Below are positions 1-64,000 of a DNA stretch of 64,000 bases, piece by piece. Numbering within the stretch: the first letter of the stretch is position 1; every line of letters begins with the position of its first letter. Position numbers and translations under genes: made by a program. Under the pieces are notes generated by a model. It did no database searches and was not told where the DNA came from. It worked only from the letters and a program-made list of their open reading frames with translations. This stretch comes from a virus: positions 1 to 64,000 of the IMG/VR virus record IMGVR_UViG_3300008735_000002. One strand, written 5' to 3'.

Positions 1-605
1 TCTTTCGGAATGCCGTCGGGTTTCGTGTGTTTCGTTTGGTCATCAAAGACCAAGTCACCCATTTCCACCCATGCATGAACGATAGGTTTCGGTGGCTTCT
101 CCCACTTGTCAGTTACCTTTCCATGCACAACCTTGAACTTACCCACGTTATTAAGATCCGGATGTCTTTTTGGCTTGCGACCAGGGCCGCCCTTCGTGAA
201 ATGATCGTCGAACCATTCTTCGGCTTTCTGAATTGCGAACGGAAAGCACATCCCTTGAGCTAGAACCTTCTGCTCGTGCAGCCCTTCTCGTAAACCCAAT
301 TCTCTCTCACGGTCTTCAACTTCTATTCTACCCATTTCTGCCCATTCTTTGGACGTTATGCCAATTTTGGCAAGCTCTCTATTAATGAGACTGGGACGGC
401 TCTGAGTAGACCCAACCGTGTCGTGAAGATATTTAGTTATTGAATTATTGTCCCATGGTAAGTCTTGAGGTTGAAGACCGAGACTGTCGGCTAGTTCCAT
501 TGCTTGCTTGATACCGTCAGGGCCTGAATCCATCAACTCTTTGAATTTATCATCGTACTCGGTGGATTCAATTAGAGCTCTTATGTATTCGCGGAGGAGG
601 TTCAT
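1..605 (-). CDS. Tagged papain-like Cys/His protein, 3' end outside the window
   Basis: The frame is open from an ATG at 605 to the left edge, about 201 residues, and its end lies outside. It starts with the tag MNLLREYIRALIE followed by S, the same N-terminal module as in the next genes. The C-terminal half has a Cys in QGMCFPFA, a His in VHAWVEMGD and an Asp in LVFDDQT. This C...H...D order with the HAWVE context resembles papain-like or NlpC-like phage proteins. The ribosome site AGGA lies about nine bases before the ATG, inside the gap after the previous gene. The role is inferred: a protein packaged with the DNA through its tag. The catalytic assignment is tentative because the protein is cut. 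Confidence 0.75.
   Translation of the reverse strand, partial: MNLLREYIRALIESTEYDDKFKELMDSGPDGIKQAMELADSLGLQPQDLPWDNNSITKYLHDTVGSTQSRPSLINRELAKIGITSKEWAEMGRIEVEDRERELGLREGLHEQKVLAQGMCFPFAIQKAEEWFDDHFTKGGPGRKPKRHPDLNNVGKFKVVHGKVTDKWEKPPKPIVHAWVEMGDLVFDDQTKHTKPDGIPK
577..605 (-). repeat. Dispersed DNA repeat coding the LREYIRELL tag
   Basis: The first 25-30 bases of many genes in this cassette are near-copies of each other at DNA level; read on the plus strand they share CTTATGTATTCGCGGAG or close variants. This is the reference copy. Others end at 1149, 1711, 2403, 3224, 3694 and 4274, and more diverged copies end at 7229 and 59673. The downstream payloads are unrelated, so the repeat looks like an exchangeable 5' module or the result of gene conversion, not gene duplication. 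Confidence 0.7.
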
Positions 606-606
606 T

Positions 607-1149
607 TCATAATCCTATAAAGATAACGTCACCAGACGACGTGTAGTCTCGAACTAATGATTTCCAAACGCGTTTGGCAGCTTCTGAGGTACCTGAACCT
701 ATTGTACAGTGATGTGCTCCGATAAACACTCCGCCATTTCTTTTTGCGTACTCGCTGGCTTTATCTATGAATGCCTTGTAGATTTCTTTACCGTGGCCTT
801 TGCCGCGATTATCTTCATCATGGATCCATGCGTTTGCTACATCATAGAATGGAGGCGCGAACGGAGTACTTTCACCGGTTTCTTTCATAACCCACTCCCC
901 ATTTTCATCTCGTACTATTTCTGTTCTTGGCTTGGCATTTTTCATCCATTTCTCTTCGGCTTCAAGATACTCAGGCGTTTGCTTGATTTTATCAACGTCA
1001 GCTTGACATGCTTTGAAGCGAAGATTGCGACTGCCTTGGGCGTATCCAATTCTTCCCAGTTCAACTCGGAAATAATGCTCATCTCCTTTGTAGCTAAGAG
1101 AAGGAGCCTCAGCTAGTAGCTCTCTTATGTACTCACGCAGAGGATTCAT
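607..1149 (-). CDS. Tagged GNAT-family acetyltransferase
   Basis: The 180-residue protein starts with the tag MNPLREYIRELLAE, then A. The C-terminal half carries a GNAT acetyl-CoA loop, RGKGHG at residues 115-120, followed by a helix and the segment SEAAKRVWKSLV typical of the fold's end. The GNAT family transfers an acetyl group to an amine; the substrate is unknown. The ATG at 1149 was chosen because the tag begins there; a GTG lies one codon upstream. The gene overlaps the previous one by 17 bases and ends one base before the next ATG. With the tag's L-x-E site, the inferred role is a head-packaged, injected modifier of host protein. Confidence 0.8.
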   Translation of the reverse strand: MNPLREYIRELLAEAPSLSYKGDEHYFRVELGRIGYAQGSRNLRFKACQADVDKIKQTPEYLEAEEKWMKNAKPRTEIVRDENGEWVMKETGESTPFAPPFYDVANAWIHDEDNRGKGHGKEIYKAFIDKASEYAKRNGGVFIGAHHCTIGSGTSEAAKRVWKSLVRDYTSSGDVIFIGL

Positions 1150-1711
1150 CACAGTCTCCCGCTTTTACCAGCTCTTCAATCCCTTTCTGATCCCAGATAC
1201 AGCCTGATGCTACATCCCAGCCGTAATACCAAAAAAAATCATCATCGTTTCGTTTGCTCGAAAGGTATGGACATATCTCTATTCCCGAATAGTGTTCAGC
1301 AACCTTCGGCCAGTCGATCATCTTATCGAGTCCCTTGGTACCGTCAGGATCAGCAGGGTGGTTTACACTATACATCTTATTGAATTTTTCAAGGTGTTGC
1401 TCGTCTGGGATATGGAGTATGTGGTAGCCATCATCTTTAAGAACGACATTGTAGGTGCTGTCATATTTGTCATAGCCACCCGTCAGTCCAACCGTACAAA
1501 ACTCTTCCCATGTCTCCGAACTTCCGTCTTGGCACTCATACCAGAGGCCTTTTGGCTTGGAGCCGATCTTCTGAGAAAATCCACTCACCTGCGGTTTGGT
1601 ACCTGAACGAGTACCTCCTCGAGAATGGTGGATCCTCATCTTGTCTTGCGCATAAATCGGGAAATGAGATTCATTAAGAATTTCTCTTATGTATTCGCGG
1701 AGTGGGTTCAT
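1133..1711 (-). CDS. Tagged protein of unknown function
   Basis: The protein has 192 residues from the ATG at 1711, where the tag MNPLREYIREILNE starts; it overlaps the previous stop as ATGA. A longer reading from 1768 would place the tag internally and is less likely. The body has RIHHSRGG near residue 27, KPKGLWYEC near 53 and WDVASGCIWD near the C-terminus. I recognise this pattern as recurring in uncharacterised phage and bacterial proteins. An ADP-ribosyltransferase-like fold is conceivable, as in T4 Alt, but I see no decisive catalytic motif. Its place in the cassette argues for an injected protein. Confidence 0.7.
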   Translation of the reverse strand: MNPLREYIREILNESHFPIYAQDKMRIHHSRGGTRSGTKPQVSGFSQKIGSKPKGLWYECQDGSSETWEEFCTVGLTGGYDKYDSTYNVVLKDDGYHILHIPDEQHLEKFNKMYSVNHPADPDGTKGLDKMIDWPKVAEHYSGIEICPYLSSKRNDDDFFWYYGWDVASGCIWDQKGIEELVKAGDCDESSA

Positions 1712-2403
1712 AGTTCTACCCATCGGCCCATGTGCTGGATAGCAGCTATATTGTCCGGACCTTTCCACCGGTACATCTTTGTCTGTGGACTTTTTAGAAG
1801 AACATCTTTACCGTACGGATCCCAAGGAGTCTCTTCATTGTCTTCATCCCAAAAAGTCCCACCCTTGATACCTCTTACATACGCCTGCTGTTGCGAGCAA
1901 TTATCATTGCTGTTGCCTGGGGTGAGGTGGTCTTCTAAATCGTCGAGCTGAACCGGTTCGACGTCTGCACGATTCGTAAAGTAATAATTCCATACCTTGT
2001 TAGCTTCATATGAAACGCTACCCCTGTCTGGTGTTAACCCACTCCCTTTACTTGTAGCAACCTCCATCGCCAAATCATAAAGAAGTGGACCCCAGCCGCT
2101 TTCGGAAACGCTTACCCAGGTAACAGTGTAAGCACCCAAACATTCTCCCATCTCATTGCCGGTGGCGATCGTAGCTGATATTAAGCCAAGAGCTTTATCC
2201 GGGAACTTAGACTCGGTCCCGGCGGGACTAGTTACCTGAGGTGTCCCTGGCTCAGAGCCTTGTGGATTGAAATCATATAACTTTATCTCGAATGCATCTC
2301 CATAGTCTTCTATGGCGATATAATAACCACGCTTCTCAAATTCAGATAGACCTTGAGCGGCTTCTATCAACAGCTCTCTTATGTATTCGCGGAGTAGGTT
2401 CAT
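1708..2403 (-). CDS. Tagged GNAT-like protein
   Basis: The 231-residue protein begins with MNLLREYIRELLIE, then A. The middle part, SESGWGPLLYDLAMEVA followed by LTPDRGSVSYEANKVW and an N-R-x-D-V segment, matches a GNAT-like domain common in phage accessory proteins, where GWGPLLYD takes the place of the usual acetyl-CoA loop. The C-terminal 60 residues look like a separate small module. Start and stop both overlap neighbours as ATGA, so translation is probably coupled. The acetyltransferase call is from pattern only; the substrate is unknown. Confidence 0.72.
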   Translation of the reverse strand: MNLLREYIRELLIEAAQGLSEFEKRGYYIAIEDYGDAFEIKLYDFNPQGSEPGTPQVTSPAGTESKFPDKALGLISATIATGNEMGECLGAYTVTWVSVSESGWGPLLYDLAMEVATSKGSGLTPDRGSVSYEANKVWNYYFTNRADVEPVQLDDLEDHLTPGNSNDNCSQQQAYVRGIKGGTFWDEDNEETPWDPYGKDVLLKSPQTKMYRWKGPDNIAAIQHMGRWVEL

Positions 2404-3224
2404 CCTGGGCTCCAGAGTTCATTACGGCCTCTATCAAAAATAGGGATGCCAAGCTCTGTGGCCAGCTTAAAGATTTTCCCTATAACACCAGGAGCGTTGA
2501 CTCCTGCATTATCTTTAAACTTCTTGTCGCTTAAGCTTTGAACGCTTAACTTTATTGGCTCTACCCACTTACCGACAACAATTCCTATAGGCTTCCAGTT
2601 ATCTACAAGCGCTTCGTTTGTTTCACCGGCGATGCCCTTGTGCCATGTGGATTGATCTAACACATACGGCATATTCCTCGCCATCTTCTCAGCAAACTCA
2701 TCTCCACGCTTAAGTTGCCCATAGCGGCTAAAATCTTTTGATACGTGTGGAAGCTTATTCACACCCGATGATTTCTGTCTCTGTTCTTGCTCCTCCTCCG
2801 TATAGTCTGCATGCGGACCTGTATAGTCTGGCCACTTTCCACTAAAGAGTTGATCATGATCATTTGCGGCAAGTGTAATCCTACCTTTCACCCACAATCC
2901 TATTAGCATACCTGGAGGGTTTTGGAGTTTATCACCTGGTAAAGTCATAGTAGTTGATAGCTCATCTTTGCTTTTTCCTACGAGATATTCAAGACTATAG
3001 GCATCCTCTACCCAGTGAACGGTGTCCAGAGTAGAAAGCCACTGATGATCTGCATTTGCATTGAACGCGCGCTTGATCGCTTTACCCCCGCCCTTACCAG
3101 GATCACCACCAAAGAACATCTCTCCAGGCTCGCCGAATTCTTCTGAGGCAGCTGCAAGATCATGGACAAAACCCATGGGGTCTTCTTTTAGAATTTCTTT
3201 TATGTATTCGCGGAGAAGTTTCAT
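2400..3224 (-). CDS. Tagged protein of unknown function
   Basis: The protein has 274 residues from the ATG at 3224, where the tag MKLLREYIKEILKE, then D, begins; a longer reading to 3290 only adds sequence overlapping the previous gene. It includes a glycine-rich stretch near residues 40-50 and the segments GLWVKGRITLAANDHDQ and NEALVDNWKPIGIVVG, which look like a conserved globular domain I cannot name. ATGA overlaps link it to both neighbours. Like the rest of the cassette it is a candidate head-packaged protein. Confidence 0.75.
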   Translation of the reverse strand: MKLLREYIKEILKEDPMGFVHDLAAASEEFGEPGEMFFGGDPGKGGGKAIKRAFNANADHQWLSTLDTVHWVEDAYSLEYLVGKSKDELSTTMTLPGDKLQNPPGMLIGLWVKGRITLAANDHDQLFSGKWPDYTGPHADYTEEEQEQRQKSSGVNKLPHVSKDFSRYGQLKRGDEFAEKMARNMPYVLDQSTWHKGIAGETNEALVDNWKPIGIVVGKWVEPIKLSVQSLSDKKFKDNAGVNAPGVIGKIFKLATELGIPIFDRGRNELWSPG

Positions 3225-3694
3225 TTTGGATCCCTCCACCACTCGCCGCCTCGCGCCCTGTTGGGTTTGAAGCCGGCTCTTTTGTACCAAGACTTAAGAT
3301 CTTTGACACCAAGCTTTTCTGACCCGAAGGGGTGAGGGTCGAGGGACATAGGAACCTGATGTTTATCTGCCAATGCCACCAACTGATTCATGACTTTTGA
3401 AGCGAATCCTTTTCCTTCGCAAAGGCCGGGAGGCACGGTATGGATCGATCCGAAATGAATGGCACCATCCCAGATCGAAATATTGGTCATGACAAGACAC
3501 CACGTTCCCTCGATTTCTTCCATGGGCCAGTATCTATCACCCCGAAAGCCAATAGGGTTTTCTTTAGACATCGACTCGTACTCAGACATAAAAGCATCAA
3601 ACTGTTTTTTCAATTCTGGGCTCGGGCCTCTTTGTATGTTGATGGCCGCCTCTTCAGCAAGGAGTGCTTTTATGTACTGACGTAGTAAATTCAT
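3221..3694 (-). CDS. Tagged GNAT-family acetyltransferase
   Basis: The protein has 157 residues. It opens with MNLLRQYIKALLAE, then E. The GNAT core is clear: a beta strand with IHFGSIHTVPPG, the acetyl-CoA loop CEGKGFASKV at residues 92-101, and the closing motif LKSWYKRAGF typical of GNAT enzymes. The ATG at 3694 was chosen because the tag starts there; the longer reading to 3712 begins in the previous gene's spacer. It shares an ATGA overlap with the next gene. The substrate is unknown; an injected acetyltransferase acting on a host protein is the inference. Confidence 0.82.
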   Translation of the reverse strand: MNLLRQYIKALLAEEAAINIQRGPSPELKKQFDAFMSEYESMSKENPIGFRGDRYWPMEEIEGTWCLVMTNISIWDGAIHFGSIHTVPPGLCEGKGFASKVMNQLVALADKHQVPMSLDPHPFGSEKLGVKDLKSWYKRAGFKPNRARGGEWWRDPK

Positions 3695-3695
3695 G

Positions 3696-4274
3696 CTAAG
3701 CAAAGCTCCCATAAATACGTTTGGTGACGATCGCAGAGGCCATTGCTAATTTTCTCTCGTAATAACAATCATCTAAAAATCTAATAAATTTTGGACCCAA
3801 AAATTCTTTTATCTTTTCCTCATCGCATACTGGTGGTACGCTAGAAGAACGTAAGATCTCTTCTATTTTCTCACCTGCCTCAATGAAGAATCCACCACCG
3901 TTTAGCAAGTCGAACATTTTGCCAACAAGCGCGCTCTTGGCTTCGCGTTTGCCCAGGCATCGCTCTTCCTGGCACGTTCCCAATAGTGCCATTTTATTTC
4001 CAAACGCAGTGGGTTTGTAAATGATGAATGCATCTGGAACTCCGTCGGGAGGAGTGTCGACATCAATCAAAAAGACACCCTTATACTTTTTGAGCCCGGC
4101 TGCGTTGGGCGCGCTCAAGTCCATGCCCAGGCTCAAGTAGGTGTTTGTGTACATGTCCCAAATCCGATCAAGCACATCAGCATCAAGTGATGCCAAGTCC
4201 GTATCCATCCATTGCATGCTAGGTAATGCTAATTCGATTAACAACTCTCTTATGTATTCACGGAACGGATTCAT
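3696..4274 (-). CDS. Tagged protein, possibly GNAT-like
   Basis: The 192-residue protein starts with MNPFREYIRELLIE, then L. The segment DAFIIYKPTAFGNKMALLGT, followed by KREAKSALVGKMFDLLN and GGGFFIEAGEKIEEIL, resembles a divergent GNAT-like domain seen in other phage proteins: strand, turn and a long helix, but without the standard Q/R-x-x-G-x-G/A loop. Its start overlaps the previous stop by one base (TAATG). The function remains uncertain; the tag and position are the firm facts. Confidence 0.7.
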   Translation of the reverse strand: MNPFREYIRELLIELALPSMQWMDTDLASLDADVLDRIWDMYTNTYLSLGMDLSAPNAAGLKKYKGVFLIDVDTPPDGVPDAFIIYKPTAFGNKMALLGTCQEERCLGKREAKSALVGKMFDLLNGGGFFIEAGEKIEEILRSSSVPPVCDEEKIKEFLGPKFIRFLDDCYYERKLAMASAIVTKRIYGSFA

Positions 4275-5452
4275 TAGAAATACTTGGCTCCGATAGTCTT
4301 GACCTCTGGATGCTCCTCTGCCATCTTATCTTTCAAGTGACCGATCTCTTTTCGCATCATCTTTCCAAAATTCACGTTATCTCCTGGCTGGGCGACTGTT
4401 TCATAAAACTGGTCCATCAGCTTGCTAGCGACCCCTTGTCCTGTGGAATCTCCTCGAGTCTTCATATAATCGATGTACCACATGGTATTACCATCGCCGG
4501 ACTTACCTTGACTGTGATAATCTAAAAACCCAATAACACAGACATCGCTGACTCCCGGCACGATTTCTTCAAGAACTGGCTTCTTTAATCGCTTCCCGCT
4601 CTTTGAGTGCTTTCGCCAGTTTTCCCATTCCTTAAAATAAGCGTCACGGTGCGCTGGGGGTTCGGTTACTGAGGAGTCACAATAAGCAATACGTTTAACG
4701 TTGCTCGCGCGACTGTAGGTAAGCGGAGAATCGACCTCACGAAACTCGACAGACTCGTTTAGAAGGTCCATCGCTTCCATCAGGCCCAATGATCTCAAGT
4801 ACTGGTGGACGTTATCTTTATCCGACTTTGCCATGCCCTTCTTGTCAAGAAGCATGCTCTTGCGACTTCCTTTATCCCACCTGTATTCATTGACTTCTAT
4901 CAAGAGGTTCCTGATATAAGAGCGTAAAATAGACTCCATAACTGGATCTTCGAGTTCACAAGGTGTATCAAGAGCCTCTGCAACGAAATGTGGGATCGCC
5001 TCTAAGCCCAGTCCCTCGATCGTCTTTACAAAAGCTTCTAAGTGATTTGCTCTATCGTCCCAAACTTGCACAACCTCTAGATCAGGCATACCTTCTATAA
5101 ACTGCTTCATCATAGATGATTTCCACGGCTCGGTTCCACCGCCGGGCTTCAAGTGGACTTCGTCAAAAGACAAGCCTGCGCCAGCTATCAGTTCTTCCAC
5201 TCGGGCCGACAATTCGGGTGAAGCACCCCGGCCAGTCATAAGAACAGTGTACACTTCAGGATTCCCTATACTCTCCATCGCAGCTGATACGGTGCTACTA
5301 ATCCACATCCCGCTTGGGTCAACAACACAGGGCGGAGTGAGAGACTGAAGCGTATCGTACCACGAACCAATGTGACCTTCCCAGTCATCCGGATGCATCG
5401 GGCTCATAAATAAAGTAGCATCAAAATCGAATATGTGTAATTCTCTAATCAT
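4274..5452 (-). CDS. HAD phosphatase-tag-GNAT fusion
   Basis: The protein has 392 residues in three parts. Residues 1-165 are a HAD-type domain with HIFDFDATLF (nucleophile Asp near 9), VLMTGRG (motif II Thr) and VWDDRANH; the pattern resembles the 'Swiss Army Knife' RNA-repair HAD branch. Residues 172-187 are an internal copy of the tag, MESILRSYIRNLLIE then V. The C-terminal part is a GNAT domain with STGQGVASKLMDQF. An ATG at 4939 begins exactly at the internal tag, so an internal translation start or proteolysis after LIE could release the GNAT part alone. It overlaps the upstream gene as ATGA. Confidence 0.82.
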   Translation of the reverse strand: MIRELHIFDFDATLFMSPMHPDDWEGHIGSWYDTLQSLTPPCVVDPSGMWISSTVSAAMESIGNPEVYTVLMTGRGASPELSARVEELIAGAGLSFDEVHLKPGGGTEPWKSSMMKQFIEGMPDLEVVQVWDDRANHLEAFVKTIEGLGLEAIPHFVAEALDTPCELEDPVMESILRSYIRNLLIEVNEYRWDKGSRKSMLLDKKGMAKSDKDNVHQYLRSLGLMEAMDLLNESVEFREVDSPLTYSRASNVKRIAYCDSSVTEPPAHRDAYFKEWENWRKHSKSGKRLKKPVLEEIVPGVSDVCVIGFLDYHSQGKSGDGNTMWYIDYMKTRGDSTGQGVASKLMDQFYETVAQPGDNVNFGKMMRKEIGHLKDKMAEEHPEVKTIGAKYF

Positions 5453-6261
5453 CGTGCTTCCGCCAAAAGTAATTCACGAACGTAAAGCCTGACGTATTCT
5501 TCATTCTTCGACCTTTCACCCGGAAGTGCCGAACCGTATTCTTCCTCGTACCATCCTATTTCATCAGGTAACTCTTCGACAGACTCATCAGCGCCCACTG
5601 CGCTGATCACAATCGGGTTAATAATTTCACCCACGCCAATCGGGAGCGGAGGAATTGGAATACCTGTAAGCGAGAAAAATGCCATCGGAATAATAAAGTT
5701 ATCGAGAGCCTCTCCCACAACTATCCCTATCGCAATCGGCAAACCCTTCTTCAGTCCTCCAGCCAAGCCTTCTGCCTCAACAGCATTCCAAATTGCATCT
5801 TTGGCTTTACCTAAAAGCTTTATAGGATTAACTTTTTCATTAGCAGTCTCTAAAGCAGCAATTACCATTTGCTCAGAAATCTGATCTTCAAATTCTATGA
5901 TCTGTCTTTCGACGGCTTCTTTTCGTGCTTCAGTAGGAAGATCATTACCATCCCATGTTTTTGCGTTATCCCAGCCCCACGTATACCCCAATGCATAGTC
6001 CGCGGAATCTGCGCTATGGCCGACCTGCTGAGGACTTGGGTCTTGCGCTGACCAGTCAGCACGACGCTCAAACCTTCCTTCAATCGCGCCATCCAAAAAT
6101 TCCACCATGTCTTCATTAACTTCACGCTCTAGAACATGCCGCACCAAGTTTGGAGCCAGCCGTGTAAACACATCATCCATCATATCATCATAATCGTGTG
6201 TCTCAACATAGTCAGTAACACTACTCATAAGCGATTGTTTTTCTAACAGAAGACTTCTCAT
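5449..6261 (-). CDS. Tagged protein with a hydrophobic domain and C-terminal tag copy
   Basis: The protein has 270 residues from the ATG at 6261, giving MRSLLLE then K; this ATG overlaps the previous stop by one base. A longer reading to 6330 lies entirely within the previous gene. Residues around 175-230 are strongly hydrophobic and rich in Gly, Ile and Pro, suggesting membrane insertion. The last residues, EEYVRLYVRELLLAEAR, are a copy of the tag placed at the C-terminus, with an LAE site two residues before the end. Function unknown. A membrane-active injected protein is one possibility, but this is speculative. Confidence 0.72.
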   Translation of the reverse strand: MRSLLLEKQSLMSSVTDYVETHDYDDMMDDVFTRLAPNLVRHVLEREVNEDMVEFLDGAIEGRFERRADWSAQDPSPQQVGHSADSADYALGYTWGWDNAKTWDGNDLPTEARKEAVERQIIEFEDQISEQMVIAALETANEKVNPIKLLGKAKDAIWNAVEAEGLAGGLKKGLPIAIGIVVGEALDNFIIPMAFFSLTGIPIPPLPIGVGEIINPIVISAVGADESVEELPDEIGWYEEEYGSALPGERSKNEEYVRLYVRELLLAEAR

Positions 6262-7229
6262 CAACCACCACCCAAAAGAATCTTCATGTGGTCTCCACCA
6301 CAAGCACCGGAGATTCCGCGGCAATACCACGCTTCATAATCAGGCCCATAACGATCTGCGTACTTGGCTTCAGGATGTTTACCAACCCAGTCCACAGTCT
6401 TCCCCAGCGCTGCCTCTACAGCTTCTTTTGTGGGTACTGCTGGTACTCCATAGCGGGTTATCATAATATGCGCAATCTTTCCAGACATTTCACCGATTCC
6501 GCCAGCTTTTAAGTCCTCAGCGGTTTCTTCAAGATATCGATCAATTGCAGCTTGAGTACCGTCATGGCCCACAATACCCAGCTTAAATCGACCACCGCGC
6601 ATTTTACCACCACGAAAGTAATCCGGCTCAGGGTCTTCATCTATGTCTGCGCCCTTCATGATTGTATATTTCCCTGGGAGATCTGCGGGAGATTGAACCT
6701 TTATATTGCCATATGTCGCGGAAGTTTCGCCGTCAGAGGGCGTGAGCATAACATCTTTATACGCATTCTGTATCAGGTCGAATATTTCGTCATCTAAATC
6801 ACGAACTTCAGGAGGAGCATCTTCAGCAAAGTCTTCAGGTGAAAGAGGAACCGTCTTACCCTTCGGGGCGCCAAGATCTGCCCACGTCTTTTCCAAAATT
6901 ACATCCCTTATGTGCGCGCGTAAATCAGCTTCTTGCATCCGCACGTTATACGTACGTAAAGCAGCACCTGGGTGGGGTGCCAACTGATCCATCGTCTTTT
7001 TTAGAACGTCGCCTTCATTCCAGGTAGGCCCAGAATTTGTGCACTTATACTCGACGGTCTTTCCTTGATCGTCAGGTAATTCTTCTATCGAAAGAACGAC
7101 ACCCTCGCTGCCTTTATGCTTACAATTCGGGTTTACATTAACAATCGATTCCCCGACAACGGGCTCGTCTGTGTGACTTTGAAAAGTCTCATGCAGTACA
7201 TCTCGAATATACTCTCTTAAAAGATCCAT
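6261..7229 (-). CDS. Doubly tagged protein with KOW-like and C-terminal domains
   Basis: The protein has 322 residues. It begins MDLLREYIRDVLHE then T, and a second tag, ADLRAHIRDVILE then K, sits near residues 100-112. Between them lies a small beta domain, VNVNPNCKHKGSEGVV to KKTMDQLAPH, that recurs in phage proteins and looks KOW/SH3-like. The part after the second tag has an alpha/beta domain with GGRFKLGIVGHDGTQAAIDRY and EAWYCRGISGACGGDHMK; I do not recognise it firmly. The two tags suggest a fusion of two formerly separate tagged proteins, or a polyprotein cut twice by the prohead protease. Confidence 0.75.
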   Translation of the reverse strand: MDLLREYIRDVLHETFQSHTDEPVVGESIVNVNPNCKHKGSEGVVLSIEELPDDQGKTVEYKCTNSGPTWNEGDVLKKTMDQLAPHPGAALRTYNVRMQEADLRAHIRDVILEKTWADLGAPKGKTVPLSPEDFAEDAPPEVRDLDDEIFDLIQNAYKDVMLTPSDGETSATYGNIKVQSPADLPGKYTIMKGADIDEDPEPDYFRGGKMRGGRFKLGIVGHDGTQAAIDRYLEETAEDLKAGGIGEMSGKIAHIMITRYGVPAVPTKEAVEAALGKTVDWVGKHPEAKYADRYGPDYEAWYCRGISGACGGDHMKILLGGG

Positions 7230-7233
7230 CCAC

Positions 7234-7980
7234 TTATCCCCACAATACTGACATAAGTATTTCGTGGAGACGATGTTTTATCCCTTCTTTGCAGGTTTCT
7301 GGCGTCGCAGCACCACCATTTGACACTCTATATGCTGATATCTTCACATCTGGGGAATATTGCTTACAAAGTTGAGCAACTGCTTTGACATTTCTTTCAC
7401 TATCATCGTAAAAAATTAACTCTTCGGGCTGGTGCTGATCTAAGTAACCGGATAGGACCGATGCTTTTCCTTGGGGCGTTTCGCCATCCATATCACCCAC
7501 TGTATGTAACTGATCAGGTGATATGCTGATTCCATTATCATTCAAAAACTGAATGATCTGTTCCCTGTTCTGGGGCGCAACGTTCGCACCCTGCGCGGGG
7601 CTAAACATCGCTTTTTCTCCAGCTCTAGCTGTTACCACTAGCGCGATGGACTCTGGGTCTGCTTGCGCTTCGGCAAGCTTCGACAACATTGACCCAATTC
7701 CCTTCGAAAGCTCCATATCTATAGACGCCGTCTCTGAATAGTCGATCTCATCTTCGGTCCCTTGTGGGGTCGGCAAATCTTCAAAGAGTGCAAAATTTGC
7801 AGAGTCTAACCACCAAAATCCCTGATCTTTTCTGACATATTGAATATTATTGTCTAGAAGAAAGTCTTCAAACCCGAGGTCTTCAGAACCATCAGGTAAA
7901 AGACGCCTAATACCGATCGTAGAAACGGTATGAGCCAATGTGTCATCAAAATCAAAGGCTATGATTCTCTTAATAGGCAT
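7234..7980 (-). CDS. HAD-superfamily hydrolase
   Basis: The 248-residue protein is a HAD phosphatase-type enzyme. Motif I is AFDFDDTLAH (nucleophile Asp10), motif II is ALVVTARAG and the acidic motif is IFYDDSERN. The catalytic residues are intact, so it is probably active on a phosphorylated small molecule or nucleic acid end; the substrate is unknown. It has no N-terminal tag, but its C-terminus, IKHRLHEILMSVLWG, looks like a degraded tag helix. It lies four bases from the tagged gene after it and probably shares its transcript. Confidence 0.82.
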   Translation of the reverse strand: MPIKRIIAFDFDDTLAHTVSTIGIRRLLPDGSEDLGFEDFLLDNNIQYVRKDQGFWWLDSANFALFEDLPTPQGTEDEIDYSETASIDMELSKGIGSMLSKLAEAQADPESIALVVTARAGEKAMFSPAQGANVAPQNREQIIQFLNDNGISISPDQLHTVGDMDGETPQGKASVLSGYLDQHQPEELIFYDDSERNVKAVAQLCKQYSPDVKISAYRVSNGGAATPETCKEGIKHRLHEILMSVLWG

Positions 7981-8022
7981 ATCCTTAACTATATTGTAAG
8001 AAAACTGTGTTGCTTGTACAGA

Positions 8023-8907
8023 TCAGCTCTCTGGTCGCTCTACAACACGAATATTGATTATTGGCTCATGATCATCTGGTGTTTTGTCAACAACTCCTTC
8101 AAAATCACACTCGCTGGGGAAATAATAGAAAACAAACTCACGGTCTGGAAGGTGCATTGCCACCTGTGAGGTGGTCATCATCCCTGTATCTGGAATTGTA
8201 CGGCGAAGCATGTTGTTATTAGACTCTGGCTCAAGATGCTGCTGAGCTAGCGCCGGAGCGATTTCTTCGAAGTCACTGATATCCGCTAACTCCACTTCGG
8301 CTTGAGCTTTCCTAATTTTCGACGACATGTAGTCTTCTGGGCGCCGGTCTGGGGAATATCCAGCACCATCGTGCTCTTGACCATGATTTGTGCGCACATC
8401 ATACCCAGTCGTGGGATCTAATTTGTTAATAACTGGTGTGTGCTCAGAAGACATTTCAATGCTATACAAAGATGTAGGGTTACCTACGAATGTATGTCCC
8501 TTAATACCGCCCATAAAGCCGACAAGAGATTTTATAGCTTCATCTATGTCTTGAAACTGCAATGCATTTATCATTCTAGGACCGTCGTCAGAGGAGACCT
8601 TCCCCTTTGTTTTGTCTTTAATAGCTTTTTCATCATCTGAAATTGAAAGAGCGGAGTTAATGACGCCAAGGCCGTGAGAATTCATTCCCTCAGCATATCC
8701 CGTATCTAAATCTTCAAAATAAACGATTTCTGTGCCATCGTCTAAAAGGTCTCGAATTATCTCGACTCTTGCATGATAATTCCTGTCTCGAGACTTCGCA
8801 AGAACGTGCTTACCGTCAGCCTCACCGGCGACGATAATACATTCATCTATCTTTTGATAAGTTGCCAATCTTCTTAACACAGCGTGAAGTAATTTATGTT
8901 CGTTCAC
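8023..8907 (-). CDS. Ntn-hydrolase-like protein (acyltransferase/amidase type)
   Basis: The protein has 294 residues. After a 22-residue leader comes Cys23 in DECIIVAGEADGKHVLAKSRDRNYH, then YFEDLDTGYAEGMNSHGLGVINSAL. The order Cys, S-R-D-x-N-Y, G-M-N-x-x-G-L matches N-terminal-nucleophile hydrolases of the choloylglycine hydrolase/acyltransferase type, where the leader is cut off to free the Cys. Whether that happens here is inferred. The start is GTG at 8907 with GGGG six bases upstream. It is the first gene of the leftward cassette and lies divergent from the tmRNA gene. The substrate, possibly an amide or acyl-homoserine-lactone-like compound, is unknown. Confidence 0.72.
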   Translation of the reverse strand: MNEHKLLHAVLRRLATYQKIDECIIVAGEADGKHVLAKSRDRNYHARVEIIRDLLDDGTEIVYFEDLDTGYAEGMNSHGLGVINSALSISDDEKAIKDKTKGKVSSDDGPRMINALQFQDIDEAIKSLVGFMGGIKGHTFVGNPTSLYSIEMSSEHTPVINKLDPTTGYDVRTNHGQEHDGAGYSPDRRPEDYMSSKIRKAQAEVELADISDFEEIAPALAQQHLEPESNNNMLRRTIPDTGMMTTSQVAMHLPDREFVFYYFPSECDFEGVVDKTPDDHEPIINIRVVERPES

Positions 8908-8937
8908 AAGAAACCCCGATGCTAGAATCTAACTTCT

Positions 8938-8946
8938 CTAAATATG
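8938..8946 (-). promoter_or_regulatory. Candidate -10-type promoter CATATTTAG
   Basis: CATATTTAG ends 31 bases before the GTG of the Ntn-hydrolase gene, the first gene of the tagged cassette. The same nine-base pattern, CATA(T/C)TTA(A/G) or close, precedes several virion-type genes here. No -35 element is evident. Confidence 0.4.
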
Positions 8947-8972
8947 GCGTAAAAAAGCTTGGTTCTGTCCGA

Positions 8973-8978
8973 TATAAT
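8973..8978 (+). promoter_or_regulatory. Candidate -10 box of the tmRNA gene
   Basis: A perfect TATAAT lies 12 bases before the first base of the mature tmRNA. No good -35 hexamer is seen at 16-18 bases upstream. The position fits a start just before the mature 5' end. Confidence 0.45.
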
Positions 8979-8990
8979 AGTTAATCCAAC

Positions 8991-9334
8991 GGGGGTGTAA
9001 CGGCTTCGACAGGGTAACGAAGGAGTATAAGAGTGCAAGTGGTCTCACGAAACAGCAGACCTAAATCGCGGTTTCAAAAAGATAGTTGCAAATAACAACA
9101 ATCACTTCGAATACGCCTTAGCTGCGTAATTGGGTGGTTGCCTAAAACCATCTATCCAATTTAGGCTAAGTGAAGTAGCATCACTGAAATAAAAGAATGC
9201 TCGAATTTCATCTCCGCGGATGGAAGGGTTTAACAAGCGGAAATTTTGGGAGTTTAGAAAAACTTCCTAAACTTGTGAATGACTTGATCCCTGAATTTCT
9301 TTGGACGCGGGTTCGACTCCCGCCGCCTCCACCA
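8991..9334 (+). ncRNA. ssrA: tmRNA (ssrA), one-piece, phage-encoded
   Basis: The 344-base RNA has all the landmarks of tmRNA, which frees stalled ribosomes and tags the nascent chain for proteolysis. The 5' end GGGGGTG pairs with CGCCTCC before an encoded ACCA, giving a seven-pair acceptor stem whose third pair is G-U, the alanine identity element. The T arm GCGGGTTCGACTCCCGC is perfect. The conserved GGCTTCGACAGGG follows the 5' strand. The tag frame at 9088-9129 is preceded by TAGTT, like the E. coli TAGTC. It lies on the plus strand at the head of a small island, between divergent genes. Confidence 0.95.
9088..9129 (+). other. tmRNA tag-peptide reading frame
   Basis: The resume codon is GCA at 9088. 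The frame encodes ANNNNHFEYALAA and stops at TAA (9127-9129). The C-terminal ALAA is the standard ClpXP/ClpAP degron form. The added alanine from the charged tmRNA would precede this. Confidence 0.9.
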
Positions 9335-9367
9335 TTTATCTTTAACTACGATTGGATAAAATATTGC

Positions 9368-9637
9368 ATGACAGAAAAGGCAAAGACAAAATATCTGTGC
9401 AGTATTTATAACGATCGCCCAGAAACCTGTAGGAAATACCCCTGGAATCATGCAAACCAGATATTTCCAGAATGCATTTTTTTCGATAAGGAAAATCAAA
9501 AATTACGAACGCATGATGAACAGCTAAAGCTTAATACTGAAAAAGAAATTAGTGATTATTGCGTTGACTGTGGGCGATGCTGTTTCTTTGGCCCAGCTGC
9601 GTGTTCTATGTTACGTATAGTAACCGCAGACAATTAA
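9368..9637 (+). CDS. Small Cys-rich YkgJ-like protein with permuted motifs
   Basis: The protein has 89 residues from an ATG at 9368; a longer open frame runs back into the tmRNA and is rejected. It carries YLCSIYNDRPETCRKYP at residues 9-25, then a Cys at 36, then CVDCGRCC at 65-72 and a final Cys at 79. These are the two signatures of the YkgJ/zinc-or-iron-chelating family, but in reverse order: normally CxxCxxCC comes first and C-x-Y-x-x-R-P-x-x-C later. It may bind zinc, iron or an Fe-S cluster. It lies 34 bases after the tmRNA and just before the FtsZ-like gene. Confidence 0.78.
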   Translation: MTEKAKTKYLCSIYNDRPETCRKYPWNHANQIFPECIFFDKENQKLRTHDEQLKLNTEKEISDYCVDCGRCCFFGPAACSMLRIVTADN

Positions 9638-9647
9638 CGGCAAACCG

Positions 9648-9656
9648 CATATTTAA
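9648..9656 (+). promoter_or_regulatory. Candidate -10-type promoter CATATTTAA
   Basis: CATATTTAA on the plus strand ends 38 bases before the ATG at 9694. This is the same motif as seen on the minus strand before virion-type genes, here correctly oriented for the only rightward protein operon, which supports it being functional. Confidence 0.4.
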
Positions 9657-9693
9657 TATAGGAATGCGGGCTGGGTATGCTGGAGAGTAAAAC

Positions 9694-10905
9694 ATGGCTT
9701 CGGGAACCTGGGCCCTTAGAGGAACAAAATTTAATGACTATTCGGGATTATCAGAATTAGATTTACTGTATATTCTTGAAACTCTCGTCCCAGACGAGAA
9801 ACAAAAAGAGGAAAACAAAATGTCAACTATTGATGAAAAAAATGACGATACATACATCAACACCCCAGACGCTGGTGATGATTTTGATTTTGTGATGGCT
9901 TATGATGATGATCCCGCCGAAGCAGATGAAAGACTTCTACCCGACAACGAAGCAAGATCAGCTATTTCTTGTGGGTTCGTGGGCGTCGGAGGAGGCGGAG
10001 GAAAACTTGCAAAGGCTTTTCTTGATATCGGCTTCAGCAAAACAATATTAGTCAACACCACTGAAAAAGATCAACCTGGTGGACTAGATCAAAATCACTT
10101 TGTACTAGTGCCGGGTGCAGACGGTGTCGGAAAAGACATAACTCTTGGCAAGCAGGTTCTCCAAGAAAATAGCGCGTTTGTCGAAGACGCCGTTCGTACA
10201 CGACTCGGGCATGTCGACTGGCTGTTCGTTCTTGCTGGCGGTGGCGGGGGAACAGGAAGCGCTTCTCATGAATTGCATGGTTCTCTTAGCAGATATCTTT
10301 CTTCGATTGAAGCGTCTGGAAAAGTGGTTTATATCGTGACGAAACCCACAGCCCAGGAAATGCTAAACCCTACAATTTCTAAAAACTACAAATCCCTTTC
10401 AGAAGATATTGCAGGAACCCCCCACATCATCATCGATAATGAAAAACAATTACAGCTGTTAAGAGGGAAAGTGGGAATGATGAACATGTTCCCATCCGCT
10501 AATAGAAACTTTGCAAAACTTCTAGCGCAAGTCCTCAAGCTGGCTGATGAGCATACTGAAATCCAAACATTCGACAGCAAAGATCTTGAAAAGTGTCTTA
10601 GCACTGATGGTCGGATGGTGATTGGTAGTACAGTGGTTCGTGATGTAACAAGAAATGACTTAGGTTCCTTAGTTTTCCAGGGGTGCTTACGCTCTTCCCC
10701 GTGTCCTGTTCCATCAGGCGGTGGTGAGACGGGTACCTTACTGCTTATAGTTGACGGCAACATGGCATGCGACCCTGACGTTAGTAGAAGACTCGAGTCC
10801 GCGTTCTCTTATGTGGGGGGGCGAGCAAATACGCTGTTCTCAGGAGTGTATGTAAAAGAAGGAATCCCTGGCTTAATCGCGATTACGTTACTCGGCGGAC
10901 TGTAA
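9694..10905 (+). CDS. FtsZ/tubulin-like GTPase
   Basis: The protein has 403 residues from the ATG at 9694. The tubulin/FtsZ fold is shown by the first glycine loop ISCGFVGVGGGGGKLA (91-106), the signature AGGGGGTGSA (181-190) and a T7-loop counterpart QTFDSKDLEKCL (291-302) that keeps the acidic residues needed for GTP hydrolysis in the adjoining subunit. So it is probably a polymer-forming GTPase, like phage PhuZ or TubZ, used for positioning phage DNA or disturbing host division. The first ~85 residues are an acidic extension. A second ATG at 9820 has a strong AGAGG site, so a form lacking 42 residues is possible. Confidence 0.9.
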   Translation: MASGTWALRGTKFNDYSGLSELDLLYILETLVPDEKQKEENKMSTIDEKNDDTYINTPDAGDDFDFVMAYDDDPAEADERLLPDNEARSAISCGFVGVGGGGGKLAKAFLDIGFSKTILVNTTEKDQPGGLDQNHFVLVPGADGVGKDITLGKQVLQENSAFVEDAVRTRLGHVDWLFVLAGGGGGTGSASHELHGSLSRYLSSIEASGKVVYIVTKPTAQEMLNPTISKNYKSLSEDIAGTPHIIIDNEKQLQLLRGKVGMMNMFPSANRNFAKLLAQVLKLADEHTEIQTFDSKDLEKCLSTDGRMVIGSTVVRDVTRNDLGSLVFQGCLRSSPCPVPSGGGETGTLLLIVDGNMACDPDVSRRLESAFSYVGGRANTLFSGVYVKEGIPGLIAITLLGGL

Positions 10906-10908
10906 AAA

Positions 10909-11784
10909 ATGGCGCTCACAGAGCAAAGACTACTACAAATAATCAAAGAAGAAGTTCTGCACCATCAAGAACAAAAGATAAATGAAGCGATGGCCGGACT
11001 TGTCCTCGAGGGTATCTATGACCCCGGAATCCTAAAAGCTGTCTTCATGGCAGGTGGTCCAGGAAGCGGAAAAAGTAAAACCGCGGAAATAATTTTTGGT
11101 GGTGGTGCGATTGAAAAAGCCGCCTTTCAGGCAGGAACGACAACGGGTCTTCGTGTCATTAATAGCGACCCTGCATTTGAAGAATTTCTTAGACAAGCTG
11201 GTATATCTCCTTCTGATCTAAAAGATATGACTGATGAAGAGTTTGAGGCTATCACGGACCCACCCGACTCGCCTCGTGGGAGAGCAAAGAAATTAAAGTC
11301 AACAGCTCAGCGAGCAGCGGGAATTGGAAGAATCGGAATGATCGTTGATGGCACCGGTCAGGACTTCAAGAAAATGTCGGCTAAGAAAGAAGCTGCCGAA
11401 ACGTTGGGCTATGACACGTATATGGTTTTTGTAAACACCACGTTAGAAAAATCCCAAGAACGAAACCTGAATAGAGACAGGAAACTAAAACCTGAAACAG
11501 TAGAAGAGATCTGGACGAATGTCCAAGCGAATATGGGAGCCTACCAAAGCCTCTTCGGGGTCGGAAACTTCATTATCATTGATAATACAGAGTACACGTG
11601 GGACGATGCGGCATCATCAGCAGCTGCGGCGGCGCAAGCGTTTATCGATGCTCCGGTCCAAAACCCGATTGGTAGACAATGGGTCGAAGATGCAATCACA
11701 GCAAAAGGCGCAGACCCCGATGACCCATGGGTTGCAAAGAAGATTTCTGCGTTGTTAGACACTCCAGCTAGCCGACAAGCTTAG
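10909..11784 (+). CDS. P-loop kinase, zeta-toxin/polynucleotide-kinase type
   Basis: The protein has 291 residues. A Walker A motif, MAGGPGSGKSKTAE, sits at residues 47-60, followed by INSDPAFEEFL, IVDGTGQDF and VFVNTTLEKSQERNLNRDR, the layout of zeta-toxin-like and polynucleotide-kinase-like P-loop enzymes. The substrate may be a UDP-sugar, nucleotide or protein. The N-terminus TEQRLLQIIKEEVL resembles the helical tag of the virion cassette. It starts three bases after the FtsZ-like gene's stop and converges with the HD-domain gene, overlapping it by 30 bases. The C-terminal 60 residues are Ala-rich. Confidence 0.82.
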   Translation: MALTEQRLLQIIKEEVLHHQEQKINEAMAGLVLEGIYDPGILKAVFMAGGPGSGKSKTAEIIFGGGAIEKAAFQAGTTTGLRVINSDPAFEEFLRQAGISPSDLKDMTDEEFEAITDPPDSPRGRAKKLKSTAQRAAGIGRIGMIVDGTGQDFKKMSAKKEAAETLGYDTYMVFVNTTLEKSQERNLNRDRKLKPETVEEIWTNVQANMGAYQSLFGVGNFIIIDNTEYTWDDAASSAAAAAQAFIDAPVQNPIGRQWVEDAITAKGADPDDPWVAKKISALLDTPASRQA

Positions 11785-12363
11785 CTTTTCCAGGTGTTCC
11801 CTCACAAGAAGGCGAAGCGCTCGCTTCTCAGAAGATTCGGCAAGCGTAGTTAATTCATCCCAATGACGATGATCGATACCGCCTGGAATTCCACCAGCAC
11901 TATCAGACGCAACAGCTAGCGCGTCTTCGTACTTCTTCTTTTGCTTGAGCGAGGGTGATGTCGAAAGATTATGCAGCATGTCAGCCAGCTTAACTTTTAA
12001 AGCTAGCGGCTTTTCTAGCAATGAAACGATATATGCGCCGTAATCAGCTCCTGATTCATGTGTTAAATTTCGAACAGCATCAATAACTTCTTGACCAGCG
12101 TTAGAATCTGAAATTGACCCCCGAATAAATGACTCCATTTCTTCTATAGAGCTGACTGTTGATCCGGGAGCATCCTCAAGCGAATCATGTAAAAGCGCTA
12201 CCATCTGAGCAGCGTAGTCATCTGGATAATAACGACGCACTATATTTCTTACCTCGGAAGGATGCAAAAAATATTCGCTGCCATCCCTACGCTTTTGACC
12301 CATATGAGCCATTTGAGCAGTAGAATATACGTCTTCGAAATCTTCCCTAGTAAACGTGGACAT
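11755..12363 (-). CDS. HD-domain hydrolase, MESH1/SpoT-like
   Basis: The protein has 202 residues from the ATG at 12363; a longer reading to 12423 runs into the upstream membrane gene. It shows AQMAHMGQKRRDGSEYFLHP, then VALLHDSLEDAP and LKVKLADMLHNL, the His...HD...D metal site of (p)ppGpp hydrolases of the MESH1/SpoT type. It may remove an alarmone and so keep the host permissive, but substrate is inferred from family. The C-terminus RALRLLVREHLEKLSL resembles a tag helix. It converges on the plus-strand kinase gene. Confidence 0.8.
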   Translation of the reverse strand: MSTFTREDFEDVYSTAQMAHMGQKRRDGSEYFLHPSEVRNIVRRYYPDDYAAQMVALLHDSLEDAPGSTVSSIEEMESFIRGSISDSNAGQEVIDAVRNLTHESGADYGAYIVSLLEKPLALKVKLADMLHNLSTSPSLKQKKKYEDALAVASDSAGGIPGGIDHRHWDELTTLAESSEKRALRLLVREHLEKLSLSASWSV

Positions 12364-12374
12364 AGCTATAAATA

Positions 12375-12722
12375 TCACATAAAAAGCTGGATAGCTAGAA
12401 TAGCAAATGATAATGTAATACACAACATCGTCTTAAGGGTAAACATCGATTCACCTAAAAAGTAATATGTCATGAAAGGAAAAGTTAAGTAAGACAATGA
12501 GAATGCCAAGAATCTTACACCCCATGCGGAATCCCCAAGCGCAGTGTAGCCGAATCTAGCTCCAAAATAAGCTAGCACTGATATTGGCATCGCCAGCGTC
12601 AAAGAAACCCATAAACTTTTTTCAGACCACGCTGAATCCATAAATTGTAGGTTTGTCCCAAACCATACCATTACGTGCAACCCGACAAAACACAAGGCTG
12701 AATATAGAATATTAACACTCAT
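12375..12722 (-). CDS. Small multi-spanning membrane protein
   Basis: The 115-residue protein has about four hydrophobic segments: residues 3-20, 38-56, 68-88 and 96-114. The polar turns are short. It resembles the small EamA/DMT-like membrane proteins seen in other large phages, but no transport residues can be named. Its ATG overlaps the previous stop as ATGA. Confidence 0.7.
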   Translation of the reverse strand: MSVNILYSALCFVGLHVMVWFGTNLQFMDSAWSEKSLWVSLTLAMPISVLAYFGARFGYTALGDSAWGVRFLAFSLSYLTFPFMTYYFLGESMFTLKTMLCITLSFAILAIQLFM

Positions 12723-12901
12723 TCGTCACCAGCATCCCTAGTCACGATGCGCGCAATCTGTGACTTGTTAATTTCTCTTACTTCACCCGCAACCATCACT
12801 GTATAAAATATTCCAAGCAGGTCGGCGTCTGTAATTTGTACAACAACAGCCGTTGTATCATCGTTCAACTTCAAAACCGTTCCCACTTCTATGATACCCA
12901 T
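12719..12901 (-). CDS. Small beta-rich protein
   Basis: The protein has 60 residues from the ATG at 12901 (MGIIEVGTVLKLNDD); longer readings overlap the previous gene. The alternating hydrophobic pattern, VGTVLKL...TAVVVQI...FYTVMVAGEVREI, suggests a five-strand SH3/KOW-like barrel. Several neighbours to 14.3 kb share this size and style. Function unknown. Confidence 0.6.
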   Translation of the reverse strand: MGIIEVGTVLKLNDDTTAVVVQITDADLLGIFYTVMVAGEVREINKSQIARIVTRDAGDE

Positions 12902-13080
12902 ACTGCTAAGTATTCTTTCGCGATGGTGAACAACTCTCCGCAATAAAATACTTTTGCAAACCCTAAACGTTCTTGTATGCACAGGACAATTTCTCCACCA
13001 GAAAAATTATGAGGGTAAAAAAGAGAAACCTGTTCAGTACCAGCGCCGGCTAATTTCACATAACATAATTTATTAGCCAT
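12889..13080 (-). CDS. Small beta-rich protein
   Basis: The protein has 63 residues and begins MANKLCYVKLAG. Its strand-rich pattern with FYPHNFSGGEIVLCIQE and KVFYCGELFTIAKEYL again suggests a small barrel. It overlaps both neighbours by a few bases, as part of the same tight run. No family recognised. Confidence 0.6.
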   Translation of the reverse strand: MANKLCYVKLAGAGTEQVSLFYPHNFSGGEIVLCIQERLGFAKVFYCGELFTIAKEYLAVWVS

Positions 13081-13354
13081 CTTGCTTTACCTCTACGAAA
13101 GCCTTGACGTCACAGGGGCCGAACCACTTACCATCGCACACTACATCTATAGACCTTTTGAGTGCTATTAACCCTGATTTCGAGTTGTAATACCTGTCGT
13201 GTGTACTTAGGTCTCTTTCTTTTGGAGCTCCTAAAACAACACACAATGAATGCTCGGGTGGATAAAGCTCTGCAAGCTTGTCGAGTCTTAGAGCACAGGT
13301 GACGGCACAAAACTCATTTGAATTACGTCTTACGAGAGTACCTTTCTTAATCAC
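13073..13354 (-). CDS. Small beta-rich protein with GTG start
   Basis: The protein has 93 residues. The start is taken as GTG at 13354, which overlaps the previous stop as GTGA and has GGAGG upstream; a GTG six codons earlier is less well placed. KKGTLVRRNSNEFCAVT and HSLCVVLGAP suggest a beta barrel like the neighbours. Function unknown. Confidence 0.6.
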   Translation of the reverse strand: MIKKGTLVRRNSNEFCAVTCALRLDKLAELYPPEHSLCVVLGAPKERDLSTHDRYYNSKSGLIALKRSIDVVCDGKWFGPCDVKAFVEVKQDG

Positions 13355-13707
13355 AGCTCTATCTCCTCCCACTCACCGTCCCAATTCGTGTATTTAACTC
13401 TCTTTATTCCAGCTTTTCTAATTTCCTGCATGCATAAAGGACATGGTCTAGCCATGGTCCTTTCATGATCACATTTCTTAAATCTGATAACCTCTAATTC
13501 ATCACCGGGCTGAGCAAATCTCAAAACATTCATCTCTGCGTGCATATGAGAAGCCCACGTTCCGTCAGCATATTGTCTCTTAAAGCGAGGGTGCGTTTTG
13601 TCAGTATTTTCACCAACCCTAACGACTTTCCCGTTACGCTTCAAAATTGCAGCAAGATGATAATGTCTACCATTATTGAGCGCGAGATTCTTAGCTCGAT
13701 AGTACAC
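13351..13707 (-). CDS. Zinc-dependent deaminase (cytidine deaminase fold)
   Basis: The protein has 118 residues. MHAEMNVLRFA supplies the zinc His and catalytic Glu; RPCPLCMQEIRKAGIKRV supplies the two zinc cysteines. This is the cytidine deaminase fold, distinct from the dCMP deaminase at 33.9 kb. It may act on a free nucleoside, a nucleotide or an RNA base. The start is GTG at 13707; an out-of-frame ATG a few bases upstream opens only a seven-codon frame. The C-terminal tail is acidic. Confidence 0.82.
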   Translation of the reverse strand: MYYRAKNLALNNGRHYHLAAILKRNGKVVRVGENTDKTHPRFKRQYADGTWASHMHAEMNVLRFAQPGDELEVIRFKKCDHERTMARPCPLCMQEIRKAGIKRVKYTNWDGEWEEIEL

Positions 13708-13715
13708 TTGACATT

Positions 13716-14054
13716 TTATTTTCCTATATCTGAAACTTTGTTGACATCGCCAGTTACGAGTTCATCAATAACCTTGCCAATGTCTTTATATTCCTGTGAA
13801 CACGACTCACAAAAATCACGAACCCAATATTTGTAAACTGATGCTTGATATGTTGTGTTATTATCTTTCTTTTGAGTAAGTTTAATGACCCAATCCCTGA
13901 TGGATTCTCTATCATTACCAGAAAGCTTCACTGGACATTTCCCTGCGGGAATTACTAGCTTGATATGAGGGTGGCTAGTCTTTACCGGACCAGCAGGGCG
14001 GCCCCACTTCGAAGTATTTGACTTTTTAACCCTGCTTCTTCGCTTTTTAGCCAT
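13716..14054 (-). CDS. Basic small protein of unknown function
   Basis: The protein has 112 residues from the ATG at 14054. The first 20 residues are very basic (MAKKRRSRVKKSNTSKWGRP), suggesting nucleic-acid or ribosome binding. Two cysteines occur as FCESC. It is preceded by, and overlaps, a small beta-rich gene. No family recognised. Confidence 0.6.
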   Translation of the reverse strand: MAKKRRSRVKKSNTSKWGRPAGPVKTSHPHIKLVIPAGKCPVKLSGNDRESIRDWVIKLTQKKDNNTTYQASVYKYWVRDFCESCSQEYKDIGKVIDELVTGDVNKVSDIGK

Positions 14055-14298
14055 TCTTTTCAACCCAAACGACCATCATCTGAGCGGGGCCGTATTGGTC
14101 TTCAGCTGCGAATACATCAGTAGGAACCTGGAACGCCGTGTAGTTATCACGGTCGTGCCATCCGACCTGGTGCTCTGCAATGCAGTCCTTATGCACCATC
14201 ATTCGTCGCCCATTGATATCAGGATAAAAAAACCCTTTCGCGCCCGCGATCGAACGTCGTACGACATCACCGCGCTTTAGCTTTACCTCATGTGCCAT
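14047..14298 (-). CDS. Small KOW/SH3-like protein
   Basis: The protein has 83 residues from the ATG at 14298, eight bases after GGAG; an ATG two codons earlier is too close to that site. KLKRGDVVRRSIAGAKGFFYP and QMMVVWVEKNG look like the first and last strands of an SH3/KOW-type barrel. It is one of several such small proteins between 12.7 and 14.3 kb. Confidence 0.62.
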   Translation of the reverse strand: MAHEVKLKRGDVVRRSIAGAKGFFYPDINGRRMMVHKDCIAEHQVGWHDRDNYTAFQVPTDVFAAEDQYGPAQMMVVWVEKNG

Positions 14299-14605
14299 TG
14301 TCATTTCTCCAATAAATTAATTCTACTGTGTTTCCATCAGGGTCGCACTTATAAACATAACAGCTTCCATCGCGATGTTCACGATAATCGGGGCCTAATT
14401 CTTCAATGTCATTTACTGCAAACGCAACATGGGGAGGGTGCTGTATCGGTACGGTCAGCGCTAGTTTTGCTCCACCCACATCAAGCATCGCCCACGTATC
14501 GTCTTGATACACAACAGATGCTTGCAAAAAATTCTCGTACCAAGCAACCGATGCTGAAATATCCTCAACGCTTAAAGCAATATGATCTAAATTAAGCTTG
14601 CTCAT
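14288..14605 (-). CDS. VOC/glyoxalase-fold protein
   Basis: The 105-residue protein matches one vicinal-oxygen-chelate domain: LDHIALSVEDISASVAWYE at the start, HVAFAVNDIEEL in the middle and KCDPDGNTVELIYW at the end, with metal-ligand positions His and Glu present. Family members include glyoxalase I, dioxygenases and fosfomycin-resistance enzymes. Which reaction this one catalyses cannot be told. It overlaps the upstream gene by 14 bases. Confidence 0.85.
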   Translation of the reverse strand: MSKLNLDHIALSVEDISASVAWYENFLQASVVYQDDTWAMLDVGGAKLALTVPIQHPPHVAFAVNDIEELGPDYREHRDGSCYVYKCDPDGNTVELIYWRNDNGT

Positions 14606-14930
14606 CTCCTTCCTTCGCTAAAACTAGCTCCTCTGGTAAGAAAAAATTAACATCGCCACCCGACTCTAAAACAGCCATAATTCTTACAGACGGGAAAGAA
14701 CCAGATATAAAATCCCCAACTTTCCCAAGCTCTTTAGACTCAGCATTGCCCAAACAAAGATAAACTTTCCCGTCATTTTCGTCAACAAGCAATGCATCCT
14801 CAACGATGGAGCTATAGATGACTATATCTCCAGCGGATAAAACGTTACCTGCCTCGTGAACGAGACTTTCGTCTTTTCTTAAGCTTCCTCTTTTTCGAGT
14901 ACGTTGTTTTTTTAATCGTTTTTTGGCCAT
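14592..14930 (-). CDS. Small protein with basic N-terminus
   Basis: The protein has 112 residues from the ATG at 14930. It starts with a basic stretch (MAKKRLKKQRTRKRG) like the gene ending at 13716, followed by an acidic beta-rich domain (AGDIVIYSSIVEDALLVDE). It overlaps the deformylase gene by 86 bases in another frame, which is unusually long for this genome, but the frame and ATG are clear. Function unknown. Confidence 0.6.
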   Translation of the reverse strand: MAKKRLKKQRTRKRGSLRKDESLVHEAGNVLSAGDIVIYSSIVEDALLVDENDGKVYLCLGNAESKELGKVGDFISGSFPSVRIMAVLESGGDVNFFLPEELVLAKEGDEQA

Positions 14931-15495
14931 CGTAAGACATCCGCAATTCCGCGTGATCTCTTTCAAAATCCGCGGCAGCTTCTTTTTCAATTCGCTCAAT
15001 TTCTTTACGAACTTTAGAGAGCTTCTTTTTCAGAATCTGACGCTTTAGTCTAGAAAGTCTATCTAAAAAAAGCTTACCGTCCAAATGATCCACCTCATGC
15101 TGGACGCAAGCAGATGAAAGACCCTCTAGTTCTAATTCACACTTCTCCCAATCTTCATTATAGAAGGTTATCTTACAATGTGAATATCGGGGCACGAAAC
15201 TAGAGACCTGAGGAATTGAAAAACACGCTTCTTCTGAAGCGTATATTTCTCCTGACATGTCGAGGGCTGGATTGATCATCACTAGCTGTTCTTCTTCTGA
15301 TATCTCAAGCAATGACGGATTGATAACTAGCGCTCGTTTCTCAATCCCGATTTGAGTTGCAGCTAGACCAAGACCTCCAGTCACAGTGAAAGAGTCTTTA
15401 AGATCTGCTACGACCTCCAAGCTGTCTTCTTTGCTGAGGTCGGTTGCTATATTTTTTAGCCTCTTATTAGGCCACGTAAGAACTTTCCGATACAC
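14845..15495 (-). CDS. def: Peptide deformylase with basic C-terminal extension
   Basis: Peptide deformylase removes the formyl group from new proteins. All three motifs are present: GLGLAATQ at 41-48, EACFS at 89-93 (usually EGCLS) and QHEVDHLDG at 132-140 with both zinc His and the catalytic Glu. After residue 145 comes a coiled-coil-like Lys/Glu segment and then a very basic tail (KKRKLKKRRKSRSRGR), about 70 extra residues, which could bind the ribosome. Phage deformylases are usually shorter than host ones. The start is GTG with AGGGGG five bases upstream. Confidence 0.92.
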   Translation of the reverse strand: MYRKVLTWPNKRLKNIATDLSKEDSLEVVADLKDSFTVTGGLGLAATQIGIEKRALVINPSLLEISEEEQLVMINPALDMSGEIYASEEACFSIPQVSSFVPRYSHCKITFYNEDWEKCELELEGLSSACVQHEVDHLDGKLFLDRLSRLKRQILKKKLSKVRKEIERIEKEAAADFERDHAELRMSYDGQKTIKKTTYSKKRKLKKRRKSRSRGR

Positions 15496-15507
15496 GGTAG
15501 CCCCCTA

Positions 15508-15696
15508 TCAGGAATCAAGATCTATCTCTGTATACCATACGCCGAAGCATAGAAGCGATGTAACAATACAGAGTACTCCCTGTAGATGAAAATTATTGGA
15601 AATAAAAAAAGTTGCTAACCCAACGTTAACAAACGTAAGACCACAAAAAAGAAAGCCCCTAAACGAGAGAGGGAATATCTTCTTCAGCTTCCTCAT
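15508..15696 (-). CDS. Small membrane protein
   Basis: The 62-residue protein has a basic N-terminus (MRKLKKIFPLSFRG) and two hydrophobic segments, about residues 14-32 and 38-54, so it probably forms a hairpin in the inner membrane. It overlaps the previous gene as ATGA. Function unknown. Confidence 0.62.
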   Translation of the reverse strand: MRKLKKIFPLSFRGFLFCGLTFVNVGLATFFISNNFHLQGVLCIVTSLLCFGVWYTEIDLDS

Positions 15697-16028
15697 TTTC
15701 TAGTGCTCTTTTTTCGTGGTACAGACCGAGTGGCCTTCTTTCCAGCTTTTGAAGACTTCCTTAACGGGCGCTCGGCGGCTGGAACGTGCCAGATCTCTGG
15801 GTCTGATTCCTCAACAGAATTGGCCTTGGTCCGTGGTTTCTCTGTTGGTGCACTTTGTTCAGGGTGAACAGTCACATCAGAGCTGAAATAATTGGCGAGC
15901 GGCGGCTCTACGTTTTGGGATAAGCACCAGGCTCGTACATCCTCATCAGAAGCAAGACCCCTGTCTTGCAGATACTTCTTGATATCTGTTACCTTCTTCC
16001 GGTTTATATATCTCTCAAAAGTTCTCAT
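15693..16028 (-). CDS. Protein of unknown function with basic tail
   Basis: The 111-residue protein has a helical N-terminal half (RYINRKKVTDIKKYLQDRG) and a Pro/Ser/Lys-rich C-terminal half that looks disordered and ends in a basic tail. The start follows the previous stop directly. Not recognised. Confidence 0.6.
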   Translation of the reverse strand: MRTFERYINRKKVTDIKKYLQDRGLASDEDVRAWCLSQNVEPPLANYFSSDVTVHPEQSAPTEKPRTKANSVEESDPEIWHVPAAERPLRKSSKAGKKATRSVPRKKSTRK

Positions 16029-16370
16029 TTAATTCCACTCCGAATTATTGGGGTTATTTTTAGAAAATGGTAGAGCGAAACGACTCTTTTCCTTTATAGC
16101 AATCTCAGCTTTTACATCCTGCTCTAGAGAGCGAATAAGCTTCTCCACGACATAGTAGACCTGCGGCGTCATCTTTTTATCTTCAAAACAATCCCATGGG
16201 GTATTTCGTAACCAAAATAGCGCTTTATCCACGTTCGGTGGCGCAGCAATGAGTAGCGTCTTTAATTCATCGATAAATTCAGCGGTTAATTCTTCATCCC
16301 AGTTCATTACCTCAAGCAATTCAGTGTGAGCTCGTAAGTCTCCAAGATAACCGAGAATGATGTTTATCAC
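16029..16370 (-). CDS. Helical protein of unknown function
   Basis: The 113-residue protein is mainly helical by composition, with LTAEFIDELKTLLIAAP and VYYVVEKLIRSLEQDVKAEIAI. It overlaps the upstream HTH-like gene as ATGA and is therefore likely in the sigma-factor operon. Not recognised. Confidence 0.6.
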   Translation of the reverse strand: MINIILGYLGDLRAHTELLEVMNWDEELTAEFIDELKTLLIAAPPNVDKALFWLRNTPWDCFEDKKMTPQVYYVVEKLIRSLEQDVKAEIAIKEKSRFALPFSKNNPNNSEWN

Positions 16371-16648
16371 AACTGGATTCCCTCCTCTTCAATAATGTCT
16401 GCAATGCTTTCTTGGAACCGTGGATCTAGTGCAATCCTATCTACTTCATCTTTTGAAAGACCGTGCATCTCGCATATCGGCGCAGCTAGCTTTCGCATCC
16501 CAGATAGAAAGTAATTTCTTGCAGCTGAATGCTTCATAGGATAACCGTCATTCGTCATGATTTCTGCAATCTCACGATAACCTTTTCCGCCACGATCACC
16601 AACAGTTGCGTAACCATTGTCTGCCTTAAAGCCTTTGGGCATGCTCAT
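16367..16648 (-). CDS. Small HTH protein resembling sigma region 4.2
   Basis: The 93-residue protein contains, at residues 23-54, GYREIAEIMTNDG followed by MKHSAARNYFLSGMRKL. This matches the spacing of a sigma-70 region 4.2 helix-turn-helix, where T-x-x-E-I-A/G and R-x-x-x-I-x-x-x-A-L-x-K-L are typical. The upstream sigma gene lacks just this part, and the two genes overlap as ATGA, so they may make a split sigma factor or a gp55/gp33-like pair. GAGGTG precedes the ATG. The regulator role is inferred. Confidence 0.68.
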   Translation of the reverse strand: MSMPKGFKADNGYATVGDRGGKGYREIAEIMTNDGYPMKHSAARNYFLSGMRKLAAPICEMHGLSKDEVDRIALDPRFQESIADIIEEEGIQL

Positions 16649-17403
16649 TTAACACCTCGCTTCTTAAGTTCATTATATTCTTTTTTGTTAATAGGGAAAT
16701 TGACATGGTCTTCGACATCCTCTGTTAGGCCGAACCTAAGCCGAATGATCTTTTCTTCTCTAGACGAGAGATTCCGGAGCGACATGACCAGCGCTTCCCT
16801 AAGCACAACCTTGTCAAGGTCATCACCTGGATCTTTGTCATCTACCCCGCCAACAATCTCAGCGAATGTACGACTGCCGGGATCATCAGAAGAGATCGGC
16901 TTATCAAGAGAAATCTGGGGTGCTCCAGATTTTCGAATAGCCTTTAGAGTCTCAACAGGCACGCCAACAGCGGTTGCGACCTCTTGGGGGGTGGGCTCAC
17001 ATTTGAATTGTTCTAGATATTCTTCTCGAAATTTATACGCCTTATACATGACGGCACGAGCAGAAGTGGGCATCTTGATAGCGCCTGACTGACCTGCAAC
17101 ATGAGACTGAACGGCTTGACGAATCCACCAAACTGCATAGGTGCTAAACTTAAAGCCCTTCCGCCAATCGAAACGATCTACAGCACGAATCAAACCGATG
17201 TTCGACTCTTGGATAAGGTCTTCAAAAGAGCAACCCTTATCTCGAAAATTCTTTGCAATCGAAATTGCGAGCCGAAGATTCGCTTGAATCATACGGTCTC
17301 TTGCAGCATTGTCGCCGGCCTCAATAGCTTTCGCTAGCTCAACTTCTTCTGCGCGGGTGAGAAGGTTATGGTTACCAATTTCTTTGAAATAACTTTCTAG
17401 CAT
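16645..17403 (-). CDS. Sigma-70-family RNA polymerase sigma factor lacking region 4.2
   Basis: The protein has 252 residues. It shows a primary-sigma layout: region 1.2 (SYFKEIGNHNLLTRAEE), region 2 (ANLRLAISIAKNF, DLIQESNIGLIRAVDRFD, KFSTYAVWWIRQAV), region 3 and region 4.1 (LSSREEKIIRLRFGLTED). It then ends with a short basic tail, where the region 4.2 helix-turn-helix that binds the -35 element should follow. It would direct host RNA polymerase to phage promoters through -10 contacts. The start is ATG at 17403 with GGAG nine bases upstream. A perfect TATAAT lies 64 bases upstream. Confidence 0.92.
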   Translation of the reverse strand: MLESYFKEIGNHNLLTRAEEVELAKAIEAGDNAARDRMIQANLRLAISIAKNFRDKGCSFEDLIQESNIGLIRAVDRFDWRKGFKFSTYAVWWIRQAVQSHVAGQSGAIKMPTSARAVMYKAYKFREEYLEQFKCEPTPQEVATAVGVPVETLKAIRKSGAPQISLDKPISSDDPGSRTFAEIVGGVDDKDPGDDLDKVVLREALVMSLRNLSSREEKIIRLRFGLTEDVEDHVNFPINKKEYNELKKRGVK

Positions 17404-17466
17404 CAATTATGTCTCCAGGGATGAATGAAAGAATGAAGCGACATAACTGTCCCTACCATCTTTAAT

Positions 17467-17472
17467 ATTATA
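17467..17472 (-). promoter_or_regulatory. Candidate -10 box before the sigma gene
   Basis: A perfect TATAAT lies in the 76-base gap between the sigma gene and the gene at 17480, preceded by AGTG. No convincing -35 hexamer is seen. It could make the sigma operon independent of the GroEL transcript. Confidence 0.4.
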
Positions 17473-17479
17473 CACTATT

Positions 17480-17749
17480 TTAGCGTCGATTTGCACGATT
17501 TCTGAAATTATTATTTTTCTTTCTAAGATATGCAGAGTGAGCAGCTCTACGAGCAGCCCTGCACTCTAATTCACGATAAATATAACAGATGTCAACCTCA
17601 ATAGATGCGACTCTTTCACGAAGAATATCATCCTTTCTATTACGCTTCAACTGCTCCATGAATTTGTCTCTTTTTTGTGCAAGAAAACTCATTTCACGAT
17701 TCAAACGATCATCGCGAGCGTACGGAATATCACTAGCGGTAATTGTCAT
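17480..17749 (-). CDS. Charged helical protein of unknown function
   Basis: The 89-residue protein is rich in Arg, Lys and Glu, helical, and ends with a basic Asn/Arg-rich tail. Residues 18-70 could form a coiled coil. It is likely driven by the extended -10 promoter just upstream. Not recognised. Confidence 0.6.
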   Translation of the reverse strand: MTITASDIPYARDDRLNREMSFLAQKRDKFMEQLKRNRKDDILRERVASIEVDICYIYRELECRAARRAAHSAYLRKKNNNFRNRANRR

Positions 17750-17770
17750 TTTACGTTTACTCCCTTTTTA

Positions 17771-17779
17771 ATTATACCA
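17771..17779 (-). promoter_or_regulatory. Extended -10 promoter TGGTATAAT
   Basis: TGGTATAAT lies 22 bases before the ATG at 17749, between groEL and that gene. The same nine-base sequence occurs at 20828 and 21483. It fits the TG-N-TATAAT extended -10 class, which needs no -35 box. Confidence 0.5.
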
Positions 17780-17800
17780 GCGTACAAAAATTGGCTGCCT

Positions 17801-19381
17801 TTATTCATCATCCCTGACCATTGCGCACCCAATCGATAACAAATTAATAGAAACACTCGACGCATTCTGGAGCGCTAATCGAGTAACCTTCGCAGGGTCT
17901 ACAATTCCAGTCTTCATGAGATTACAAACATCGCCATCAATTCCATTATATCCAAAATTCTTTGGTTTTTCAACAATCTTTTCTAGAATAACCTCAGGAA
18001 CTGACCCGCAATTAGAAGCAATCTGCTTAAGAGGTTCACATGCAGCGCTGAACAAAATCTTGTGACCAATCGAGAGAGAGTCTTTTTTATCAAGCTGCAA
18101 TTTAGCAACTTTTGCGAGCAGTGAACCTCCACCGGCTACGATCCCTTCTTGCATTGCTGCCTTCGTAGCATAGAGCGCATCTTCAACGCGGTCTTTTCTT
18201 TCGCTTATTTCAGCTTCAGTTGCTCCACCTACTCGTAAAATACCGATTCCGCTATTCATCCTCTTCACGCGGCGAGTTAAAACGCTAATCATTTCTGCAT
18301 CGCCTATGTACTCGTTCGCTGCTTCTTTTATCTGCTGAATACGGTCTTCCCTAGACTCGCTATCTCCTGTTGCGTCAATGAAGATGGTGCGGTATCTATA
18401 CGCTGCTATCTTCTTACAGGATCCCAAATCAGTGAGCTTCACATTTCGCCAGCTCGCGGGCTCACCCGTCAAGAGATCGGCTCCCAAAAGAATAGCTAAA
18501 TCATGGAGCGCTTCAAGACGAGAAGTCCCAAATTCTGGAGCAGCTAACACGCATGCCTTGATGAGGTTCTTTGTGTTGTTGAGAATAAGCCCCTGTAGCG
18601 CATCTCCCGTTGTCTCTGGGCCGATGATCACAAATGGTCTATTCTCACGTGCTGCTTCTTCCATAAAATGCATAATGTCGTGTATAGAGCTTATGCGTTG
18701 ATCAGTGACCAAAATTGCTGGATTGAAAAGTTCACAAGACATCCGAGCAGGTTTGTTCACAAAATATGGAGAAACATATCCTCTATCCAATTCACACCCG
18801 TCGACAACTTCAAGCGAAGAATCGAAACCCTTGGCTTCATCAACAGTTACTGTGCCATGATCCCCTACTGCCTTTATCGCCTCTACAATCAATTCAGCTA
18901 GATCTGGCTCATTATTAACAGAGATATTAGCGACCCTCCTTAAGTCTTCATCAGACTTTACAGGGACAGCGTTCTTTTCGATTTCATGGCAGAGAAGAGT
19001 TGTTGCCTCCCTTATACCGTCTCGAATCGCTCTTAATTCGTGCCCTCCAGCAAGAGCCTTCAACCCTTCTTGAAATATTGCGCAAGCCAAAACCGTCGCA
19101 GTTGTAGTTCCATCACCGGCTTCTTCTGCCGTACGCTGTGCAGCTTCTCTCACAATCTGAACGCCCAAATTTGCAAAACGATCTTTTAAATTGATGGCCC
19201 GAGCTACTGTCACCCCATCTTTGGTCAAGACAGGGGCGGAACCAGGGTGTTCAATCAAAACATTTTTCCCAGATGGGCCCATCGTTACACGGACAGCATC
19301 AGCCAATTGCTCAACACCGACCCTAACTAAATCTCGGGACTCTTCTGAAAATGTTATAACACGATTTTCTTGCTCAATCAT
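17801..19381 (-). CDS. groEL: GroEL-type chaperonin
   Basis: The 526-residue protein is a full group I chaperonin, an ATP-driven folding ring. Visible landmarks are TMGPSGKNVLI and TKDGVTVARAI, the ATP-site EEAGDGTTTATVL with its catalytic Asp, a complete apical domain and EGIVAGGGSLLAKV near the C-terminus. It is slightly shorter than E. coli GroEL (548) and lacks the GGM tail. No GroES gene was found here, so it may use the host's, or work without one as reported for phage EL. It overlaps the previous small gene as ATGA. Confidence 0.97.
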   Translation of the reverse strand: MIEQENRVITFSEESRDLVRVGVEQLADAVRVTMGPSGKNVLIEHPGSAPVLTKDGVTVARAINLKDRFANLGVQIVREAAQRTAEEAGDGTTTATVLACAIFQEGLKALAGGHELRAIRDGIREATTLLCHEIEKNAVPVKSDEDLRRVANISVNNEPDLAELIVEAIKAVGDHGTVTVDEAKGFDSSLEVVDGCELDRGYVSPYFVNKPARMSCELFNPAILVTDQRISSIHDIMHFMEEAARENRPFVIIGPETTGDALQGLILNNTKNLIKACVLAAPEFGTSRLEALHDLAILLGADLLTGEPASWRNVKLTDLGSCKKIAAYRYRTIFIDATGDSESREDRIQQIKEAANEYIGDAEMISVLTRRVKRMNSGIGILRVGGATEAEISERKDRVEDALYATKAAMQEGIVAGGGSLLAKVAKLQLDKKDSLSIGHKILFSAACEPLKQIASNCGSVPEVILEKIVEKPKNFGYNGIDGDVCNLMKTGIVDPAKVTRLALQNASSVSINLLSIGCAMVRDDE

Positions 19382-19566
19382 CCTTTAAGTAACCTCTTGC
19401 CGCTGGACGATTCTTGCAGATTCTTGCTTAGAAGCCTTCTTTCGCCAGTAATCACATTGAGAGCAACAATCAAATCGCCCTCTTCTACAGCAATTTCATT
19501 TTCTTGAATTACCCCTTGTGCTCTGAGCTCCTGAAGCTTTTCAGGTGATAAAGTATTTTGTGCCAT
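19378..19566 (-). CDS. Small protein upstream of groEL
   Basis: The 62-residue protein begins MAQNTLSPEKLQELRAQG; the rest, NEIAVEEGDLIVALNVITG, is beta-like. It is translationally coupled to groEL (ATGA), but its length and sequence do not fit GroES: there is no mobile-loop motif. Function unknown. Confidence 0.58.
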   Translation of the reverse strand: MAQNTLSPEKLQELRAQGVIQENEIAVEEGDLIVALNVITGERRLLSKNLQESSSGKRLLKG

Positions 19567-20377
19567 CTTTCAACTCCGTAAAAGGTGCCGAATATTTCTT
19601 CCACGCACCATCGCTAATCATACTTTTAAATTTTAGTTGAGTAAAGGCATCACGTAAAGTTTCCAGAGACATTTGAGGATAAGAATATTCTACGCAAGCT
19701 CTGTCTTCTTGACCCATCGTCGTTAGCGAAATCATCGCAAGATTTTCTAAGTATTGAGAGCGATTATCGGGTCGTTTATCAAAAAAATCCTCTAAGTTCG
19801 TGCCCTCGAGCAAAGTTTGAGCCCTTTTGTTCCCAATTCCTCTAAGCCCAGCAATATTGTCTGCAGAATCACCCCTAAGAGCTTTCCATTTAGCATAGGG
19901 ATAATCTGGTATGTCTCTGAACTCTTTCTTTATCGGATTATATAGATATGTGTTTAAAGCGTCTTGACACAACTGAATGAAATCTGTGTCACTGGAAACC
20001 ACAATCTTTTCATCAGCCGAAGGTAACAGCCCAAGAACTAGATCGGCAATCACATCATCAGCCTCTGCCTCTGGGTGACGAGCAACAACAAACGGCACAC
20101 ATTCACGAATTAACGATTCTGCTTTTTTCTTTTGGGCTCTAAAGCCGTCTTTATCATGGTAGACGCGGTTGCCCTTATACGTCGGTTGCATCTCCATTCT
20201 CTTCTTTGGGTATCCGTCAAGTACAAAATAAACGTAGTCTGGTGAAAACTTCTCTACAATTGGTTTTAGACTTCGAAAGAATGTATGAACAATAACATGA
20301 TCATAATTTCGCCTATAGCACGAGTGCCTAGCACGAAAAAGTAAATTATTCGCATCAAGAATTAAGTGCTTCATCAT
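19541..20377 (-). CDS. 5'-3' exonuclease/flap endonuclease (FEN family), copy 1
   Basis: The 278-residue protein has the FEN/5'-3' exonuclease fold: LILDANNLLFRARHS with the first metal Asp, YVYFVLDGYPKKR, HPEAEADDVIADL and VSSDTDFIQLC for further metal ligands, and a helix-hairpin-helix-like GDSADNIAGLRGIGNKRAQTLL. It would remove RNA primers or flaps, like T4 RNase H. A second family member lies at 56.3 kb. It shares one base with the previous stop (TAATG). Confidence 0.9.
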   Translation of the reverse strand: MMKHLILDANNLLFRARHSCYRRNYDHVIVHTFFRSLKPIVEKFSPDYVYFVLDGYPKKRMEMQPTYKGNRVYHDKDGFRAQKKKAESLIRECVPFVVARHPEAEADDVIADLVLGLLPSADEKIVVSSDTDFIQLCQDALNTYLYNPIKKEFRDIPDYPYAKWKALRGDSADNIAGLRGIGNKRAQTLLEGTNLEDFFDKRPDNRSQYLENLAMISLTTMGQEDRACVEYSYPQMSLETLRDAFTQLKFKSMISDGAWKKYSAPFTELKDGTKYFIT

Positions 20378-20790
20378 TACATCCGCAACTTTGCGACTGT
20401 GCCATCTTCTAAGATTATAGACGCATCCTCGTCTTTTTCAAGCGTAGGAGCAGGTAAATGACTTTCTTGTTGCGGATTCGCAGCAGAAAAAGTTCCAGCT
20501 GCCTCTACAGCTGCTGCAATCAAACCGTCTATCGCCTTTGTGGTGCGAGCTATCATAAACTCTCTGATGTCTTGTGGGGTAGAAAACAAATCTAAAGTAG
20601 CAGGGTCAACTTCAACTGACTTCATAACTTTTCCAGATCGTACTTCTAGAATATAAGTCACCTTAGAAGAATTCGTCAGCGATGTTCTTACAATCTTTTC
20701 TGCGACTAGAGCCGGGATAACTTTCTCATTTTTACTTGAGATAAAATAAACGACTGTCCCAACATCGAACTCGCTATTAGCAGATTTCAT
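20377..20790 (-). CDS. Protein with KOW/SH3-like N-terminus
   Basis: The 137-residue protein starts with a beta domain (FDVGTVVYFISSKNEKVIPALVAEKIV) and continues with a helix, an Ala/Pro-rich linker and a short C-terminal strand pair (ASIILEDGTVAKLRM). GGAGG precedes the ATG, and an extended -10 promoter lies within the end of the upstream gene. Function unknown. Confidence 0.62.
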   Translation of the reverse strand: MKSANSEFDVGTVVYFISSKNEKVIPALVAEKIVRTSLTNSSKVTYILEVRSGKVMKSVEVDPATLDLFSTPQDIREFMIARTTKAIDGLIAAAVEAAGTFSAANPQQESHLPAPTLEKDEDASIILEDGTVAKLRM

Positions 20791-21442
20791 TTAGATCCTC
20801 CAGCTGGATTTTATATTGTGATGTTTTATTATACCACATCTCCAATTTTTGTGCAGCTGTTTTTCTCTGTTTTTCAGTAGTTGCTGAAGCGAGCGCGTCA
20901 TTATACTTCTTCATATAAATCATCCGCTTGTCAACAAACGAACCCACGAGGGGAGTACACTTCTTAAATGCTGAACTTTTGTTCAGCCGAGACTTGCCTC
21001 GGGAACCGGGGGATGGATCTTTAAAGTCGTTGGGAGTCAAGCCCCGAAAAAGTAGCAGTCCGACGTTCTCATGTGTTCGATCGAAAAGTAGGTAAAGAAA
21101 ATCACACTCTCCCTTCTTTTCCAGAGTTGCTTTGTCTGCCTGAAGATGCCAAGACCCGGTTTTCCCTTGACATACCACTTTGCACTCTAGTTCTTTATCA
21201 TCCATGCAATTAATGACAATATCTGCCTCGCCGGTGCGACCATCGTTTGCACACGCACCAAAATCCTCATCAATGACCTTCGCAAAGAAATGCTCTTGTG
21301 CTGCAGAAATCAGAATATTCTGACGACCCACGTCACCGGTAATATCAATGCCATAAGAGCTGTACAAGCCTCTGAGGTCTGAAAAAAGCTCTTTTATGTT
21401 TCCGATAGCCTTGAGTGAAGAATCTCTAGTGAGATATTGCAT
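20777..21442 (-). CDS. PD-(D/E)XK nuclease-like protein
   Basis: The protein has 221 residues from the ATG at 21442, which has a perfect AGGAGG site; a longer reading to 21478 is rejected. GRTGEADIVINCMDDKELECKVV gives the D...E-x-K pattern of PD-(D/E)XK nucleases, followed by a Gln and FLYLLFDR strand. It resembles restriction-endonuclease-type folds. A role in degrading host DNA is possible, and the phage's own DNA might be protected by base modification; both are inference. An extended -10 promoter lies upstream. Confidence 0.72.
   Translation of the reverse strand: MQYLTRDSSLKAIGNIKELFSDLRGLYSSYGIDITGDVGRQNILISAAQEHFFAKVIDEDFGACANDGRTGEADIVINCMDDKELECKVVCQGKTGSWHLQADKATLEKKGECDFLYLLFDRTHENVGLLLFRGLTPNDFKDPSPGSRGKSRLNKSSAFKKCTPLVGSFVDKRMIYMKKYNDALASATTEKQRKTAAQKLEMWYNKTSQYKIQLEDLNEIC
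20828..20836 (-). promoter_or_regulatory. Extended -10 promoter TGGTATAAT
   Basis: TGGTATAAT lies 38 bases before the ATG at 20790, inside the 3' end of the nuclease gene. It matches the sites at 17771 and 21483 exactly. Confidence 0.5.
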
Positions 21443-21482
21443 TATAGCCTCCTGTTGGATGATGTGGTTCTCCCACATTTTT

Positions 21483-21491
21483 ATTATACCA
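21483..21491 (-). promoter_or_regulatory. Extended -10 promoter TGGTATAAT
   Basis: TGGTATAAT lies 40 bases before the ATG at 21442, in the gap after the gene at 21517. It is the third identical copy of this nine-base promoter element. Confidence 0.5.
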
Positions 21492-21516
21492 CCAATCAGG
21501 CTATTTTACACAGTTT

Positions 21517-21882
21517 TCATCCGTTGGGTGTGACATTATTACGCACATTTTCTGTGATCTTCAAGCCCTTAGGGACAGCCTCAGAAAGAGGCTCAAGGCC
21601 GAGCGCAATACGCACAGCATCGTACAGCCCCTGTGTTAACCTCTCTTTAAGAACGTTCATGTCTGCAAATTGGTGCAAATCCAGATCGACTATAGGCATT
21701 GCCTCACCTGTCGGGCCAGGTTCAAACTCACCAGTTTCACGTGCCTCGAATATAAAGAGAATATTCGGCATCTTTTCATTTTTTGGCACTTCTATAAACG
21801 GAATCTTCGAAGTTAAGCCATCATCGGCGTCTTCATAACAAATTTCGGGAACCCAATGGGCGTTCATCTCTTCGATTGACAC
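21517..21882 (-). CDS. Conserved phage protein of unknown function
   Basis: The 121-residue protein starts at GTG 21882 with GGAGG seven bases upstream. NAHWVPEICYEDADDG, PNILFIFEARETGEFEPGP and DLDLHQFADMNVLKERL are a pattern I have seen in proteins of other large phages without a known role. The composition is acidic. A TATAAT at 21903 could serve it. Confidence 0.66.
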   Translation of the reverse strand: MSIEEMNAHWVPEICYEDADDGLTSKIPFIEVPKNEKMPNILFIFEARETGEFEPGPTGEAMPIVDLDLHQFADMNVLKERLTQGLYDAVRIALGLEPLSEAVPKGLKITENVRNNVTPNG

Positions 21883-21902
21883 TAATTCCTCCAGTTTGTG
21901 TG

Positions 21903-21908
21903 ATTATA
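21903..21908 (-). promoter_or_regulatory. Candidate -10 box
   Basis: A TATAAT preceded by TTTTTGA lies about 20 bases before the GTG at 21882, in an AT-rich gap. No clear -35. It would separate the virion-type block to the right from the metabolic block to the left. Confidence 0.35.
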
Positions 21909-21938
21909 TCAAAAATTCGCGAAAAATTAAAAAAATAA

Positions 21939-23153
21939 TCATATTGAAAGCAAATCGTTCTCAAGGCCGATGATCAATTCGGCATATTGCTTCCCAAGAG
22001 GGCCAGTTTTGGCCAATTCCGCTAATTCTTCACGAGTCATTTCAGCGACAAACCCAAGAAGCTGACCTACACTTTGCTCTTTGGCTTTCGTCACTACTTC
22101 TGCAAATGCAGCAGCAAGGACACCTTTGTCTACCAAAGCAAACCAATCTTCTTCTGCCGCGTTGGACGGCATAGACTTACCATCTGGCGTCTTTTTAAGA
22201 TCCTCGATCATCTTGTCTGCTTCTTCGCCGCCCTTCTTAAGAATATCCTTCTGTTCTTGGGCAGCTTTTTCCACCTCTTTAGCTTGCTCAGTCAGATCAA
22301 TACCGCCCTGAGCAACTTTCGGTATCAATGTAGCTAGTTCTTCAAAGCTCTCCACTTTCGCAACAGCGTTTAAAGACTCAATCAACTCTATCCGCTGCTT
22401 TTTGACCTCTTCAACTTCAGCCTTCTTCTGAGTGAGTATACTCTCTGCGTAACCCTTAATGTGGCCACCTGCGCCAGAATCCTCGAGCCATTTGTCTATT
22501 TCTTCTTGAACTTCGCCTTCGGCCGCAGGCTTTTCCTCCTCTTCTTCACCCTCACGAAGGATTCTTTCAAGGTCATCAATCTCATCTAAGCCCTCGGTGG
22601 TATGACCAAAGAACAATTTCTTCATATCATCTAAAATTCCTCGAATAGGACCCTTGTCATCCTGCGCTTTTTGCGCTGGCTCATATCCCATCGCAGCGCC
22701 AATAGGACCTAGCTTACTAGCGATAAATTCTGTAACGGGCTCCGCGGTGTTTTTCACTTCTGTTGCAAGACCAGCACCGAGATAAGCTCCCGGGTTCATC
22801 ATGAACATAATCAATTGAGCGTCAGGAGATGATAAGGCTGCTTTGGAAGATTCCAGAGCTTTTGACATCTCGCTCTTGTACTTGTCACGGTCCTGACGAA
22901 ATTTTCCCAGCAGCTCTTGTTGCTTCTTGGTATCAAACGTTAAAGCAGATTCGATTGTTGTAAGGGTCGCTGAAGCTACATCCTTCACAGCGACCTGCGC
23001 TACTTTGAAAACATCCACAAATGGACCAATAAATGCCTTGTAAAATTGATCCGCAGAGGGTGGAACAATATCTCCAAATGTCACACCAAAAGTCTGCTCA
23101 TTTAGAATCTTTCTGATTTCATTTCTAATAAAAATTTCGTCTAACTCTTCCAT
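21939..23153 (-). CDS. Probable virion-interior protein with L-x-E sites
   Basis: The protein has 404 residues. Its N-terminus, MEELDEIFIRNEIRKILNE then Q, is a looser version of the tag with an LNE site, and DLERILREGEEEEEK gives an LRE site near residue 205 followed by an acidic linker. The body is Ala/Glu/Lys-rich and largely helical. It lies in the block of similar acidic proteins and is likely a core or internal head protein cut by the prohead protease. The ATG at 23153 overlaps the previous stop by one base; GAGGGG precedes it. Confidence 0.7.
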   Translation of the reverse strand: MEELDEIFIRNEIRKILNEQTFGVTFGDIVPPSADQFYKAFIGPFVDVFKVAQVAVKDVASATLTTIESALTFDTKKQQELLGKFRQDRDKYKSEMSKALESSKAALSSPDAQLIMFMMNPGAYLGAGLATEVKNTAEPVTEFIASKLGPIGAAMGYEPAQKAQDDKGPIRGILDDMKKLFFGHTTEGLDEIDDLERILREGEEEEEKPAAEGEVQEEIDKWLEDSGAGGHIKGYAESILTQKKAEVEEVKKQRIELIESLNAVAKVESFEELATLIPKVAQGGIDLTEQAKEVEKAAQEQKDILKKGGEEADKMIEDLKKTPDGKSMPSNAAEEDWFALVDKGVLAAAFAEVVTKAKEQSVGQLLGFVAEMTREELAELAKTGPLGKQYAELIIGLENDLLSI

Positions 23154-23386
23154 CAATATCGCCCCTCTATCAATGCCACACCAGTTGCAGAATAATAACT
23201 ATCCAGCAACCTCTCCTCAAATTTATTTAACTGCTGCTTTTTTGTCTTAGGGTCTCTTACAGAAAATTTTGAGCGCGATTCCGAAGGTAAAGTACAAAGC
23301 AGCATTTTTTTCAAATCAATCCAACTGTTTATAAAAAGCATCGGCCCTAGCTGAATGGCTTGTTGCGTTATTTCTTTCTCTGTCAT
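23153..23386 (-). CDS. Small protein of unknown function
   Basis: The 77-residue protein is helical and basic in its middle (ESRSKFSVRDPKTKKQQLNKFEERLL). It overlaps both neighbours by one to four bases and so is cotranslated with virion-type proteins. Not recognised. Confidence 0.6.
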   Translation of the reverse strand: MTEKEITQQAIQLGPMLFINSWIDLKKMLLCTLPSESRSKFSVRDPKTKKQQLNKFEERLLDSYYSATGVALIEGRY

Positions 23387-24177
23387 TTTAGCAATCCTGA
23401 AATTGGAAGTGGCGGAAGATTTGCCTTCTGTTTTGTGCGCTTTACGGAGGACTGAAATTTGCTACTACGAACTGAAAAGACTGACCCGGCAGCAGAAAAA
23501 TAGAAACCTGGGTTCTGGTGAACCGGAATATCAAAATTACTTTCCAGCAATTCATCCACAAATTCCATTTTAGCTTCCATGTATAAACTATCATCTGAAG
23601 ATAATTTGGTAAACACACCAGTGCCCGAAATATTATTTAACTTTAACTTTGGATCAACCCGGAACACAAATTCACCGTCTTCGACATGCTCATTTTGCTG
23701 CTCAATATTCTTACCTAACTTCATGAACATTCTCTCGATAAGCGGGGTCGATGAATGTTTACCCTCAAAATTTAGTCTCACAGCTTTACGAAAAATTACA
23801 GTTGGAAAATTACGCATTCCATTGATTAGAATACTTGGATGTAGAATTTCCAGTAATACCCAGCTAGATGAGCCAGGTGCGAATGGCCAGACCTCTACGC
23901 ATCTTTCTTCCACTGTTGTCAATGCGTCTAAGACAGCTTGCTCACGAGCTGGATTATTCATCCGCAATGATATCTGGCTAGCAGTTATTAATTGCGAGCC
24001 CAGGTCAAGCGGGTGGCGAGCATAAGTAAATTCACTACTCTCATGTAAGCGAACAAAAATTTTCACACACTCAAAAATGGGGCGGACGATTGGACTTTGG
24101 TGACATAAAACATCAGCCATCTCTAAAAGCTCATCATCTCTTAGCTCGATGACTTTTTGTCTTCGTTCGACCAGCAT
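23383..24177 (-). CDS. Conserved protein of unknown function in the virion block
   Basis: The 264-residue protein looks globular. Notable segments are SEFTYARHPLDLGSQLITA, VWPFAPGSSSWVLLEILHP and MRNFPTVIFRKAVRLNFEG, which suggest an alpha/beta fold found in other phages, but I cannot assign it. It starts directly after the previous stop. It is not acidic like its neighbours and has no tag. Confidence 0.66.
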   Translation of the reverse strand: MLVERRQKVIELRDDELLEMADVLCHQSPIVRPIFECVKIFVRLHESSEFTYARHPLDLGSQLITASQISLRMNNPAREQAVLDALTTVEERCVEVWPFAPGSSSWVLLEILHPSILINGMRNFPTVIFRKAVRLNFEGKHSSTPLIERMFMKLGKNIEQQNEHVEDGEFVFRVDPKLKLNNISGTGVFTKLSSDDSLYMEAKMEFVDELLESNFDIPVHQNPGFYFSAAGSVFSVRSSKFQSSVKRTKQKANLPPLPISGLLK

Positions 24178-25125
24178 CTACGCAGAATCCGCCAAGTTTA
24201 ATTTCGATTGTAATTTCTCTTCGTTATCTTGCTTATGAACTTTCTGAGCCGCCCTTAATTTTTGTCTTAGATATTTTAGCGTGCCATTTAGACTTGATCT
24301 ATCTGACGTACCTCGTCTCAAAGAATCACGCTGATCAGCAGTATCGTCTATTCGTGAAGAAATATCTTGCACACACTCAGAGCTTCCAAAATCCACTATC
24401 TGCCCGCCCATGCAACGATGCTGGTCAGAAGAGGATAGATTTTCTAAAAGTGCAATTAACTCGGGATACTTATCAGCTACCTCACCTACGATTATAGGCG
24501 CCTCGCCTGGTGGTAGACCCAGCGGTTCTGGTTCGCCAGCTGGAGTCTTATTCTCTTCCTCTGCTTCGGGTCGATCAATCTTTATCCCCAATTGGGAAGG
24601 ACGAGGGGCCTCTGAGGCTGACGTACCACCTGTCAGAATGGCACCCAGAGATGCAAGATACGTAAACAAAGCGTCACGCTCTCCCTTACCGAGCTCATCA
24701 AAATAATCCTCAAGAGCGCCAGATATCTCTTCATCCTTCAAGCTCTTTCCTGCTCGGAGATTGTTTATCTGTTTCTCGATTTGCTTATAGGAAAGTTCAG
24801 CAGGAATCACATCAGGTGCTTGGACTTCAAAGCCCCCGGTGCTTTCTTCTTCTTCACCCTCTGCGTCAGGCTTGGGCTTCGCCTCGATATCTTCCTCCTC
24901 CTCCTCTTCTTCTTCTGCGTCAGCTACTTCTTCCTCTTCCACCTCATCATCTTCTGCTTCATCAGTAATCGTTTCTTTCTTTTGCTTCGCAGGAGCCCTT
25001 AGGTCTTGCGACTCAATCTCTTTAGATTTTTCTGCCTGCTTGGATTCTTCATCGGCTAGCTTAAAGTCTTCTCGTAAAATTGTGCTAGCGATAATGTCAG
25101 CAATCTTATTTAGATTTCTTTTCAT
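24178..25125 (-). CDS. Acidic, probably virion-core protein
   Basis: The 315-residue protein starts MKRNLNKIADIIASTILRE then D, a helical tag with an LRE site, followed by about 70 residues that are mostly Glu and Asp. The C-terminal third is helical and basic with two cysteines. The layout (tag, acidic spacer, folded end) is like scaffold or core proteins cut during head maturation. The function is inferred from composition and neighbours. Confidence 0.68.
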   Translation of the reverse strand: MKRNLNKIADIIASTILREDFKLADEESKQAEKSKEIESQDLRAPAKQKKETITDEAEDDEVEEEEVADAEEEEEEEEDIEAKPKPDAEGEEEESTGGFEVQAPDVIPAELSYKQIEKQINNLRAGKSLKDEEISGALEDYFDELGKGERDALFTYLASLGAILTGGTSASEAPRPSQLGIKIDRPEAEEENKTPAGEPEPLGLPPGEAPIIVGEVADKYPELIALLENLSSSDQHRCMGGQIVDFGSSECVQDISSRIDDTADQRDSLRRGTSDRSSLNGTLKYLRQKLRAAQKVHKQDNEEKLQSKLNLADSA

Positions 25126-25291
25126 TTCCCCCCCGATTCCACCTTACACGATTCTGCCATTTTTCAGCGTATAAACGAACGCGGTGTCGTTGCGGATGAT
25201 TGCTTTCATCGGTCTGAGCGCGCTCTTGCGCTTGCTTCTTTGCTGCCTGCTTCTGCTCAAGGTCTTTCATGAATTTATCAAAATACGACAT
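25106..25291 (-). CDS. Small basic protein
   Basis: The protein has 61 residues from the ATG at 25291, preceded by AGGAG; a GTG two codons earlier is less likely. It is rich in Lys, Arg and Gln (DLEQKQAAKKQAQERAQ). It overlaps both the acidic core protein and the upstream gene. Function unknown. Confidence 0.58.
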   Translation of the reverse strand: MSYFDKFMKDLEQKQAAKKQAQERAQTDESNHPQRHRVRLYAEKWQNRVRWNRGGNEKKSK

Positions 25292-25733
25292 TGTCACTCC
25301 TAAATGTAATGTTAAGAAGATAGTGACGAGGTGCTATCTTCATAAGTTGCCAGTCTTTCAACGTGCTATCTTCGCACGAAAAACCACACTCTCCCTTTAG
25401 CGTCAAATTAACTTTCTTATCGAGGTGCATCGACTTATGAAGCCGTTGCAGCATTTCTTGCGCTACAGCGGTTACTTCAAAAGATATTGCCATATCTTGA
25501 CTGGTTTGTGAAGTAATGGTGTGAATACCCCCAGAGATTTTTGCAATGTCTAAGGGATCATCGGCACTGGATATAAAGAGCTCATGGCTGTCTGCGCTGG
25601 GTTGCTCGTCAAGATACTCAGACGAGACACCCATCATCTCTAAAAGGTCATCCGACATGATAATATTGCCCATGTCCTTTTGAGCACGTTCGTACTCCTC
25701 ATTTATTACTGTCATATTATTATCGGTGCTCAT
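25278..25733 (-). CDS. Protein of unknown function
   Basis: The 151-residue protein has an acidic N-terminal half (EYLDEQPSADSHELFISS) and a beta-rich C-terminal half (KVNLTLKGECGFSCEDS) with two Cys. It is coupled to the PCD-like gene upstream by a 14-base overlap. Not recognised. Confidence 0.6.
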   Translation of the reverse strand: MSTDNNMTVINEEYERAQKDMGNIIMSDDLLEMMGVSSEYLDEQPSADSHELFISSADDPLDIAKISGGIHTITSQTSQDMAISFEVTAVAQEMLQRLHKSMHLDKKVNLTLKGECGFSCEDSTLKDWQLMKIAPRHYLLNITFRSDNVVF

Positions 25734-26118
25734 ACCCTAACTCTCCCAACAAAGCAACATCATCGAAAATATCATCGCATCTCGCAGCATACTCTACATC
25801 AAGCTCAGTAACTGCGTCAAGATCATGCGTCCAGACCTCTATTAACATTTCCATGCCGTCGATGGTGATTTTTCCGTTATGACCGGATTGCGCTTCATCT
25901 TCTAGCAATTCTTTCAAAAACCAATTACGGGTTTCAACATCTTCAAATATAAATTTTCTTGCAAGTCGCTCGGGGGCAGCGACAATCGTCCATTCACTCT
26001 TTTCAGGAACTAAGGGCACATCAGCAGATTCTCTAACTAACCCGAATAATTCAAATTCAGGACCAGCGGTAGTTTCCTTTTCCTTCAAGTAATCTTTCAT
26101 TAGAGAATTTAGCATCAT
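25720..26118 (-). CDS. Pterin-carbinolamine-dehydratase-like protein
   Basis: The 132-residue protein has a C-terminal part with the 4a-carbinolamine dehydratase (PCD/DCoH) look: ARKFIFEDVETRNWFLKEL, GHNGKITIDGMEMLIEVWTHD and AVTELDVEYAARCDDIF. In active enzymes a His-His pair and a T-H motif are needed; TH is seen, and only one preceding His is in place (GHNG), so activity is doubtful. Such proteins recur in phages next to structural genes and may act as binding proteins. It lies in the virion block. Confidence 0.65.
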   Translation of the reverse strand: MMLNSLMKDYLKEKETTAGPEFELFGLVRESADVPLVPEKSEWTIVAAPERLARKFIFEDVETRNWFLKELLEDEAQSGHNGKITIDGMEMLIEVWTHDLDAVTELDVEYAARCDDIFDDVALLGELGYEHR

Positions 26119-26121
26119 TAT

Positions 26122-27165
26122 CTATTCATCGCTAGCTAAAGCTGTTATAACACCTTGCACTTTCTTTCCATGAGGTAGACCATCAAAATATGCGACTGCT
26201 CGATCATAGAGCCCTGGCTCCAGTTGATCGAGGTCTTCCTCTGCAATGCCCTGACTCGTAGCATCTCTTAACATTTTCTTATAAACGTTATTTAGAAATG
26301 TGTCCCACATAAATGTTCTCAACGCGGGCCACGCATTGATTTCTGGATTTGATCCATACTCTGAATTAAATGCAGCGGCGTCGTCTTGATCGATCAAGTC
26401 TAAGTCGAGCATTGTATCCATCATAAATTTCAAAGCAACGCCCTTTAACTTATCTATTTCCCCAGGAAACGTCTCCATTGATAACCGCATTTTTTTCAGA
26501 GCTTCACCCTCAATTTTTTTGACACCGCTTACACTAAGTCCCATGTCTTGTGCAACATCTTCGAGAGTTGCTTCATCTCCTCTTTGCCACTCGCCAGTGC
26601 GGGTGTCTCCAGACGCTATAGCACGCAGCTCTTCGTCTGTTGGCTCTCCGTACTCACCCTCTTCGTCTTCATCGTAGTGGACACCGAGCTTAAAATCATC
26701 CCAACCTTCTGCCAAAAGCGACATTAGCAGTTGGTTCCTAATAATCGCTCTTGCCTCTTGGACTTCTTCTGGTTCATTCATACCAGCTTGATCAACCACT
26801 TCTACACTGACACGCTCATGATCATCAACAAACTTCTTAAATTTCTCGTATGTCTTTTCAACGACATCCGCTTCATCGGGAAGACGTTGCGCAAGAGTGT
26901 ATAGAGATCGAGCAAGCTGTTGATTATTTATGGGTGTATATTCGGGATCATCAACCGGCGGCTCATCCTCGCTTAACTGGGTAGCCATCTGCGGTTGTGG
27001 GTTGATAGGCATATCCAACGGATCATCTTCTTCAGGACCGTCATCGGGCCACTGAGTACCTGCACGATCTCCGTCTGCCCATGACGAATTACTGTACTCT
27101 GGGTACGTGTCTTCAAAGAGCAATCTTCTTGCTTCTTTTCTAAAATTATTAAAGTTCGCTTTCAT
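26122..27165 (-). CDS. Tagged virion-type protein with a sigma region 4-like HTH
   Basis: The protein has 347 residues from the ATG at 27165, preceded by GAGGTGG. It begins MKANFNNFRKEARRLLFE then D, a helical leader with an LFE site, followed by an acidic Pro-rich linker. At residues 200-228, TLEDVAQDMGLSVSGVKKIE and EALKKMRL closely match the sigma-70 region 4.2 helix-turn-helix. The C-terminal 110 residues are helical. The combination suggests a DNA-binding protein packaged in the head, perhaps an injected transcription factor or a DNA-organising core protein. Confidence 0.72.
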   Translation of the reverse strand: MKANFNNFRKEARRLLFEDTYPEYSNSSWADGDRAGTQWPDDGPEEDDPLDMPINPQPQMATQLSEDEPPVDDPEYTPINNQQLARSLYTLAQRLPDEADVVEKTYEKFKKFVDDHERVSVEVVDQAGMNEPEEVQEARAIIRNQLLMSLLAEGWDDFKLGVHYDEDEEGEYGEPTDEELRAIASGDTRTGEWQRGDEATLEDVAQDMGLSVSGVKKIEGEALKKMRLSMETFPGEIDKLKGVALKFMMDTMLDLDLIDQDDAAAFNSEYGSNPEINAWPALRTFMWDTFLNNVYKKMLRDATSQGIAEEDLDQLEPGLYDRAVAYFDGLPHGKKVQGVITALASDE

Positions 27166-27182
27166 TGCAACCACCTCATCTA

Positions 27183-27191
27183 CTAAATATG
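27183..27191 (-). promoter_or_regulatory. Candidate -10-type promoter CATATTTAG
   Basis: CATATTTAG ends 18 bases before the ATG at 27165, in the 45-base gap after the signal-peptide gene. It matches the motif before other virion-type genes. No -35 element is evident. Confidence 0.4.
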
Positions 27192-27210
27192 ATGAAGATC
27201 AGTAGTTTTT

Positions 27211-27660
27211 CTAAGGACCTGCAGCTTGATTCATTGCAACGCCAGCTCCGATGGTAATTCCGACGCCGGCCAAAATACCAATTACCAAAACAAGCTCAGG
27301 AGCAAGTTTGGGCTTTGTCAATCTATCTTCTAAAAAAACACTGTAGTCTTGGTACGCCGCCAATTGCGTGTCATAAAGAGTTGTCCGAATCTCAAAATTG
27401 GAATTACACGTATCAAGTTCAAGCTGCTTAGCTGCTATAGCTGTCGTAACTGCTAAATCAATATTTGATTGACAACGTGCCTGCTGCTGCTCAAGGGTCA
27501 CAAGAAGTTCTGCTGCGTCTTCTGTCGTGAGAATTACACCATCAAACGGAGCTGGATCCCCTTCTTTAATCGGAATAGGATCATCAGCGTAAGAGATCGT
27601 TGGGTAAAATATAAGGAATGCGCAAATCCATGCACACATAATGGTCTGGATAATTTTCAT
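27211..27660 (-). CDS. Exported membrane-anchored protein, possibly lysis-related
   Basis: The 149-residue protein has a signal peptide (MKIIQTIMCAWICAFLIFYP, then a TISYA site), a periplasmic domain (EGDPAPFDGVILTTEDAAELL, then a helix with two cysteines) and a C-terminal membrane segment (LVLVIGILAGVGITIGAG). This layout recurs in phages and may be a spanin- or holin-accessory protein. The lysis role is inferred from topology only; the endolysin is far away at 51 kb. Confidence 0.7.
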   Translation of the reverse strand: MKIIQTIMCAWICAFLIFYPTISYADDPIPIKEGDPAPFDGVILTTEDAAELLVTLEQQQARCQSNIDLAVTTAIAAKQLELDTCNSNFEIRTTLYDTQLAAYQDYSVFLEDRLTKPKLAPELVLVIGILAGVGITIGAGVAMNQAAGP

Positions 27661-27677
27661 ACCAAATTGTATGAAGA

Positions 27678-28673
27678 CTAGTCAGTTAGTAAACCAGCAA
27701 GTTTACGCCAGCGCTCAAGAACAAGATCACCCTCAACATGCTGTGACTCTTTCGTTGTGCTGCCGCTTTTCATGGCCCATCCTGTATCTTCTTCTGAACC
27801 GTAGGGTTCATTTACGTCAACCTCACCTGCCGAGAGAGCCGCCACCGCTTCAGGAACATCGGGCTCATCAATAACGGGCATGTCTTCACGAGAGGGCGCG
27901 CCTGAAGGAAGATCAAACTTCACTGCACCAAGATTCTCAACGAACTTAGTGACAGCGGCGTCAACGGCAGCCTCGCCGGTCTCCTCGGTGAACTTTTCAA
28001 TCGTTGACTGGACAGCTGCAGGATCCATCTGGTATGCGCCATTTGCAAGATACTTTTCTAGCTGGGCGCGGATCGGCGCTTCCTTAAACTGATCAAAGCC
28101 ACCAGTCGCCGGTTTACCGGATGTGACACCAAACCGTCCAACAGTCAAAGCATTCAAAACGGGAATTAACTTATCAGCTGGAAAATCAACACCATACCCA
28201 CCAATCTCAGCAGAGGGATCTACCATAGCGGTTGCAACCCATCGATGATGGCCATCCATAATGTGCTTATCGCTAGAAATAAATGCGCCTAAGTCACCGC
28301 CGGCTTTGTCGTCTCTGATCATACCAAGTGCCATGCTAAGTGCCTTCTCAATATTCATACTTGACTGGGAAGGCTTCAGGTCGGACACGGAAAAAGAAGC
28401 ACCACCGACTCCAATAACATCGTCTGCGGATCCACCATCGGTCTGGTCCTTACCGGACGAAGTAATCGCGTGGGCCTTTTCCTGGTCGCCAGCAACCGAT
28501 GAGAGCGGAAGCGGAAAACGATCTGTATCGACTTTCTTAGGGTCAGCATCTTCTAACAGCACTGTCTTTATTTCACTTAAGATAACACTCTTAAGCTGAT
28601 CGCTGGAAAGCTTGCGATTTCTCTTAGTCCGAGGATCAAAGCCAAAAACTTCTTTTAACGTTCTATTTTTCAT
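27678..28673 (-). CDS. ParB/Srx-fold protein with L-x-E leader
   Basis: The protein has 331 residues. The leader LKEVFGFDPRTKRNRKL and DQLKSVILSEIKTVLLE then D contains ISE/LSE and LLE sites. The central domain, with SVSDLKPSQSSMNIEKAL and ISSDKHIMDGHHRWVATAM, matches the ParB/sulfiredoxin fold, whose D-G-H-H-R motif binds nucleotide. The C-terminal part is acidic and ends EGDLVLERWRKLAGLL. It may be a head-packaged nucleotide-binding or nuclease-like protein. Confidence 0.75.
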   Translation of the reverse strand: MKNRTLKEVFGFDPRTKRNRKLSSDQLKSVILSEIKTVLLEDADPKKVDTDRFPLPLSSVAGDQEKAHAITSSGKDQTDGGSADDVIGVGGASFSVSDLKPSQSSMNIEKALSMALGMIRDDKAGGDLGAFISSDKHIMDGHHRWVATAMVDPSAEIGGYGVDFPADKLIPVLNALTVGRFGVTSGKPATGGFDQFKEAPIRAQLEKYLANGAYQMDPAAVQSTIEKFTEETGEAAVDAAVTKFVENLGAVKFDLPSGAPSREDMPVIDEPDVPEAVAALSAGEVDVNEPYGSEEDTGWAMKSGSTTKESQHVEGDLVLERWRKLAGLLTD

Positions 28674-28706
28674 TGTAAATCCTTAAAGGGTAGCAACGGT
28701 ACTTGA

Positions 28707-28715
28707 TTAAATATC
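28707..28715 (-). promoter_or_regulatory. Candidate -10-type promoter GATATTTAA
   Basis: GATATTTAA ends 34 bases before the ATG at 28673, in the gap after the next gene upstream. It differs at the first base from the CATA(T/C)TTA(A/G) pattern. Weak on its own, stronger as part of the series. Confidence 0.35.
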
Positions 28716-28719
28716 CCGT

Positions 28720-29121
28720 TTAATCCAAATATTCCCTTAACTTTAGCGCAATCTCATCTTCAGGGGACTCTAGAGATAAGATCTCCCTAATTCTTTCTTT
28801 CTTTTCAGCGTCTAGCGATTCGAGCGTCTCTTCAAACTCGCTCTTAGCCTGCTCATTCGTCGCCAGAAATTTTTCTAGATTGCGCTCCATAGCTTCACGC
28901 TCTTGTTCGGTCGCAGCGGCCTCTGCATCAAGAAGCGTATCCATCAATATTTGTTTCTTTTCTAGTGCCGCGGCTGCGTCGCGAGAAGACTTTGTAAATG
29001 TCAAGACCCCCAGCACACCTACAACAACACCGACTAAAAGCTCCCATCGTTCCTTACACCAGGAAATGAAAGACTTCCATGCAGAAACAACACACGCCTT
29101 TGCCGCCAACCACGTCAGCAT
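28720..29121 (-). CDS. Membrane protein with coiled coil
   Basis: The 133-residue protein has an N-terminal membrane segment (WELLVGVVVGVLGVLTF, about residues 27-43) and then a long charged helix (residues 50-130, rich in Glu, Lys and Ala). It starts directly after the stop of the two-TM protein. A spanin- or holin-like accessory role is possible. Confidence 0.65.
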   Translation of the reverse strand: MLTWLAAKACVVSAWKSFISWCKERWELLVGVVVGVLGVLTFTKSSRDAAAALEKKQILMDTLLDAEAAATEQEREAMERNLEKFLATNEQAKSEFEETLESLDAEKKERIREILSLESPEDEIALKLREYLD

Positions 29122-29361
29122 CTACTTACCGTGTTTCCAAGCAATCGCTGCGTCTATTACAGATTGACCACCGATATATATCATCGCGATCATTCCCCAT
29201 GTCTCACTATCCAAGCTAGCCCAAGCAAGAAGACCGGTAGCTGTTAAGAAAACAAAAAACTTTCTAGAGATTATCCTACCGATAATCTTATCAACGATAC
29301 CAAGCTTTTCGCCATCGATGAGAGCTTGCGCTTCTTTTAAGTCTATTTCATTATCGTTCAT
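29122..29361 (-). CDS. Two-TM, holin-like membrane protein
   Basis: The 79-residue protein has a charged N-terminus, then two hydrophobic segments (FFVFLTATGLLAWASL and GMIAMIYIGGQSVIDAAIAW) and a short basic tail. Size and topology fit class II holins and similar phage membrane proteins. It is next to another membrane protein with a coiled coil. The holin role is an inference. Confidence 0.6.
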   Translation of the reverse strand: MNDNEIDLKEAQALIDGEKLGIVDKIIGRIISRKFFVFLTATGLLAWASLDSETWGMIAMIYIGGQSVIDAAIAWKHGK

Positions 29362-29382
29362 CGTAACTCCAAGATTATATCA

Positions 29383-29391
29383 TTAAGTATG
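29383..29391 (-). promoter_or_regulatory. Candidate -10-type promoter CATACTTAA
   Basis: CATACTTAA ends 22 bases before the ATG at 29361. A TATAAT lies three bases further downstream, so two overlapping promoter types may serve the membrane-protein genes. Confidence 0.35.
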
Positions 29392-29412
29392 GTGAAGTTA
29401 AAGATGGTGATT

Positions 29413-29685
29413 CTAATTCATCGAGTCATCGTCGTCTTTCGCTGTTGAAAAACCGTACAACAGTTGTGCTGGATCTATATCATGAAGAAAGTGCGCGACC
29501 ATCTCTTGAATATTTCTGACGTCATTGGCAACAAGATCATTATTTCTAGAGAGCGCAATGATGGCGCTCTGTAGATTTTGAAGTGTAAGGTAGAGCGTCT
29601 GGTAATCACCCTCAAGCTGCTCGATGCGTCTCTTGGCATCAGCCAACTCTTTCTTAGTATCCTTACTTGAAAATGGCCACCACAC
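29413..29685 (-). CDS. Coiled-coil protein
   Basis: The 90-residue protein starts at GTG 29685, directly after the previous TAA, with GGGG upstream. Residues 8-60 form a heptad-rich helix (KKELADAKRRIEQLEGDYQ). The tail is acidic (DDDDS). Not recognised. Confidence 0.6.
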   Translation of the reverse strand: MWWPFSSKDTKKELADAKRRIEQLEGDYQTLYLTLQNLQSAIIALSRNNDLVANDVRNIQEMVAHFLHDIDPAQLLYGFSTAKDDDDSMN

Positions 29686-29973
29686 TTATTTTTCCCCAGA
29701 CGAATCTTTCAAGGTATCATACGTCTCTATTACGTCAAAAACACTTTCTGCGTCCGTGCCCATAACTTTGCGTAATTCTCCATCACGCTTTTCAACAGAT
29801 ATCTTATCCACTATTTTAACTAGCGCGGGCTCACCGTTAACCAGCCTCGAAATTAAGCCCTCTACAATATCTTGCATGGAAAGCTTCTTCCGAAAAGCCA
29901 GCACACGAAATTCTGCGTGTGTTTCTGTCAAGAAATTAAAATGAACCGACTTTTTGCGCATCCAGCGGCTCAT
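29686..29973 (-). CDS. Ribbon-helix-helix-like protein
   Basis: The 95-residue protein has KSVHFNFLTETHAEFRVLAF and RKKLSMQDIVEGLISRLV at residues 8-45, the strand-helix-helix pattern of ribbon-helix-helix DNA-binding proteins (MetJ/Arc). It could be a repressor or a DNA-binding virion protein. It overlaps the acidic core gene as ATGA. Confidence 0.66.
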   Translation of the reverse strand: MSRWMRKKSVHFNFLTETHAEFRVLAFRKKLSMQDIVEGLISRLVNGEPALVKIVDKISVEKRDGELRKVMGTDAESVFDVIETYDTLKDSSGEK

Positions 29974-30623
29974 GGACCACCAGCGCCAGCGGAGGCACCA
30001 ACAGCAATAGGAACTTGGTCTTCATACTCTTCACGCGTTGCTTCAAGGTCCTCTTTACGAGTGATGTCATGACGGGTCGATAATAGCTCTGCGACTTCAT
30101 CGGCAACTTCCTCACCGTACTTGTCAAGAAGAAAACTTCTTGATTTTGACATAATCATCTCTTCGATATCAAAAAACGCATCGAAATTTAAGATTAACCG
30201 GGCAGTTTCAGCTGCAAATCTATCAACGTCAATCGAGACATCTACGCCTTCATCTTGTTCTCTTAAAAATATCTGCTTAAGAGAATAACTCTCTTCTTGC
30301 ACTTGAGCACTTTTAATAGAGTCAGATTCAATATCGATAAATATCGCCTGTAACTGGTCATCTAATGATTTTTCAAAACGAACCTTGTCTTCTTCTTCTG
30401 CCTTGGGGCCTTCTTCTTCACCTTCTTCTTCTTCGGCGGCTTCTTCGTCTCCACCCTCTTCGTCTCCACCCTCTTCTTCGTCTCCACCTTCATCAGCAAA
30501 GGGATCATCGCCGGCTTCTTCATCGCCACCTTCTTCATCGCCACCTTCATCAGCAAAGGGATCATCCTGCTCGGATAGAATATACGCTTTTCGAAAAAAC
30601 TCTTTAAGATCATCTCTTTTCAT
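29970..30623 (-). CDS. Acidic repeat protein, probable head core/scaffold
   Basis: The 217-residue protein starts MKRDDLKEFFRKAYILSE then Q, a leader with an LSE site. Residues 21-75 are an acidic repeat based on DDPFADEGGDEE. A second site, FLRE then Q, lies near residue 122. The rest is helical and ends VGASAGAGGP. Leader, acidic repeats and protease-type sites suggest a prohead core protein. It sits upstream of the ribbon-helix-helix gene and downstream of the SOD-fold gene, all joined by ATGA overlaps. Confidence 0.7.
   Translation of the reverse strand: MKRDDLKEFFRKAYILSEQDDPFADEGGDEEGGDEEAGDDPFADEGGDEEEGGDEEGGDEEAAEEEEGEEEGPKAEEEDKVRFEKSLDDQLQAIFIDIESDSIKSAQVQEESYSLKQIFLREQDEGVDVSIDVDRFAAETARLILNFDAFFDIEEMIMSKSRSFLLDKYGEEVADEVAELLSTRHDITRKEDLEATREEYEDQVPIAVGASAGAGGP
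30484..30566 (-). repeat. Direct repeat coding the DDPFADEGG motif
   Basis: A 26-base unit, starting CCACCTTCATCAGC on the plus strand, occurs exactly at 30484-30509 and 30541-30566. Shorter GAA/GAC-rich units fill the space between and to the left. These repeats encode the acidic tract and could shift in copy number. Confidence 0.85.
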
Positions 30624-31345
30624 TGTTCACTCCCGAGGCCCTCTGATAGTATTTTTGCGAGCTTATCAGCACGACGAATTCTCATTTCGACCAAATTCCA
30701 ATTTAGCTCTTTCATCATTGCAAAAATATACTTGCGTCGATCATTTAGATAATCTCTAAAATATGCGCGTTGCTGAACAGACAGAACAATGACTGGGTAG
30801 CAGTTCATCGGAATGCCCACCTCATTACCATCAACAAAGATGTTGATATAGCGGTTAATAAATCCATTATAGACGGTGCATACCCACCCATCACGAGCTG
30901 CCATTCCGCATGCAATAAAATCTTTCTGCCAATCTTCAAACGTCCCAAAATCACGAGCCAACCTCATGTAGGCTAAACTATCCATCGTAATTTTTGAAGT
31001 AGGGTCGGCAATGTTGTCGAAATAATAGGCTGTCAGAAACGAACCATTTATGTTATAGGCTTCCTCTTGCTTGATACCACGGAACGAAGAGTCTTTATCA
31101 TTCGCCTCTGACCGATCTACGGAATCAAGCTTCGCAGATACGTCATTAAGAGCTTCAACATAAGAGTGGAGATTCTCTATATTCGCTTCAATAGCTTTAT
31201 CACTAAGCATGTCAGTGTTGATGTCGTACTTCTTAGCTTGGACGACATAAGATTCCGAAAGCTGCTTGGTATCCTCCCTAGAAGGAGTCCCCCTCTGCAG
31301 CGTTTCACTTATCACTTTCAATATTTCTTTTTCATCAATGGGCAT
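30620..31345 (-). CDS. Fe/Mn superoxide-dismutase-fold protein, apparently without metal ligands
   Basis: The 241-residue protein follows the iron/manganese SOD layout: ENLHSYVEALND, GSFLTAYYFDNI, LARDFGTFEDWQKDFIACGM, DGWVCTVYN and VIVLSVQQRAYFRDYLNDRRKY. In active enzymes the second His sits before F-x-x-x-F and the D-x-x-x-H pair before A-Y; here these are replaced (AYYF, SVQQR). So it is probably inactive as an SOD and structural. It lies among core proteins, and similar SOD-fold proteins are known in other large phages. Confidence 0.72.
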   Translation of the reverse strand: MPIDEKEILKVISETLQRGTPSREDTKQLSESYVVQAKKYDINTDMLSDKAIEANIENLHSYVEALNDVSAKLDSVDRSEANDKDSSFRGIKQEEAYNINGSFLTAYYFDNIADPTSKITMDSLAYMRLARDFGTFEDWQKDFIACGMAARDGWVCTVYNGFINRYINIFVDGNEVGIPMNCYPVIVLSVQQRAYFRDYLNDRRKYIFAMMKELNWNLVEMRIRRADKLAKILSEGLGSEQ

Positions 31346-31812
31346 TAGTCCACCTCGTATTCTTTTTCAAATTCTTCTTGGTCTATAACAAAGACAACCT
31401 CATCCTCATCCGGCTCGTCTGTCAGGGCAGCAACAGCCTGAACCCTGCTATCGATATCAACCTCAGGAGAGGGGTCGAGCAACTCAGGAATCCTGGGATC
31501 TGCTGTAACCTCATCATCTTCATTCAGCGCGCCGAGCTCATCGGGCCCTCCCAATACTTCTTCTCCCTCTGGGGGAGCATCGAAACGTGGTTCTTCTGGT
31601 TCACGTAAAACTATCTGAACTTCGCCAGGTTTATCCCCTTTTACATGAGCGATTGTATACTCATATCCAGATTTCTTGTGACGTACCTTTAGATCGGGAG
31701 AAAGAATTAAATTACCTCTATCATCGAAAACGTCAGATTCACCCATCACCTCATGAAGGCGCTGGCGGTATTCATGTCTTAAGACGTCTAAAAGAAATGT
31801 AGTGTCCGTCAT
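31345..31812 (-). CDS. Acidic virion-type protein
   Basis: The protein has 155 residues from the ATG at 31812, which overlaps the previous stop as ATGA and has GGAG upstream. FLLDVLRHEYRQRLHE then V is a tag-like helix with an LHE site. A small beta domain (LKVRHKKSGYEYTIAHVKGD) follows, and the rest is acidic and Pro-rich. A processed internal protein is likely. Confidence 0.66.
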   Translation of the reverse strand: MTDTTFLLDVLRHEYRQRLHEVMGESDVFDDRGNLILSPDLKVRHKKSGYEYTIAHVKGDKPGEVQIVLREPEEPRFDAPPEGEEVLGGPDELGALNEDDEVTADPRIPELLDPSPEVDIDSRVQAVAALTDEPDEDEVVFVIDQEEFEKEYEVD

Positions 31813-33842
31813 TTGGATCTCCGTATTCCTGCTAATACTTCCCACCTCGCAGACTCCACTATTACTCTATCTGTTCGGAACTTCTTGTCTAAATAATTGT
31901 AAACTGATTTGTGAACCACTCCGCGAGTTAATCGAGTATTATTTTCAGAGGTCATCTTTAACATGGCTGAAGCGATTTGTGGGATCAAGTCTGAAAGCGT
32001 ATCAAAGTTTTTCTTTGCGAAGCGCTTGCTCTTGATAAGAGTCTCTTCATGCTCTCCCCTCCACTTCTGTATCGCTTTTGCCACTTCTTTCTCAACAGCT
32101 TTCGAAGCCCCATCCAAAGCTACATTCACCAAATCCTTCAGTCCAGTCATTCGCTTCTTAGCAGTTAAAGAACTTTGTGATGTCTTTGAAAGGCCGGCTG
32201 CCCAGTTGTCTAAAGCGTTGGCAACAGCCACACTTGGTGCCTCTGGTTCTGCAGCTGCTTCTTGTGCAGCGGTCTCAAGTTCTGCCTGAGCGGTCTCTTG
32301 CTCTTCTGCAGCTTCTTCTTCAGAAGCCGGCGCGCCCTCTTCACCCTCAGCGGCTTCATCCTCACCAACTGCGATCTTTTTATCTAGCAGCTCTGCATCG
32401 TTAACAGCTGTTGCCCATGCTGTAACAGCCTTTTCATCAGGGGCGGCGCCAATAGGTTTTCCAACATCTGCAAATGCTGTCACAATATCTTCAATCGCAA
32501 TCGCTTCCTCTTCTTGTTCAAATAGAAGCGAAGAAAGACTTGACTCGTGCATCTTGGTTCCGGTCGGTTCGTGGTGCGCAGCAAAAAGCTTGGAAGCATC
32601 AGGGTCTGATAACAATGTTTTTACTAGTTCGCCACCCGTATCTCCAAGATGCTCATCACCAAGATCTGCTAAAGCGTCTAAATTCTTAAAGGCGCTAGCG
32701 ACCCTCTCATCAGCTGCTTCTTCTGCTGTGTTTGCCATATCAGCGACTTGTTCAGGAGTAGCACCATCTGGTCCAGAAGTGTAAAGAGCAAGAATCTGTG
32801 CAACAATTTCCTGCTGTCTAACAGCCAGGTCAGCTAATTTTCCAGCCAAGCCTTGCTTTAAAGCTTCAGCATCAGCGGGCTCAAGCTCGCCGCTTGCTGC
32901 ATCGAATACATCTTTCGCAACCTCAGGAGACTTTTGCAACGCAGCAGCTCCTTGCTCGGCTGCCTTCATGTCTACCTTACCGCTCTTTGCTTGCTCAGCG
33001 CCAGCTTGTGCAGCAGCAGCTGCGGCAGACGCCTCACCTGTCTCTTCACCAACCTGCTCGACCGCACCGGTCAGTTTCTGCTGAGCTGTTGACATATTGA
33101 GAGCAACAAACTCTTCGAAGGGAGAAGCCATGATAGCTTCGACCACAAGATCACCCTCAACAAGATTCCCGGTTTTGTCACCGCTGAATAATGCAGCGAT
33201 GAATCCGACTACCTTACTAAAGAACCCGCCGCCCTCAGCTTCGGCAGCTTTAGTTCCAGCTTCCCATGCACCGTTGAACCAGTCTGGAACCTTATAGGTC
33301 TTCTCGACTGCTTTTGCAATATCCTCAGTTGTAGGAAAGTCAGGGGCATCATCACCGCCCTCATCAGCAGCTTTTGCCAATTCACCAATTGGCTTTGTTG
33401 AGTCTTCAGGTTTATATTTTTGTAGCTCTGCCTTCACTTGCTCTATACAAGTGATCAAAGCAGCAAACTCACCAGAGGCATCTTGAATTTGCTTAGTGAT
33501 ATCTGATGCGGTTTTTGCTCGAGCTTTTCCATCTGTCCCTTCGTCATAAAGCGAGTCAACATTTGCGGCAATATCATTGTACAGTGACTTAATCGGCTCG
33601 AGAGCTGACTGCCATTCCGACTTCGCGGCGCCCGCTGCCAGCTGGGCTTCTACTTCACCAATGGTCGCTTCAAATTCTTTAATCGTGGCGTCCATCTCCT
33701 TTGCGTCTTCATCATTTAGCTCTTCCAAAAGGAGAGCAGCCATGTTACCTTCACGAAGGAGGTCTTCAGTCAAGGCGTTGGTATATGTCCTAACAAAGGC
33801 TCGCCCGGAGGTGACACCTGCTTTATAAATAATTCCGCTCAT
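31809..33842 (-). CDS. Large Ala/Glu-rich virion-interior protein
   Basis: The 677-residue protein is the largest of the block. The N-terminus has SGRAFVRTYTNALTE then D, LLREG and ALLLEE, several L-x-E sites in 40 residues, and SSLLFEQEEE gives another near residue 445. Long Ala-rich helices and an acidic linker (residues ~505-560) make up most of it, with a basic helical C-terminus ending EVLAGIRRSK. It may be a core or ejected protein. A CATATTTAG promoter candidate lies upstream. Confidence 0.7.
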   Translation of the reverse strand: MSGIIYKAGVTSGRAFVRTYTNALTEDLLREGNMAALLLEELNDEDAKEMDATIKEFEATIGEVEAQLAAGAAKSEWQSALEPIKSLYNDIAANVDSLYDEGTDGKARAKTASDITKQIQDASGEFAALITCIEQVKAELQKYKPEDSTKPIGELAKAADEGGDDAPDFPTTEDIAKAVEKTYKVPDWFNGAWEAGTKAAEAEGGGFFSKVVGFIAALFSGDKTGNLVEGDLVVEAIMASPFEEFVALNMSTAQQKLTGAVEQVGEETGEASAAAAAAQAGAEQAKSGKVDMKAAEQGAAALQKSPEVAKDVFDAASGELEPADAEALKQGLAGKLADLAVRQQEIVAQILALYTSGPDGATPEQVADMANTAEEAADERVASAFKNLDALADLGDEHLGDTGGELVKTLLSDPDASKLFAAHHEPTGTKMHESSLSSLLFEQEEEAIAIEDIVTAFADVGKPIGAAPDEKAVTAWATAVNDAELLDKKIAVGEDEAAEGEEGAPASEEEAAEEQETAQAELETAAQEAAAEPEAPSVAVANALDNWAAGLSKTSQSSLTAKKRMTGLKDLVNVALDGASKAVEKEVAKAIQKWRGEHEETLIKSKRFAKKNFDTLSDLIPQIASAMLKMTSENNTRLTRGVVHKSVYNYLDKKFRTDRVIVESARWEVLAGIRRSK

Positions 33843-33873
33843 TTACGAGCCCCCTAAATACTTCTGCTTAGAA

Positions 33874-33882
33874 CTAAATATG
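33874..33882 (-). promoter_or_regulatory. Candidate -10-type promoter CATATTTAG
   Basis: CATATTTAG ends 32 bases before the ATG at 33842, in the 58-base gap after the dCMP deaminase gene. It would start the transcript for the virion block. Confidence 0.42.
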
Positions 33883-33900
33883 GAGTAAAGACGGATGGTA

Positions 33901-34320
33901 CTACGTTGTGTAGCGCCTAACTGAAACTCCTGCTGACCGTAATAGCTCGATACCAGACAAATCGCGGTATTCTTCATCAAAAACTACCTCTTTTACGCCA
34001 CCGTTAATAATAGCCTTCGCGCACATCTTGCAAGGGCTTAAGGTAATATACATTATCTTTTTACCGCGATTATTATAGTCGCACTTAAGCAGTGCGTTAA
34101 TCTCTGCATGAATCATCCCTGAATTTCCTGGCTCAGCAGACTCAACCTCATTTGGTCCGCCTGAATAATTTCCATTATAACCGACAGCGAGTACTTGAGT
34201 ATTTTCATCTGTCACGATCACTGCACCTACCTGGTACCGTGGGTCATACGATCTACGAGCTATGGAGTGAGCAAAACCCATCCATATTTCATCCCAATGT
34301 GGTCTACCATCCGAGCTCAT
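33901..34320 (-). CDS. dCMP deaminase
   Basis: The 139-residue protein converts dCMP to dUMP for thymidylate synthesis. MIHAEINALLKC holds the zinc His and catalytic Glu; LSPCKMCAKAIINGGVKEVVF holds the two zinc cysteines, and GYNGNYSGGPNEVES is the nucleotide loop of this family. It would feed ThyX (48.7 kb). It overlaps the methyltransferase gene by 17 bases. Confidence 0.93.
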   Translation of the reverse strand: MSSDGRPHWDEIWMGFAHSIARRSYDPRYQVGAVIVTDENTQVLAVGYNGNYSGGPNEVESAEPGNSGMIHAEINALLKCDYNNRGKKIMYITLSPCKMCAKAIINGGVKEVVFDEEYRDLSGIELLRSAGVSVRRYTT

Positions 34321-34897
34321 TCAAGTACCCCTTAAGGCTATCACAGCTTTCGACTTCATCTCCCCAAACTGACCATCCAGGTAACTGGTGGCGAGCAAAC
34401 AGTTCAACCTTCGTCTGGTCTGGAAACATCTGCTCAATGCGAGTTCGAACTTCATCTGGTTTCTTACTATGCTCTTCACGGAGGTGCTCTAAATATTGTC
34501 GTACATTTCTGGCACCTCGAGGTCGAGGAATTTTTCCATTTTTTCCAACAAGACAAAGCTCACACTGCGACATGGTATAAAATCCGGGATTAACTCTCAT
34601 CTTATTCCAAACGAATGCAACGGTAGAATATTTTAGCCCCCAGCTTTTTAGAAGCTCAATCCCCTGATCAAGATGAGGGTTTGTTACCCACATAAAGACA
34701 AGAGAATCTTCGTTGAGAAGCTTCTGCATTGGAAACTGCTTTAGCTGCTTTAGCTTGAGTGTACCATAATGCTTGCGAGCCCCACCTGTATCACCCATTC
34801 CAGGTTTAGAATGTTGTAGCTGGCCCTTGTAATCCCATGGTGGATCCAAATAGACAATGTCAAACCTCGGCTTCGGTTGTGTCAAAAAGTTCTTCAA
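34304..34897 (-). CDS. MT-A70-family adenine methyltransferase
   Basis: The protein has 197 residues from a TTG at 34897, which has AAGGAG seven bases upstream; an ATG at 34990 would lengthen the overlap with the DHH gene to 131 bases. The catalytic DPPW is in DIVYLDPPWDYKG, and TNPHLDQGIELLKSWGLKY and WGDEVESCDS fit the MT-A70 fold. It transfers a methyl group to adenine N6, most likely in DNA, which could protect phage DNA or control expression. Confidence 0.88.
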   Translation of the reverse strand: MKNFLTQPKPRFDIVYLDPPWDYKGQLQHSKPGMGDTGGARKHYGTLKLKQLKQFPMQKLLNEDSLVFMWVTNPHLDQGIELLKSWGLKYSTVAFVWNKMRVNPGFYTMSQCELCLVGKNGKIPRPRGARNVRQYLEHLREEHSKKPDEVRTRIEQMFPDQTKVELFARHQLPGWSVWGDEVESCDSLKGYLNELGW

Positions 34898-35714
34898 TGT
34901 GTTTCTCCTTAGGTAAAGTAAATCCAGCAGCTTTCTTGTGGCCACCGCCACCAAAGCTCTTAGCAATTTCTGATACGTCAACGCTCTCATGAAAAGCTCG
35001 TAAGCTGACTTTCGTTATTTCATCTTCATGATCCCAATACCAGATCAAAGCAAAATCGCAATCAGGAGAAAGCCGTGCTCCGATTTCTGACATCCAGTGA
35101 GAAGCATTTACTACCAGCACTTCCTTCCCATCCATCATGCGGGGCTGCGCTTTTTCACAGACCTTTTTGACAACAGTCTTACTGTACGCCAGGATGTAAG
35201 ATCCTCGCTTACATGCATCATCAAACACAGAGTCATCTTCAAACTTTTCGAACTCTTCAAACTCAAACGGTACCATATCGAATGCTGCACTAAACTCTTT
35301 TGAATACTCAAGTTCCCACTTCCACAGGTCTCGATCCTGAATATATTTGATAAACTTCGGTGGCTCCTTACCCGGGTGGAAATATTCCCACGCCAGTATT
35401 GCACCGCTCTTTGTCATATCAAAATGAGTGTTAGAGATATCATGAAGTTCAACCATCGCAGACTTGTGATGATCGATAATCATAAGATTTTTGGCTTTCT
35501 TTATCATCTTCTTCGTTGTAGATTTATCATAAGAGAAATCCAGAATAACTACATTTTTTCCTTTAACATCGGGTGGCGGGGTACCATGCTTACAAGCGTA
35601 ATACTCTGCTCTATTCCCTAACTGCTTCCATGCAGAATATGCCGCCCCGAAACCGTCTGTGCAGTCAGCATGATAGATTACGACATTAACTGAATTTGGG
35701 TCCATTGTACTCAT
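34860..35714 (-). CDS. DHH/DHHA1 phosphoesterase
   Basis: The 284-residue protein has VVIYHADCTDGFGAAY, VVILDFSYD, MIIDHHKSA (the DHH motif) and the DHHA1 signature KSFGGGGHKKAAGF. Family members are RecJ-like exonucleases and NrnA-type nanoRNases; this size fits the latter, so it may degrade short oligonucleotides or cyclic dinucleotide products. That choice is open. A TATAAT overlaps the first ATG, so translation might begin at the fourth codon (ATG 35705). Confidence 0.86.
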   Translation of the reverse strand: MSTMDPNSVNVVIYHADCTDGFGAAYSAWKQLGNRAEYYACKHGTPPPDVKGKNVVILDFSYDKSTTKKMIKKAKNLMIIDHHKSAMVELHDISNTHFDMTKSGAILAWEYFHPGKEPPKFIKYIQDRDLWKWELEYSKEFSAAFDMVPFEFEEFEKFEDDSVFDDACKRGSYILAYSKTVVKKVCEKAQPRMMDGKEVLVVNASHWMSEIGARLSPDCDFALIWYWDHEDEITKVSLRAFHESVDVSEIAKSFGGGGHKKAAGFTLPKEKHIEELFDTTEAEV

Positions 35715-35734
35715 TATACCCTCGCGATAGAAAT

Positions 35735-36166
35735 TTAATTATGTTTTTTCGGATGAACAAAAGTATATTTTTTGTCCTCTGTTGTGTCCCTTCCATAATC
35801 ATCTTCCAGCCGTATCGGTTCGCCACAATTGCCATCAGAAATTTCAAATACCACACTATCATCTTGAGCAGTCAATCGATACGCGCAACCTGCCTGAATA
35901 TTCAGAATGTCTCCCTTTTTTAGGGTGACCAAGCGCGCTGGCTCTTGAATTGAATTATGAAAGTGTCTTTCATCTGCGATTTCTGCAAGGATCTCTCCAT
36001 GTTGAATATACAGAACTTCATTTTTAGTAGGATGGAACTTAAGACTCGTGCGATGACCTGCTCGAAGGTGAATTTCTTTTCCATGAAACAAGCCGTTCCA
36101 CTGAATTTCATAGCCCCAAGGCTTCTCTTCTGAAGAAGATGTACTGGCCCATACGCATCTATTCAT
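35735..36166 (-). CDS. Cupin, phosphomannose-isomerase-type
   Basis: The protein has 143 residues from the ATG at 36166; an earlier TTG is less likely. EEKPWGYEIQWNGLFHGKEIHLRAGHRTSLKFHPTKNE is cut here as two parts: the K-P-W-G-x-E entry of type II phosphomannose isomerase cupins and H-x(5)-E metal ligands (positions 25-55). It may isomerise or epimerise a sugar phosphate. It is in the sugar-nucleotide cluster, overlapping the epimerase gene by eight bases. Confidence 0.78.
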   Translation of the reverse strand: MNRCVWASTSSSEEKPWGYEIQWNGLFHGKEIHLRAGHRTSLKFHPTKNEVLYIQHGEILAEIADERHFHNSIQEPARLVTLKKGDILNIQAGCAYRLTAQDDSVVFEISDGNCGEPIRLEDDYGRDTTEDKKYTFVHPKKHN

Positions 36167-37184
36167 CTGTCTCAATCAACTCCCACCATCTTAATGTTTG
36201 ATTTAGACCATCCCAGAATTTAACCTGAGGGATCCATCCAAGTTCTTCACTAATCTTATTTATACACCCGAGAGTGTGCTTGACATCGCCCTGTCTTTCT
36301 GGTGCGTGAGCAATGGAAAGTTCAGAAAATTGCTCATTAAGTGTTGCAAGAATTTGGTTATTCGAAACAGCTGTGCCAGTTGCGACGTTGTACATCTCAA
36401 ATCCCAGAATAGCCGGGTAATCAGCAGCAACTAACATCGCATTTGCTACGTCTTTTACATACACCATGTCCCTAGTTTGTTCACCATCACCATCACTTCG
36501 AAGCGGTTCACCGTTCTTTAGTCGTGTACACCACGCAGCAACAGCAGTTGAATAGGGAGAATCCCCCAACTGTCCCGGACCGTACACATTAAAGAACCTT
36601 AGCGCAACAAAATCCATCCCATACAGGCGATTGTACATTTCTCCAAACTGCTCTACCACCAACTTCTGCAACCCGTAGGGAGATGTCGGATCTTCTGCTT
36701 CATTCTCATTTGTGGGAAGTCTAGAAACTTCGCCATAACATGCAGACGAGGACGCGAAAACAAAACGATCGATCTTATCAATGGCAGCAGACATTAATTC
36801 AATTGTTTTTTGAACATTCGTATGCGTCGTAAGAGCTGGAAATTTAACTGAATACTCTACACGAGGATTTGCGGCCAGGTGAAAAATCACATCATACCTT
36901 CCGGCTGCGACGCGCTGTAGAATGGGTCCTGCAGCGAAATCTGATGTAATAACAAGCAATGAACCCGGTTCTTCTACTATCGACGGACCAGTATTGTTTT
37001 GATCATACAGGTGTAGAACGTGCTCAGTAACCGTTCTAAATTCAAGTCCGCTTAAAGTTGCCAGGTCTCCATTCGATAAATCATCAACCCCCTCGACACT
37101 CCATCCGGCAGCAACAAGCTGACGTGTTACATGACTACCAATAAAGCCACAGCAACCTGTGACTAATGCTTTACGTGTATGCAC
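36159..37184 (-). CDS. NAD-dependent UDP-sugar epimerase
   Basis: The 341-residue protein is an extended SDR enzyme: ALVTGCCGFIGSHVTRQL binds NAD, HLAANPRVEYSV and FASSSACYGE form the active site, and YGLQKLVVEQF gives the catalytic Tyr and Lys. The closest well-known type is UDP-glucose 4-epimerase, giving UDP-galactose, the substrate of the mutase encoded next door. The start is GTG 37184 with GGAGG seven bases upstream. Exact sugar specificity cannot be read from sequence. Confidence 0.88.
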   Translation of the reverse strand: MHTRKALVTGCCGFIGSHVTRQLVAAGWSVEGVDDLSNGDLATLSGLEFRTVTEHVLHLYDQNNTGPSIVEEPGSLLVITSDFAAGPILQRVAAGRYDVIFHLAANPRVEYSVKFPALTTHTNVQKTIELMSAAIDKIDRFVFASSSACYGEVSRLPTNENEAEDPTSPYGLQKLVVEQFGEMYNRLYGMDFVALRFFNVYGPGQLGDSPYSTAVAAWCTRLKNGEPLRSDGDGEQTRDMVYVKDVANAMLVAADYPAILGFEMYNVATGTAVSNNQILATLNEQFSELSIAHAPERQGDVKHTLGCINKISEELGWIPQVKFWDGLNQTLRWWELIETDE

Positions 37185-37728
37185 AAAAATCCTCCGCGTT
37201 TAAGTCTTTACTGATTCCTAAAAACATTTTAATCTTCTTTACCTGTTTGTTCAAGTCCATATCATCGGTTTCCAAAATAAGACATTCACATGTCGTCGTT
37301 TCATAAAACGTTCGATAATGTTTATCCAGGACTTTCAGCATTTCCGGTGGTAACTGATCTGGATACTGGTCATCAACCAAACCAGAGTAATCTTTTCGTA
37401 AACAAAGAATGAATTTGCCGTTTACCTCTGCAAACTTATCATCCATCCATGTAATTGCGTCAAGATCAGTAGGACGCTCGAATGCGCTAGCATAAACAAG
37501 CTCACAAGGATAAAAGCGGTCTAAGATAACTGACGCATCTGTTTGGTGCATGAAATCCATCAAAAACGGACCGCCGTACCGCAAAAGGTTAAGAAAGTAA
37601 TCTGGGCTGTCCAATTGTGTTTTCCATTCCCCGGAATTCTTAAAAACAGGAATACCAGTCTGGCGAGAAAGCTCAGCAGCGATATTCGACTTTCCAGTCA
37701 TATCAGGTCCGATGAATGCTATCTTCAT
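37171..37728 (-). CDS. Deoxynucleoside monophosphate kinase-like P-loop protein
   Basis: The 185-residue protein has a Walker A motif of the thymidylate-kinase type, FIGPDMTGKSNIAAEL, and the substrate motif ILDRFYPCELVY. It would phosphorylate a dNMP. In T4 the dNMP kinase (gp1) makes the triphosphate precursor of hydroxymethylcytosine, and the neighbouring ThyA homologue and glycosyltransferase suggest the same job here. It overlaps the glycosyltransferase gene as ATGA. Confidence 0.8.
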   Translation of the reverse strand: MKIAFIGPDMTGKSNIAAELSRQTGIPVFKNSGEWKTQLDSPDYFLNLLRYGGPFLMDFMHQTDASVILDRFYPCELVYASAFERPTDLDAITWMDDKFAEVNGKFILCLRKDYSGLVDDQYPDQLPPEMLKVLDKHYRTFYETTTCECLILETDDMDLNKQVKKIKMFLGISKDLNAEDFCAYT

Positions 37729-38780
37729 GCCCTATAATCACTCAGAATGTGTTCAAGCAAATCAGTCCTATATTCAGGCCTGGGATCGATCACGGTCCTC
37801 AGAGCCTCCTCTTGTGCATCAACAAGAGCTTTCCGTTCGGTAGCGTCCAGCGTCGCGATCCACTTAGTTTTTTCTACAACATCCAACCAGGTTTCAACCA
37901 GCAAAGACTTATCAGCAAGTCCTACCGGAATAGCGTGCTGAAACTCGATCGGAACGAGAGCAGGTACATTACTCTTAATCGCTTCAAAGAATCGACCAGT
38001 GATATTTCCGTAAGGAGTGTAAGCCGGCTTTGTAATATGAGTTACAGTAATTGATTCGTTCAGCACTTTGAAGATATCTTTATAAGCCAGCCGGGGACCG
38101 AATGCCACATTCGGTGTCTGAGCCAGCAAAACGGCGGGATCGATTCTCTCAGGTGATTTATTCAACCAGTTTCCATAAATCATAGTCTGAATACCAGCTT
38201 CTCTGAGGACAGGGCTGGGGGTCGTATAGTATTTCGCGAATTGCTCTTCACGCTCGTAGTTATTCCCAACGTAAGTATAGTTGTAAGAGTACTCGACTGG
38301 CTCGAAATACCTCTTCATATAATTGCACCATGGAATCGTAATTCGCTTACGGGTCTGATGACGAGGAGAAACACACGCGTCTGCTAAGACGGCGTTAGGC
38401 CAACGAAGCTCTTCTTCGGGAGTCATCTTAAGGTCACCATCGACAATAACAATTGGAATACCCTGCCCATGGTAATAATCAAGAACCTCACACTGACGAT
38501 TGTAGTCCGGCTCAGCGGGATTTTCTCCGCTATTTTTCCAAGTTGGCCAACGCCATTCGACATACAAGATATCACCATCCGGAAATCCAGCGTCATCATA
38601 TTCTACGCCGGGATATTGCTCATCATCCCGCATACGCTGTAGCTGAACAGGGGTATGACCACGCTTTAGTAATTCATTTACCCAATCCACACGATTGCCA
38701 CGCTCACCGTCTGGTGTGTTGACAACGCTGTTCTTTTCAAGGGGAGTAATAAACCCCCAAAAACTGTAAAGTACTCTCAT
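37725..38780 (-). CDS. Glycosyltransferase, GT-B type
   Basis: The 351-residue protein has a GT-B-like layout: VLYSFWGFITP and a nucleotide-like IPIVIVDGDLKM in the N-terminal half, then YTYVGNNYEREEQF and GRFFEAIKSNVPALVP, which match the donor-binding half of GT1/GT4 enzymes. Acceptors could be hydroxymethylated bases, phage proteins or glycans. It lies between the kinase and the UDP-galactopyranose mutase and has its own sigma-70-type promoter. Confidence 0.8.
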   Translation of the reverse strand: MRVLYSFWGFITPLEKNSVVNTPDGERGNRVDWVNELLKRGHTPVQLQRMRDDEQYPGVEYDDAGFPDGDILYVEWRWPTWKNSGENPAEPDYNRQCEVLDYYHGQGIPIVIVDGDLKMTPEEELRWPNAVLADACVSPRHQTRKRITIPWCNYMKRYFEPVEYSYNYTYVGNNYEREEQFAKYYTTPSPVLREAGIQTMIYGNWLNKSPERIDPAVLLAQTPNVAFGPRLAYKDIFKVLNESITVTHITKPAYTPYGNITGRFFEAIKSNVPALVPIEFQHAIPVGLADKSLLVETWLDVVEKTKWIATLDATERKALVDAQEEALRTVIDPRPEYRTDLLEHILSDYRA

Positions 38781-38801
38781 TATTTCTCCGAGTTACTATT
38801 C

Positions 38802-38830
38802 ATTATAGCAAGTCTAAGCATTGTTTTCAA
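38802..38830 (-). promoter_or_regulatory. Sigma-70-type promoter of the glycosyltransferase gene
   Basis: TTGAAA (38830-38825), a 17-base spacer and TATAAT (38807-38802) form a near-consensus promoter on the minus strand. Its -35 box lies inside the end of the mutase gene. The -10 box ends 22 bases before the ATG at 38780. Confidence 0.7.
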
Positions 38831-39932
38831 GCTCACGCTTAGCTTTTACAAGAGCAGAACCAATCACCTGATGCATATCATAGTACTTGTACTCTGCCAA
38901 TCTTCCACCAAAAATTATCCCATCTTGTTCAGCAGCGAGGGCTGCATACTTCTTAAACATAGCACCGTTCTTCTCATCATTGATCGGATAATAGGGCGTC
39001 TTACCCCTGCTATATTCGTCAGAGTACTCTCTTGTAATGATTGTATTCTTAAGCTTACCCGCTGTTGCTGGTAAAAAATGCTTGTGCTCTACAATTCTTG
39101 TGAATGGAACATCTGGGTGTGTATAGTTCACTACAGCGTTTCCTTGAAAATCACCCTCGAGCTCTTCATGCTCAAACCGCAACGTCCGATACTCTAGCTC
39201 ACCATAGCGAAATCCGAAGTATTCATCGATCTTTCCAGTAAACACAACCTTGTCAGCAAGAGAATCAAACTCCTCCTTATCTGAAAAGTAATCAACACCC
39301 GTCCATACTGAAACACCTTTCAGCATATTTGCCACCATTGAAGTATAACCGTCAATCGGGATACCCTGATATTTGTCAAAGAAATAATTCTCTTCAAATA
39401 CCATCCTAATCGGTAGACGCTTAATAATAGAAGCCGGTAGTTCTTTCGGATCACGCTGCCACTGCTTCATTGTATAACCCTTGATAAACGTCTCATACAC
39501 CTCACGTCCAACCTGGGATAAGATCCAGTCCTCAAGGTTGTCTGGATTCTCGCATGGGATCCTGACTTCTTCTAACTTCTTCTCAGCTTCTGCTGGTGTC
39601 ATAACACCCCAAAGCTGGTGTAGAGTCATCAGATTAATTGGGAATGAAAAGATCCGATCATTGAAGCGAATTTTTGGCTTGTTTACATAATTGTTAAACG
39701 TAGCAAAACGATTAACATAATCCCAGATCCTCTCATTATTCGTGTGAAAAATATGAGCACCATAGACATGAACGTCTACACCGTTCCGCTTTTCGGAATA
39801 AACGTTCCCACCGATGTGAGGGCGTTTATCAATTACCAGACACTCTTTACCAGCATCAGTCATCTCTCTAGCGAATGTCGCTCCAAAGATGCCTGCTCCT
39901 ACAATCAGATAGTCGTACTTTCGACGGCTCAT
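38814..39932 (-). CDS. glf: UDP-galactopyranose mutase
   Basis: The 372-residue flavoenzyme interconverts UDP-galactopyranose and UDP-galactofuranose. DYLIVGAGIFGATFA is the FAD-binding loop, followed by GGNVYSEKRNGVDVHVYGAHIFHT, cut here to key points: G-G-N-x-Y-S and Y-G-x-H-x-F-H-T. NKPKIRFNDRIFSFPINL, IKGYTMKQW and GGRLAEYKYYDMHQVI contain the conserved Arg, Tyr and substrate residues. Length and motifs are normal, so it is probably active. It overlaps the ThyA-like gene as ATGA. Confidence 0.96.
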   Translation of the reverse strand: MSRRKYDYLIVGAGIFGATFAREMTDAGKECLVIDKRPHIGGNVYSEKRNGVDVHVYGAHIFHTNNERIWDYVNRFATFNNYVNKPKIRFNDRIFSFPINLMTLHQLWGVMTPAEAEKKLEEVRIPCENPDNLEDWILSQVGREVYETFIKGYTMKQWQRDPKELPASIIKRLPIRMVFEENYFFDKYQGIPIDGYTSMVANMLKGVSVWTGVDYFSDKEEFDSLADKVVFTGKIDEYFGFRYGELEYRTLRFEHEELEGDFQGNAVVNYTHPDVPFTRIVEHKHFLPATAGKLKNTIITREYSDEYSRGKTPYYPINDEKNGAMFKKYAALAAEQDGIIFGGRLAEYKYYDMHQVIGSALVKAKRELENNA

Positions 39933-40960
39933 TGCCTTCTCCTAATATTGAAACGATAACCGCTAAATTTCAAATTTTCAAGCATTTCTTTAGCTAACTC
40001 TTTATCTCCAAGCTTTCTCATTCTATCAGCCGCTAAGATAATACCCCAATCGTGCCACATAAATGCGTCCCTTGACGAATACGCAAAGGCTCTTCGAAAG
40101 CCATGCTCAACGGCAGATGAGCTGTTGCACTTACGAAGGTCTTCTTCAAAACTCATCAGCTTCTCAATAAAGAAATTTCTTTGATCTGAACAGTCACACT
40201 CAATCGGTGGCATCGGTCCATTCCGCTTGTACAGCTCAAACTGTGATCGATTTACATTCGATGTTTTAAGAATCGTCTCGGCCATCTCAAAATGTCGTTC
40301 ATAGATATGCAGAGAATTGCTCATATGAGTGTACGACCCGAGCTCGACCCCGAGTTCATTGGCAAGAAGCTCTTGAAAAAGAGTAAAAGCTGGAATGTCA
40401 TAAGCGATTCCAAAAATTACATCAGAACTTCTCATATTAACAATCTGGTGCAGCTTTCCATCACGGATAAAAAATTGAAGTGCAAGTGTACAGGGGACAT
40501 CTAGCTTCGCATCTACGCTATCATCAGGAACACGAAGATGCATGACTGCCCGACGCGAATCAGGATCCCTCTGCAATTCTTCTATGATATATTCCCACTG
40601 ACTAAATCGTCCTTGAGCGATTTTGTGGTGAGGCTGAAACAGTCTTGCGCCGTACGCAGAGTTTGCTGTTACTCCATCATCAGAAATATCGCGCCAAAAA
40701 TTAGAATAATTCGCAATCCACTCCGTCTTATTGCTTCCTGACAAATACCAGATAAGCTCGGCGACCATATAAGTCATGCTAAACTTTCTACCGGTAACGT
40801 AAGGAATACGATCACGTGGATTTGTAATCGTAAAAGAAGCTCCTAAGAGTTCTTTGACCCTCTGCCCGCGTGGAGCAGATTCGTAAGTCGGATTTTCATA
40901 AACATGTCTTACCAAAGACAAGTAACAGTGAGTGAATGATTGATATGTGCCAATATGCAT
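39929..40960 (-). CDS. ThyA-family enzyme, probable dCMP hydroxymethylase
   Basis: The 343-residue protein has the thymidylate synthase fold: SRRAVMHL (phosphate Arg), LDVPCTLALQF with the nucleophile Cys157, VNMRSSDVIFG and SNSLHIYERH. The base-recognising Asn of thymidylate synthase (in F-N-I) is Asp188 here (AYDIPAF). In T4 dCMP hydroxymethylase the same position is Asp, which selects cytosine. Since thymidylate is supplied by ThyX, this enzyme is free to make 5-hydroxymethyl-dCMP. The hydroxylation versus methylation choice is inferred. Confidence 0.85.
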   Translation of the reverse strand: MHIGTYQSFTHCYLSLVRHVYENPTYESAPRGQRVKELLGASFTITNPRDRIPYVTGRKFSMTYMVAELIWYLSGSNKTEWIANYSNFWRDISDDGVTANSAYGARLFQPHHKIAQGRFSQWEYIIEELQRDPDSRRAVMHLRVPDDSVDAKLDVPCTLALQFFIRDGKLHQIVNMRSSDVIFGIAYDIPAFTLFQELLANELGVELGSYTHMSNSLHIYERHFEMAETILKTSNVNRSQFELYKRNGPMPPIECDCSDQRNFFIEKLMSFEEDLRKCNSSSAVEHGFRRAFAYSSRDAFMWHDWGIILAADRMRKLGDKELAKEMLENLKFSGYRFNIRRRQ

Positions 40961-41013
40961 GTTACAAATTTACTCCAATTAGGTTTAGATGTAGACTTTT
41001 TGTACCAAGCTAA

Positions 41014-44000
41014 TCATATACGAAGAAGCTTAATTTTTCTCATAGAAGTTTGATATCCGAAATCATTTTTCTTGATCTCAGCAACGCAAAGGCTGTACAA
41101 CGGTAGATCCGTCTCCCCATCCCAACCCCAACAGAACATTCTATAATTCTTACCATCGAGCCCTGTAGCTGTCACAAGCAGATAAGGACGCTTATTCTTC
41201 GTAAGCTTCGGCTTAACATCTGACACCAAGAACCAGTAGAGATCATGTCCCCTGGCATCGATTTCATCAATGCATCTGATTTCTTTTGAAGCAAGCCGTT
41301 CCTGCACGTCTTCGCTAATCAATGTCGAGGCGTTGAACGACCCAAAGTGCTTTACACTGTTTTCGACCATCTCTCGCCGGGACCACCCACCAATACCTGC
41401 TGTATCGAGCAGCGCTTCGTTGAAGTTATTACGGCCCCGATTAGGGTCACGCTTGGTCCACTTTTTAATGTCTGTGTTGTGGTTAATCAGTACTTCATGC
41501 ATGTGCTTGTAGCTTTCGAACATTTTATCCGAACCGACAACGTCCATCGATTTGAACGCACGAATGTTAATTAACGCTTCAAGCGCCCGCTTGTTGAACT
41601 TCGAATGCTTCCACTTACCGTCCTCATCCCAGAGCAAGTCTTCAATGGACTGATATGGCCTGTTCCTAACTAGCTCATCAATAGCAGCTTCACCGATCCC
41701 CTTACAAGAAAGCAGAGATGGCATAAACTTCTTGCCCTCAAGAATCGTCCACTTCTTAGTAGCGTAGTTGATATCAATGGGAACAACCCGATGACCAAGC
41801 GCCTTCACTTCTGCAAATGCTTTTGCGCGCTTCTTATCGTTACCAGACATAGCCTCCAAATAAGCGCAAAGCCACTCTTCCTCGAAATATGTCAGCAGCC
41901 ACGCGCAGTAGTACGAGTCAATAGCATAACAGACTGCATGAGATTTATTGAAGCCGTAACCAGCGAAAAACAAGATCTTTTCGTATAGGTCATCGGCCAA
42001 CTGGCGATCGACGCCATTCTTAACCGAGCCAGCAACAAACTGCTCCTTAATAGCTCTCGCTTTCGCGAGACTTTCCGCGGCTTCCGAAGCTTTTCGCTTC
42101 ATAATGCTACGACGGACAGTGTCTGTTTCTTCTTCCGGGAAACCCGCGACCACAGAACAGAGCTTCATGATCTGCTCCTGGAAGACGATTAGACCGTATG
42201 TCTCCTCCAGCACTTCCTTGATCAAGGGGTGACCGTAGTCAACAGCTTCAGGATTATTCTTTGCCTTAATATAGAGACGGTCAACTTTCGCAGTTAACGG
42301 TCCAGGGCGATAAATAGACGTCAGCGTTGCAATGTCAACAATACTCTTTGGCTTAGCTTTCTTAAAAAGATTTTGAGCGCCGCGTCCCGCCAACTGAAAA
42401 ATGCCAGCCCATCGACCAGAAGCATAAACATGTTCGTAGACATGTTGATCATCCATATCCAAAACTTTAGGGTTCATATTATTGTCAAACCACTCGTAAA
42501 CCTGCGAGAACGTGGGCTCTTCAATTCCTTCTCTCCGCTGGAGAATCAGCTCAATAGTTCGTTGGATAATACGAAGCGTTTCAAGACCGAGAAGATCGAA
42601 CTTGATCCACCCGAAGGTCTCAAGGTGCTTATAGTTCATGCCTTCGACCCATGGGGTCTGGAGCTCACCACGAGCTTTGATCAACGGCATCCTTTCCGCA
42701 ATATCCTCTGCGACAATACAACCCCCAGCATGACGACCAAGAGCCTTGTTCTGCTTGAACAAAACCTGAATCGGCGCAGCTACTTCTGGATGGGCTTCGA
42801 TAAACGCCCTGAATGTCTTTGAGTGAGCTAGGGCATCTTCGTAAAGTAAAACAAACAGATTTTTATCTGTCCCCTGCTTAAACACAGCACGCTTTACATC
42901 TTCTTCAACAGGAGCCAACGCCTTATTTACCTCGTTAAACGGGATACCATAAAAGCGAGAAATATCCTTGACAAGAGACTTTAACTTGAAAGTGTTGTAA
43001 TTCGAGATGGGAACAATATTTTCGTCACCCCACTTATCTTTCATCATATTGATAAGTAAATCACGATCACCTACGTCAGTATCGATATCGGGAGCACCCT
43101 CACGAGACGGATTCAGAAAACGGCCGAACATAAGATCGTATTCAAACGGATCAACGTCTGTTAACTTAAGAACATAAGCGACCAAGCTTCCGGCGGCAGA
43201 ACCGCGACCGGGACCGACAAGCATTGCTTTTTTTGCAATACCGATAATCGCAGCCATAGTCAAGAAATAACGAGAGAAATTCTTGTCTTTGATAATCTTT
43301 AGCTCGTACTTTAGCCTCTCAATGTACTTAGGGTCGTTCGCCAAACCGCGTTCGACAAGCCCCTTCTTACAAGCTTCAAGAAGCGCTTTATCATCTGTCT
43401 GTCCCTCGGGAACGACGTAAGATGGAAGCTTCATGGTACGATCAGGAATAATTTCACTGATTTCTTCATGCACAATCTGGTGCGGCCGCTCAATCGCTGC
43501 CTTCATAACCTCATCATTGTAGAAGTCCATGCCTTCAGTGCTTTCTAGATATGTATCCCATACCTGCTGGGCGTTCTTAGGATATAGCTCGCACTTAAGC
43601 TCTTCTTTCGACTGTGGAAGCTTTGACGGATCAAAATCACGGTAGTTCAGCCACCCAAGCTTCTTATAAAGCTCACGCTCGCGCCAATGTTCTGGGCGAG
43701 CATAATGAGAATCAGTCGTTACGACAAGCTTATCATTCAAACCGTTGTTGTTGGCAAATTCAATAATTGCACGATTAACGAGATGTTGAGCAGGAAGCTT
43801 ATTAAATTGAAGCTCAAGATGCACATCATCAATACCGACTGCATCGACCAGACCCTGGTACGCATTTCCAACACCAGTCATAACGCTATTTCGAAATGAC
43901 GGGTCATTCATGAGCTTATAACTCAAATCATCAAATTCTACCTGCTGAGCATGTCTAAACACCTCATAAGCAATCGGGCCACCGATACAAGCTGTTGAGA

Positions 44001-44634
44001 CCATCAAGTGGCCACCCTCAGCTGCTTCCCTTAGCATTTTATAATCGATTCGTGGGAAGCGATAGAAGCCCTCTCTGTAACCACGGCTGACAAGATGAAA
44101 TAAACGCTGAAGGCCTTCGCTTGTCTTGGGAAGAACAACTAGATGATGGCGGCGCTTGATCGGATCATAGAATTTTGATGACTTCGTTTCCTCTTCATTT
44201 TCGATAGTCAACCCTGCTTCTTCTTTTCCAATATCGATAATCTCATCATCACCATCCACAACAGCAGTCAGCGGGGTCGCAATCGCTTCACGACGAGTCC
44301 GAAGATCGAATAGAGCTTCTTTATCACCCTTCTTCGCAGCTTGACGAATCTCATAGTCTAATTGCCATGCATCCAAATCTGGGTGCACATACATCTCACA
44401 ACCGGGAACAAACCTAAATTTTCCTCCCCGCTTTTGAACTTTTTCAGCATGCAAAAAAGCATGACCAAAAGAATTCATGTGACCATGATTCGTGAGGCAC
44501 CAACCATCCATACCATTTTCAATAACAAAATCTATATGTTCTTGAGGGTAGCCAAGGCCATCGAATGTGCTAAACCCATCATGTGAATGAAGGGAAATAA
44601 ACTTACTGGGTGGAGCAAGTGAGGTCTTTCGCAT
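41014..44634 (-). CDS. dnaE: DNA polymerase III alpha subunit (family C)
   Basis: The 1206-residue protein is the replicative polymerase. It starts with a PHP domain (FISLHSHDGFSTFDGL, LTNHGHMNSFGHA) whose metal ligands look intact. The palm has GPGRGSAAGSLVAYVL and the catalytic GAPDIDTDVGDRD; RHAGGCIVAED and GYGFNKSHAVCYAIDSYY are further family marks. A C-terminal OB-like part follows. It probably proofreads with the DnaQ-type exonuclease at 59.7 kb, or by PHP. Phages more often carry family A or B polymerases. Confidence 0.97.
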   Translation of the reverse strand: MRKTSLAPPSKFISLHSHDGFSTFDGLGYPQEHIDFVIENGMDGWCLTNHGHMNSFGHAFLHAEKVQKRGGKFRFVPGCEMYVHPDLDAWQLDYEIRQAAKKGDKEALFDLRTRREAIATPLTAVVDGDDEIIDIGKEEAGLTIENEEETKSSKFYDPIKRRHHLVVLPKTSEGLQRLFHLVSRGYREGFYRFPRIDYKMLREAAEGGHLMVSTACIGGPIAYEVFRHAQQVEFDDLSYKLMNDPSFRNSVMTGVGNAYQGLVDAVGIDDVHLELQFNKLPAQHLVNRAIIEFANNNGLNDKLVVTTDSHYARPEHWRERELYKKLGWLNYRDFDPSKLPQSKEELKCELYPKNAQQVWDTYLESTEGMDFYNDEVMKAAIERPHQIVHEEISEIIPDRTMKLPSYVVPEGQTDDKALLEACKKGLVERGLANDPKYIERLKYELKIIKDKNFSRYFLTMAAIIGIAKKAMLVGPGRGSAAGSLVAYVLKLTDVDPFEYDLMFGRFLNPSREGAPDIDTDVGDRDLLINMMKDKWGDENIVPISNYNTFKLKSLVKDISRFYGIPFNEVNKALAPVEEDVKRAVFKQGTDKNLFVLLYEDALAHSKTFRAFIEAHPEVAAPIQVLFKQNKALGRHAGGCIVAEDIAERMPLIKARGELQTPWVEGMNYKHLETFGWIKFDLLGLETLRIIQRTIELILQRREGIEEPTFSQVYEWFDNNMNPKVLDMDDQHVYEHVYASGRWAGIFQLAGRGAQNLFKKAKPKSIVDIATLTSIYRPGPLTAKVDRLYIKAKNNPEAVDYGHPLIKEVLEETYGLIVFQEQIMKLCSVVAGFPEEETDTVRRSIMKRKASEAAESLAKARAIKEQFVAGSVKNGVDRQLADDLYEKILFFAGYGFNKSHAVCYAIDSYYCAWLLTYFEEEWLCAYLEAMSGNDKKRAKAFAEVKALGHRVVPIDINYATKKWTILEGKKFMPSLLSCKGIGEAAIDELVRNRPYQSIEDLLWDEDGKWKHSKFNKRALEALINIRAFKSMDVVGSDKMFESYKHMHEVLINHNTDIKKWTKRDPNRGRNNFNEALLDTAGIGGWSRREMVENSVKHFGSFNASTLISEDVQERLASKEIRCIDEIDARGHDLYWFLVSDVKPKLTKNKRPYLLVTATGLDGKNYRMFCWGWDGETDLPLYSLCVAEIKKNDFGYQTSMRKIKLLRI

Positions 44635-44656
44635 AGAGTCTCCAGATTAGTTTATT

Positions 44657-44872
44657 CTAAAGGAAATCTGGAATATTTTCAGGATGGGTGGGCATTTTCT
44701 GTAAAGAAAGTGTTTCTACGTAGACTATTGTATTTGATATTAAAAGGGCAGTTGTTTCATGGTCTACAGAAATAACCAGACCAGAATCGCCAGGGGTCAA
44801 CACATAGCTTCGCATCTCATCATCTATGCCTACATGCGAATCCATTATCACAGCAATATCACCCGGTAACAT
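44657..44872 (-). CDS. Small SH3/KOW-like protein
   Basis: The 71-residue protein begins MLPGDIAVIMDSHVG and contains LTPGDSGLVISVD and TIVYVETLSL, the repeated G-D and strand pattern of small beta barrels. It overlaps the J-domain gene by 14 bases. Function unknown. Confidence 0.6.
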   Translation of the reverse strand: MLPGDIAVIMDSHVGIDDEMRSYVLTPGDSGLVISVDHETTALLISNTIVYVETLSLQKMPTHPENIPDFL

Positions 44873-45581
44873 TTAGCTTTTCTCTTTCAGAAATTAACGC
44901 GATTAGATCTTCCTTAGAAAAAGTATACCCTCTTTGCTTCAAGACACGATCAAGCATATGGACGCGGACTCCGGGGAGACCTAACGATTCTCCCCAAGTC
45001 CACTCGACAGTATTTTCTATAGTCGCGATATCATACTTTATCTTTCTTACACGCGTTTCAAGCAAGGGGATCAATGCTCGATCCTCTAAACCAGAATCCA
45101 ATTTAAGCTCAACTGCGGCGCCGACGAGGTCTTCAAAATTTCCAGATTCAAGAGCTGTACTAGCCCTAAGAAAAATCTTCTGTAATTCTTCTCTCATACC
45201 TTCATCGCTTACTCGATCAGGATGGGTCATCAACGCAATCTTTTTGAATAATTTTTTTGCCCACTCTGGTATCTCTTGTTTTGTATCTTCGGATTGACCG
45301 ATTTCATCTTCAACTTCTTCGAATCCGTCTTGCGTCTTCGTATATTCTTGAAATTTCTTAGCTAGATCAATCTCAAGCGAATCGGGGGCTGGTGGGGTTT
45401 TGTCTTCAATTTGTGAAAAAAACTCTTCAGCTTTCGTAGTAAAAAAATCTAAATCTTTAGAATACTCGTGTTGATAATCGTCAAATAATTCAGAAATCTC
45501 AAAATAATAATGTTGCAACATCTGTAGCTCAGATTGCAATATTCGAATTTTTCGGCGAGTTATTCTTGAAGGCACGTGCAT
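44859..45581 (-). CDS. J-domain protein
   Basis: The 240-residue protein has a J-domain near residues 100-150: WAKKLFKKIALMTHPDRVSD, with the essential HPD tripeptide, then helix III (ELQKIFLRASTAL). J-proteins stimulate DnaK ATPase, so this may redirect the host chaperone to phage assembly or replication. The N-terminal 95 residues are a coiled coil and an acidic linker; the C-terminal 70 residues are an unrecognised domain. No DnaK gene is present here. Confidence 0.82.
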   Translation of the reverse strand: MHVPSRITRRKIRILQSELQMLQHYYFEISELFDDYQHEYSKDLDFFTTKAEEFFSQIEDKTPPAPDSLEIDLAKKFQEYTKTQDGFEEVEDEIGQSEDTKQEIPEWAKKLFKKIALMTHPDRVSDEGMREELQKIFLRASTALESGNFEDLVGAAVELKLDSGLEDRALIPLLETRVRKIKYDIATIENTVEWTWGESLGLPGVRVHMLDRVLKQRGYTFSKEDLIALISEREKLNVTG

Positions 45582-45592
45582 AGTGTTACTAA

Positions 45593-45979
45593 CTATGCAT
45601 TAAGACGCTCACAAATAATCCCATGTTTCTTTACATAGGCATCAAAAAATTCCTTATGATCCACGCCAGCCAAAACAACAATCGCCAAAAAATAATTGAA
45701 CGCATCAATCATTTCTTCTAAAAATTCCTCACGATCGAATTCTGGCACACCGTAAGTCGCTTCACGATGATTCTTCCAATTCTTTAAGTGAAGTAAGGCC
45801 TCAAACAGTTCTTCCATTCCCCGGAATGCAAATTCCCGAATAGCCTGTTGGTTCTTTTTCTTGCTAAGATCCACTGGCCAGGGAGGATACGCATCAGGAA
45901 TGCGCTCGTTGATTAAGCTCATGAATTCTTCTCGTAATGAGAATACTTCTTCCAGCTTATTGTTCGACAACTTCTTCAT
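45593..45979 (-). CDS. All-alpha dCTPase/dUTPase-like pyrophosphatase
   Basis: The protein has 128 residues from the ATG at 45979. FAFRGMEELFEALLHLKNW and REEFLEEMIDAFNYFLAIVVLAG form the E-x-x-E and E-x-x-D metal sites of all-alpha NTP pyrophosphatases (MazG/dimeric dUTPase), and the end DHKEFFDAYVKKH is close to the end of T4 gp56 dCTPase. It would remove dCTP and/or dUTP from the pool, needed if the phage replaces cytosine. The exact nucleotide is inferred. Confidence 0.8.
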   Translation of the reverse strand: MKKLSNNKLEEVFSLREEFMSLINERIPDAYPPWPVDLSKKKNQQAIREFAFRGMEELFEALLHLKNWKNHREATYGVPEFDREEFLEEMIDAFNYFLAIVVLAGVDHKEFFDAYVKKHGIICERLNA

Positions 45980-46247
45980 CCGTTGCGTTCGTAATATTCT
46001 CGTTAACCTCAGCCAACATACGCTCAAGATTATTATTAAAATTTTCCGCGTACTGGGGGTGAACTTCTATTTTGCCATCATTCGCATTAATCGTAAAACT
46101 CACTGCTCGAAAATGATCAATGATATCAGTCCCTGTAAGAATGGCAAGCTGTAGTAGTTGCGCGACATGACCGATCGCATTGTCGGATAGATTGTGAACG
46201 ACCCCGGTAACATCCAGGTCATCTGATACTTCAGAAGTAATTTCCAT
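45957..46247 (-). CDS. Protein of unknown function
   Basis: The 96-residue protein begins MEITSEVSDDLDVTG; it is acidic, with an alpha-beta composition (AVSFTINANDGKIEV). It overlaps the dCTPase-like gene by 23 bases. AAGGAG lies nine bases before the ATG. Not recognised. Confidence 0.6.
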   Translation of the reverse strand: MEITSEVSDDLDVTGVVHNLSDNAIGHVAQLLQLAILTGTDIIDHFRAVSFTINANDGKIEVHPQYAENFNNNLERMLAEVNENITNATDEEVVEQ

Positions 46248-46277
46248 TTTCTTTCTCCTTGTAGAAATTCATTAAGC

Positions 46278-46283
46278 ATTATA
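46278..46283 (-). promoter_or_regulatory. Candidate -10 box
   Basis: A TATAAT preceded by GAAC lies about 30 bases before the ATG at 46247. TGTACA 17-18 bases further upstream is a weak -35 match. Confidence 0.4.
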
Positions 46284-46314
46284 GTTCTATGAACGCTAGG
46301 TGTACACTAAAAAA

Positions 46315-46743
46315 TCAGCCATACTCTTTAGTCAATAAAAAACCATAATAATCATTAAGAGCATGATCTTCAGGGTAAGTGCTCTTCCACTTTCCCTTTA
46401 TAAAAATTTCATAGGTGTCATCGGCATATTTCCCGCAACCATAAAGCTCTGCGGCTCTATCCCATTTTTTAGTTACAAATTCCTCGCTAAATCTTTTAAG
46501 CGTCTTTGCGCGGCGATTTGCTAGCCCAAGAGGTCGGATCAAATTCTTCAAATCATTTTCATCACACTCAACCAGGGATTCCGGATTTGGGAACTTTTCG
46601 AAAAATTCCGCTATGATGGGTTCCACTTGTTTACGAGATGTTTGATTCAAAAGTAAACAGACAATGAGTATCTTCCACCCGTCAGGCCAGAACCGCTCTT
46701 GTAATAAATCATACGGAGACTCGGGAGGGATCCATGTTACCAT
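46315..46743 (-). CDS. MBD4-like HhH-GPD DNA glycosylase
   Basis: The 142-residue protein has the compact HhH-GPD fold: WKILIVCLLLNQTSRKQV, LIRPLGLANRRAKTLKRFS, the hairpin ELYGCGKYADDTYEIF and YPEDHALNDYY with catalytic Asp126. This spacing (L-L-N-x-T-S, G-K-Y-x-x-D-x-Y, P-E-D-H-x-L) is that of MBD4, which removes T, U or 5-hydroxymethyl-U opposite G. In a hydroxymethylcytosine phage it would repair deaminated bases; this role is inferred. It lacks the iron-sulfur cluster cysteines of endonuclease III. Confidence 0.82.
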   Translation of the reverse strand: MVTWIPPESPYDLLQERFWPDGWKILIVCLLLNQTSRKQVEPIIAEFFEKFPNPESLVECDENDLKNLIRPLGLANRRAKTLKRFSEEFVTKKWDRAAELYGCGKYADDTYEIFIKGKWKSTYPEDHALNDYYGFLLTKEYG

Positions 46744-46771
46744 ATGTTATGATAACAGTTTTCTCTGTTTT

Positions 46772-47092
46772 TTACAGATAATTCATAGCCCAAGCAAAGG
46801 CAGCCATAGCAAATTGGACCACTGCAAAAACAGTGACTGCCTTCGTCTTAAAAACCTTGAGGTCTTCCACTTCTCTGACCATTGTGCTCAGCTGCGTTGG
46901 GGACGCCACTTCGTCGATCTTCTCTTTCCAAGCCTTGAGATCATCAACACGATCTTCTCTTTCACGCATTCTAGCAATTTCTTGCTTAAGCTCTTGAATT
47001 TCGGAATTTAGTGCCGTAATACTGGTAGCTAGCGTCTCGAGCTCTTTAAGGACTAATCGCGAGTATTCACTCCATCCACTATCTTCAGGCAT
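46772..47092 (-). CDS. Coiled-coil protein with C-terminal membrane anchor
   Basis: The protein has 106 residues from the ATG at 47092 (MPEDSGWSEYSRLVL). Residues 10-55 are a strong heptad coiled coil (ELETLATSITALNSEIQEL) and the end is a hydrophobic segment (AVTVFAVVQFAMAAFAWAM). Such small anchored coiled-coil proteins are frequent in phages; function unknown. Confidence 0.66.
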   Translation of the reverse strand: MPEDSGWSEYSRLVLKELETLATSITALNSEIQELKQEIARMREREDRVDDLKAWKEKIDEVASPTQLSTMVREVEDLKVFKTKAVTVFAVVQFAMAAFAWAMNYL

Positions 47093-47093
47093 A

Positions 47094-47348
47094 TCATTCT
47101 CCAGTTGGTTCGATTTCAGGAACAGATAAAAGCTCACCAAGAATATGCTCTACCTTTTCCTTACACCACTCTGGAGTTGCAGATGAATCGGGCTTACTTA
47201 AGTGTTCATGCATGTTCTGTAATTCACAAACCACAAAATCCCTCACTTCAAATCCAACTTTCCATTCAGCAGAGTTGCTACATAATTTATCTCTTAAACT
47301 ACGAAGCTTCGCCACCCTAACTTGAAAACAATCAGAATCACTAGACAT
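47094..47348 (-). CDS. Small protein of unknown function
   Basis: The 84-residue helical protein has four Cys scattered through it (SDCFQV, KLCSNS, VVCELQ, EWCKEK). It ends one base before the ATG of the membrane-anchored gene. Not recognised. Confidence 0.58.
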   Translation of the reverse strand: MSSDSDCFQVRVAKLRSLRDKLCSNSAEWKVGFEVRDFVVCELQNMHEHLSKPDSSATPEWCKEKVEHILGELLSVPEIEPTGE

Positions 47349-47406
47349 ACAGGCACCCCAAACAAACGCTAAGCAGAATGTGCATTTTTAATTATGCATT
47401 TATCCG

Positions 47407-47862
47407 CTATTTTCTCGATGTACCCTCTAAAATACGCTGTTTAATTTCAGTTGTGCTTATGCCGCCTGTGTAGGGAATATAGACAAGCACCATCCCGTTT
47501 TTTTCAATCCATTCTTGTGTAAATTGCATTTGAGAATAATAGTCTTTTTTTGCCCAATCATCACCAATCGCGATGATGTGCGGATTAACTTTCATGATTG
47601 TCTGCTTGCTGTCTTCCCCAGACAAATTGGGAACAACTGCTGATACATACTCGCAATTTAATAGCGACTTTTCTCTTTCTTCGTACGTCATGATAGGGGG
47701 TGAGCCCTTAAACTTGGCGATAAAACCATCTAGATTAAGCGCCACAATAACTTCATCTGCGAGATGACTACATTGTCTCAAAAAATTAATGTGTCCATAA
47801 TGGAATAAATCGAATGTTCCACCCGTGTACAACACTCTTTTTTTCGCTGGCTCATCACTCAT
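47407..47862 (-). CDS. Nucleotidyltransferase, TagD/RfaE type
   Basis: The protein has 151 residues from the ATG at 47862, which overlaps the previous stop as ATGA. VLYTGGTFDLFHYGHINFL contains the H-x-G-H catalytic motif and GGISTTEIKQRIL the I-S-T-T motif of glycerol-phosphate cytidylyltransferase and RfaE-type enzymes. It activates a phosphorylated alcohol or sugar as a CDP- or ADP-derivative. With the neighbouring glycosyltransferase-like gene it may modify a surface or DNA component. Confidence 0.88.
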   Translation of the reverse strand: MSDEPAKKRVLYTGGTFDLFHYGHINFLRQCSHLADEVIVALNLDGFIAKFKGSPPIMTYEEREKSLLNCEYVSAVVPNLSGEDSKQTIMKVNPHIIAIGDDWAKKDYYSQMQFTQEWIEKNGMVLVYIPYTGGISTTEIKQRILEGTSRK

Positions 47863-48620
47863 CTTACCACCGTATATTTGAAACAGAACGCAACCATTTC
47901 TGAGAGTGGTTTGTTGGGTCGACACAGCATTCGAAACCACTCGCCAGTGACTGCCTCTCCATAACACCTGGTAACGCCAAGTGCCGATGCTATTTCTTTT
48001 TCGTGATCGTGTTGGCTACATATCTCATGAAAATTCTTGCCTGTGCTCAACCAAACCATCTCGTTCATAGGTTGGTTTCGTCGCAGCTGTTTCTCGCCAT
48101 GCTGTAATCGAGCTGGGCCCACGGGACATTGGTGTTGGTGCGTCTCAATAATCGCAATCGAATCGCTTAATCCTGATAACGTATCGCTTGCAGGAAAATC
48201 ATCGAACGTTACATCGGACCGCATTCGAACATAAATGCCGTCCGTGGTTGCGGGAGGGTATTGATCAACTACCCTTTTTATTTTATAGTATTGACAACTT
48301 AGATTCGTTTTCGAAGATGTAAAAGGAGTGGCCTTGTCGACCTTCGGCTCTACCTCTCCAAGTACTGAAACTGCTCCAAGCGACAGAAAAAAAGCATCAA
48401 TATTCTTAAGGCTGACATCTTCTTTTGAAAGCTCATAATCCTCAGCACGAATTTCATTTGGAAAGAATCGCGTTGAACGCTCTATAGAGTCCCAAAATGA
48501 ATACCGAACATGGATCGAACAATCAGGTAATTGATTTTTTATTGTTTCGAAAACCTTGGGCGTCGTAACGAATAGAGTTCGTACATCACCCGAATAATAC
48601 AAAAATATTTCTTCAGACAT
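47859..48620 (-). CDS. Glycosyltransferase-like protein
   Basis: The 253-residue protein begins EEIFLYYSGDVRTLF and contains SCQYYKIKRVVDQYPP and GIYVRMRSDVTFDDFP; the R-x-R-S-D-x-x-F pattern occurs in uncharacterised glycan glycosyltransferases. It is coupled to the cytidylyltransferase gene (ATGA) and has a CATACTTAG promoter candidate in front. The activity is tentative. Confidence 0.6.
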   Translation of the reverse strand: MSEEIFLYYSGDVRTLFVTTPKVFETIKNQLPDCSIHVRYSFWDSIERSTRFFPNEIRAEDYELSKEDVSLKNIDAFFLSLGAVSVLGEVEPKVDKATPFTSSKTNLSCQYYKIKRVVDQYPPATTDGIYVRMRSDVTFDDFPASDTLSGLSDSIAIIETHQHQCPVGPARLQHGEKQLRRNQPMNEMVWLSTGKNFHEICSQHDHEKEIASALGVTRCYGEAVTGEWFRMLCRPNKPLSEMVAFCFKYTVVR

Positions 48621-48650
48621 ATCAGTATTTCTCCAGAGTGTGAAGCTTTA

Positions 48651-48659
48651 CTAAGTATG
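48651..48659 (-). promoter_or_regulatory. Candidate -10-type promoter CATACTTAG
   Basis: CATACTTAG ends 31 bases before the ATG at 48620, in the 40-base gap after thyX. It matches the series seen before virion-type genes. Confidence 0.38.
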
Positions 48660-48660
48660 T

Positions 48661-49368
48661 CTACGTCATTTTACGTTCTCGATAAGCCGATATTGTTTCA
48701 GGCCAGATTTCTTCGGCAATTTGTAAGCACGCTTTAGCTAGCTGCTGTATCTCCCACTGGGCACTTTCATGCAAACGCAGCTCGATAAATTTTAATAAAT
48801 TATTGAGATTAACGGTTCCGTAATACTCTGTATATAAACTTTGCGGAAGCACAGCACGAGCCTGTTCACGACACACTCCGGAAGACATTAGTCTATGGTA
48901 AAGAGTAAGACATGTCTTGTTATGCGTCCTGACCACGCTTGACGCAGAAGTGCCATAATCGGGATCGCTTAAATCAGGGATCATCACAGGATCAATTTTC
49001 TTATTTAAATTAGAGGCTTGACGATTGGACTTGTGCTGTGTTCTAAACTCTTGAGGTTCATAAAAGCGAATGTCTACGTCAGTGTATCTTCGAGATATCT
49101 CATTATAAGACCAAGTTCTATGACGATGGTGCTGGCTACGCACAAAGAGAGGTACAGTAAAGCGAAAAGTGATAACGTTGTGCTCAAGCGTTGACGTATG
49201 CTTGTGATTGATGAGATAACGAATAAGCTTCTTATCTTTTCCATCTAACTCTTCCCTAACTTTTCCAAAAGAAACCCTAGCGCTGTTCACCACTGTTAAA
49301 TCGGATCCCATATGCTCCACGTATTCGACTGCGCCAATGGCGTCATCATAAAGTTCGATTCTTTTCAC
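48661..49368 (-). CDS. thyX: Flavin-dependent thymidylate synthase ThyX
   Basis: The 235-residue enzyme makes dTMP from dUMP with FAD and NADPH. The signature RHRTWSYNEISRRY is at residues 82-95; HTSTLEHNVITFRF and QARAVLPQSLYTEYY with the C-terminal helix complete the family pattern. The start is GTG 49368, right after the thioesterase TGA, with GGAG upstream. Its presence means the ThyA homologue at 40 kb need not make thymidylate. Confidence 0.96.
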   Translation of the reverse strand: MKRIELYDDAIGAVEYVEHMGSDLTVVNSARVSFGKVREELDGKDKKLIRYLINHKHTSTLEHNVITFRFTVPLFVRSQHHRHRTWSYNEISRRYTDVDIRFYEPQEFRTQHKSNRQASNLNKKIDPVMIPDLSDPDYGTSASSVVRTHNKTCLTLYHRLMSSGVCREQARAVLPQSLYTEYYGTVNLNNLLKFIELRLHESAQWEIQQLAKACLQIAEEIWPETISAYRERKMT

Positions 49369-49800
49369 TCAGTACTCCATGTCTTTTCGAATTTCTTCTT
49401 CGCTCTTCGTTCTTTTATCTTGGTACTCTTTCTTTATATTGATAATTGGAACGGGTTCACCGTCACCATCTATTCTTACAAACGTCATTTCAACTTCACA
49501 TACCGGGCGTTGAGAACCGTTCACAACGCTGTGTCGTCTGGCTTGAAGCGCCACTGTGATAGAAGAGCTCCCAATTTTGACAACATCACCGTACACCTTT
49601 ATAATCTGACCTGGGCGGACTGGACGCTGAAACACTACTTGCGAAATGCATTTAGTCACCATCCTTGGAGAACCACACACTTGAGCAGTAAATGCAGCGC
49701 CGGCTTCGTCCAGCCAAGAGAGCATAACACCCCCAAAGAGATTACCATGCACCCCGATATTCTGTCCTTTGCAAATATGAGTAGAGATTAATTGCATCAT
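49369..49800 (-). CDS. Hotdog-fold acyl-CoA thioesterase
   Basis: The 143-residue protein shows GVHGNLFGGVMLSWLDEAGAA, the N/G-x-x-x-G-G-x-x-x-x-W-x-D motif of YciA/BACH thioesterases with the catalytic Asp, and later SQVVFQRPVRPGQIIKVYG. It hydrolyses acyl-CoA. Why a phage carries it is unknown; changing host membrane lipid supply is one guess. Two ATGs stand together at 49800 and 49797. Confidence 0.85.
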   Translation of the reverse strand: MMQLISTHICKGQNIGVHGNLFGGVMLSWLDEAGAAFTAQVCGSPRMVTKCISQVVFQRPVRPGQIIKVYGDVVKIGSSSITVALQARRHSVVNGSQRPVCEVEMTFVRIDGDGEPVPIINIKKEYQDKRTKSEEEIRKDMEY

Positions 49801-49811
49801 TTTATTTTTCT

Positions 49812-50822
49812 CTACAAAATAAATCTACAAATTTGTAGCGCAACTCGATATGGATCACAACCCGATGATGGACGCCGGTCCTCAAGATATCCGCGCCATC
49901 CAGCTGTTGGAACTGAATTAGGGATCCGGACTGACGCTCCCCTGGAGGCGATTCCGCAACTAAATTCTTCCATGCTTGCTGTCTCAAATCCGCCTGTTAA
50001 CCTCAAGGCGTTATCTGGTCCATACTCACGAATCGATTCATCATGATATTTTTCCATGTTGGCGATAACCCTATCAAAGATTTCTTTTTCACCGGATTCG
50101 CGCATTGATTTTGTAGAAAAATTAGTATGACATCCTGACCCATTCCATCCAGCATGTGGCTTAGGGTGCCAATCTATCCCGAGTACTAAGTCTTCTGCCA
50201 TTAGCTCCAGCAAATAGCGGCTTACCCAAAGGGCGTCTGATGCTTCTAGCGGATCTGCGCCAAAACACTGGTATTCCCATTGACCTGGCGAAACCTCTGC
50301 GTTGTAACCCACAACTCGAATCCCTAGTGAATTACAAAAAGATGCATGTTCGCGAACGAGCTTCCGATACTTCACACTTCCACCCGATGAGCAGTAATAG
50401 CGAGAATCTTTTATAGGCTCACCCTGGTCTGGCCAAAAAACGTTCTTGCCTTCTGACGTGATAAAGTACTCTTGCTCAAACCCTATCCACAACTCTTTTG
50501 TAGCAATGCCATCTTCGACCAATTTACGTAGCTTGGCTCGATAATTTGTTTCATGTGGTGTTCTTTCCTCATCTGGTAAACACACTTCACAAATAGCCAC
50601 GTAATGATTATCTGCTACTTGATATACTCGGTGAGGCTTTAAAATTCTTTCTGAATCTTCTGTCGGAGCCTGTCCTGTGGAAGAACCGTCAAAATTCCAC
50701 TCAGGTACTTTTAGCTCTACTTCACCACCCTCATTAGGCGTAAGCTGGACCATTTTTGTTTTTGACCGGAGTGCGGGATGATCAAACCCGTCAACCCAGA
50801 GATAATCTAGATGAACTAACAA
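49812..50822 (-). CDS. Glutamine synthetase, type II (GSII)
   Basis: The 336-residue protein is a eukaryote-type glutamine synthetase, which makes glutamine from glutamate and ammonia. PEWNFDGSSTGQA, GYNAEVSPGQWEYQ, CHTNFSTKSMR, SRGASVRIPN and GYLEDRRPSSGCDPY carry the conserved metal, ATP and glutamate residues; length is near normal. GSII occurs in few bacteria, so the gene was probably captured. The start is TTG 50822 with GGAGG seven bases upstream; no better start is seen. It follows the endolysin gene by two bases. Confidence 0.94.
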   Translation of the reverse strand: MLVHLDYLWVDGFDHPALRSKTKMVQLTPNEGGEVELKVPEWNFDGSSTGQAPTEDSERILKPHRVYQVADNHYVAICEVCLPDEERTPHETNYRAKLRKLVEDGIATKELWIGFEQEYFITSEGKNVFWPDQGEPIKDSRYYCSSGGSVKYRKLVREHASFCNSLGIRVVGYNAEVSPGQWEYQCFGADPLEASDALWVSRYLLELMAEDLVLGIDWHPKPHAGWNGSGCHTNFSTKSMRESGEKEIFDRVIANMEKYHDESIREYGPDNALRLTGGFETASMEEFSCGIASRGASVRIPNSVPTAGWRGYLEDRRPSSGCDPYRVALQICRFIL

Positions 50823-50824
50823 AG

Positions 50825-51736
50825 CTATTCCTCCATCTCTTTTAGCATCTTGGCGATATCAAGATTCGCGCAATCAATCTTCTTTGACGTTTGGTGATAA
50901 TGGCTTACAAACCCGTTGAACCTGCCATTTCTAACAGAGGAATCTTGCTCCCTACTTGTCATGAAATCCTCATCACCTGATTCAGGGGCCTCGAATGGAA
51001 TCCCATAAGCTTCATGACACGCAACCCAAAGCGCTTTAAGCGCTTCCATCTGAACGTCATAAAACCCCAGAAAATCTTCCATTTCACGCCCATGACATTC
51101 TCCATCTGTCACCACAGGCCTTTCACCAAACCCGTGTTTAATATACCAACTCTGGTATTTCGTATAATAAGCGTTACTAATTTCAACACCAACAGCACAG
51201 CGGTTAACAGCCCCGGCATGCCATGCGCCGTGTTGAGTGTCTAACATCTGATATATTGTGCCGTCATTATCAATCAAAAAATGGACCGATATACCGCGGC
51301 GATTGAGTACTTTCGCGCAGGACTCTGAGCTTAGACAAACATCCCAATGGTTCACAAACATAGTTGGCTTACGATCAGGCTTCCCTGAGTAATCATAGTA
51401 CGTTCCAGAATTCGACTTAAATCCGCCCTCTTCATCCCATAAAACAACCTTTGGCCAATTAATTGTAATCGGGTGACCATTACAGATGATATAGCTTTGG
51501 TCTTTCTCTTGAGGGCATGTATAAATGAAATCGCTTATTTCCGATTCTCTTTCAGTCCATATACGACGATACGTTGTTGGTCCGCAAAGTCCGTCCGCAG
51601 TTAGACCCCTCTCTTTCTGCCATTTTCTAATAGCACTGACTAGCTTCTCATCGTGATATATCGCGCCGAACCATTCGGGTGTCCACCCCAATGAATCAGC
51701 CGAGCTCTTGTTATAAAAAACCTTGTCAATTGGCAT
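50825..51736 (-). CDS. Endolysin: N-acetylmuramoyl-L-alanine amidase
   Basis: The 303-residue protein has a peptidoglycan-binding-like N-terminus (LVSAIRKWQKERGLTADGLC, G-P-T-T) and an amidase_2 domain: FVNHWDVCLSS, SVHFLIDNDGTIYQ, GAWHAGAVNRCAVGVEISN and SHYHQTSKKIDC, with zinc His residues and the K-x-D end motif. It cuts the amide bond between muramic acid and the peptide at lysis. No signal peptide is seen, so a holin is needed. Confidence 0.92.
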   Translation of the reverse strand: MPIDKVFYNKSSADSLGWTPEWFGAIYHDEKLVSAIRKWQKERGLTADGLCGPTTYRRIWTERESEISDFIYTCPQEKDQSYIICNGHPITINWPKVVLWDEEGGFKSNSGTYYDYSGKPDRKPTMFVNHWDVCLSSESCAKVLNRRGISVHFLIDNDGTIYQMLDTQHGAWHAGAVNRCAVGVEISNAYYTKYQSWYIKHGFGERPVVTDGECHGREMEDFLGFYDVQMEALKALWVACHEAYGIPFEAPESGDEDFMTSREQDSSVRNGRFNGFVSHYHQTSKKIDCANLDIAKMLKEMEE

Positions 51737-51744
51737 TTGCCTTC

Positions 51745-52347
51745 CTACTCAAAATCTATGTCAACGCTTACTTTAATAGACAGCTTTGGGACGCGGAGTT
51801 GATTAGCCAGCCCGTGCTTTTTTGCTGCAGGAGCATCTAAAAACCAGTCAGCATGTCCCTTCTTGTGCACGAGTTTTAGAAAGTAGTCATCCTTCTTTCC
51901 ACAGTTTCTAGCCATCATTGTATACACAATCTGGTTGAGTCTATCAGTTTCTTCCGCGCTGACTTTCACTTCTTCAACTTTACCCCATGCCATACTTGAA
52001 ACATCATGAATCATAATGGTCGCATCAGGATCCATAAATCGAAGCCCTTGCTCGCCAAAAGAAAAAAGAATTGCACCGCACGACATAGCTTTTCCCTCTA
52101 CTATCGTAGCGACCGGGAGTTCTGCATGTTTTATCGCAGAGATCATAGCCATTAAGCTGTATACTTGTCCCCCATACGAGTCAATGATTACGGGGATAAC
52201 TTTTTGTCCTGTATTGTGAGCTGTTCCCATTTCAAGCATAAACTTCTTCGCCGAATCTTCGTCAAACTTATTTACCCTAATAATCACAGGCGGCTTTCTC
52301 AGCTCAACCTCTTTTAACTTGGGATCTAATTCAGATGTCCAGTGCAT
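51745..52347 (-). CDS. clpP: ClpP-like serine protease
   Basis: The 200-residue protein has the ClpP fold: VIIDSYGGQVYSLMAMI, the nucleophile Ser in EGKAMSCGAILFSFG, the His in TIMIHDVSS and the Asp near WFLDAPAAKKHGLA. It could degrade host or tmRNA-tagged proteins with a host Clp ATPase, or act in head maturation as ClpP-fold proteases do in some phages. The distance from head genes favours the former, but this is open. Confidence 0.88.
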   Translation of the reverse strand: MHWTSELDPKLKEVELRKPPVIIRVNKFDEDSAKKFMLEMGTAHNTGQKVIPVIIDSYGGQVYSLMAMISAIKHAELPVATIVEGKAMSCGAILFSFGEQGLRFMDPDATIMIHDVSSMAWGKVEEVKVSAEETDRLNQIVYTMMARNCGKKDDYFLKLVHKKGHADWFLDAPAAKKHGLANQLRVPKLSIKVSVDIDFE

Positions 52348-52362
52348 TTTTTCTCCTGTAGA

Positions 52363-54858
52363 TTATCCACATTTCGCCATTCCGCAGTTCACACAAGTTG
52401 CGCAACCTTCCTGATATATGATATTCGGATTGTCGCAACATGCTGTATCGAAAACTCCGTTGCTCGCTTTTGTTCCATCAGCTATATACTTCTTGAGACA
52501 ACGAGCTGTTACTTTTGCAAAACTAAATAGGTCGGCATCTTTATCTTTTTGTAATTGCTCGACCATATATTGAACGGGAACTCCATGTCGAAGCGCCAAC
52601 GAAATTGTTCTAGTGAATGCAGAATGATTTGGGTTATCAAAAACTTTCACGATATCCTTGATCACAAATTCGTCTCCATTGGTACCAACAATAAGATCAT
52701 ATTTAGAAGGAACAGACTTTCGAGATCGACGCCTTATCATACCAGACTGGTGCTTTCGTGGAATTTCTACATACTCAGACAATCCCCCAATAACCTCATA
52801 AGGCTTTCCGTCCATCAGACCTACTAGAATTGTCCAGGCTTCGCCCTTGATGTTCGCCTGATGAATATCACACTCCATAACTTCTGGACGACGCGGAGCT
52901 GACCTTGTAATAATCTCACCAGATTCTCGAGGGTTTGCTTCTTTCTTATTAGAAACCAGAACTCCTGTTCTGCTTCCATCTCGATAAACAGTAATTCCCT
53001 TACAACCCAATTCCCAGCCTGTCATATAAACTTGCTTTACTGTCTCAACATCAATATCTGAAGGAAGGTTGGTCGTATTTGATATTGCGTGGCACACCCA
53101 TTCTTGCGCCGCTGCTTGCATCTTCACTTTTGCGACCCAATCGATCTCCTTAGCAGTGGAATATTTATACGGACTTAATTCAACCATCTCGTCGATGGGA
53201 TTAGTATTTTGAAATATCGATTGCTCGATCCACTTTCTAAAACCATGGTGATAGACTGTATATTCCTGCCATCGATCGCCACTCTCGTCAACAAAGTCTA
53301 CCCTAGCATCTTCATCCTGACCCGTTAATTTTTTTCTACGAGTATAGTGGAGCATAAATGCGGGCTCAATACCAGATGTGGTCTGGGTCAATACTGACAC
53401 GGACCCAGCTGGGGCAGTCGTCGTTAATGCAATGTTTCTACGACCGTACTTTTTATTCATGCTCTTCAACTCTGGATCTTCACTCCATATCCGCTCCAGA
53501 AACGGGTGATCTTTTTCTTTTGAAGCGTCAAAAATTTCAAAAGCACCACGCTCTTTCGCCATTACGATTGAAGACCGATAAGCGTTTAACGCAAGAGCCC
53601 TGTATATCTTCCCTGTTAATTCAACACTCGCATCAGAACCATACTGAATATTCAACATTGCAAGAGCGTCGCCAAGTCCTGTTATTCCAAGACCAGTTCT
53701 ACGCCCAAGAAGTGCTTGTTGTTTTATTTTCGTCCATAACCCAAGCTCGATCGCCTTTGTGGAGGTAGACTCAGGATCTGTCTCAATTTTAGAAATAATC
53801 TTGTCTACTTGCTCAATCTCAAGATCAATCATATTGTCCATAAGGCGCTGCGCTTTCTGCGTCATCTCACCAAATTTCTTAAAATTAAATTTGCCCTTTT
53901 TCCAAGGTGACTTAACGAAACTCGTAAGATTAAGAAGCATAAGCCTGCAGCTATCGTACGGTGAAAGAATAATTTCCCCGCAAGGGTTAGTTGAAACAGA
54001 TCCAAAGCCGTCGCTTGAATAAGCATCCGTTGGTGTATATTTCTTTGCTGTATCCCAAAATAACACGCCTGGCTCAGCTGCTGCATGCGCTCCCTCGATA
54101 ATCTCGTGCCAAATATCTGAAGCAGAAACGCGTTCACTAATCGCCGGGTCGCTGGAGTCAACTGGCCAGCGCAGCTCGACATCTTCATCCTCACGAACTG
54201 CATTCATAAATTCATCAGAAACCCTAACAGAAATATTGGCCCCTGTTACTCTTGCAAGATTCTGTTTAATCTTAATAAAATCTCTAATCTGCGGATGATG
54301 GATGGATATCGTTAACATCAGGGCTCCCCGGCGGCCGCCCTGAGCTACTTCTCTACATGAATTAGAGAACCTATCCATAAACACTTCGATACCGTCTGTC
54401 GTACGAGCAGCGTTCGCGGTGGAAAGACCCTTCGGGCGGATAGTACTTAAGTCAAATCCGACGCCGCCGCGGCGCTTGGCGATCTGCACAAGCTCTTGGT
54501 CGGCTTTCAAGATCCCACCGTAACTATCCTCCGGTGCCGGAATAACAAAACAGTTCGAAAGACTTTGCACTCTCTCTTTATTACCGATTCCAGACATAGG
54601 AGACCCTTGAGGGACTACGTACTTAAAGCGATCAAGCATCTCAAAGATTTCATCATATGACATTGGATTGGGATACTTTTGCTCTATGCGGTAGAGCTCA
54701 GATGCGATTCTTTCGTGCATTTCACTTGGCGATTTTTCTAGATAATTGCCGTGCTTATCAGTTAAAAGATATTTCGTCGTCACCACGTTAGCAGCTAATT
54801 CATCACCCGAAAAATATTCTAGTGATGCGTTATATGCATCCTGATAATCATACTTCAT
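52363..54858 (-). CDS. nrdJ: Class II (B12-dependent) ribonucleotide reductase
   Basis: The 831-residue enzyme reduces ribonucleotides using adenosylcobalamin, so it works with or without oxygen. SLSNCFVIPAPEDS, RRGGVGFDLSTIRPKG, STNPCGEIILSPYDSC (thiyl-radical Cys and N-x-C-x-E) and TAPAGSVSVLTQTTSGIEP are diagnostic. The C-terminus carries redox/zinc cysteines (GCATCVNCGMAKCG). A single chain with no small subunit gene nearby fits class II. It sits downstream of the helicase gene. Confidence 0.96.
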   Translation of the reverse strand: MKYDYQDAYNASLEYFSGDELAANVVTTKYLLTDKHGNYLEKSPSEMHERIASELYRIEQKYPNPMSYDEIFEMLDRFKYVVPQGSPMSGIGNKERVQSLSNCFVIPAPEDSYGGILKADQELVQIAKRRGGVGFDLSTIRPKGLSTANAARTTDGIEVFMDRFSNSCREVAQGGRRGALMLTISIHHPQIRDFIKIKQNLARVTGANISVRVSDEFMNAVREDEDVELRWPVDSSDPAISERVSASDIWHEIIEGAHAAAEPGVLFWDTAKKYTPTDAYSSDGFGSVSTNPCGEIILSPYDSCRLMLLNLTSFVKSPWKKGKFNFKKFGEMTQKAQRLMDNMIDLEIEQVDKIISKIETDPESTSTKAIELGLWTKIKQQALLGRRTGLGITGLGDALAMLNIQYGSDASVELTGKIYRALALNAYRSSIVMAKERGAFEIFDASKEKDHPFLERIWSEDPELKSMNKKYGRRNIALTTTAPAGSVSVLTQTTSGIEPAFMLHYTRRKKLTGQDEDARVDFVDESGDRWQEYTVYHHGFRKWIEQSIFQNTNPIDEMVELSPYKYSTAKEIDWVAKVKMQAAAQEWVCHAISNTTNLPSDIDVETVKQVYMTGWELGCKGITVYRDGSRTGVLVSNKKEANPRESGEIITRSAPRRPEVMECDIHQANIKGEAWTILVGLMDGKPYEVIGGLSEYVEIPRKHQSGMIRRRSRKSVPSKYDLIVGTNGDEFVIKDIVKVFDNPNHSAFTRTISLALRHGVPVQYMVEQLQKDKDADLFSFAKVTARCLKKYIADGTKASNGVFDTACCDNPNIIYQEGCATCVNCGMAKCG

Positions 54859-54878
54859 CCGATCCCCAATTCTTAAGC

Positions 54879-56282
54879 TTATACGCTTCTTAATTCATTC
54901 CACTTTTTTCTTATCAACGCTTTTGTCTCTTTCTCTTCATCTTCTAAAGCCTCTGACAAAGTCGACATATCTTCATCTAACACCTTAATAGTAGAACATG
55001 CGGTGTCGATGTGAATAGGAAAAACGATACCATCCTTGCCAGCCCTGTTTTTTGCGATGTAAAGTCTACCTGCACCGGTAGCTTTTTCTGTAGCTTTTCT
55101 AGATATCGAAACAACAAGGTCAGCGACCATCGCCTTTCCATACGCCTCTGACATATTCTCTAGACCAACGATATCCGAATTCGCAGAATCTCTATTGGCT
55201 TGAGAAGCTGTCCAAATTGGAATTCGAATCTCCATCGCAAGATTTCTTAGCTCTTCATAGATCAACTTTAATTCATGACGTAAAGAATCATATGACCTTG
55301 TTGAGCGCATAATGTCTGCATAATCGATGATCAACACGCTCGGCTTAAATCCTCTTAAAGCTAATTTCTCGATGTGGTTTCTAAGCGTCGTAACAGACGG
55401 ATATCCTGTAGGATATTCTTTGATAATCAACCTACCAAGATCAGAATTTCCTTCATAAAATTTCTTTACCTGTTCCTTATTACTCACGACGTCAGACGAA
55501 GAAATCCCGCACAGATTTGAATCATATCTAATTCCCACAGCTTGTTCTGTTAATTCAAATGTATAATGCAAGACGTTCTTTCCTCGTCGCATCGCATTCG
55601 CACCCATCTGAACTAAATAATGGGATTTACCGACACCGGTATTCGCGGTGACGACACCAATCTCTCCCCTGCCCAATCCACCAGCTAAAACATCTTTTGC
55701 ATCCAGCTCTGGTATTCCAGTAGGGCAAACGCAACGATTTGCGACGACAAAGCGCGCCTCCATGTCTTCAAAGAAATCATGACCAACAGTGTTTGAAAGC
55801 CCGATTGAAACAGCGTTTTTCATAAGAGAAATAACCGATTCGAAATTATCACCCGCTATTAATTCTACAGACTTTTCTAATGCTTCTTTAAAAGCCTGCC
55901 TCTTACAAAAGTCTAAAGACTTCTCTTTAACATACGCAATATCACCGGGGTGGGGATTCTCTTTTGCTCGAATAAGATAGCTTACGATCTGATCACGCAA
56001 TAAAACATCTCCATCTTCGCTTAAAGAATCTTTGATAATGCTGATCAGCAAACCCTGCGTAGGGAAACATCGATATTCTAAAAAATACTTGAAATATTTC
56101 TCGCATAGATACTCAAGATATCGCAACTCAAAAAAATCAGGCCTCATCACCTCGACCATTTGAGCGGCCCATTGATGATCAGTTAAAAGTCCTTGTAAGA
56201 TTTTCTCTTGAAAAGACTTGTTATATTGTCGAAATTGCCCTCCCGGGATTTCGTTTAGTATGTCGTGGCTAAGAGCGCCCAT
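54879..56282 (-). CDS. DnaB-type replicative helicase
   Basis: The protein has 467 residues from the ATG at 56282, five bases after GAGG; a GTG two codons earlier is possible. The N-terminal helical domain is followed by a RecA-like core: GVVTANTGVGKSHYLVQMG (Walker A), LHYTFELTEQAVGIRYDS, VLIIDYADIMRS (Walker B) and IWTASQANRDS, then the arginine-finger region IAKNRAGKDG. It unwinds the fork ahead of DnaE. A T4 gp41-like role is likely; no separate primase was identified in this window. Confidence 0.92.
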   Translation of the reverse strand: MGALSHDILNEIPGGQFRQYNKSFQEKILQGLLTDHQWAAQMVEVMRPDFFELRYLEYLCEKYFKYFLEYRCFPTQGLLISIIKDSLSEDGDVLLRDQIVSYLIRAKENPHPGDIAYVKEKSLDFCKRQAFKEALEKSVELIAGDNFESVISLMKNAVSIGLSNTVGHDFFEDMEARFVVANRCVCPTGIPELDAKDVLAGGLGRGEIGVVTANTGVGKSHYLVQMGANAMRRGKNVLHYTFELTEQAVGIRYDSNLCGISSSDVVSNKEQVKKFYEGNSDLGRLIIKEYPTGYPSVTTLRNHIEKLALRGFKPSVLIIDYADIMRSTRSYDSLRHELKLIYEELRNLAMEIRIPIWTASQANRDSANSDIVGLENMSEAYGKAMVADLVVSISRKATEKATGAGRLYIAKNRAGKDGIVFPIHIDTACSTIKVLDEDMSTLSEALEDEEKETKALIRKKWNELRSV

Positions 56283-56289
56283 TCTCACC

Positions 56290-57246
56290 TCATCCTAATG
56301 CTCGTAGTGTCATGAACAATTTATCATAATCAAAATTGCGAATTCCAAGTTTCATCAAAGACCGAATAAATCCTAGTTTGTCTCTCTTTGTATCTTCCAG
56401 TTCTAGCGCGCCATCGATTTTCTGGACCTGGGTTCCAGATAAGTTTCCGTGTCCTAGATACATAAGCTTCCAATTTCTGCGAATCGTGACTTCGTGATTG
56501 ATGATGCTATCATAAAGCTTCAAGCTCTTTTGTTTTCGAAGTTTTCTACATTTTGTAAGTATGTCGTCGACAGCCAGACTTTCTGGTTCTTTCAGGGTAC
56601 CGAAGCGCTTTGCAAGACTCTTAAACCCAGCGCCAGGGACACCTTTTAGCCCGTCTGATCCGTCACCAACAAAGCATCTGGCTAAACAAAAATTTTTGGG
56701 ATGAATGTTAAACTCATCGACAACTTTTGTAGCAGTCCACTCCCTTTTGCTACCGGGGGACCACACCGAAATTCGATCATCGATCAATTGGTAAAAATCT
56801 TTGTCTGTGGAAATTATAACACATCTCTCATCGCTGAAGTTAACGCTAACAAGTCTCGCTATAACATCATCAGCTTCACAATCTGATATATAAATTTGCG
56901 GAACACTTGCTTTCCTCAATAGGCTCACGAGCTGGGCTACTTGCTCGTTTCTATTTGAAACAGTGTTTGGTAAATCATCACCGGAATAAAATCGGTTTAG
57001 TTTCTCAGGACGTCTACCTGCCTTATACGTCGGGTCAATCGATCGCCTCCGAGGAGAGCCGCCACCCTCCCAAACAACAACGATATCCTGTGGTGTATAC
57101 CTCTCAGAAAGTAACTGTAGACCTTTCAAGAATCCAACAATTCCTCCCACAGCATTTCCATTTTCCCCCATTGAAGGATTTGCGGCAAAGTGTCTATAGA
57201 AGCAATTCAGTCCATCGATTATTAGAACGGGCTTAACTGGCATCAT
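56290..57246 (-). CDS. 5'-3' exonuclease/flap endonuclease (FEN family), copy 2
   Basis: The 318-residue protein has LIIDGLNCFYRHFA, DIVVVWEGGGSPRRR, ISDCEADDVIARLV, IISTDKDFYQLI and CFVGDGSDGLKGVPGAGFKSLAKRF, cut here to its parts, all typical of 5'-3' exonucleases such as the PolI N-terminal domain and T5 D15. It sits between helicase and UvsX, so it is the likelier replication nuclease of the two FEN copies. It overlaps the uvsX stop region as ATGA. Confidence 0.9.
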   Translation of the reverse strand: MMPVKPVLIIDGLNCFYRHFAANPSMGENGNAVGGIVGFLKGLQLLSERYTPQDIVVVWEGGGSPRRRSIDPTYKAGRRPEKLNRFYSGDDLPNTVSNRNEQVAQLVSLLRKASVPQIYISDCEADDVIARLVSVNFSDERCVIISTDKDFYQLIDDRISVWSPGSKREWTATKVVDEFNIHPKNFCLARCFVGDGSDGLKGVPGAGFKSLAKRFGTLKEPESLAVDDILTKCRKLRKQKSLKLYDSIINHEVTIRRNWKLMYLGHGNLSGTQVQKIDGALELEDTKRDKLGFIRSLMKLGIRNFDYDKLFMTLRALG

Positions 57247-58433
57247 TCATTTAGATCAGGCAGATCATCAAGGTTAATTTCCATTGCAGCTGCTCGCACC
57301 TCTTCGTAAGACTCAGTGTCAAGCGTCGCATGCTCATCATCAGACATTTTTCTAATCATACACGCGCTAAGAAGAGAATCGATATAACGTCTATATGCAG
57401 TGTCTTTCCACACACCACCAAAATCAGCCTTGTAGAATTTCTTTTCTATCTCTATTTCACCAGTCTTTGTGTCGGTCACTGTTAGATTCTTCCACGCGCT
57501 GGTTCCCTTTACACAAATTTCTTTTCCATCGATAATTTCAGGACCGTGTTTTCTTAGCTCGTCAAATACTTGCTCATGTTCCACAATCCCTTTGCCGAAG
57601 TGTATCTCGAAATTACACTCTCTGAAGGGCGGCGCAACCTTATTCTTAATAGTCTTAGCACGAACGTGAATGCCAATAACCTCTTTATTTTTATTGGTGA
57701 TCTGCTGTCCTGCTCCCAGCTTGATTCGTACTGATGAATGGAAAGGTATCGCCTTACCACCGGGGGTTGTAGTGGGGTCACCGTACATGACTCCGATCTT
57801 TGTTCGAATTTGGTTTAGACAAATGAATAGCACGTTCTGGTTCGCAATAACCCCCGTAATTTTTCGCATTCCCTTAGAAATAGCTCTAGCCTGTAGGCCT
57901 ATAGAATTTTGTTCATAAGTTCCATCTAGCTCAGCCTTTGGAGATGAAGCCGCAACAGAATCCCAAATAATCGTAACGGGAACGTCTTTATCCATCGCTT
58001 TTGCTTTTAGTATCGTTGATTCCGCGATGCCTAAAACCTCTTCTGTGCAGTGCGTGTCGACATACACAAAACGCTTTGTGATGTCAACCCCAAGCAACCC
58101 AAGATTTTCAACAGACGTTGCATTTTCAGTATCGATGTAAACAACAATACCGCCCAACTGTTGGGTTGAGCGAGCTATCTGAATTGCAATATGAGATTTT
58201 CCTATTGAAGGAGGACCGAATATCTCTATGATTCTTCCTTCTGGTAAGCCGCCATCACTGCGATTTGCGATGATGTAATCAAGCTGTTCTGAGCCAGTGC
58301 TAATCCATCGATTAACATGAGTTGGTGACTCATCGGTTGAAAGATTATACGCCACTCTAGAACCATGCTCTTTATTAAGAGACTTGATTAGGTCAGAAGT
58401 GAAATCATCGCCGCCACCTTTTTTCTTTGCCAT
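57243..58433 (-). CDS. uvsX: RecA/UvsX recombinase
   Basis: The protein has 396 residues from the ATG at 58433. EGRIIEIFGPPSIGKSHIAI is the Walker A region, VVYIDTENATS and TIIWDSVAASSPKAELDG follow, and NQNVLFICLNQIRTKIGVMYG and TTPGGKAIPFHSSVRI are RecA loop 2 and filament motifs. It drives strand exchange in recombination-dependent replication and repair. The C-terminus is acidic, as in other RecA proteins. A terminator separates it from the SSB gene. Confidence 0.94.
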   Translation of the reverse strand: MAKKKGGGDDFTSDLIKSLNKEHGSRVAYNLSTDESPTHVNRWISTGSEQLDYIIANRSDGGLPEGRIIEIFGPPSIGKSHIAIQIARSTQQLGGIVVYIDTENATSVENLGLLGVDITKRFVYVDTHCTEEVLGIAESTILKAKAMDKDVPVTIIWDSVAASSPKAELDGTYEQNSIGLQARAISKGMRKITGVIANQNVLFICLNQIRTKIGVMYGDPTTTPGGKAIPFHSSVRIKLGAGQQITNKNKEVIGIHVRAKTIKNKVAPPFRECNFEIHFGKGIVEHEQVFDELRKHGPEIIDGKEICVKGTSAWKNLTVTDTKTGEIEIEKKFYKADFGGVWKDTAYRRYIDSLLSACMIRKMSDDEHATLDTESYEEVRAAAMEINLDDLPDLNE

Positions 58434-58485
58434 ATTATTACCTCGTAAAAGATTATAGGAAAAAAAGCTGTAGTGTTCAAATAAA

Positions 58486-58512
58486 AAGGGAAGAGGCAAC
58501 GCCTCTTCCCTT
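58486..58512 (-). terminator. Rho-independent terminator after the ssb gene
   Basis: A perfect 12-pair stem (AAGGGAAGAGGC with GCCTCTTCCCTT) with a three-base loop is followed on the minus strand by TTTTTATTTG. It lies 28 bases after the ssb stop and would end or reduce transcription before uvsX, allowing high SSB expression. Confidence 0.9.
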
Positions 58513-58539
58513 GGGTGAGATGATCTCGTAGACTACAGA

Positions 58540-59334
58540 CTAAAAGTCGTCATCCTCAAGATCGGCGAACGCGTCATCAAGGCTCTTGAACTTAGACTCG
58601 ATATTTTTTGGTGCGGAGCTAGTGGTAGTATTACCGTTGAATCCGCGGCTCGTTCCACCCTCATCTGTTTCAGCGTCATCACCTTCTAGCCAATCGTTGA
58701 TAATCTTCGCTAGCGCTTCATACGCCTTCGCTTCATAAAGATCGTCGATTACTGGAATCGATTCTGTCCATGTTGCAGCCTGCTTATTATCCTTAGAAAG
58801 AGGTGATTGCTTTCCTCGTGGACGGACTTCAGTCGTCGCCCACATGCGTCCCGGCGCCTTGGTACAGATTACCTTAACATCACGACCATCAGTCGGGTCA
58901 GTAATATCGCCGTAATCTTCATCGAGCATAATGTTCAGCAAGGACTGATAAACTGTCTTACCGAAAGACCAGACTCGAACACCCTTATCTTCTTCGCCGC
59001 GAACGATTACCGGGGCATAATAGCGAGCCTTAGGATATAGCTTCTTACAAAGCTCGTAAGACTCCTTTGTGCCCTCATCCCTAAGCTTGGTAATCAACTC
59101 CTGAACAGGGTCTGGATTACCGAACTGGTAAGGTGCTAGAAGACCGGGATTATTTCCGATGTTATAATAAAACCAACGCTCTGAGAATGGAAGTCCATCA
59201 TCATTATCGCTGAATGCCATAAGACGAACTACGCTTTCTTCGCCTTCTTGGGGACGCCAAAGTACATTTCGACGTGAGTTATTGCCAGATAGCTGGCCAA
59301 GCTTCTTACGAAGCGCTTCCATATCAATTGCCAT
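58540..59334 (-). CDS. gp32-like single-stranded DNA-binding protein
   Basis: The 264-residue protein matches T4 gp32-type SSBs: a basic LAST-like N-terminus (LRKKLGQLSGNNSRRNVLWRP), the core with ERWFYYNIGNNPG and VWSFGKTVYQSLLNIM, and an acidic C-terminal tail (FADLEDDDF) after a Ser/Thr/Asn linker. The zinc cysteines of T4 gp32 are missing; only one Cys is near the corresponding loop. It has its own sigma-70-type promoter and a terminator, as expected for a highly expressed gene. Confidence 0.9.
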   Translation of the reverse strand: MAIDMEALRKKLGQLSGNNSRRNVLWRPQEGEESVVRLMAFSDNDDGLPFSERWFYYNIGNNPGLLAPYQFGNPDPVQELITKLRDEGTKESYELCKKLYPKARYYAPVIVRGEEDKGVRVWSFGKTVYQSLLNIMLDEDYGDITDPTDGRDVKVICTKAPGRMWATTEVRPRGKQSPLSKDNKQAATWTESIPVIDDLYEAKAYEALAKIINDWLEGDDAETDEGGTSRGFNGNTTTSSAPKNIESKFKSLDDAFADLEDDDF

Positions 59335-59374
59335 TTTTTCTCCAAATGTTTAGTGTGCAATGTTTAATTGTCAT

Positions 59375-59390
59375 GTGTCCGTAAGGACAT
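59375..59390 (-). promoter_or_regulatory. Hairpin at the 5' end of the ssb mRNA
   Basis: TGTCC and GGACA form a five-pair stem with a four-base loop, just after the predicted transcription start. It may protect the mRNA or take part in autoregulation, as leader structures do for T4 gene 32. Weak evidence. Confidence 0.3.
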
Positions 59391-59394
59391 TTAT

Positions 59395-59423
59395 AGTATA
59401 ATAGTTGGTAGTCAGTTTTTCAA
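59395..59423 (-). promoter_or_regulatory. Sigma-70-type promoter of the ssb gene
   Basis: TTGAAA (59423-59418), a 17-base spacer and TATACT (59400-59395) lie just left of the small tagged gene at 59425. The -10 ends 61 bases before the ATG at 59334, giving a leader of about 55 bases. Confidence 0.7.
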
Positions 59424-59424
59424 A

Positions 59425-59673
59425 TTATTTTTTAGCTATTTTTGCGCCGCCAAAAGCTGAAGCGTTTGCCTTCTCGGCATCCTTACGCCTTTTCCTTCTT
59501 TCTCCAGAAGGACCGCGACCTAAGGGAACCATAGGCCCCGGGACGCCACCAGAACTTTGCTCATCATGGTGGCTCTCATCATCATCTTCCCTCTCATCCT
59601 CTGCACTTAGATCAGGTTCACCCAGAACTTCTTCTTCAATCAAGAGTCGTATGTATTCCCGAAGGCTATCCAT
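59425..59673 (-). CDS. Small tagged protein outside the main cassette
   Basis: The 82-residue protein starts MDSLREYIRLLIE then E, a clear copy of the tag found 52 kb away, coded by a related DNA repeat. The rest is an acidic stretch (DLSAEDEREDDDES), a Gly/Pro linker and a basic tail ending GGAKIAKK. It has the look of a small packaged DNA-associated protein, comparable in style to T4 internal proteins. It lies between the DnaQ-type gene and ssb. Confidence 0.74.
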   Translation of the reverse strand: MDSLREYIRLLIEEEVLGEPDLSAEDEREDDDESHHDEQSSGGVPGPMVPLGRGPSGERRKRRKDAEKANASAFGGAKIAKK

Positions 59674-59681
59674 ACTTTTAA

Positions 59682-60521
59682 TTATTCAGAAAAACGATGT
59701 TTGGGCTCTATTTCGAAATATTGCGGCTCAACTTTAGAAAGATTTTCAACGAGCCATTGACACTCACGTTCTGCGGCGTCTTTCGTGTTCGTGGCTTTCC
59801 ACCAACAAACAAGATCAGGATTCCAACGATATCGACCCTGCTTTAAGATTACATTCTCTTCCCGCAAAGATCCAGCTGCAAATACATGATAATCTGGAGC
59901 TACAGCATTCTCAAGAAGCTCTTTCATGTAATGTTTCTTTCGTAGGAGATGAAGAGTCGCATCAACATCTGACTCTGCGTTATGGGAATCGTAATAGAAG
60001 CCGTGCCATGCACACAAGACCTCTAAAGCCTTAGAGCACCGAACCGTACCAGTCCAATCAACTTGAGACATCGAACAACCCCAGATGGCATCTTCGGGCA
60101 CGGAGCATCCGTTATTTCTTATGGCTTGCTCTATCCACTTTCTATCAAAAGAAGCATTATGAGCGATGATGAATTGACACCGTCCAAGGATAGATGAAAT
60201 GCGATCCCATGGGATTGACTTACCCTCCAAGTCTTCATCCACAAACCCGGTTATCTCTGTAATAATCGAAGGTAGTGGAGAGGAGGGCTGTTGCATTTCG
60301 ACGAGCGTTTTCTTTAGTCCGGAGACTTCACCCGTTTTAAGGCTTACAAAAAATGGACGGACCGCAATTTGGATCACTTCATCTTTCTGGTGGTTAAGCC
60401 CGGTTGTCTCAACATCTACAATAGCAGCAACTACGTCACCATCTTCCGGGGTTCGATCTGGTGGCCTTAAAGCATCCAGCTTACTTAAGATAATCTGTCC
60501 GTCTTGTTCTAAATGCTTCAT
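59682..60521 (-). CDS. DnaQ-type 3'-5' exonuclease
   Basis: The 279-residue protein is a DEDDh exonuclease: Exo I AAIVDVETTGLN, Exo II IIAHNASFDRKW and Exo III SHNAESDVDATLHLL, all catalytic residues present. As DnaE lacks a built-in DEDD exonuclease, this may be the proofreading subunit of the phage polymerase, like E. coli epsilon. The C-terminal 80 residues (ILKQGRYRWNPDLVCWW) form a separate small domain seen in other phage exonucleases. Confidence 0.9.
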   Translation of the reverse strand: MKHLEQDGQIILSKLDALRPPDRTPEDGDVVAAIVDVETTGLNHQKDEVIQIAVRPFFVSLKTGEVSGLKKTLVEMQQPSSPLPSIITEITGFVDEDLEGKSIPWDRISSILGRCQFIIAHNASFDRKWIEQAIRNNGCSVPEDAIWGCSMSQVDWTGTVRCSKALEVLCAWHGFYYDSHNAESDVDATLHLLRKKHYMKELLENAVAPDYHVFAAGSLREENVILKQGRYRWNPDLVCWWKATNTKDAAERECQWLVENLSKVEPQYFEIEPKHRFSE

Positions 60522-60581
60522 TAACGCTCCACAAATGCTATTAAAATAATAGAGCCAACTTGCAAAGTGTACAACCTAAAG

Positions 60582-61091
60582 TTACCAGCTCCCCTTTATT
60601 TCTGAAGCGTAAACAACTACACCTTCACCGTCCACTTGGATCTGAAGCGGTTCATTCGATTTTAGTAAGCCAGCTTTCATAGCTCCCATCAAAGTATGGT
60701 GAAGAAACTTCGCTCCATTCCGGGCGTTTAATTCGCCCATTGAAATACGAAGGCCAGGATTACCACCCTTCGAAACTTTCTTAACGCCGCCGTAGGCTAA
60801 CTGCATTACCTCTGCACCCCCGATGGCTTGCTGGATAATCTTTCCAGCACCGTCGAAGTTAGAACCACCGCTCGATACCTCGAGGTTCTTCATCAACTGC
60901 TTGGGGTCCTTTGTCGCCAACGCACCAGCATCCGCGACAGCTTTGGTGAACGCGCCTCCGCCAACTGACAAACCGATCTCACCCGCTTTTATCTTTACAA
61001 CTTTCTTCTTATTACCACGCCCTTTCGGTTTTTCTTCTTCACCCTCGGTGAGGACTTGTTGAATAATTTGTCTTATCTGTTGCTCATTCAT
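60582..61091 (-). CDS. Tagged protein of unknown function
   Basis: The 169-residue protein starts MNEQQIRQIIQQVLTE then G, a variant tag with an LTE site, followed by an acidic/basic linker and a globular domain rich in Gly and Ala (GLSVGGGAFTKAVADAGAL, GLRISMGELNARNGAKFLH). It overlaps the family A polymerase gene by eight bases. A virion location is inferred from the tag. Confidence 0.68.
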   Translation of the reverse strand: MNEQQIRQIIQQVLTEGEEEKPKGRGNKKKVVKIKAGEIGLSVGGGAFTKAVADAGALATKDPKQLMKNLEVSSGGSNFDGAGKIIQQAIGGAEVMQLAYGGVKKVSKGGNPGLRISMGELNARNGAKFLHHTLMGAMKAGLLKSNEPLQIQVDGEGVVVYASEIKGSW

Positions 61092-62280
61092 AATGGTTAA
61101 ACTCTTTTATCTTAAGTGGAAAATTTCCTAATCCCGGTACGCTGTACCCTATATCTACATATCTTTTAATATCGTCTAAATGCTCATTATTAACATCAAT
61201 AATCAACGCATCGTGAATTACGAAAAGTGGACGGCACTGTTTCGAAAACTTCTGCACAAAATGACTAAACCCCGCAATCGCGACATCAGCAGCAGTCGAC
61301 TGAAGATAATTATTGATTAGAATACTTTCTCTTGCATTATCGACATCAATTGGCCGACCAAAATAATTCTGTATAATACCTTCTTTTGCTTGCTGAAACA
61401 AATGCCTCTTTAACGCTGATAGCTTGAAATATTCACTCACAGCACGTACAAGTTGTCTAGCAGTTATATCGACAGTCTCGGTAGCCAACAGTTTATTAAG
61501 CCTGGAATTACCTGCCCCATAAAGCGAACAAAGCACCGCGAGCTTCGCAGTGTCCCTTGATACTTTGACCCCCGTAGTTTCGAGGAAAGAAAGATACACG
61601 TCATTTGACGCATGCACATTCGCAAAGTTTAAAGCGACTCTTGGTTCGAGAGAAACAAAGTCAATTTCGAATAATCTCGAATTAGATTTTCTTGGTGCGA
61701 AAATACTTCGAAATTCTTTCTTAAGCGTCAAAACTTGCGGACCTGATTTGATGGTCAACCTGCCCGTCTTTGTAGAAACCCTATCATAGAATGGTACGTT
61801 TAGCAAGGAATCATGAGAACCAGACAACATATGACGAAGCACATGAGAATCGTTAGTTCGAATGAGTTTCTGTAATAAGACTTTGTCCACCTTCGCGCGC
61901 TCAAGTCTTGAAAACAATCGATTCGAATCTACAAAGAACGATGGATATTTGCTTTCAACAAAAAGCTCTTCTATCTTCGCCAGGTCTTCGACATAACTCC
62001 TAAAATTTTCCTTAAAGACTTCCCGCGGTAGAACAAATCTCCATGGAATTATCTTGGGGCCGTTTAGGTCTAAAAAGCTCTTTCGAAATTTTGCAGGTAC
62101 AAAGTCTGGCATTTCTATACCATACAAACGTAATAGCGGCTCAAGAGAATCTGGTCGACCCTCACATCCCAGCACAAAATACTCACCGACCCCAATATCG
62201 CTAGTCCACCTAACCTGATTACCGCTAATGACCATGTGAGTCTCGGTCCCTAGATAATTTTTATGTAAGAGAATCGGCAT
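61084..62280 (-). CDS. Family A DNA polymerase domain protein
   Basis: The 398-residue protein shows the palm/fingers motifs of PolI-type polymerases: STKTGRLTIKSGPQVL (residues 169-183), motif A LFEIDFVSLEPRVAL (203-217), motif B RDTAKLAVLCSLYGAG (242-257) and motif C VIHDALIIDV, where the usual H-D-E reads H-D-A. There is no 3'-5' or 5'-3' exonuclease domain. With DnaE as likely replicase, this may fill gaps or do repair. The changed motif C leaves activity to be shown. Confidence 0.85.
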   Translation of the reverse strand: MPILLHKNYLGTETHMVISGNQVRWTSDIGVGEYFVLGCEGRPDSLEPLLRLYGIEMPDFVPAKFRKSFLDLNGPKIIPWRFVLPREVFKENFRSYVEDLAKIEELFVESKYPSFFVDSNRLFSRLERAKVDKVLLQKLIRTNDSHVLRHMLSGSHDSLLNVPFYDRVSTKTGRLTIKSGPQVLTLKKEFRSIFAPRKSNSRLFEIDFVSLEPRVALNFANVHASNDVYLSFLETTGVKVSRDTAKLAVLCSLYGAGNSRLNKLLATETVDITARQLVRAVSEYFKLSALKRHLFQQAKEGIIQNYFGRPIDVDNARESILINNYLQSTAADVAIAGFSHFVQKFSKQCRPLFVIHDALIIDVNNEHLDDIKRYVDIGYSVPGLGNFPLKIKEFNHYE

Positions 62281-62314
62281 CCTTTAATTTAAGAAGAAGA
62301 ATGCTATTGTTCAG

Positions 62315-64000
62315 CTAATCAGCTTCGGAAAGAGCCGACAAGGCAGTTTTCACATTTCCAAACATACTGATGTATTTACCAAACGCATCAACCTGAGTCA
62401 TCTTCAATTTCGTCTCAAATTTCCCTTGCTCTATAGTATGATCGATACCTGTCACAACAAACACGTTGTCGATTGTCGTGCCAGTTCCAAAATCGACAAA
62501 AAACTGCTGGCCATAACTCACCATCGGACAGCCATACGTCGACAATGAAAGCGAAACAGGGGTTGTCTGCAACGGAAGTCCTGCATCACGCGATCCTTGT
62601 GGACCATCGCCACCACCCTGACCGGCGCGCAGCATATTAACAGAAGCTAATTTAGAATTATTCATTGATGATAGATCAGCGCTCAATACAGCAGAGTTTG
62701 AACTACCGTAAATTATCGACGGCATGCTACTCATCATAAAGTTTTTCAAGGCTGGAAAACCACCTTTCATCCTAAAATATGTTTCATCTAAATCAATGTC
62801 TGATAGCTGTGGAGGATCTGTTGTTGTAGTCGGAACTGGCTCCATAATACCCGCATCCATTGCGGCCTGTAGGCCTTCGTAGAAAGCTGTCGTGTGATCC
62901 ACACTCGCTCCTTCAGTACTAGAATCCGCATCCTCAACTTCGCCTGGGACGCCGCCGGCGGCTGATGAAAGCAAACCGATAGAATCGCTCCTTGCAGCGG
63001 TCATCATTTTCATGAGGGACGGATAGGCACCACAAGTGGTGTCATAAACATGGATGCGTAATATCGTGCCCCTCTTTCCTCGGGGATGAGTACCGACTTT
63101 ACAAGGTACCGCTTGCATCTCCATCTTGATACGTGGCATCTTGAATTCAATGTCTGCATCTTCTCCATAGGCATCTTCTAAACGCTTTTTCTTTTCATCA
63201 TTTAGCGCAGTAGCATCCTCTGAAAATTCTTCCTTCATCGACGTCTCGCCCTCATCATCAGTTTCATAAAGGGCCGTGAGACCGTAAACATAAGATGCCT
63301 GATTGTGAATAAATTCTTTCGAAACAAAGCTCAAAAAAGCGCTAAGAGGAATATTGACAGTCGTCTGTGTCCGCTCTTCGAACTTTGCCTCAAAATCTTC
63401 AATTCTTATCGGGATCTGGGCAATATTCAATATTGATAAATAACTTGATTTATCGTTGACAGGATAAAAGACAAACTGAATCTCGTCAAAGCGCCTGGTC
63501 GATGCCAGCGGTTTTCCAACCATATACAACAACATTGCCCCAAAAGAAACAAATTTTGGATCGTTATATCTCGCATTCACATACTTGGTACTACCATGAG
63601 CGCCCCGAACAGTGAAGGCAAATGGATCCTTACCGTTTTGGCGCATACTCTTTAAGTGCTGGATCTTTGACGCGACGGCATCTGCAATTGTTTGTTTTGC
63701 TGCTTCCGCTACACCACCCGTCCCGCTAGACCCGAACATTTCTTCTAAAGTGTCTCGTAGATCCGCTGTCGCTGGATCAGTTGTATTTCTCTTGGCAGCA
63801 ATAAAGGCTTTTATGGCGTCAGCAGTCTCTTGATCAACAGTCATTGCAGAACTAGTATCAGAAGCTGCTGTCATAAAAGACGACCCAAACATGTCTTTAG
63901 CTGCCGCTGTATCACCCGTTGCTTCAGCATCATCCATAATCTGCTCTTTAATAACCGCAATCGCTTCAGTCAACTCTTTCATAACCTCTAATACGTTATC
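62315..64000 (-). CDS. Baseplate-hub-like structural protein, 5' end outside the window
   Basis: The frame is open to the right edge; an ATG at 63982 exists but GAGG is only two bases from it, so the gene probably starts outside. At least 561 residues. The N-terminal 130 residues are Ala/Thr/Asp-rich, then comes a beta-rich body; the end, QQFFVDFGTGTTIDNVFVV, then TGIDHTIEQGKFETKLKM, is typical of tail hub proteins (gp27/gpD-like) with a v-t-x-x-x-H-x-i-x-x-g-x-f-x-T pattern. It points to a tail module further right. Confidence 0.72.
   Translation of the reverse strand, partial: DNVLEVMKELTEAIAVIKEQIMDDAEATGDTAAAKDMFGSSFMTAASDTSSAMTVDQETADAIKAFIAAKRNTTDPATADLRDTLEEMFGSSGTGGVAEAAKQTIADAVASKIQHLKSMRQNGKDPFAFTVRGAHGSTKYVNARYNDPKFVSFGAMLLYMVGKPLASTRRFDEIQFVFYPVNDKSSYLSILNIAQIPIRIEDFEAKFEERTQTTVNIPLSAFLSFVSKEFIHNQASYVYGLTALYETDDEGETSMKEEFSEDATALNDEKKKRLEDAYGEDADIEFKMPRIKMEMQAVPCKVGTHPRGKRGTILRIHVYDTTCGAYPSLMKMMTAARSDSIGLLSSAAGGVPGEVEDADSSTEGASVDHTTAFYEGLQAAMDAGIMEPVPTTTTDPPQLSDIDLDETYFRMKGGFPALKNFMMSSMPSIIYGSSNSAVLSADLSSMNNSKLASVNMLRAGQGGGDGPQGSRDAGLPLQTTPVSLSLSTYGCPMVSYGQQFFVDFGTGTTIDNVFVVTGIDHTIEQGKFETKLKMTQVDAFGKYISMFGNVKTALSALSEAD

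Follow-up and report, generated by a model that had tools for sequence, protein, structure and literature searches.

The first 7,229 bases of a viral contig encode a cassette of otherwise dissimilar proteins that share a near-identical 14-residue peptide, M-x-x-L-R-E-Y-I-R-E-L-L-x-E. From sequence comparison alone, we consider it very probable that these peptides (here called tags) are capsid-targeting propeptides of the phage T4 type, processed by a prohead protease of the gp21 family and carried by packaged proteins, cleavage and packaging themselves being inferred. With somewhat less confidence, we propose that most of the attached domains (payloads) are injected effectors; injection, too, is an inference. 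The window analyzed comprises bases 1 to 64,000 of a 119,015-base IMG/VR viral record (G000), the remainder of which was also read. Since related contigs reach 293 kb, the record is probably a fragment of a larger genome.

Tagged cassette

The cassette genes lie on the minus strand, running from position 7229 down to the contig edge, and mostly overlap or abut by a few bases. A preliminary description had reported eight genes with a near-identical N-terminal helix, and ORF calls, matrix scores and a blind test all recovered the eight tags (M-x-x-LREYIRELL-x-E), with minus-strand start codons at 605, 1149, 1711, 2403, 3224, 3694, 4274, and 7229. In three tagged genes, the longest ORF (1768, 3290, 3712) starts upstream of the tag methionine. 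The eight N-terminal tags scored 33.8 to 40.8 bits against a tag position matrix, whereas none of 2735 shuffled ORFs exceeded 17.5 bits. Because the matrix derives from the tags themselves, the stronger evidence comes from the blind test, which looks for shared N termini on otherwise nonhomologous proteins and uses internal windows as controls. In the record, this test returned 18 pairs made up of exactly the 8 tagged cassette proteins, with 0 pairs in the internal-window controls; with T4 as the positive control, it returned exactly IPII and IPIII. The 14-residue tag helix is amphipathic and is modeled by AlphaFold as a low-confidence helix preceding a folded domain. The claim that the payloads diverge completely was essentially right, as the cassette payloads of the window did not resemble one another in an all-against-all comparison. 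The features are as follows.

1..605, minus strand: two-module protein, an EYDxxFxxLMDSG module followed by one with conserved GxC(F/Y)P.. and HxWVExGD
567..605, minus strand: tag MNLLREYIRALIE, N terminus of ORF 1-605, which runs off the contig end
273..284, minus strand: helix-less LxE junction GLHE, before the QKVLAQGMCFPFA module, which in relatives lies behind an N-terminal tag
607..1149, minus strand: tagged gene, tag MNPLREYIRELLAE at 1108-1149
1133..1711, minus strand: tagged gene, tag MNPLREYIREILNE at 1670-1711
1708..2403, minus strand: tagged gene, tag MNLLREYIRELLIE at 2362-2403; GNAT-like fold
2400..3224, minus strand: tagged gene, tag MKLLREYIKEILKE at 3183-3224; payload DPMGFVHDLAAA..., fold closest to CteC mono-ADP-ribosyltransferase
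3221..3694, minus strand: tagged gene, tag MNLLRQYIKALLAE at 3653-3694
3696..4274, minus strand: tagged gene, tag MNPFREYIRELLIE at 4233-4274
4274..5452, minus strand: putative polyprotein, HAD_SAK_1 domain, internal tag, small module, LLNE junction, GNAT-like domain
4895..4933, minus strand: internal tag SILRSYIRNLLIE, within 4274..5452
4754..4774, minus strand: helix-less junction AMDLLNE, before an SVEFREVDSPL module that is N-terminally tagged in G010, G011, and G002
5449..6261, minus strand: gene beginning MRSLLLE, with a C-terminal tag whose homolog in relative G002 lies internally and leads into a further module
5458..5502, minus strand: C-terminal tag EEYVRLYVRELLLAE, end of the 5449..6261 gene
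6261..7229, minus strand: two-module tagged protein, N-terminal tag MDLLREYIRDVLHE at 7188-7229; the modules occur separately in relatives
6891..6929, minus strand: second, internal tag ADLRAHIRDVILE, within 6261..7229
7234..7980, minus strand: untagged HAD-like gene (by eye), immediately upstream of the cassette
59425..59673, minus strand: small class-1 tagged gene MDSLREYIRLLIEEE, outside the cassette; tagged counterparts in relatives

Three kinds of features in this list had been overlooked in the preliminary description: the second tag inside 6261-7229, the LxE junctions without a helix in 1-605 and in 4274-5452, and the ninth N-terminal tag, with its start at 59673. A promoter-like ATAGTTA lies about 12 nt before the start of the 7234..7980 gene. 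By eye only, the second module of 1..605 resembles a Cys peptidase.

Related genomes and tag classes

Searching viral contigs with a degenerate DNA version of the tag start turned up 38 stretches, with at most six tags per stretch, and eleven relatives were read as whole or near-whole contigs (related contigs span 84 to 293 kb). The tag described above (class 1) marks a cassette in seven nonredundant relatives (G002, G006, G010, G011, G014, G016, and G018), in which the payloads are reshuffled; G006 has its own tag dialect, MKxLRQYIRKILLTE, in a run of approximately 18 genes. Larger related contigs contain further arrays with a second, larger tag class, MKITKRQLRRIIKE. With both classes counted, the blind test yielded 33, 40, 45, and 29 proteins in G010, G014, G006, and G011, respectively, including a few proteins of small other tag classes. 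The modular set of tagged proteins proposed in the preliminary description exceeds, in both size and modularity, what that description could show. The compared contigs belong to one lineage (G001, G011, and G017 are near copies), so the counts are not independent.

The terminal motif keeps its position in both classes: [LIV]xE ends at residue 14 in 44/59 class-1 tags (at residue 15 in another 10, giving 54/59) and in 87/93 class-2 tags, while the figure for other ORFs is 2%. In the blind test, the tag set was absent from G005 and G009 (contigs of 115 to 140 kb, both with gp21 and the same capsid gene) and from the cultured phages Mel-JY01 and RM378; the protease alone therefore does not predict it. 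In the cultured Flavobacterium phage immuto, we noted the tags MENFDLKKFLVENKL.. and MKKQILSEQFKRMQKLAGIITES...

Protease and head module

The preliminary description named a refutation test of its own, namely, the lack of a gp21-like prohead protease in the rest of the genome. We ran this test and found such a protease at G000:93721-94341 (7e-52 against phrog_207); T4 gp21 matches phrog_207 at 2.8e-79, placing the two in the same family. The same record encodes a T4-type (gp23-type) capsid protein, portal, terminase, and prohead protease, in the head gene order of T4 20-67-68-21-22-23. The gene in the gp22 position (89750-91240 of the record) has many LxE sites and matched no PHROG family. 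When capsid proteins were aligned with T4 gp23, the record's own protein was seen to retain an LxE at the T4 cleavage site (FLTE, then A), and all aligned relatives had an invariant L-[RK]-E there. Class-2-like tags also start a head-module gene located between the protease and scaffold genes (G014 81574 and G000 92745).

Payload junctions

Payload homology begins directly after the E of the tag, for N-terminal and internal tags alike. The DPMGFVHDLAAA payload, for instance, is preceded by an N-terminal tag both in the window and in G016, but by an internal one in G010 and G014. Junctions were mapped by locating, inside larger proteins, the starts of payloads known from behind N-terminal tags. 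All of the mapped internal junctions (17/17) have [LIVMF]xE within one residue, against a background of 7.7%, and LxE is found in 10/10 junctions without a detectable tag helix. The 17 junctions come from fewer independent payload families, and formal P values overstate their independence; one of them is possibly an N-terminal tag behind an overlong ORF. Together, the gp21-family protease, the motif at a fixed position and its presence at every mapped payload junction support the T4-type targeting tag that the preliminary description had suggested.

The two displaced tags that it reported, one internal and one C-terminal, were also found. The internal tag in 4274-5452 scores 21.5 bits. The C-terminal tag of the 5449 gene scores 11.5 bits, which is weak by itself, but in a relative with 69% identity the aligned position holds an internal tag that leads into a further module; judging from this alignment, a payload has been lost or gained exactly at the tag position. 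At least one payload family also occurs untagged in relatives.

The tag might instead be a docking helix for another phage structure or a host machine (a membrane, the replication compartment, or a host protease or polymerase), with LxE being incidental. An amphipathic helix would suit such a role, albeit without any binding data, as would the distance in the record between the cassette and the head genes. On this account, however, one would not expect two different tag sequences to hold LxE at a fixed residue, junctions that have lost the helix to retain it, or the capsid cleavage site to carry the same motif, and the class-2-like tag on a head-module gene also speaks against it. We regard docking as highly improbable.

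The capsid-targeting propeptide reading leads to the following putative mechanism. The amphipathic helix would bind the scaffolding core of the growing prohead and so bring the payload inside, where the gp21-type protease would cut after the terminal L/I-x-E and free the mature payload. The latter would remain in the head alongside the DNA and be injected at the next infection. Fusions with an internal tag or a bare LxE would be polyproteins, split by the same protease into separate enzymes inside the prohead, and new payloads would be gained, lost, and reordered at the tag boundary. The shared tag, its fixed LxE, the protease and head module, the LxE junctions and the capsid LxE are observed; core binding, cleavage, packaging, and injection are inferred from them, as is a payload role against host defenses or in host reprogramming.

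Payloads

Nearly all payloads lack a known family. Searches of Pfam, PHROGs, NCBIfam, and PADLOC for payload identity were mostly negative, 50,697 phage records, including T4, gave no tblastn match to either of two payloads, and PDB sequence searches with payloads gave nothing or chance matches. Of the three payload types named in the preliminary description, the HAD domain was supported by a Pfam match to HAD_SAK_1 in 4274-5452 (2.6e-13), and the GNAT domain was supported by Foldseek on the 1708-2403 model and by a weak Pfam match in 4274-5452. The “papain-like” payload remains a C/H/D-like pattern seen by eye, with no family match.

Fold models of 1708-2403 and 2400-3224 were of moderate confidence (pLDDT 73 and 68). 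Absolute Foldseek scores were weak (best E values of 0.028 and 0.003; TM of ∼0.3), and only the agreement among top matches was used. For 1708-2403, whose payload family is the most expanded, seven of the top eight matches were GNAT-family enzymes, and the eighth was the Elp123 complex. The seven best matches of 2400-3224 were all to CteC mono-ADP-ribosyltransferase, in parallel with Alt, the injected ADP-ribosyltransferase of T4; this payload had gone unremarked in the preliminary description. Further ADP-ribosyltransferase candidates with RG..SWS..E patterns (e.g., G016 151080 and G002 234546) were picked out by eye only. The 607..1149 payload is related to G010 1951-2493 (65%) and G014 221025-222182 and is GNAT-like by eye, and the 1133..1711 payload matches phrog_8582, of unknown function (2.3e-15). 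Among the relatives, G010 encodes a DUF192–PolyA_pol–GNAT-like–PAP2 polyprotein, and others carry another HAD domain and a weak match to RNA 2′-phosphotransferase. Payloads of the ADP-ribosyltransferase-like (as T4 Alt), GNAT, and HAD types fit injected effectors, whereas the CCA-adding-like PolyA_pol, DUF192, and PAP2 are not obvious effectors and count against this assignment.

Alternatively, the tagged proteins might be parts of the prohead core or scaffold, packaged and cut but structural, as with T4 gp67 or the assembly role of IPIII. T4 IPIII does affect head assembly, internal proteins copurify with the gp22 core (PMC9026906), and a related tag occurs on a head-module gene in the lineage studied here. 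Yet the payloads are diverse, enzyme-like, and replaced between relatives, unlike assembly parts, and we find a purely structural role improbable.

Selection on the tag

Synonymous codons within the tag are near random between copies and near the codon-usage expectation both within and between genomes. We conclude from these codons that the tag peptide is kept by protein-level selection and not by recent copying; recent duplication as the source of the shared tag was rejected on the same grounds. The exception is the mid-tag Ile-Arg codons, which give a +1-frame stop at codons 7 and 8 in 74/91 tags (∼17 expected) and in 46/49 tags where an overlapping upstream gene reads that frame. These codons appear to provide the overlapping upstream gene with a second stop. 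A promoter or regulatory DNA motif in the tag was considered and rejected, as the octamer TACATAAG, although seemingly conserved, comes down to the +1-frame stop and does not serve as a general upstream element.

The excess of +1 stops is also what could be cited for a shared N terminus without protein function, arising either from recent duplication with fast-diverging bodies or from a DNA-level element such as a recombination or translation signal. We give this possibility next to no weight: other synonymous sites show no such constraint, the payloads have unrelated folds, internal and C-terminal copies of the tag exist, and a second stop for the upstream gene accounts for neither the helix nor LxE.

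Comparison with known systems

The internal proteins of T4 are the textbook case of phage-injected proteins. IPII and IPIII are established as having CTS function and as being cleaved at L/I-x-E (PMC9026906, PMC3012670), and Alt is also processed at its C terminus (PMC9026906). As in IPI, IPII, IPIII, and Alt, a short N-terminal propeptide ending in L/I-x-E is common to unrelated proteins here, the protease is of the gp21 family, and the head gene order is the same; the T4 payloads include an ADP-ribosyltransferase, next to an injected antirestriction protein. Insofar as sequence can tell, tag, protease, and cleavage motif thus meet the criteria of the T4 capsid-targeting system. T4, however, has only four proteins of this kind, and its IPII/IPIII tag is 10 residues long, whereas the tag here has 14 residues and the large relatives have ∼30 to 45 tagged genes in two tag classes, which overlap in long arrays and include internal tags as well as polyprotein fusions. 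What is new relative to T4 is therefore the scale, the two tag classes per genome, the internal and C-terminal tags with polyproteins, and payload exchange at the predicted cleavage site.

SPN3US and phiKZ are also large phages that pack many proteins together with their DNA, some of them processed in head maturation (PMC5694885, PMC7411985, PMC10052503). Their ejection proteins are cut by a phiKZ-type prohead protease at its own motif, whereas the present lineage has a gp21-family protease, L/I-x-E, and one shared peptide marking a gene array. DarA and Hdf of P1 and the polyvalent proteins are codelivered with DNA, are in some cases cut in head assembly, and have enzymatic or antidefense domains (PMC5512222, PMC12810830), but they have their own domain sets, whereas here a common, putatively cleavable tag joins unrelated domains. 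In the window, we did not find the domain set that defines polyvalent proteins (Iyer et al.); multidomain fusions were seen in G010.

There is no virion proteomics for this lineage, and S-CREM2 is the only supporting proteomic case. Its virion proteome lists packaged nonstructural proteins (PMC10665884), and the T4-tag pattern occurs in 5/27 nonstructural or unknown virion proteins versus 2/172 undetected ORFs (Fisher P = 0.0006), neither of the latter two having it near residue 10. The tagged five, with the tag near the N terminus, are a SAM hydrolase, a Cas9-like nuclease, a kinase, a cytidylyltransferase, and one protein of hypothetical status, so that none of the 4 packaged regulatory or DNA metabolism enzymes is without the pattern. 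These proteins are gp6, gp12, gp13, gp14, and gp154, with tags ending in FLTE, FLEE, or FMAE. The pattern describes the T4 peptide but was formulated with part of that table already in view. The authors leave possible contamination open (PMC10665884); the shared tag, as a sequence feature of these enzymes, would argue against it. S-CREM2 resembles the present lineage in its packaged enzymes, shared N-terminal F-L/M-x-E tag, and gp21-family protease and differs in the tag (MKxFxSFLTE), the number of genes (∼five), and the payloads. The parts of the S-CREM2 paper available to us do not mention the tag (PMC10665884), nor do those of a report on moraphages, which have a T4-type head (PMC12619734). 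We found no description of the tag strings or of such tagged arrays in the literature searched, most subscription papers and bioRxiv preprints being outside its scope.

Implications

For this lineage of T4-like giant phages, we incline, without firm conviction, to the view that the propeptide has become a general export label, with ∼30 to 45 proteins per virion, two tag classes, many polyproteins cut in the capsid, and payload swaps at the tag boundary. If the arrays work as argued, some phages inject about 10 times the number of proteins that T4 does, including capsid-processed polyproteins, and each infection would deliver dozens of enzymes at once, as a mixture. Short tags could then predict injected proteins in gp21-type phages generally, cultured ones included, and would offer a sequence-only route to listing candidate injected effectors. 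As the S-CREM2 proteome demonstrates, data on cultured phages allow this idea to be checked. Because almost all of the payloads lack a known family, they may be a source of new antidefense and takeover enzymes.

Tag classes and the reading frame of the tag

A second class of N-terminal tag, MKITKRQLRRIIKE(EKAKLLxE), was found in four related viral contigs (G010, G014, G006 and G011), where it is carried by 16 to 26 small genes per genome arranged in arrays (loci L124-L138, L184-L198, L199-L212 and L144-L158); no array of this class was found in the window's record. Within the tag of the cassette, a +1-frame stop (TAA or TGA) at codons 7-8 is conserved across the relatives and is most marked where the overlapping upstream gene reads in that frame.

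Split match to the prohead protease family

The match to the gp21 protease family falls in two parts, about 1 kb apart within a single long open frame, in three sequences:
G004 (contig), 88442-90055, 573 aa
G025 (contig), 52177-53874, 556 aa
LR756508, 156480-158198, 576 aa
An intein or a similar insertion is a candidate explanation for the split match.

Surroundings of the cassette

The motif ATA[TCG]TTA, a candidate late promoter, precedes the start codon by roughly 10 to 45 nt at many genes, structural ones and others, in the complete record (minus-strand genes 69548, 77016, 76484, 89750, 8023 and 7234, among others), including those immediately upstream of the cassette.

Other window features were recorded, the three protein likenesses by eye:
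8991-9334 (+), gene for a tmRNA encoded by the phage, with ANNNNHFEYALAA as its tag peptide, lying directly upstream of the cassette operon
14845-15495 (-), peptide deformylase-like protein
16645-17406 (-), sigma-70-type factor-like protein
17801-19381 (-), GroEL-like chaperonin-like protein
60582-61091, 21939-23156, 26122-27174 and 27678-28673 (all -), genes with N-terminal helices of other sequence that still end in LxE
Examples of these helices are MNEQQIRQIIQQVLTE, ..RRLLFE and ..EIKTVLLE, and these last four genes possibly encode additional head proteins.

Shared N termini in cultured phages

In the Flavobacterium phage immuto (MW353176, loci L258-L266), unrelated proteins have common N termini, forming at least three sets (MENFDLKKFLVENKLTxNSKLL, MKKQILSEQFKRMQKLAGIITES and MKKSQLRxIIRxEL). 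The packaged enzymes detected by mass spectrometry in the Synechococcus phage S-CREM2 (OR473000; loci L283, L284 and L285-L293) have in common a T4-like N-terminal tag, MKxFxSFLTE (boundary after the final E), which provides a testable rule for cultured cyanophages.
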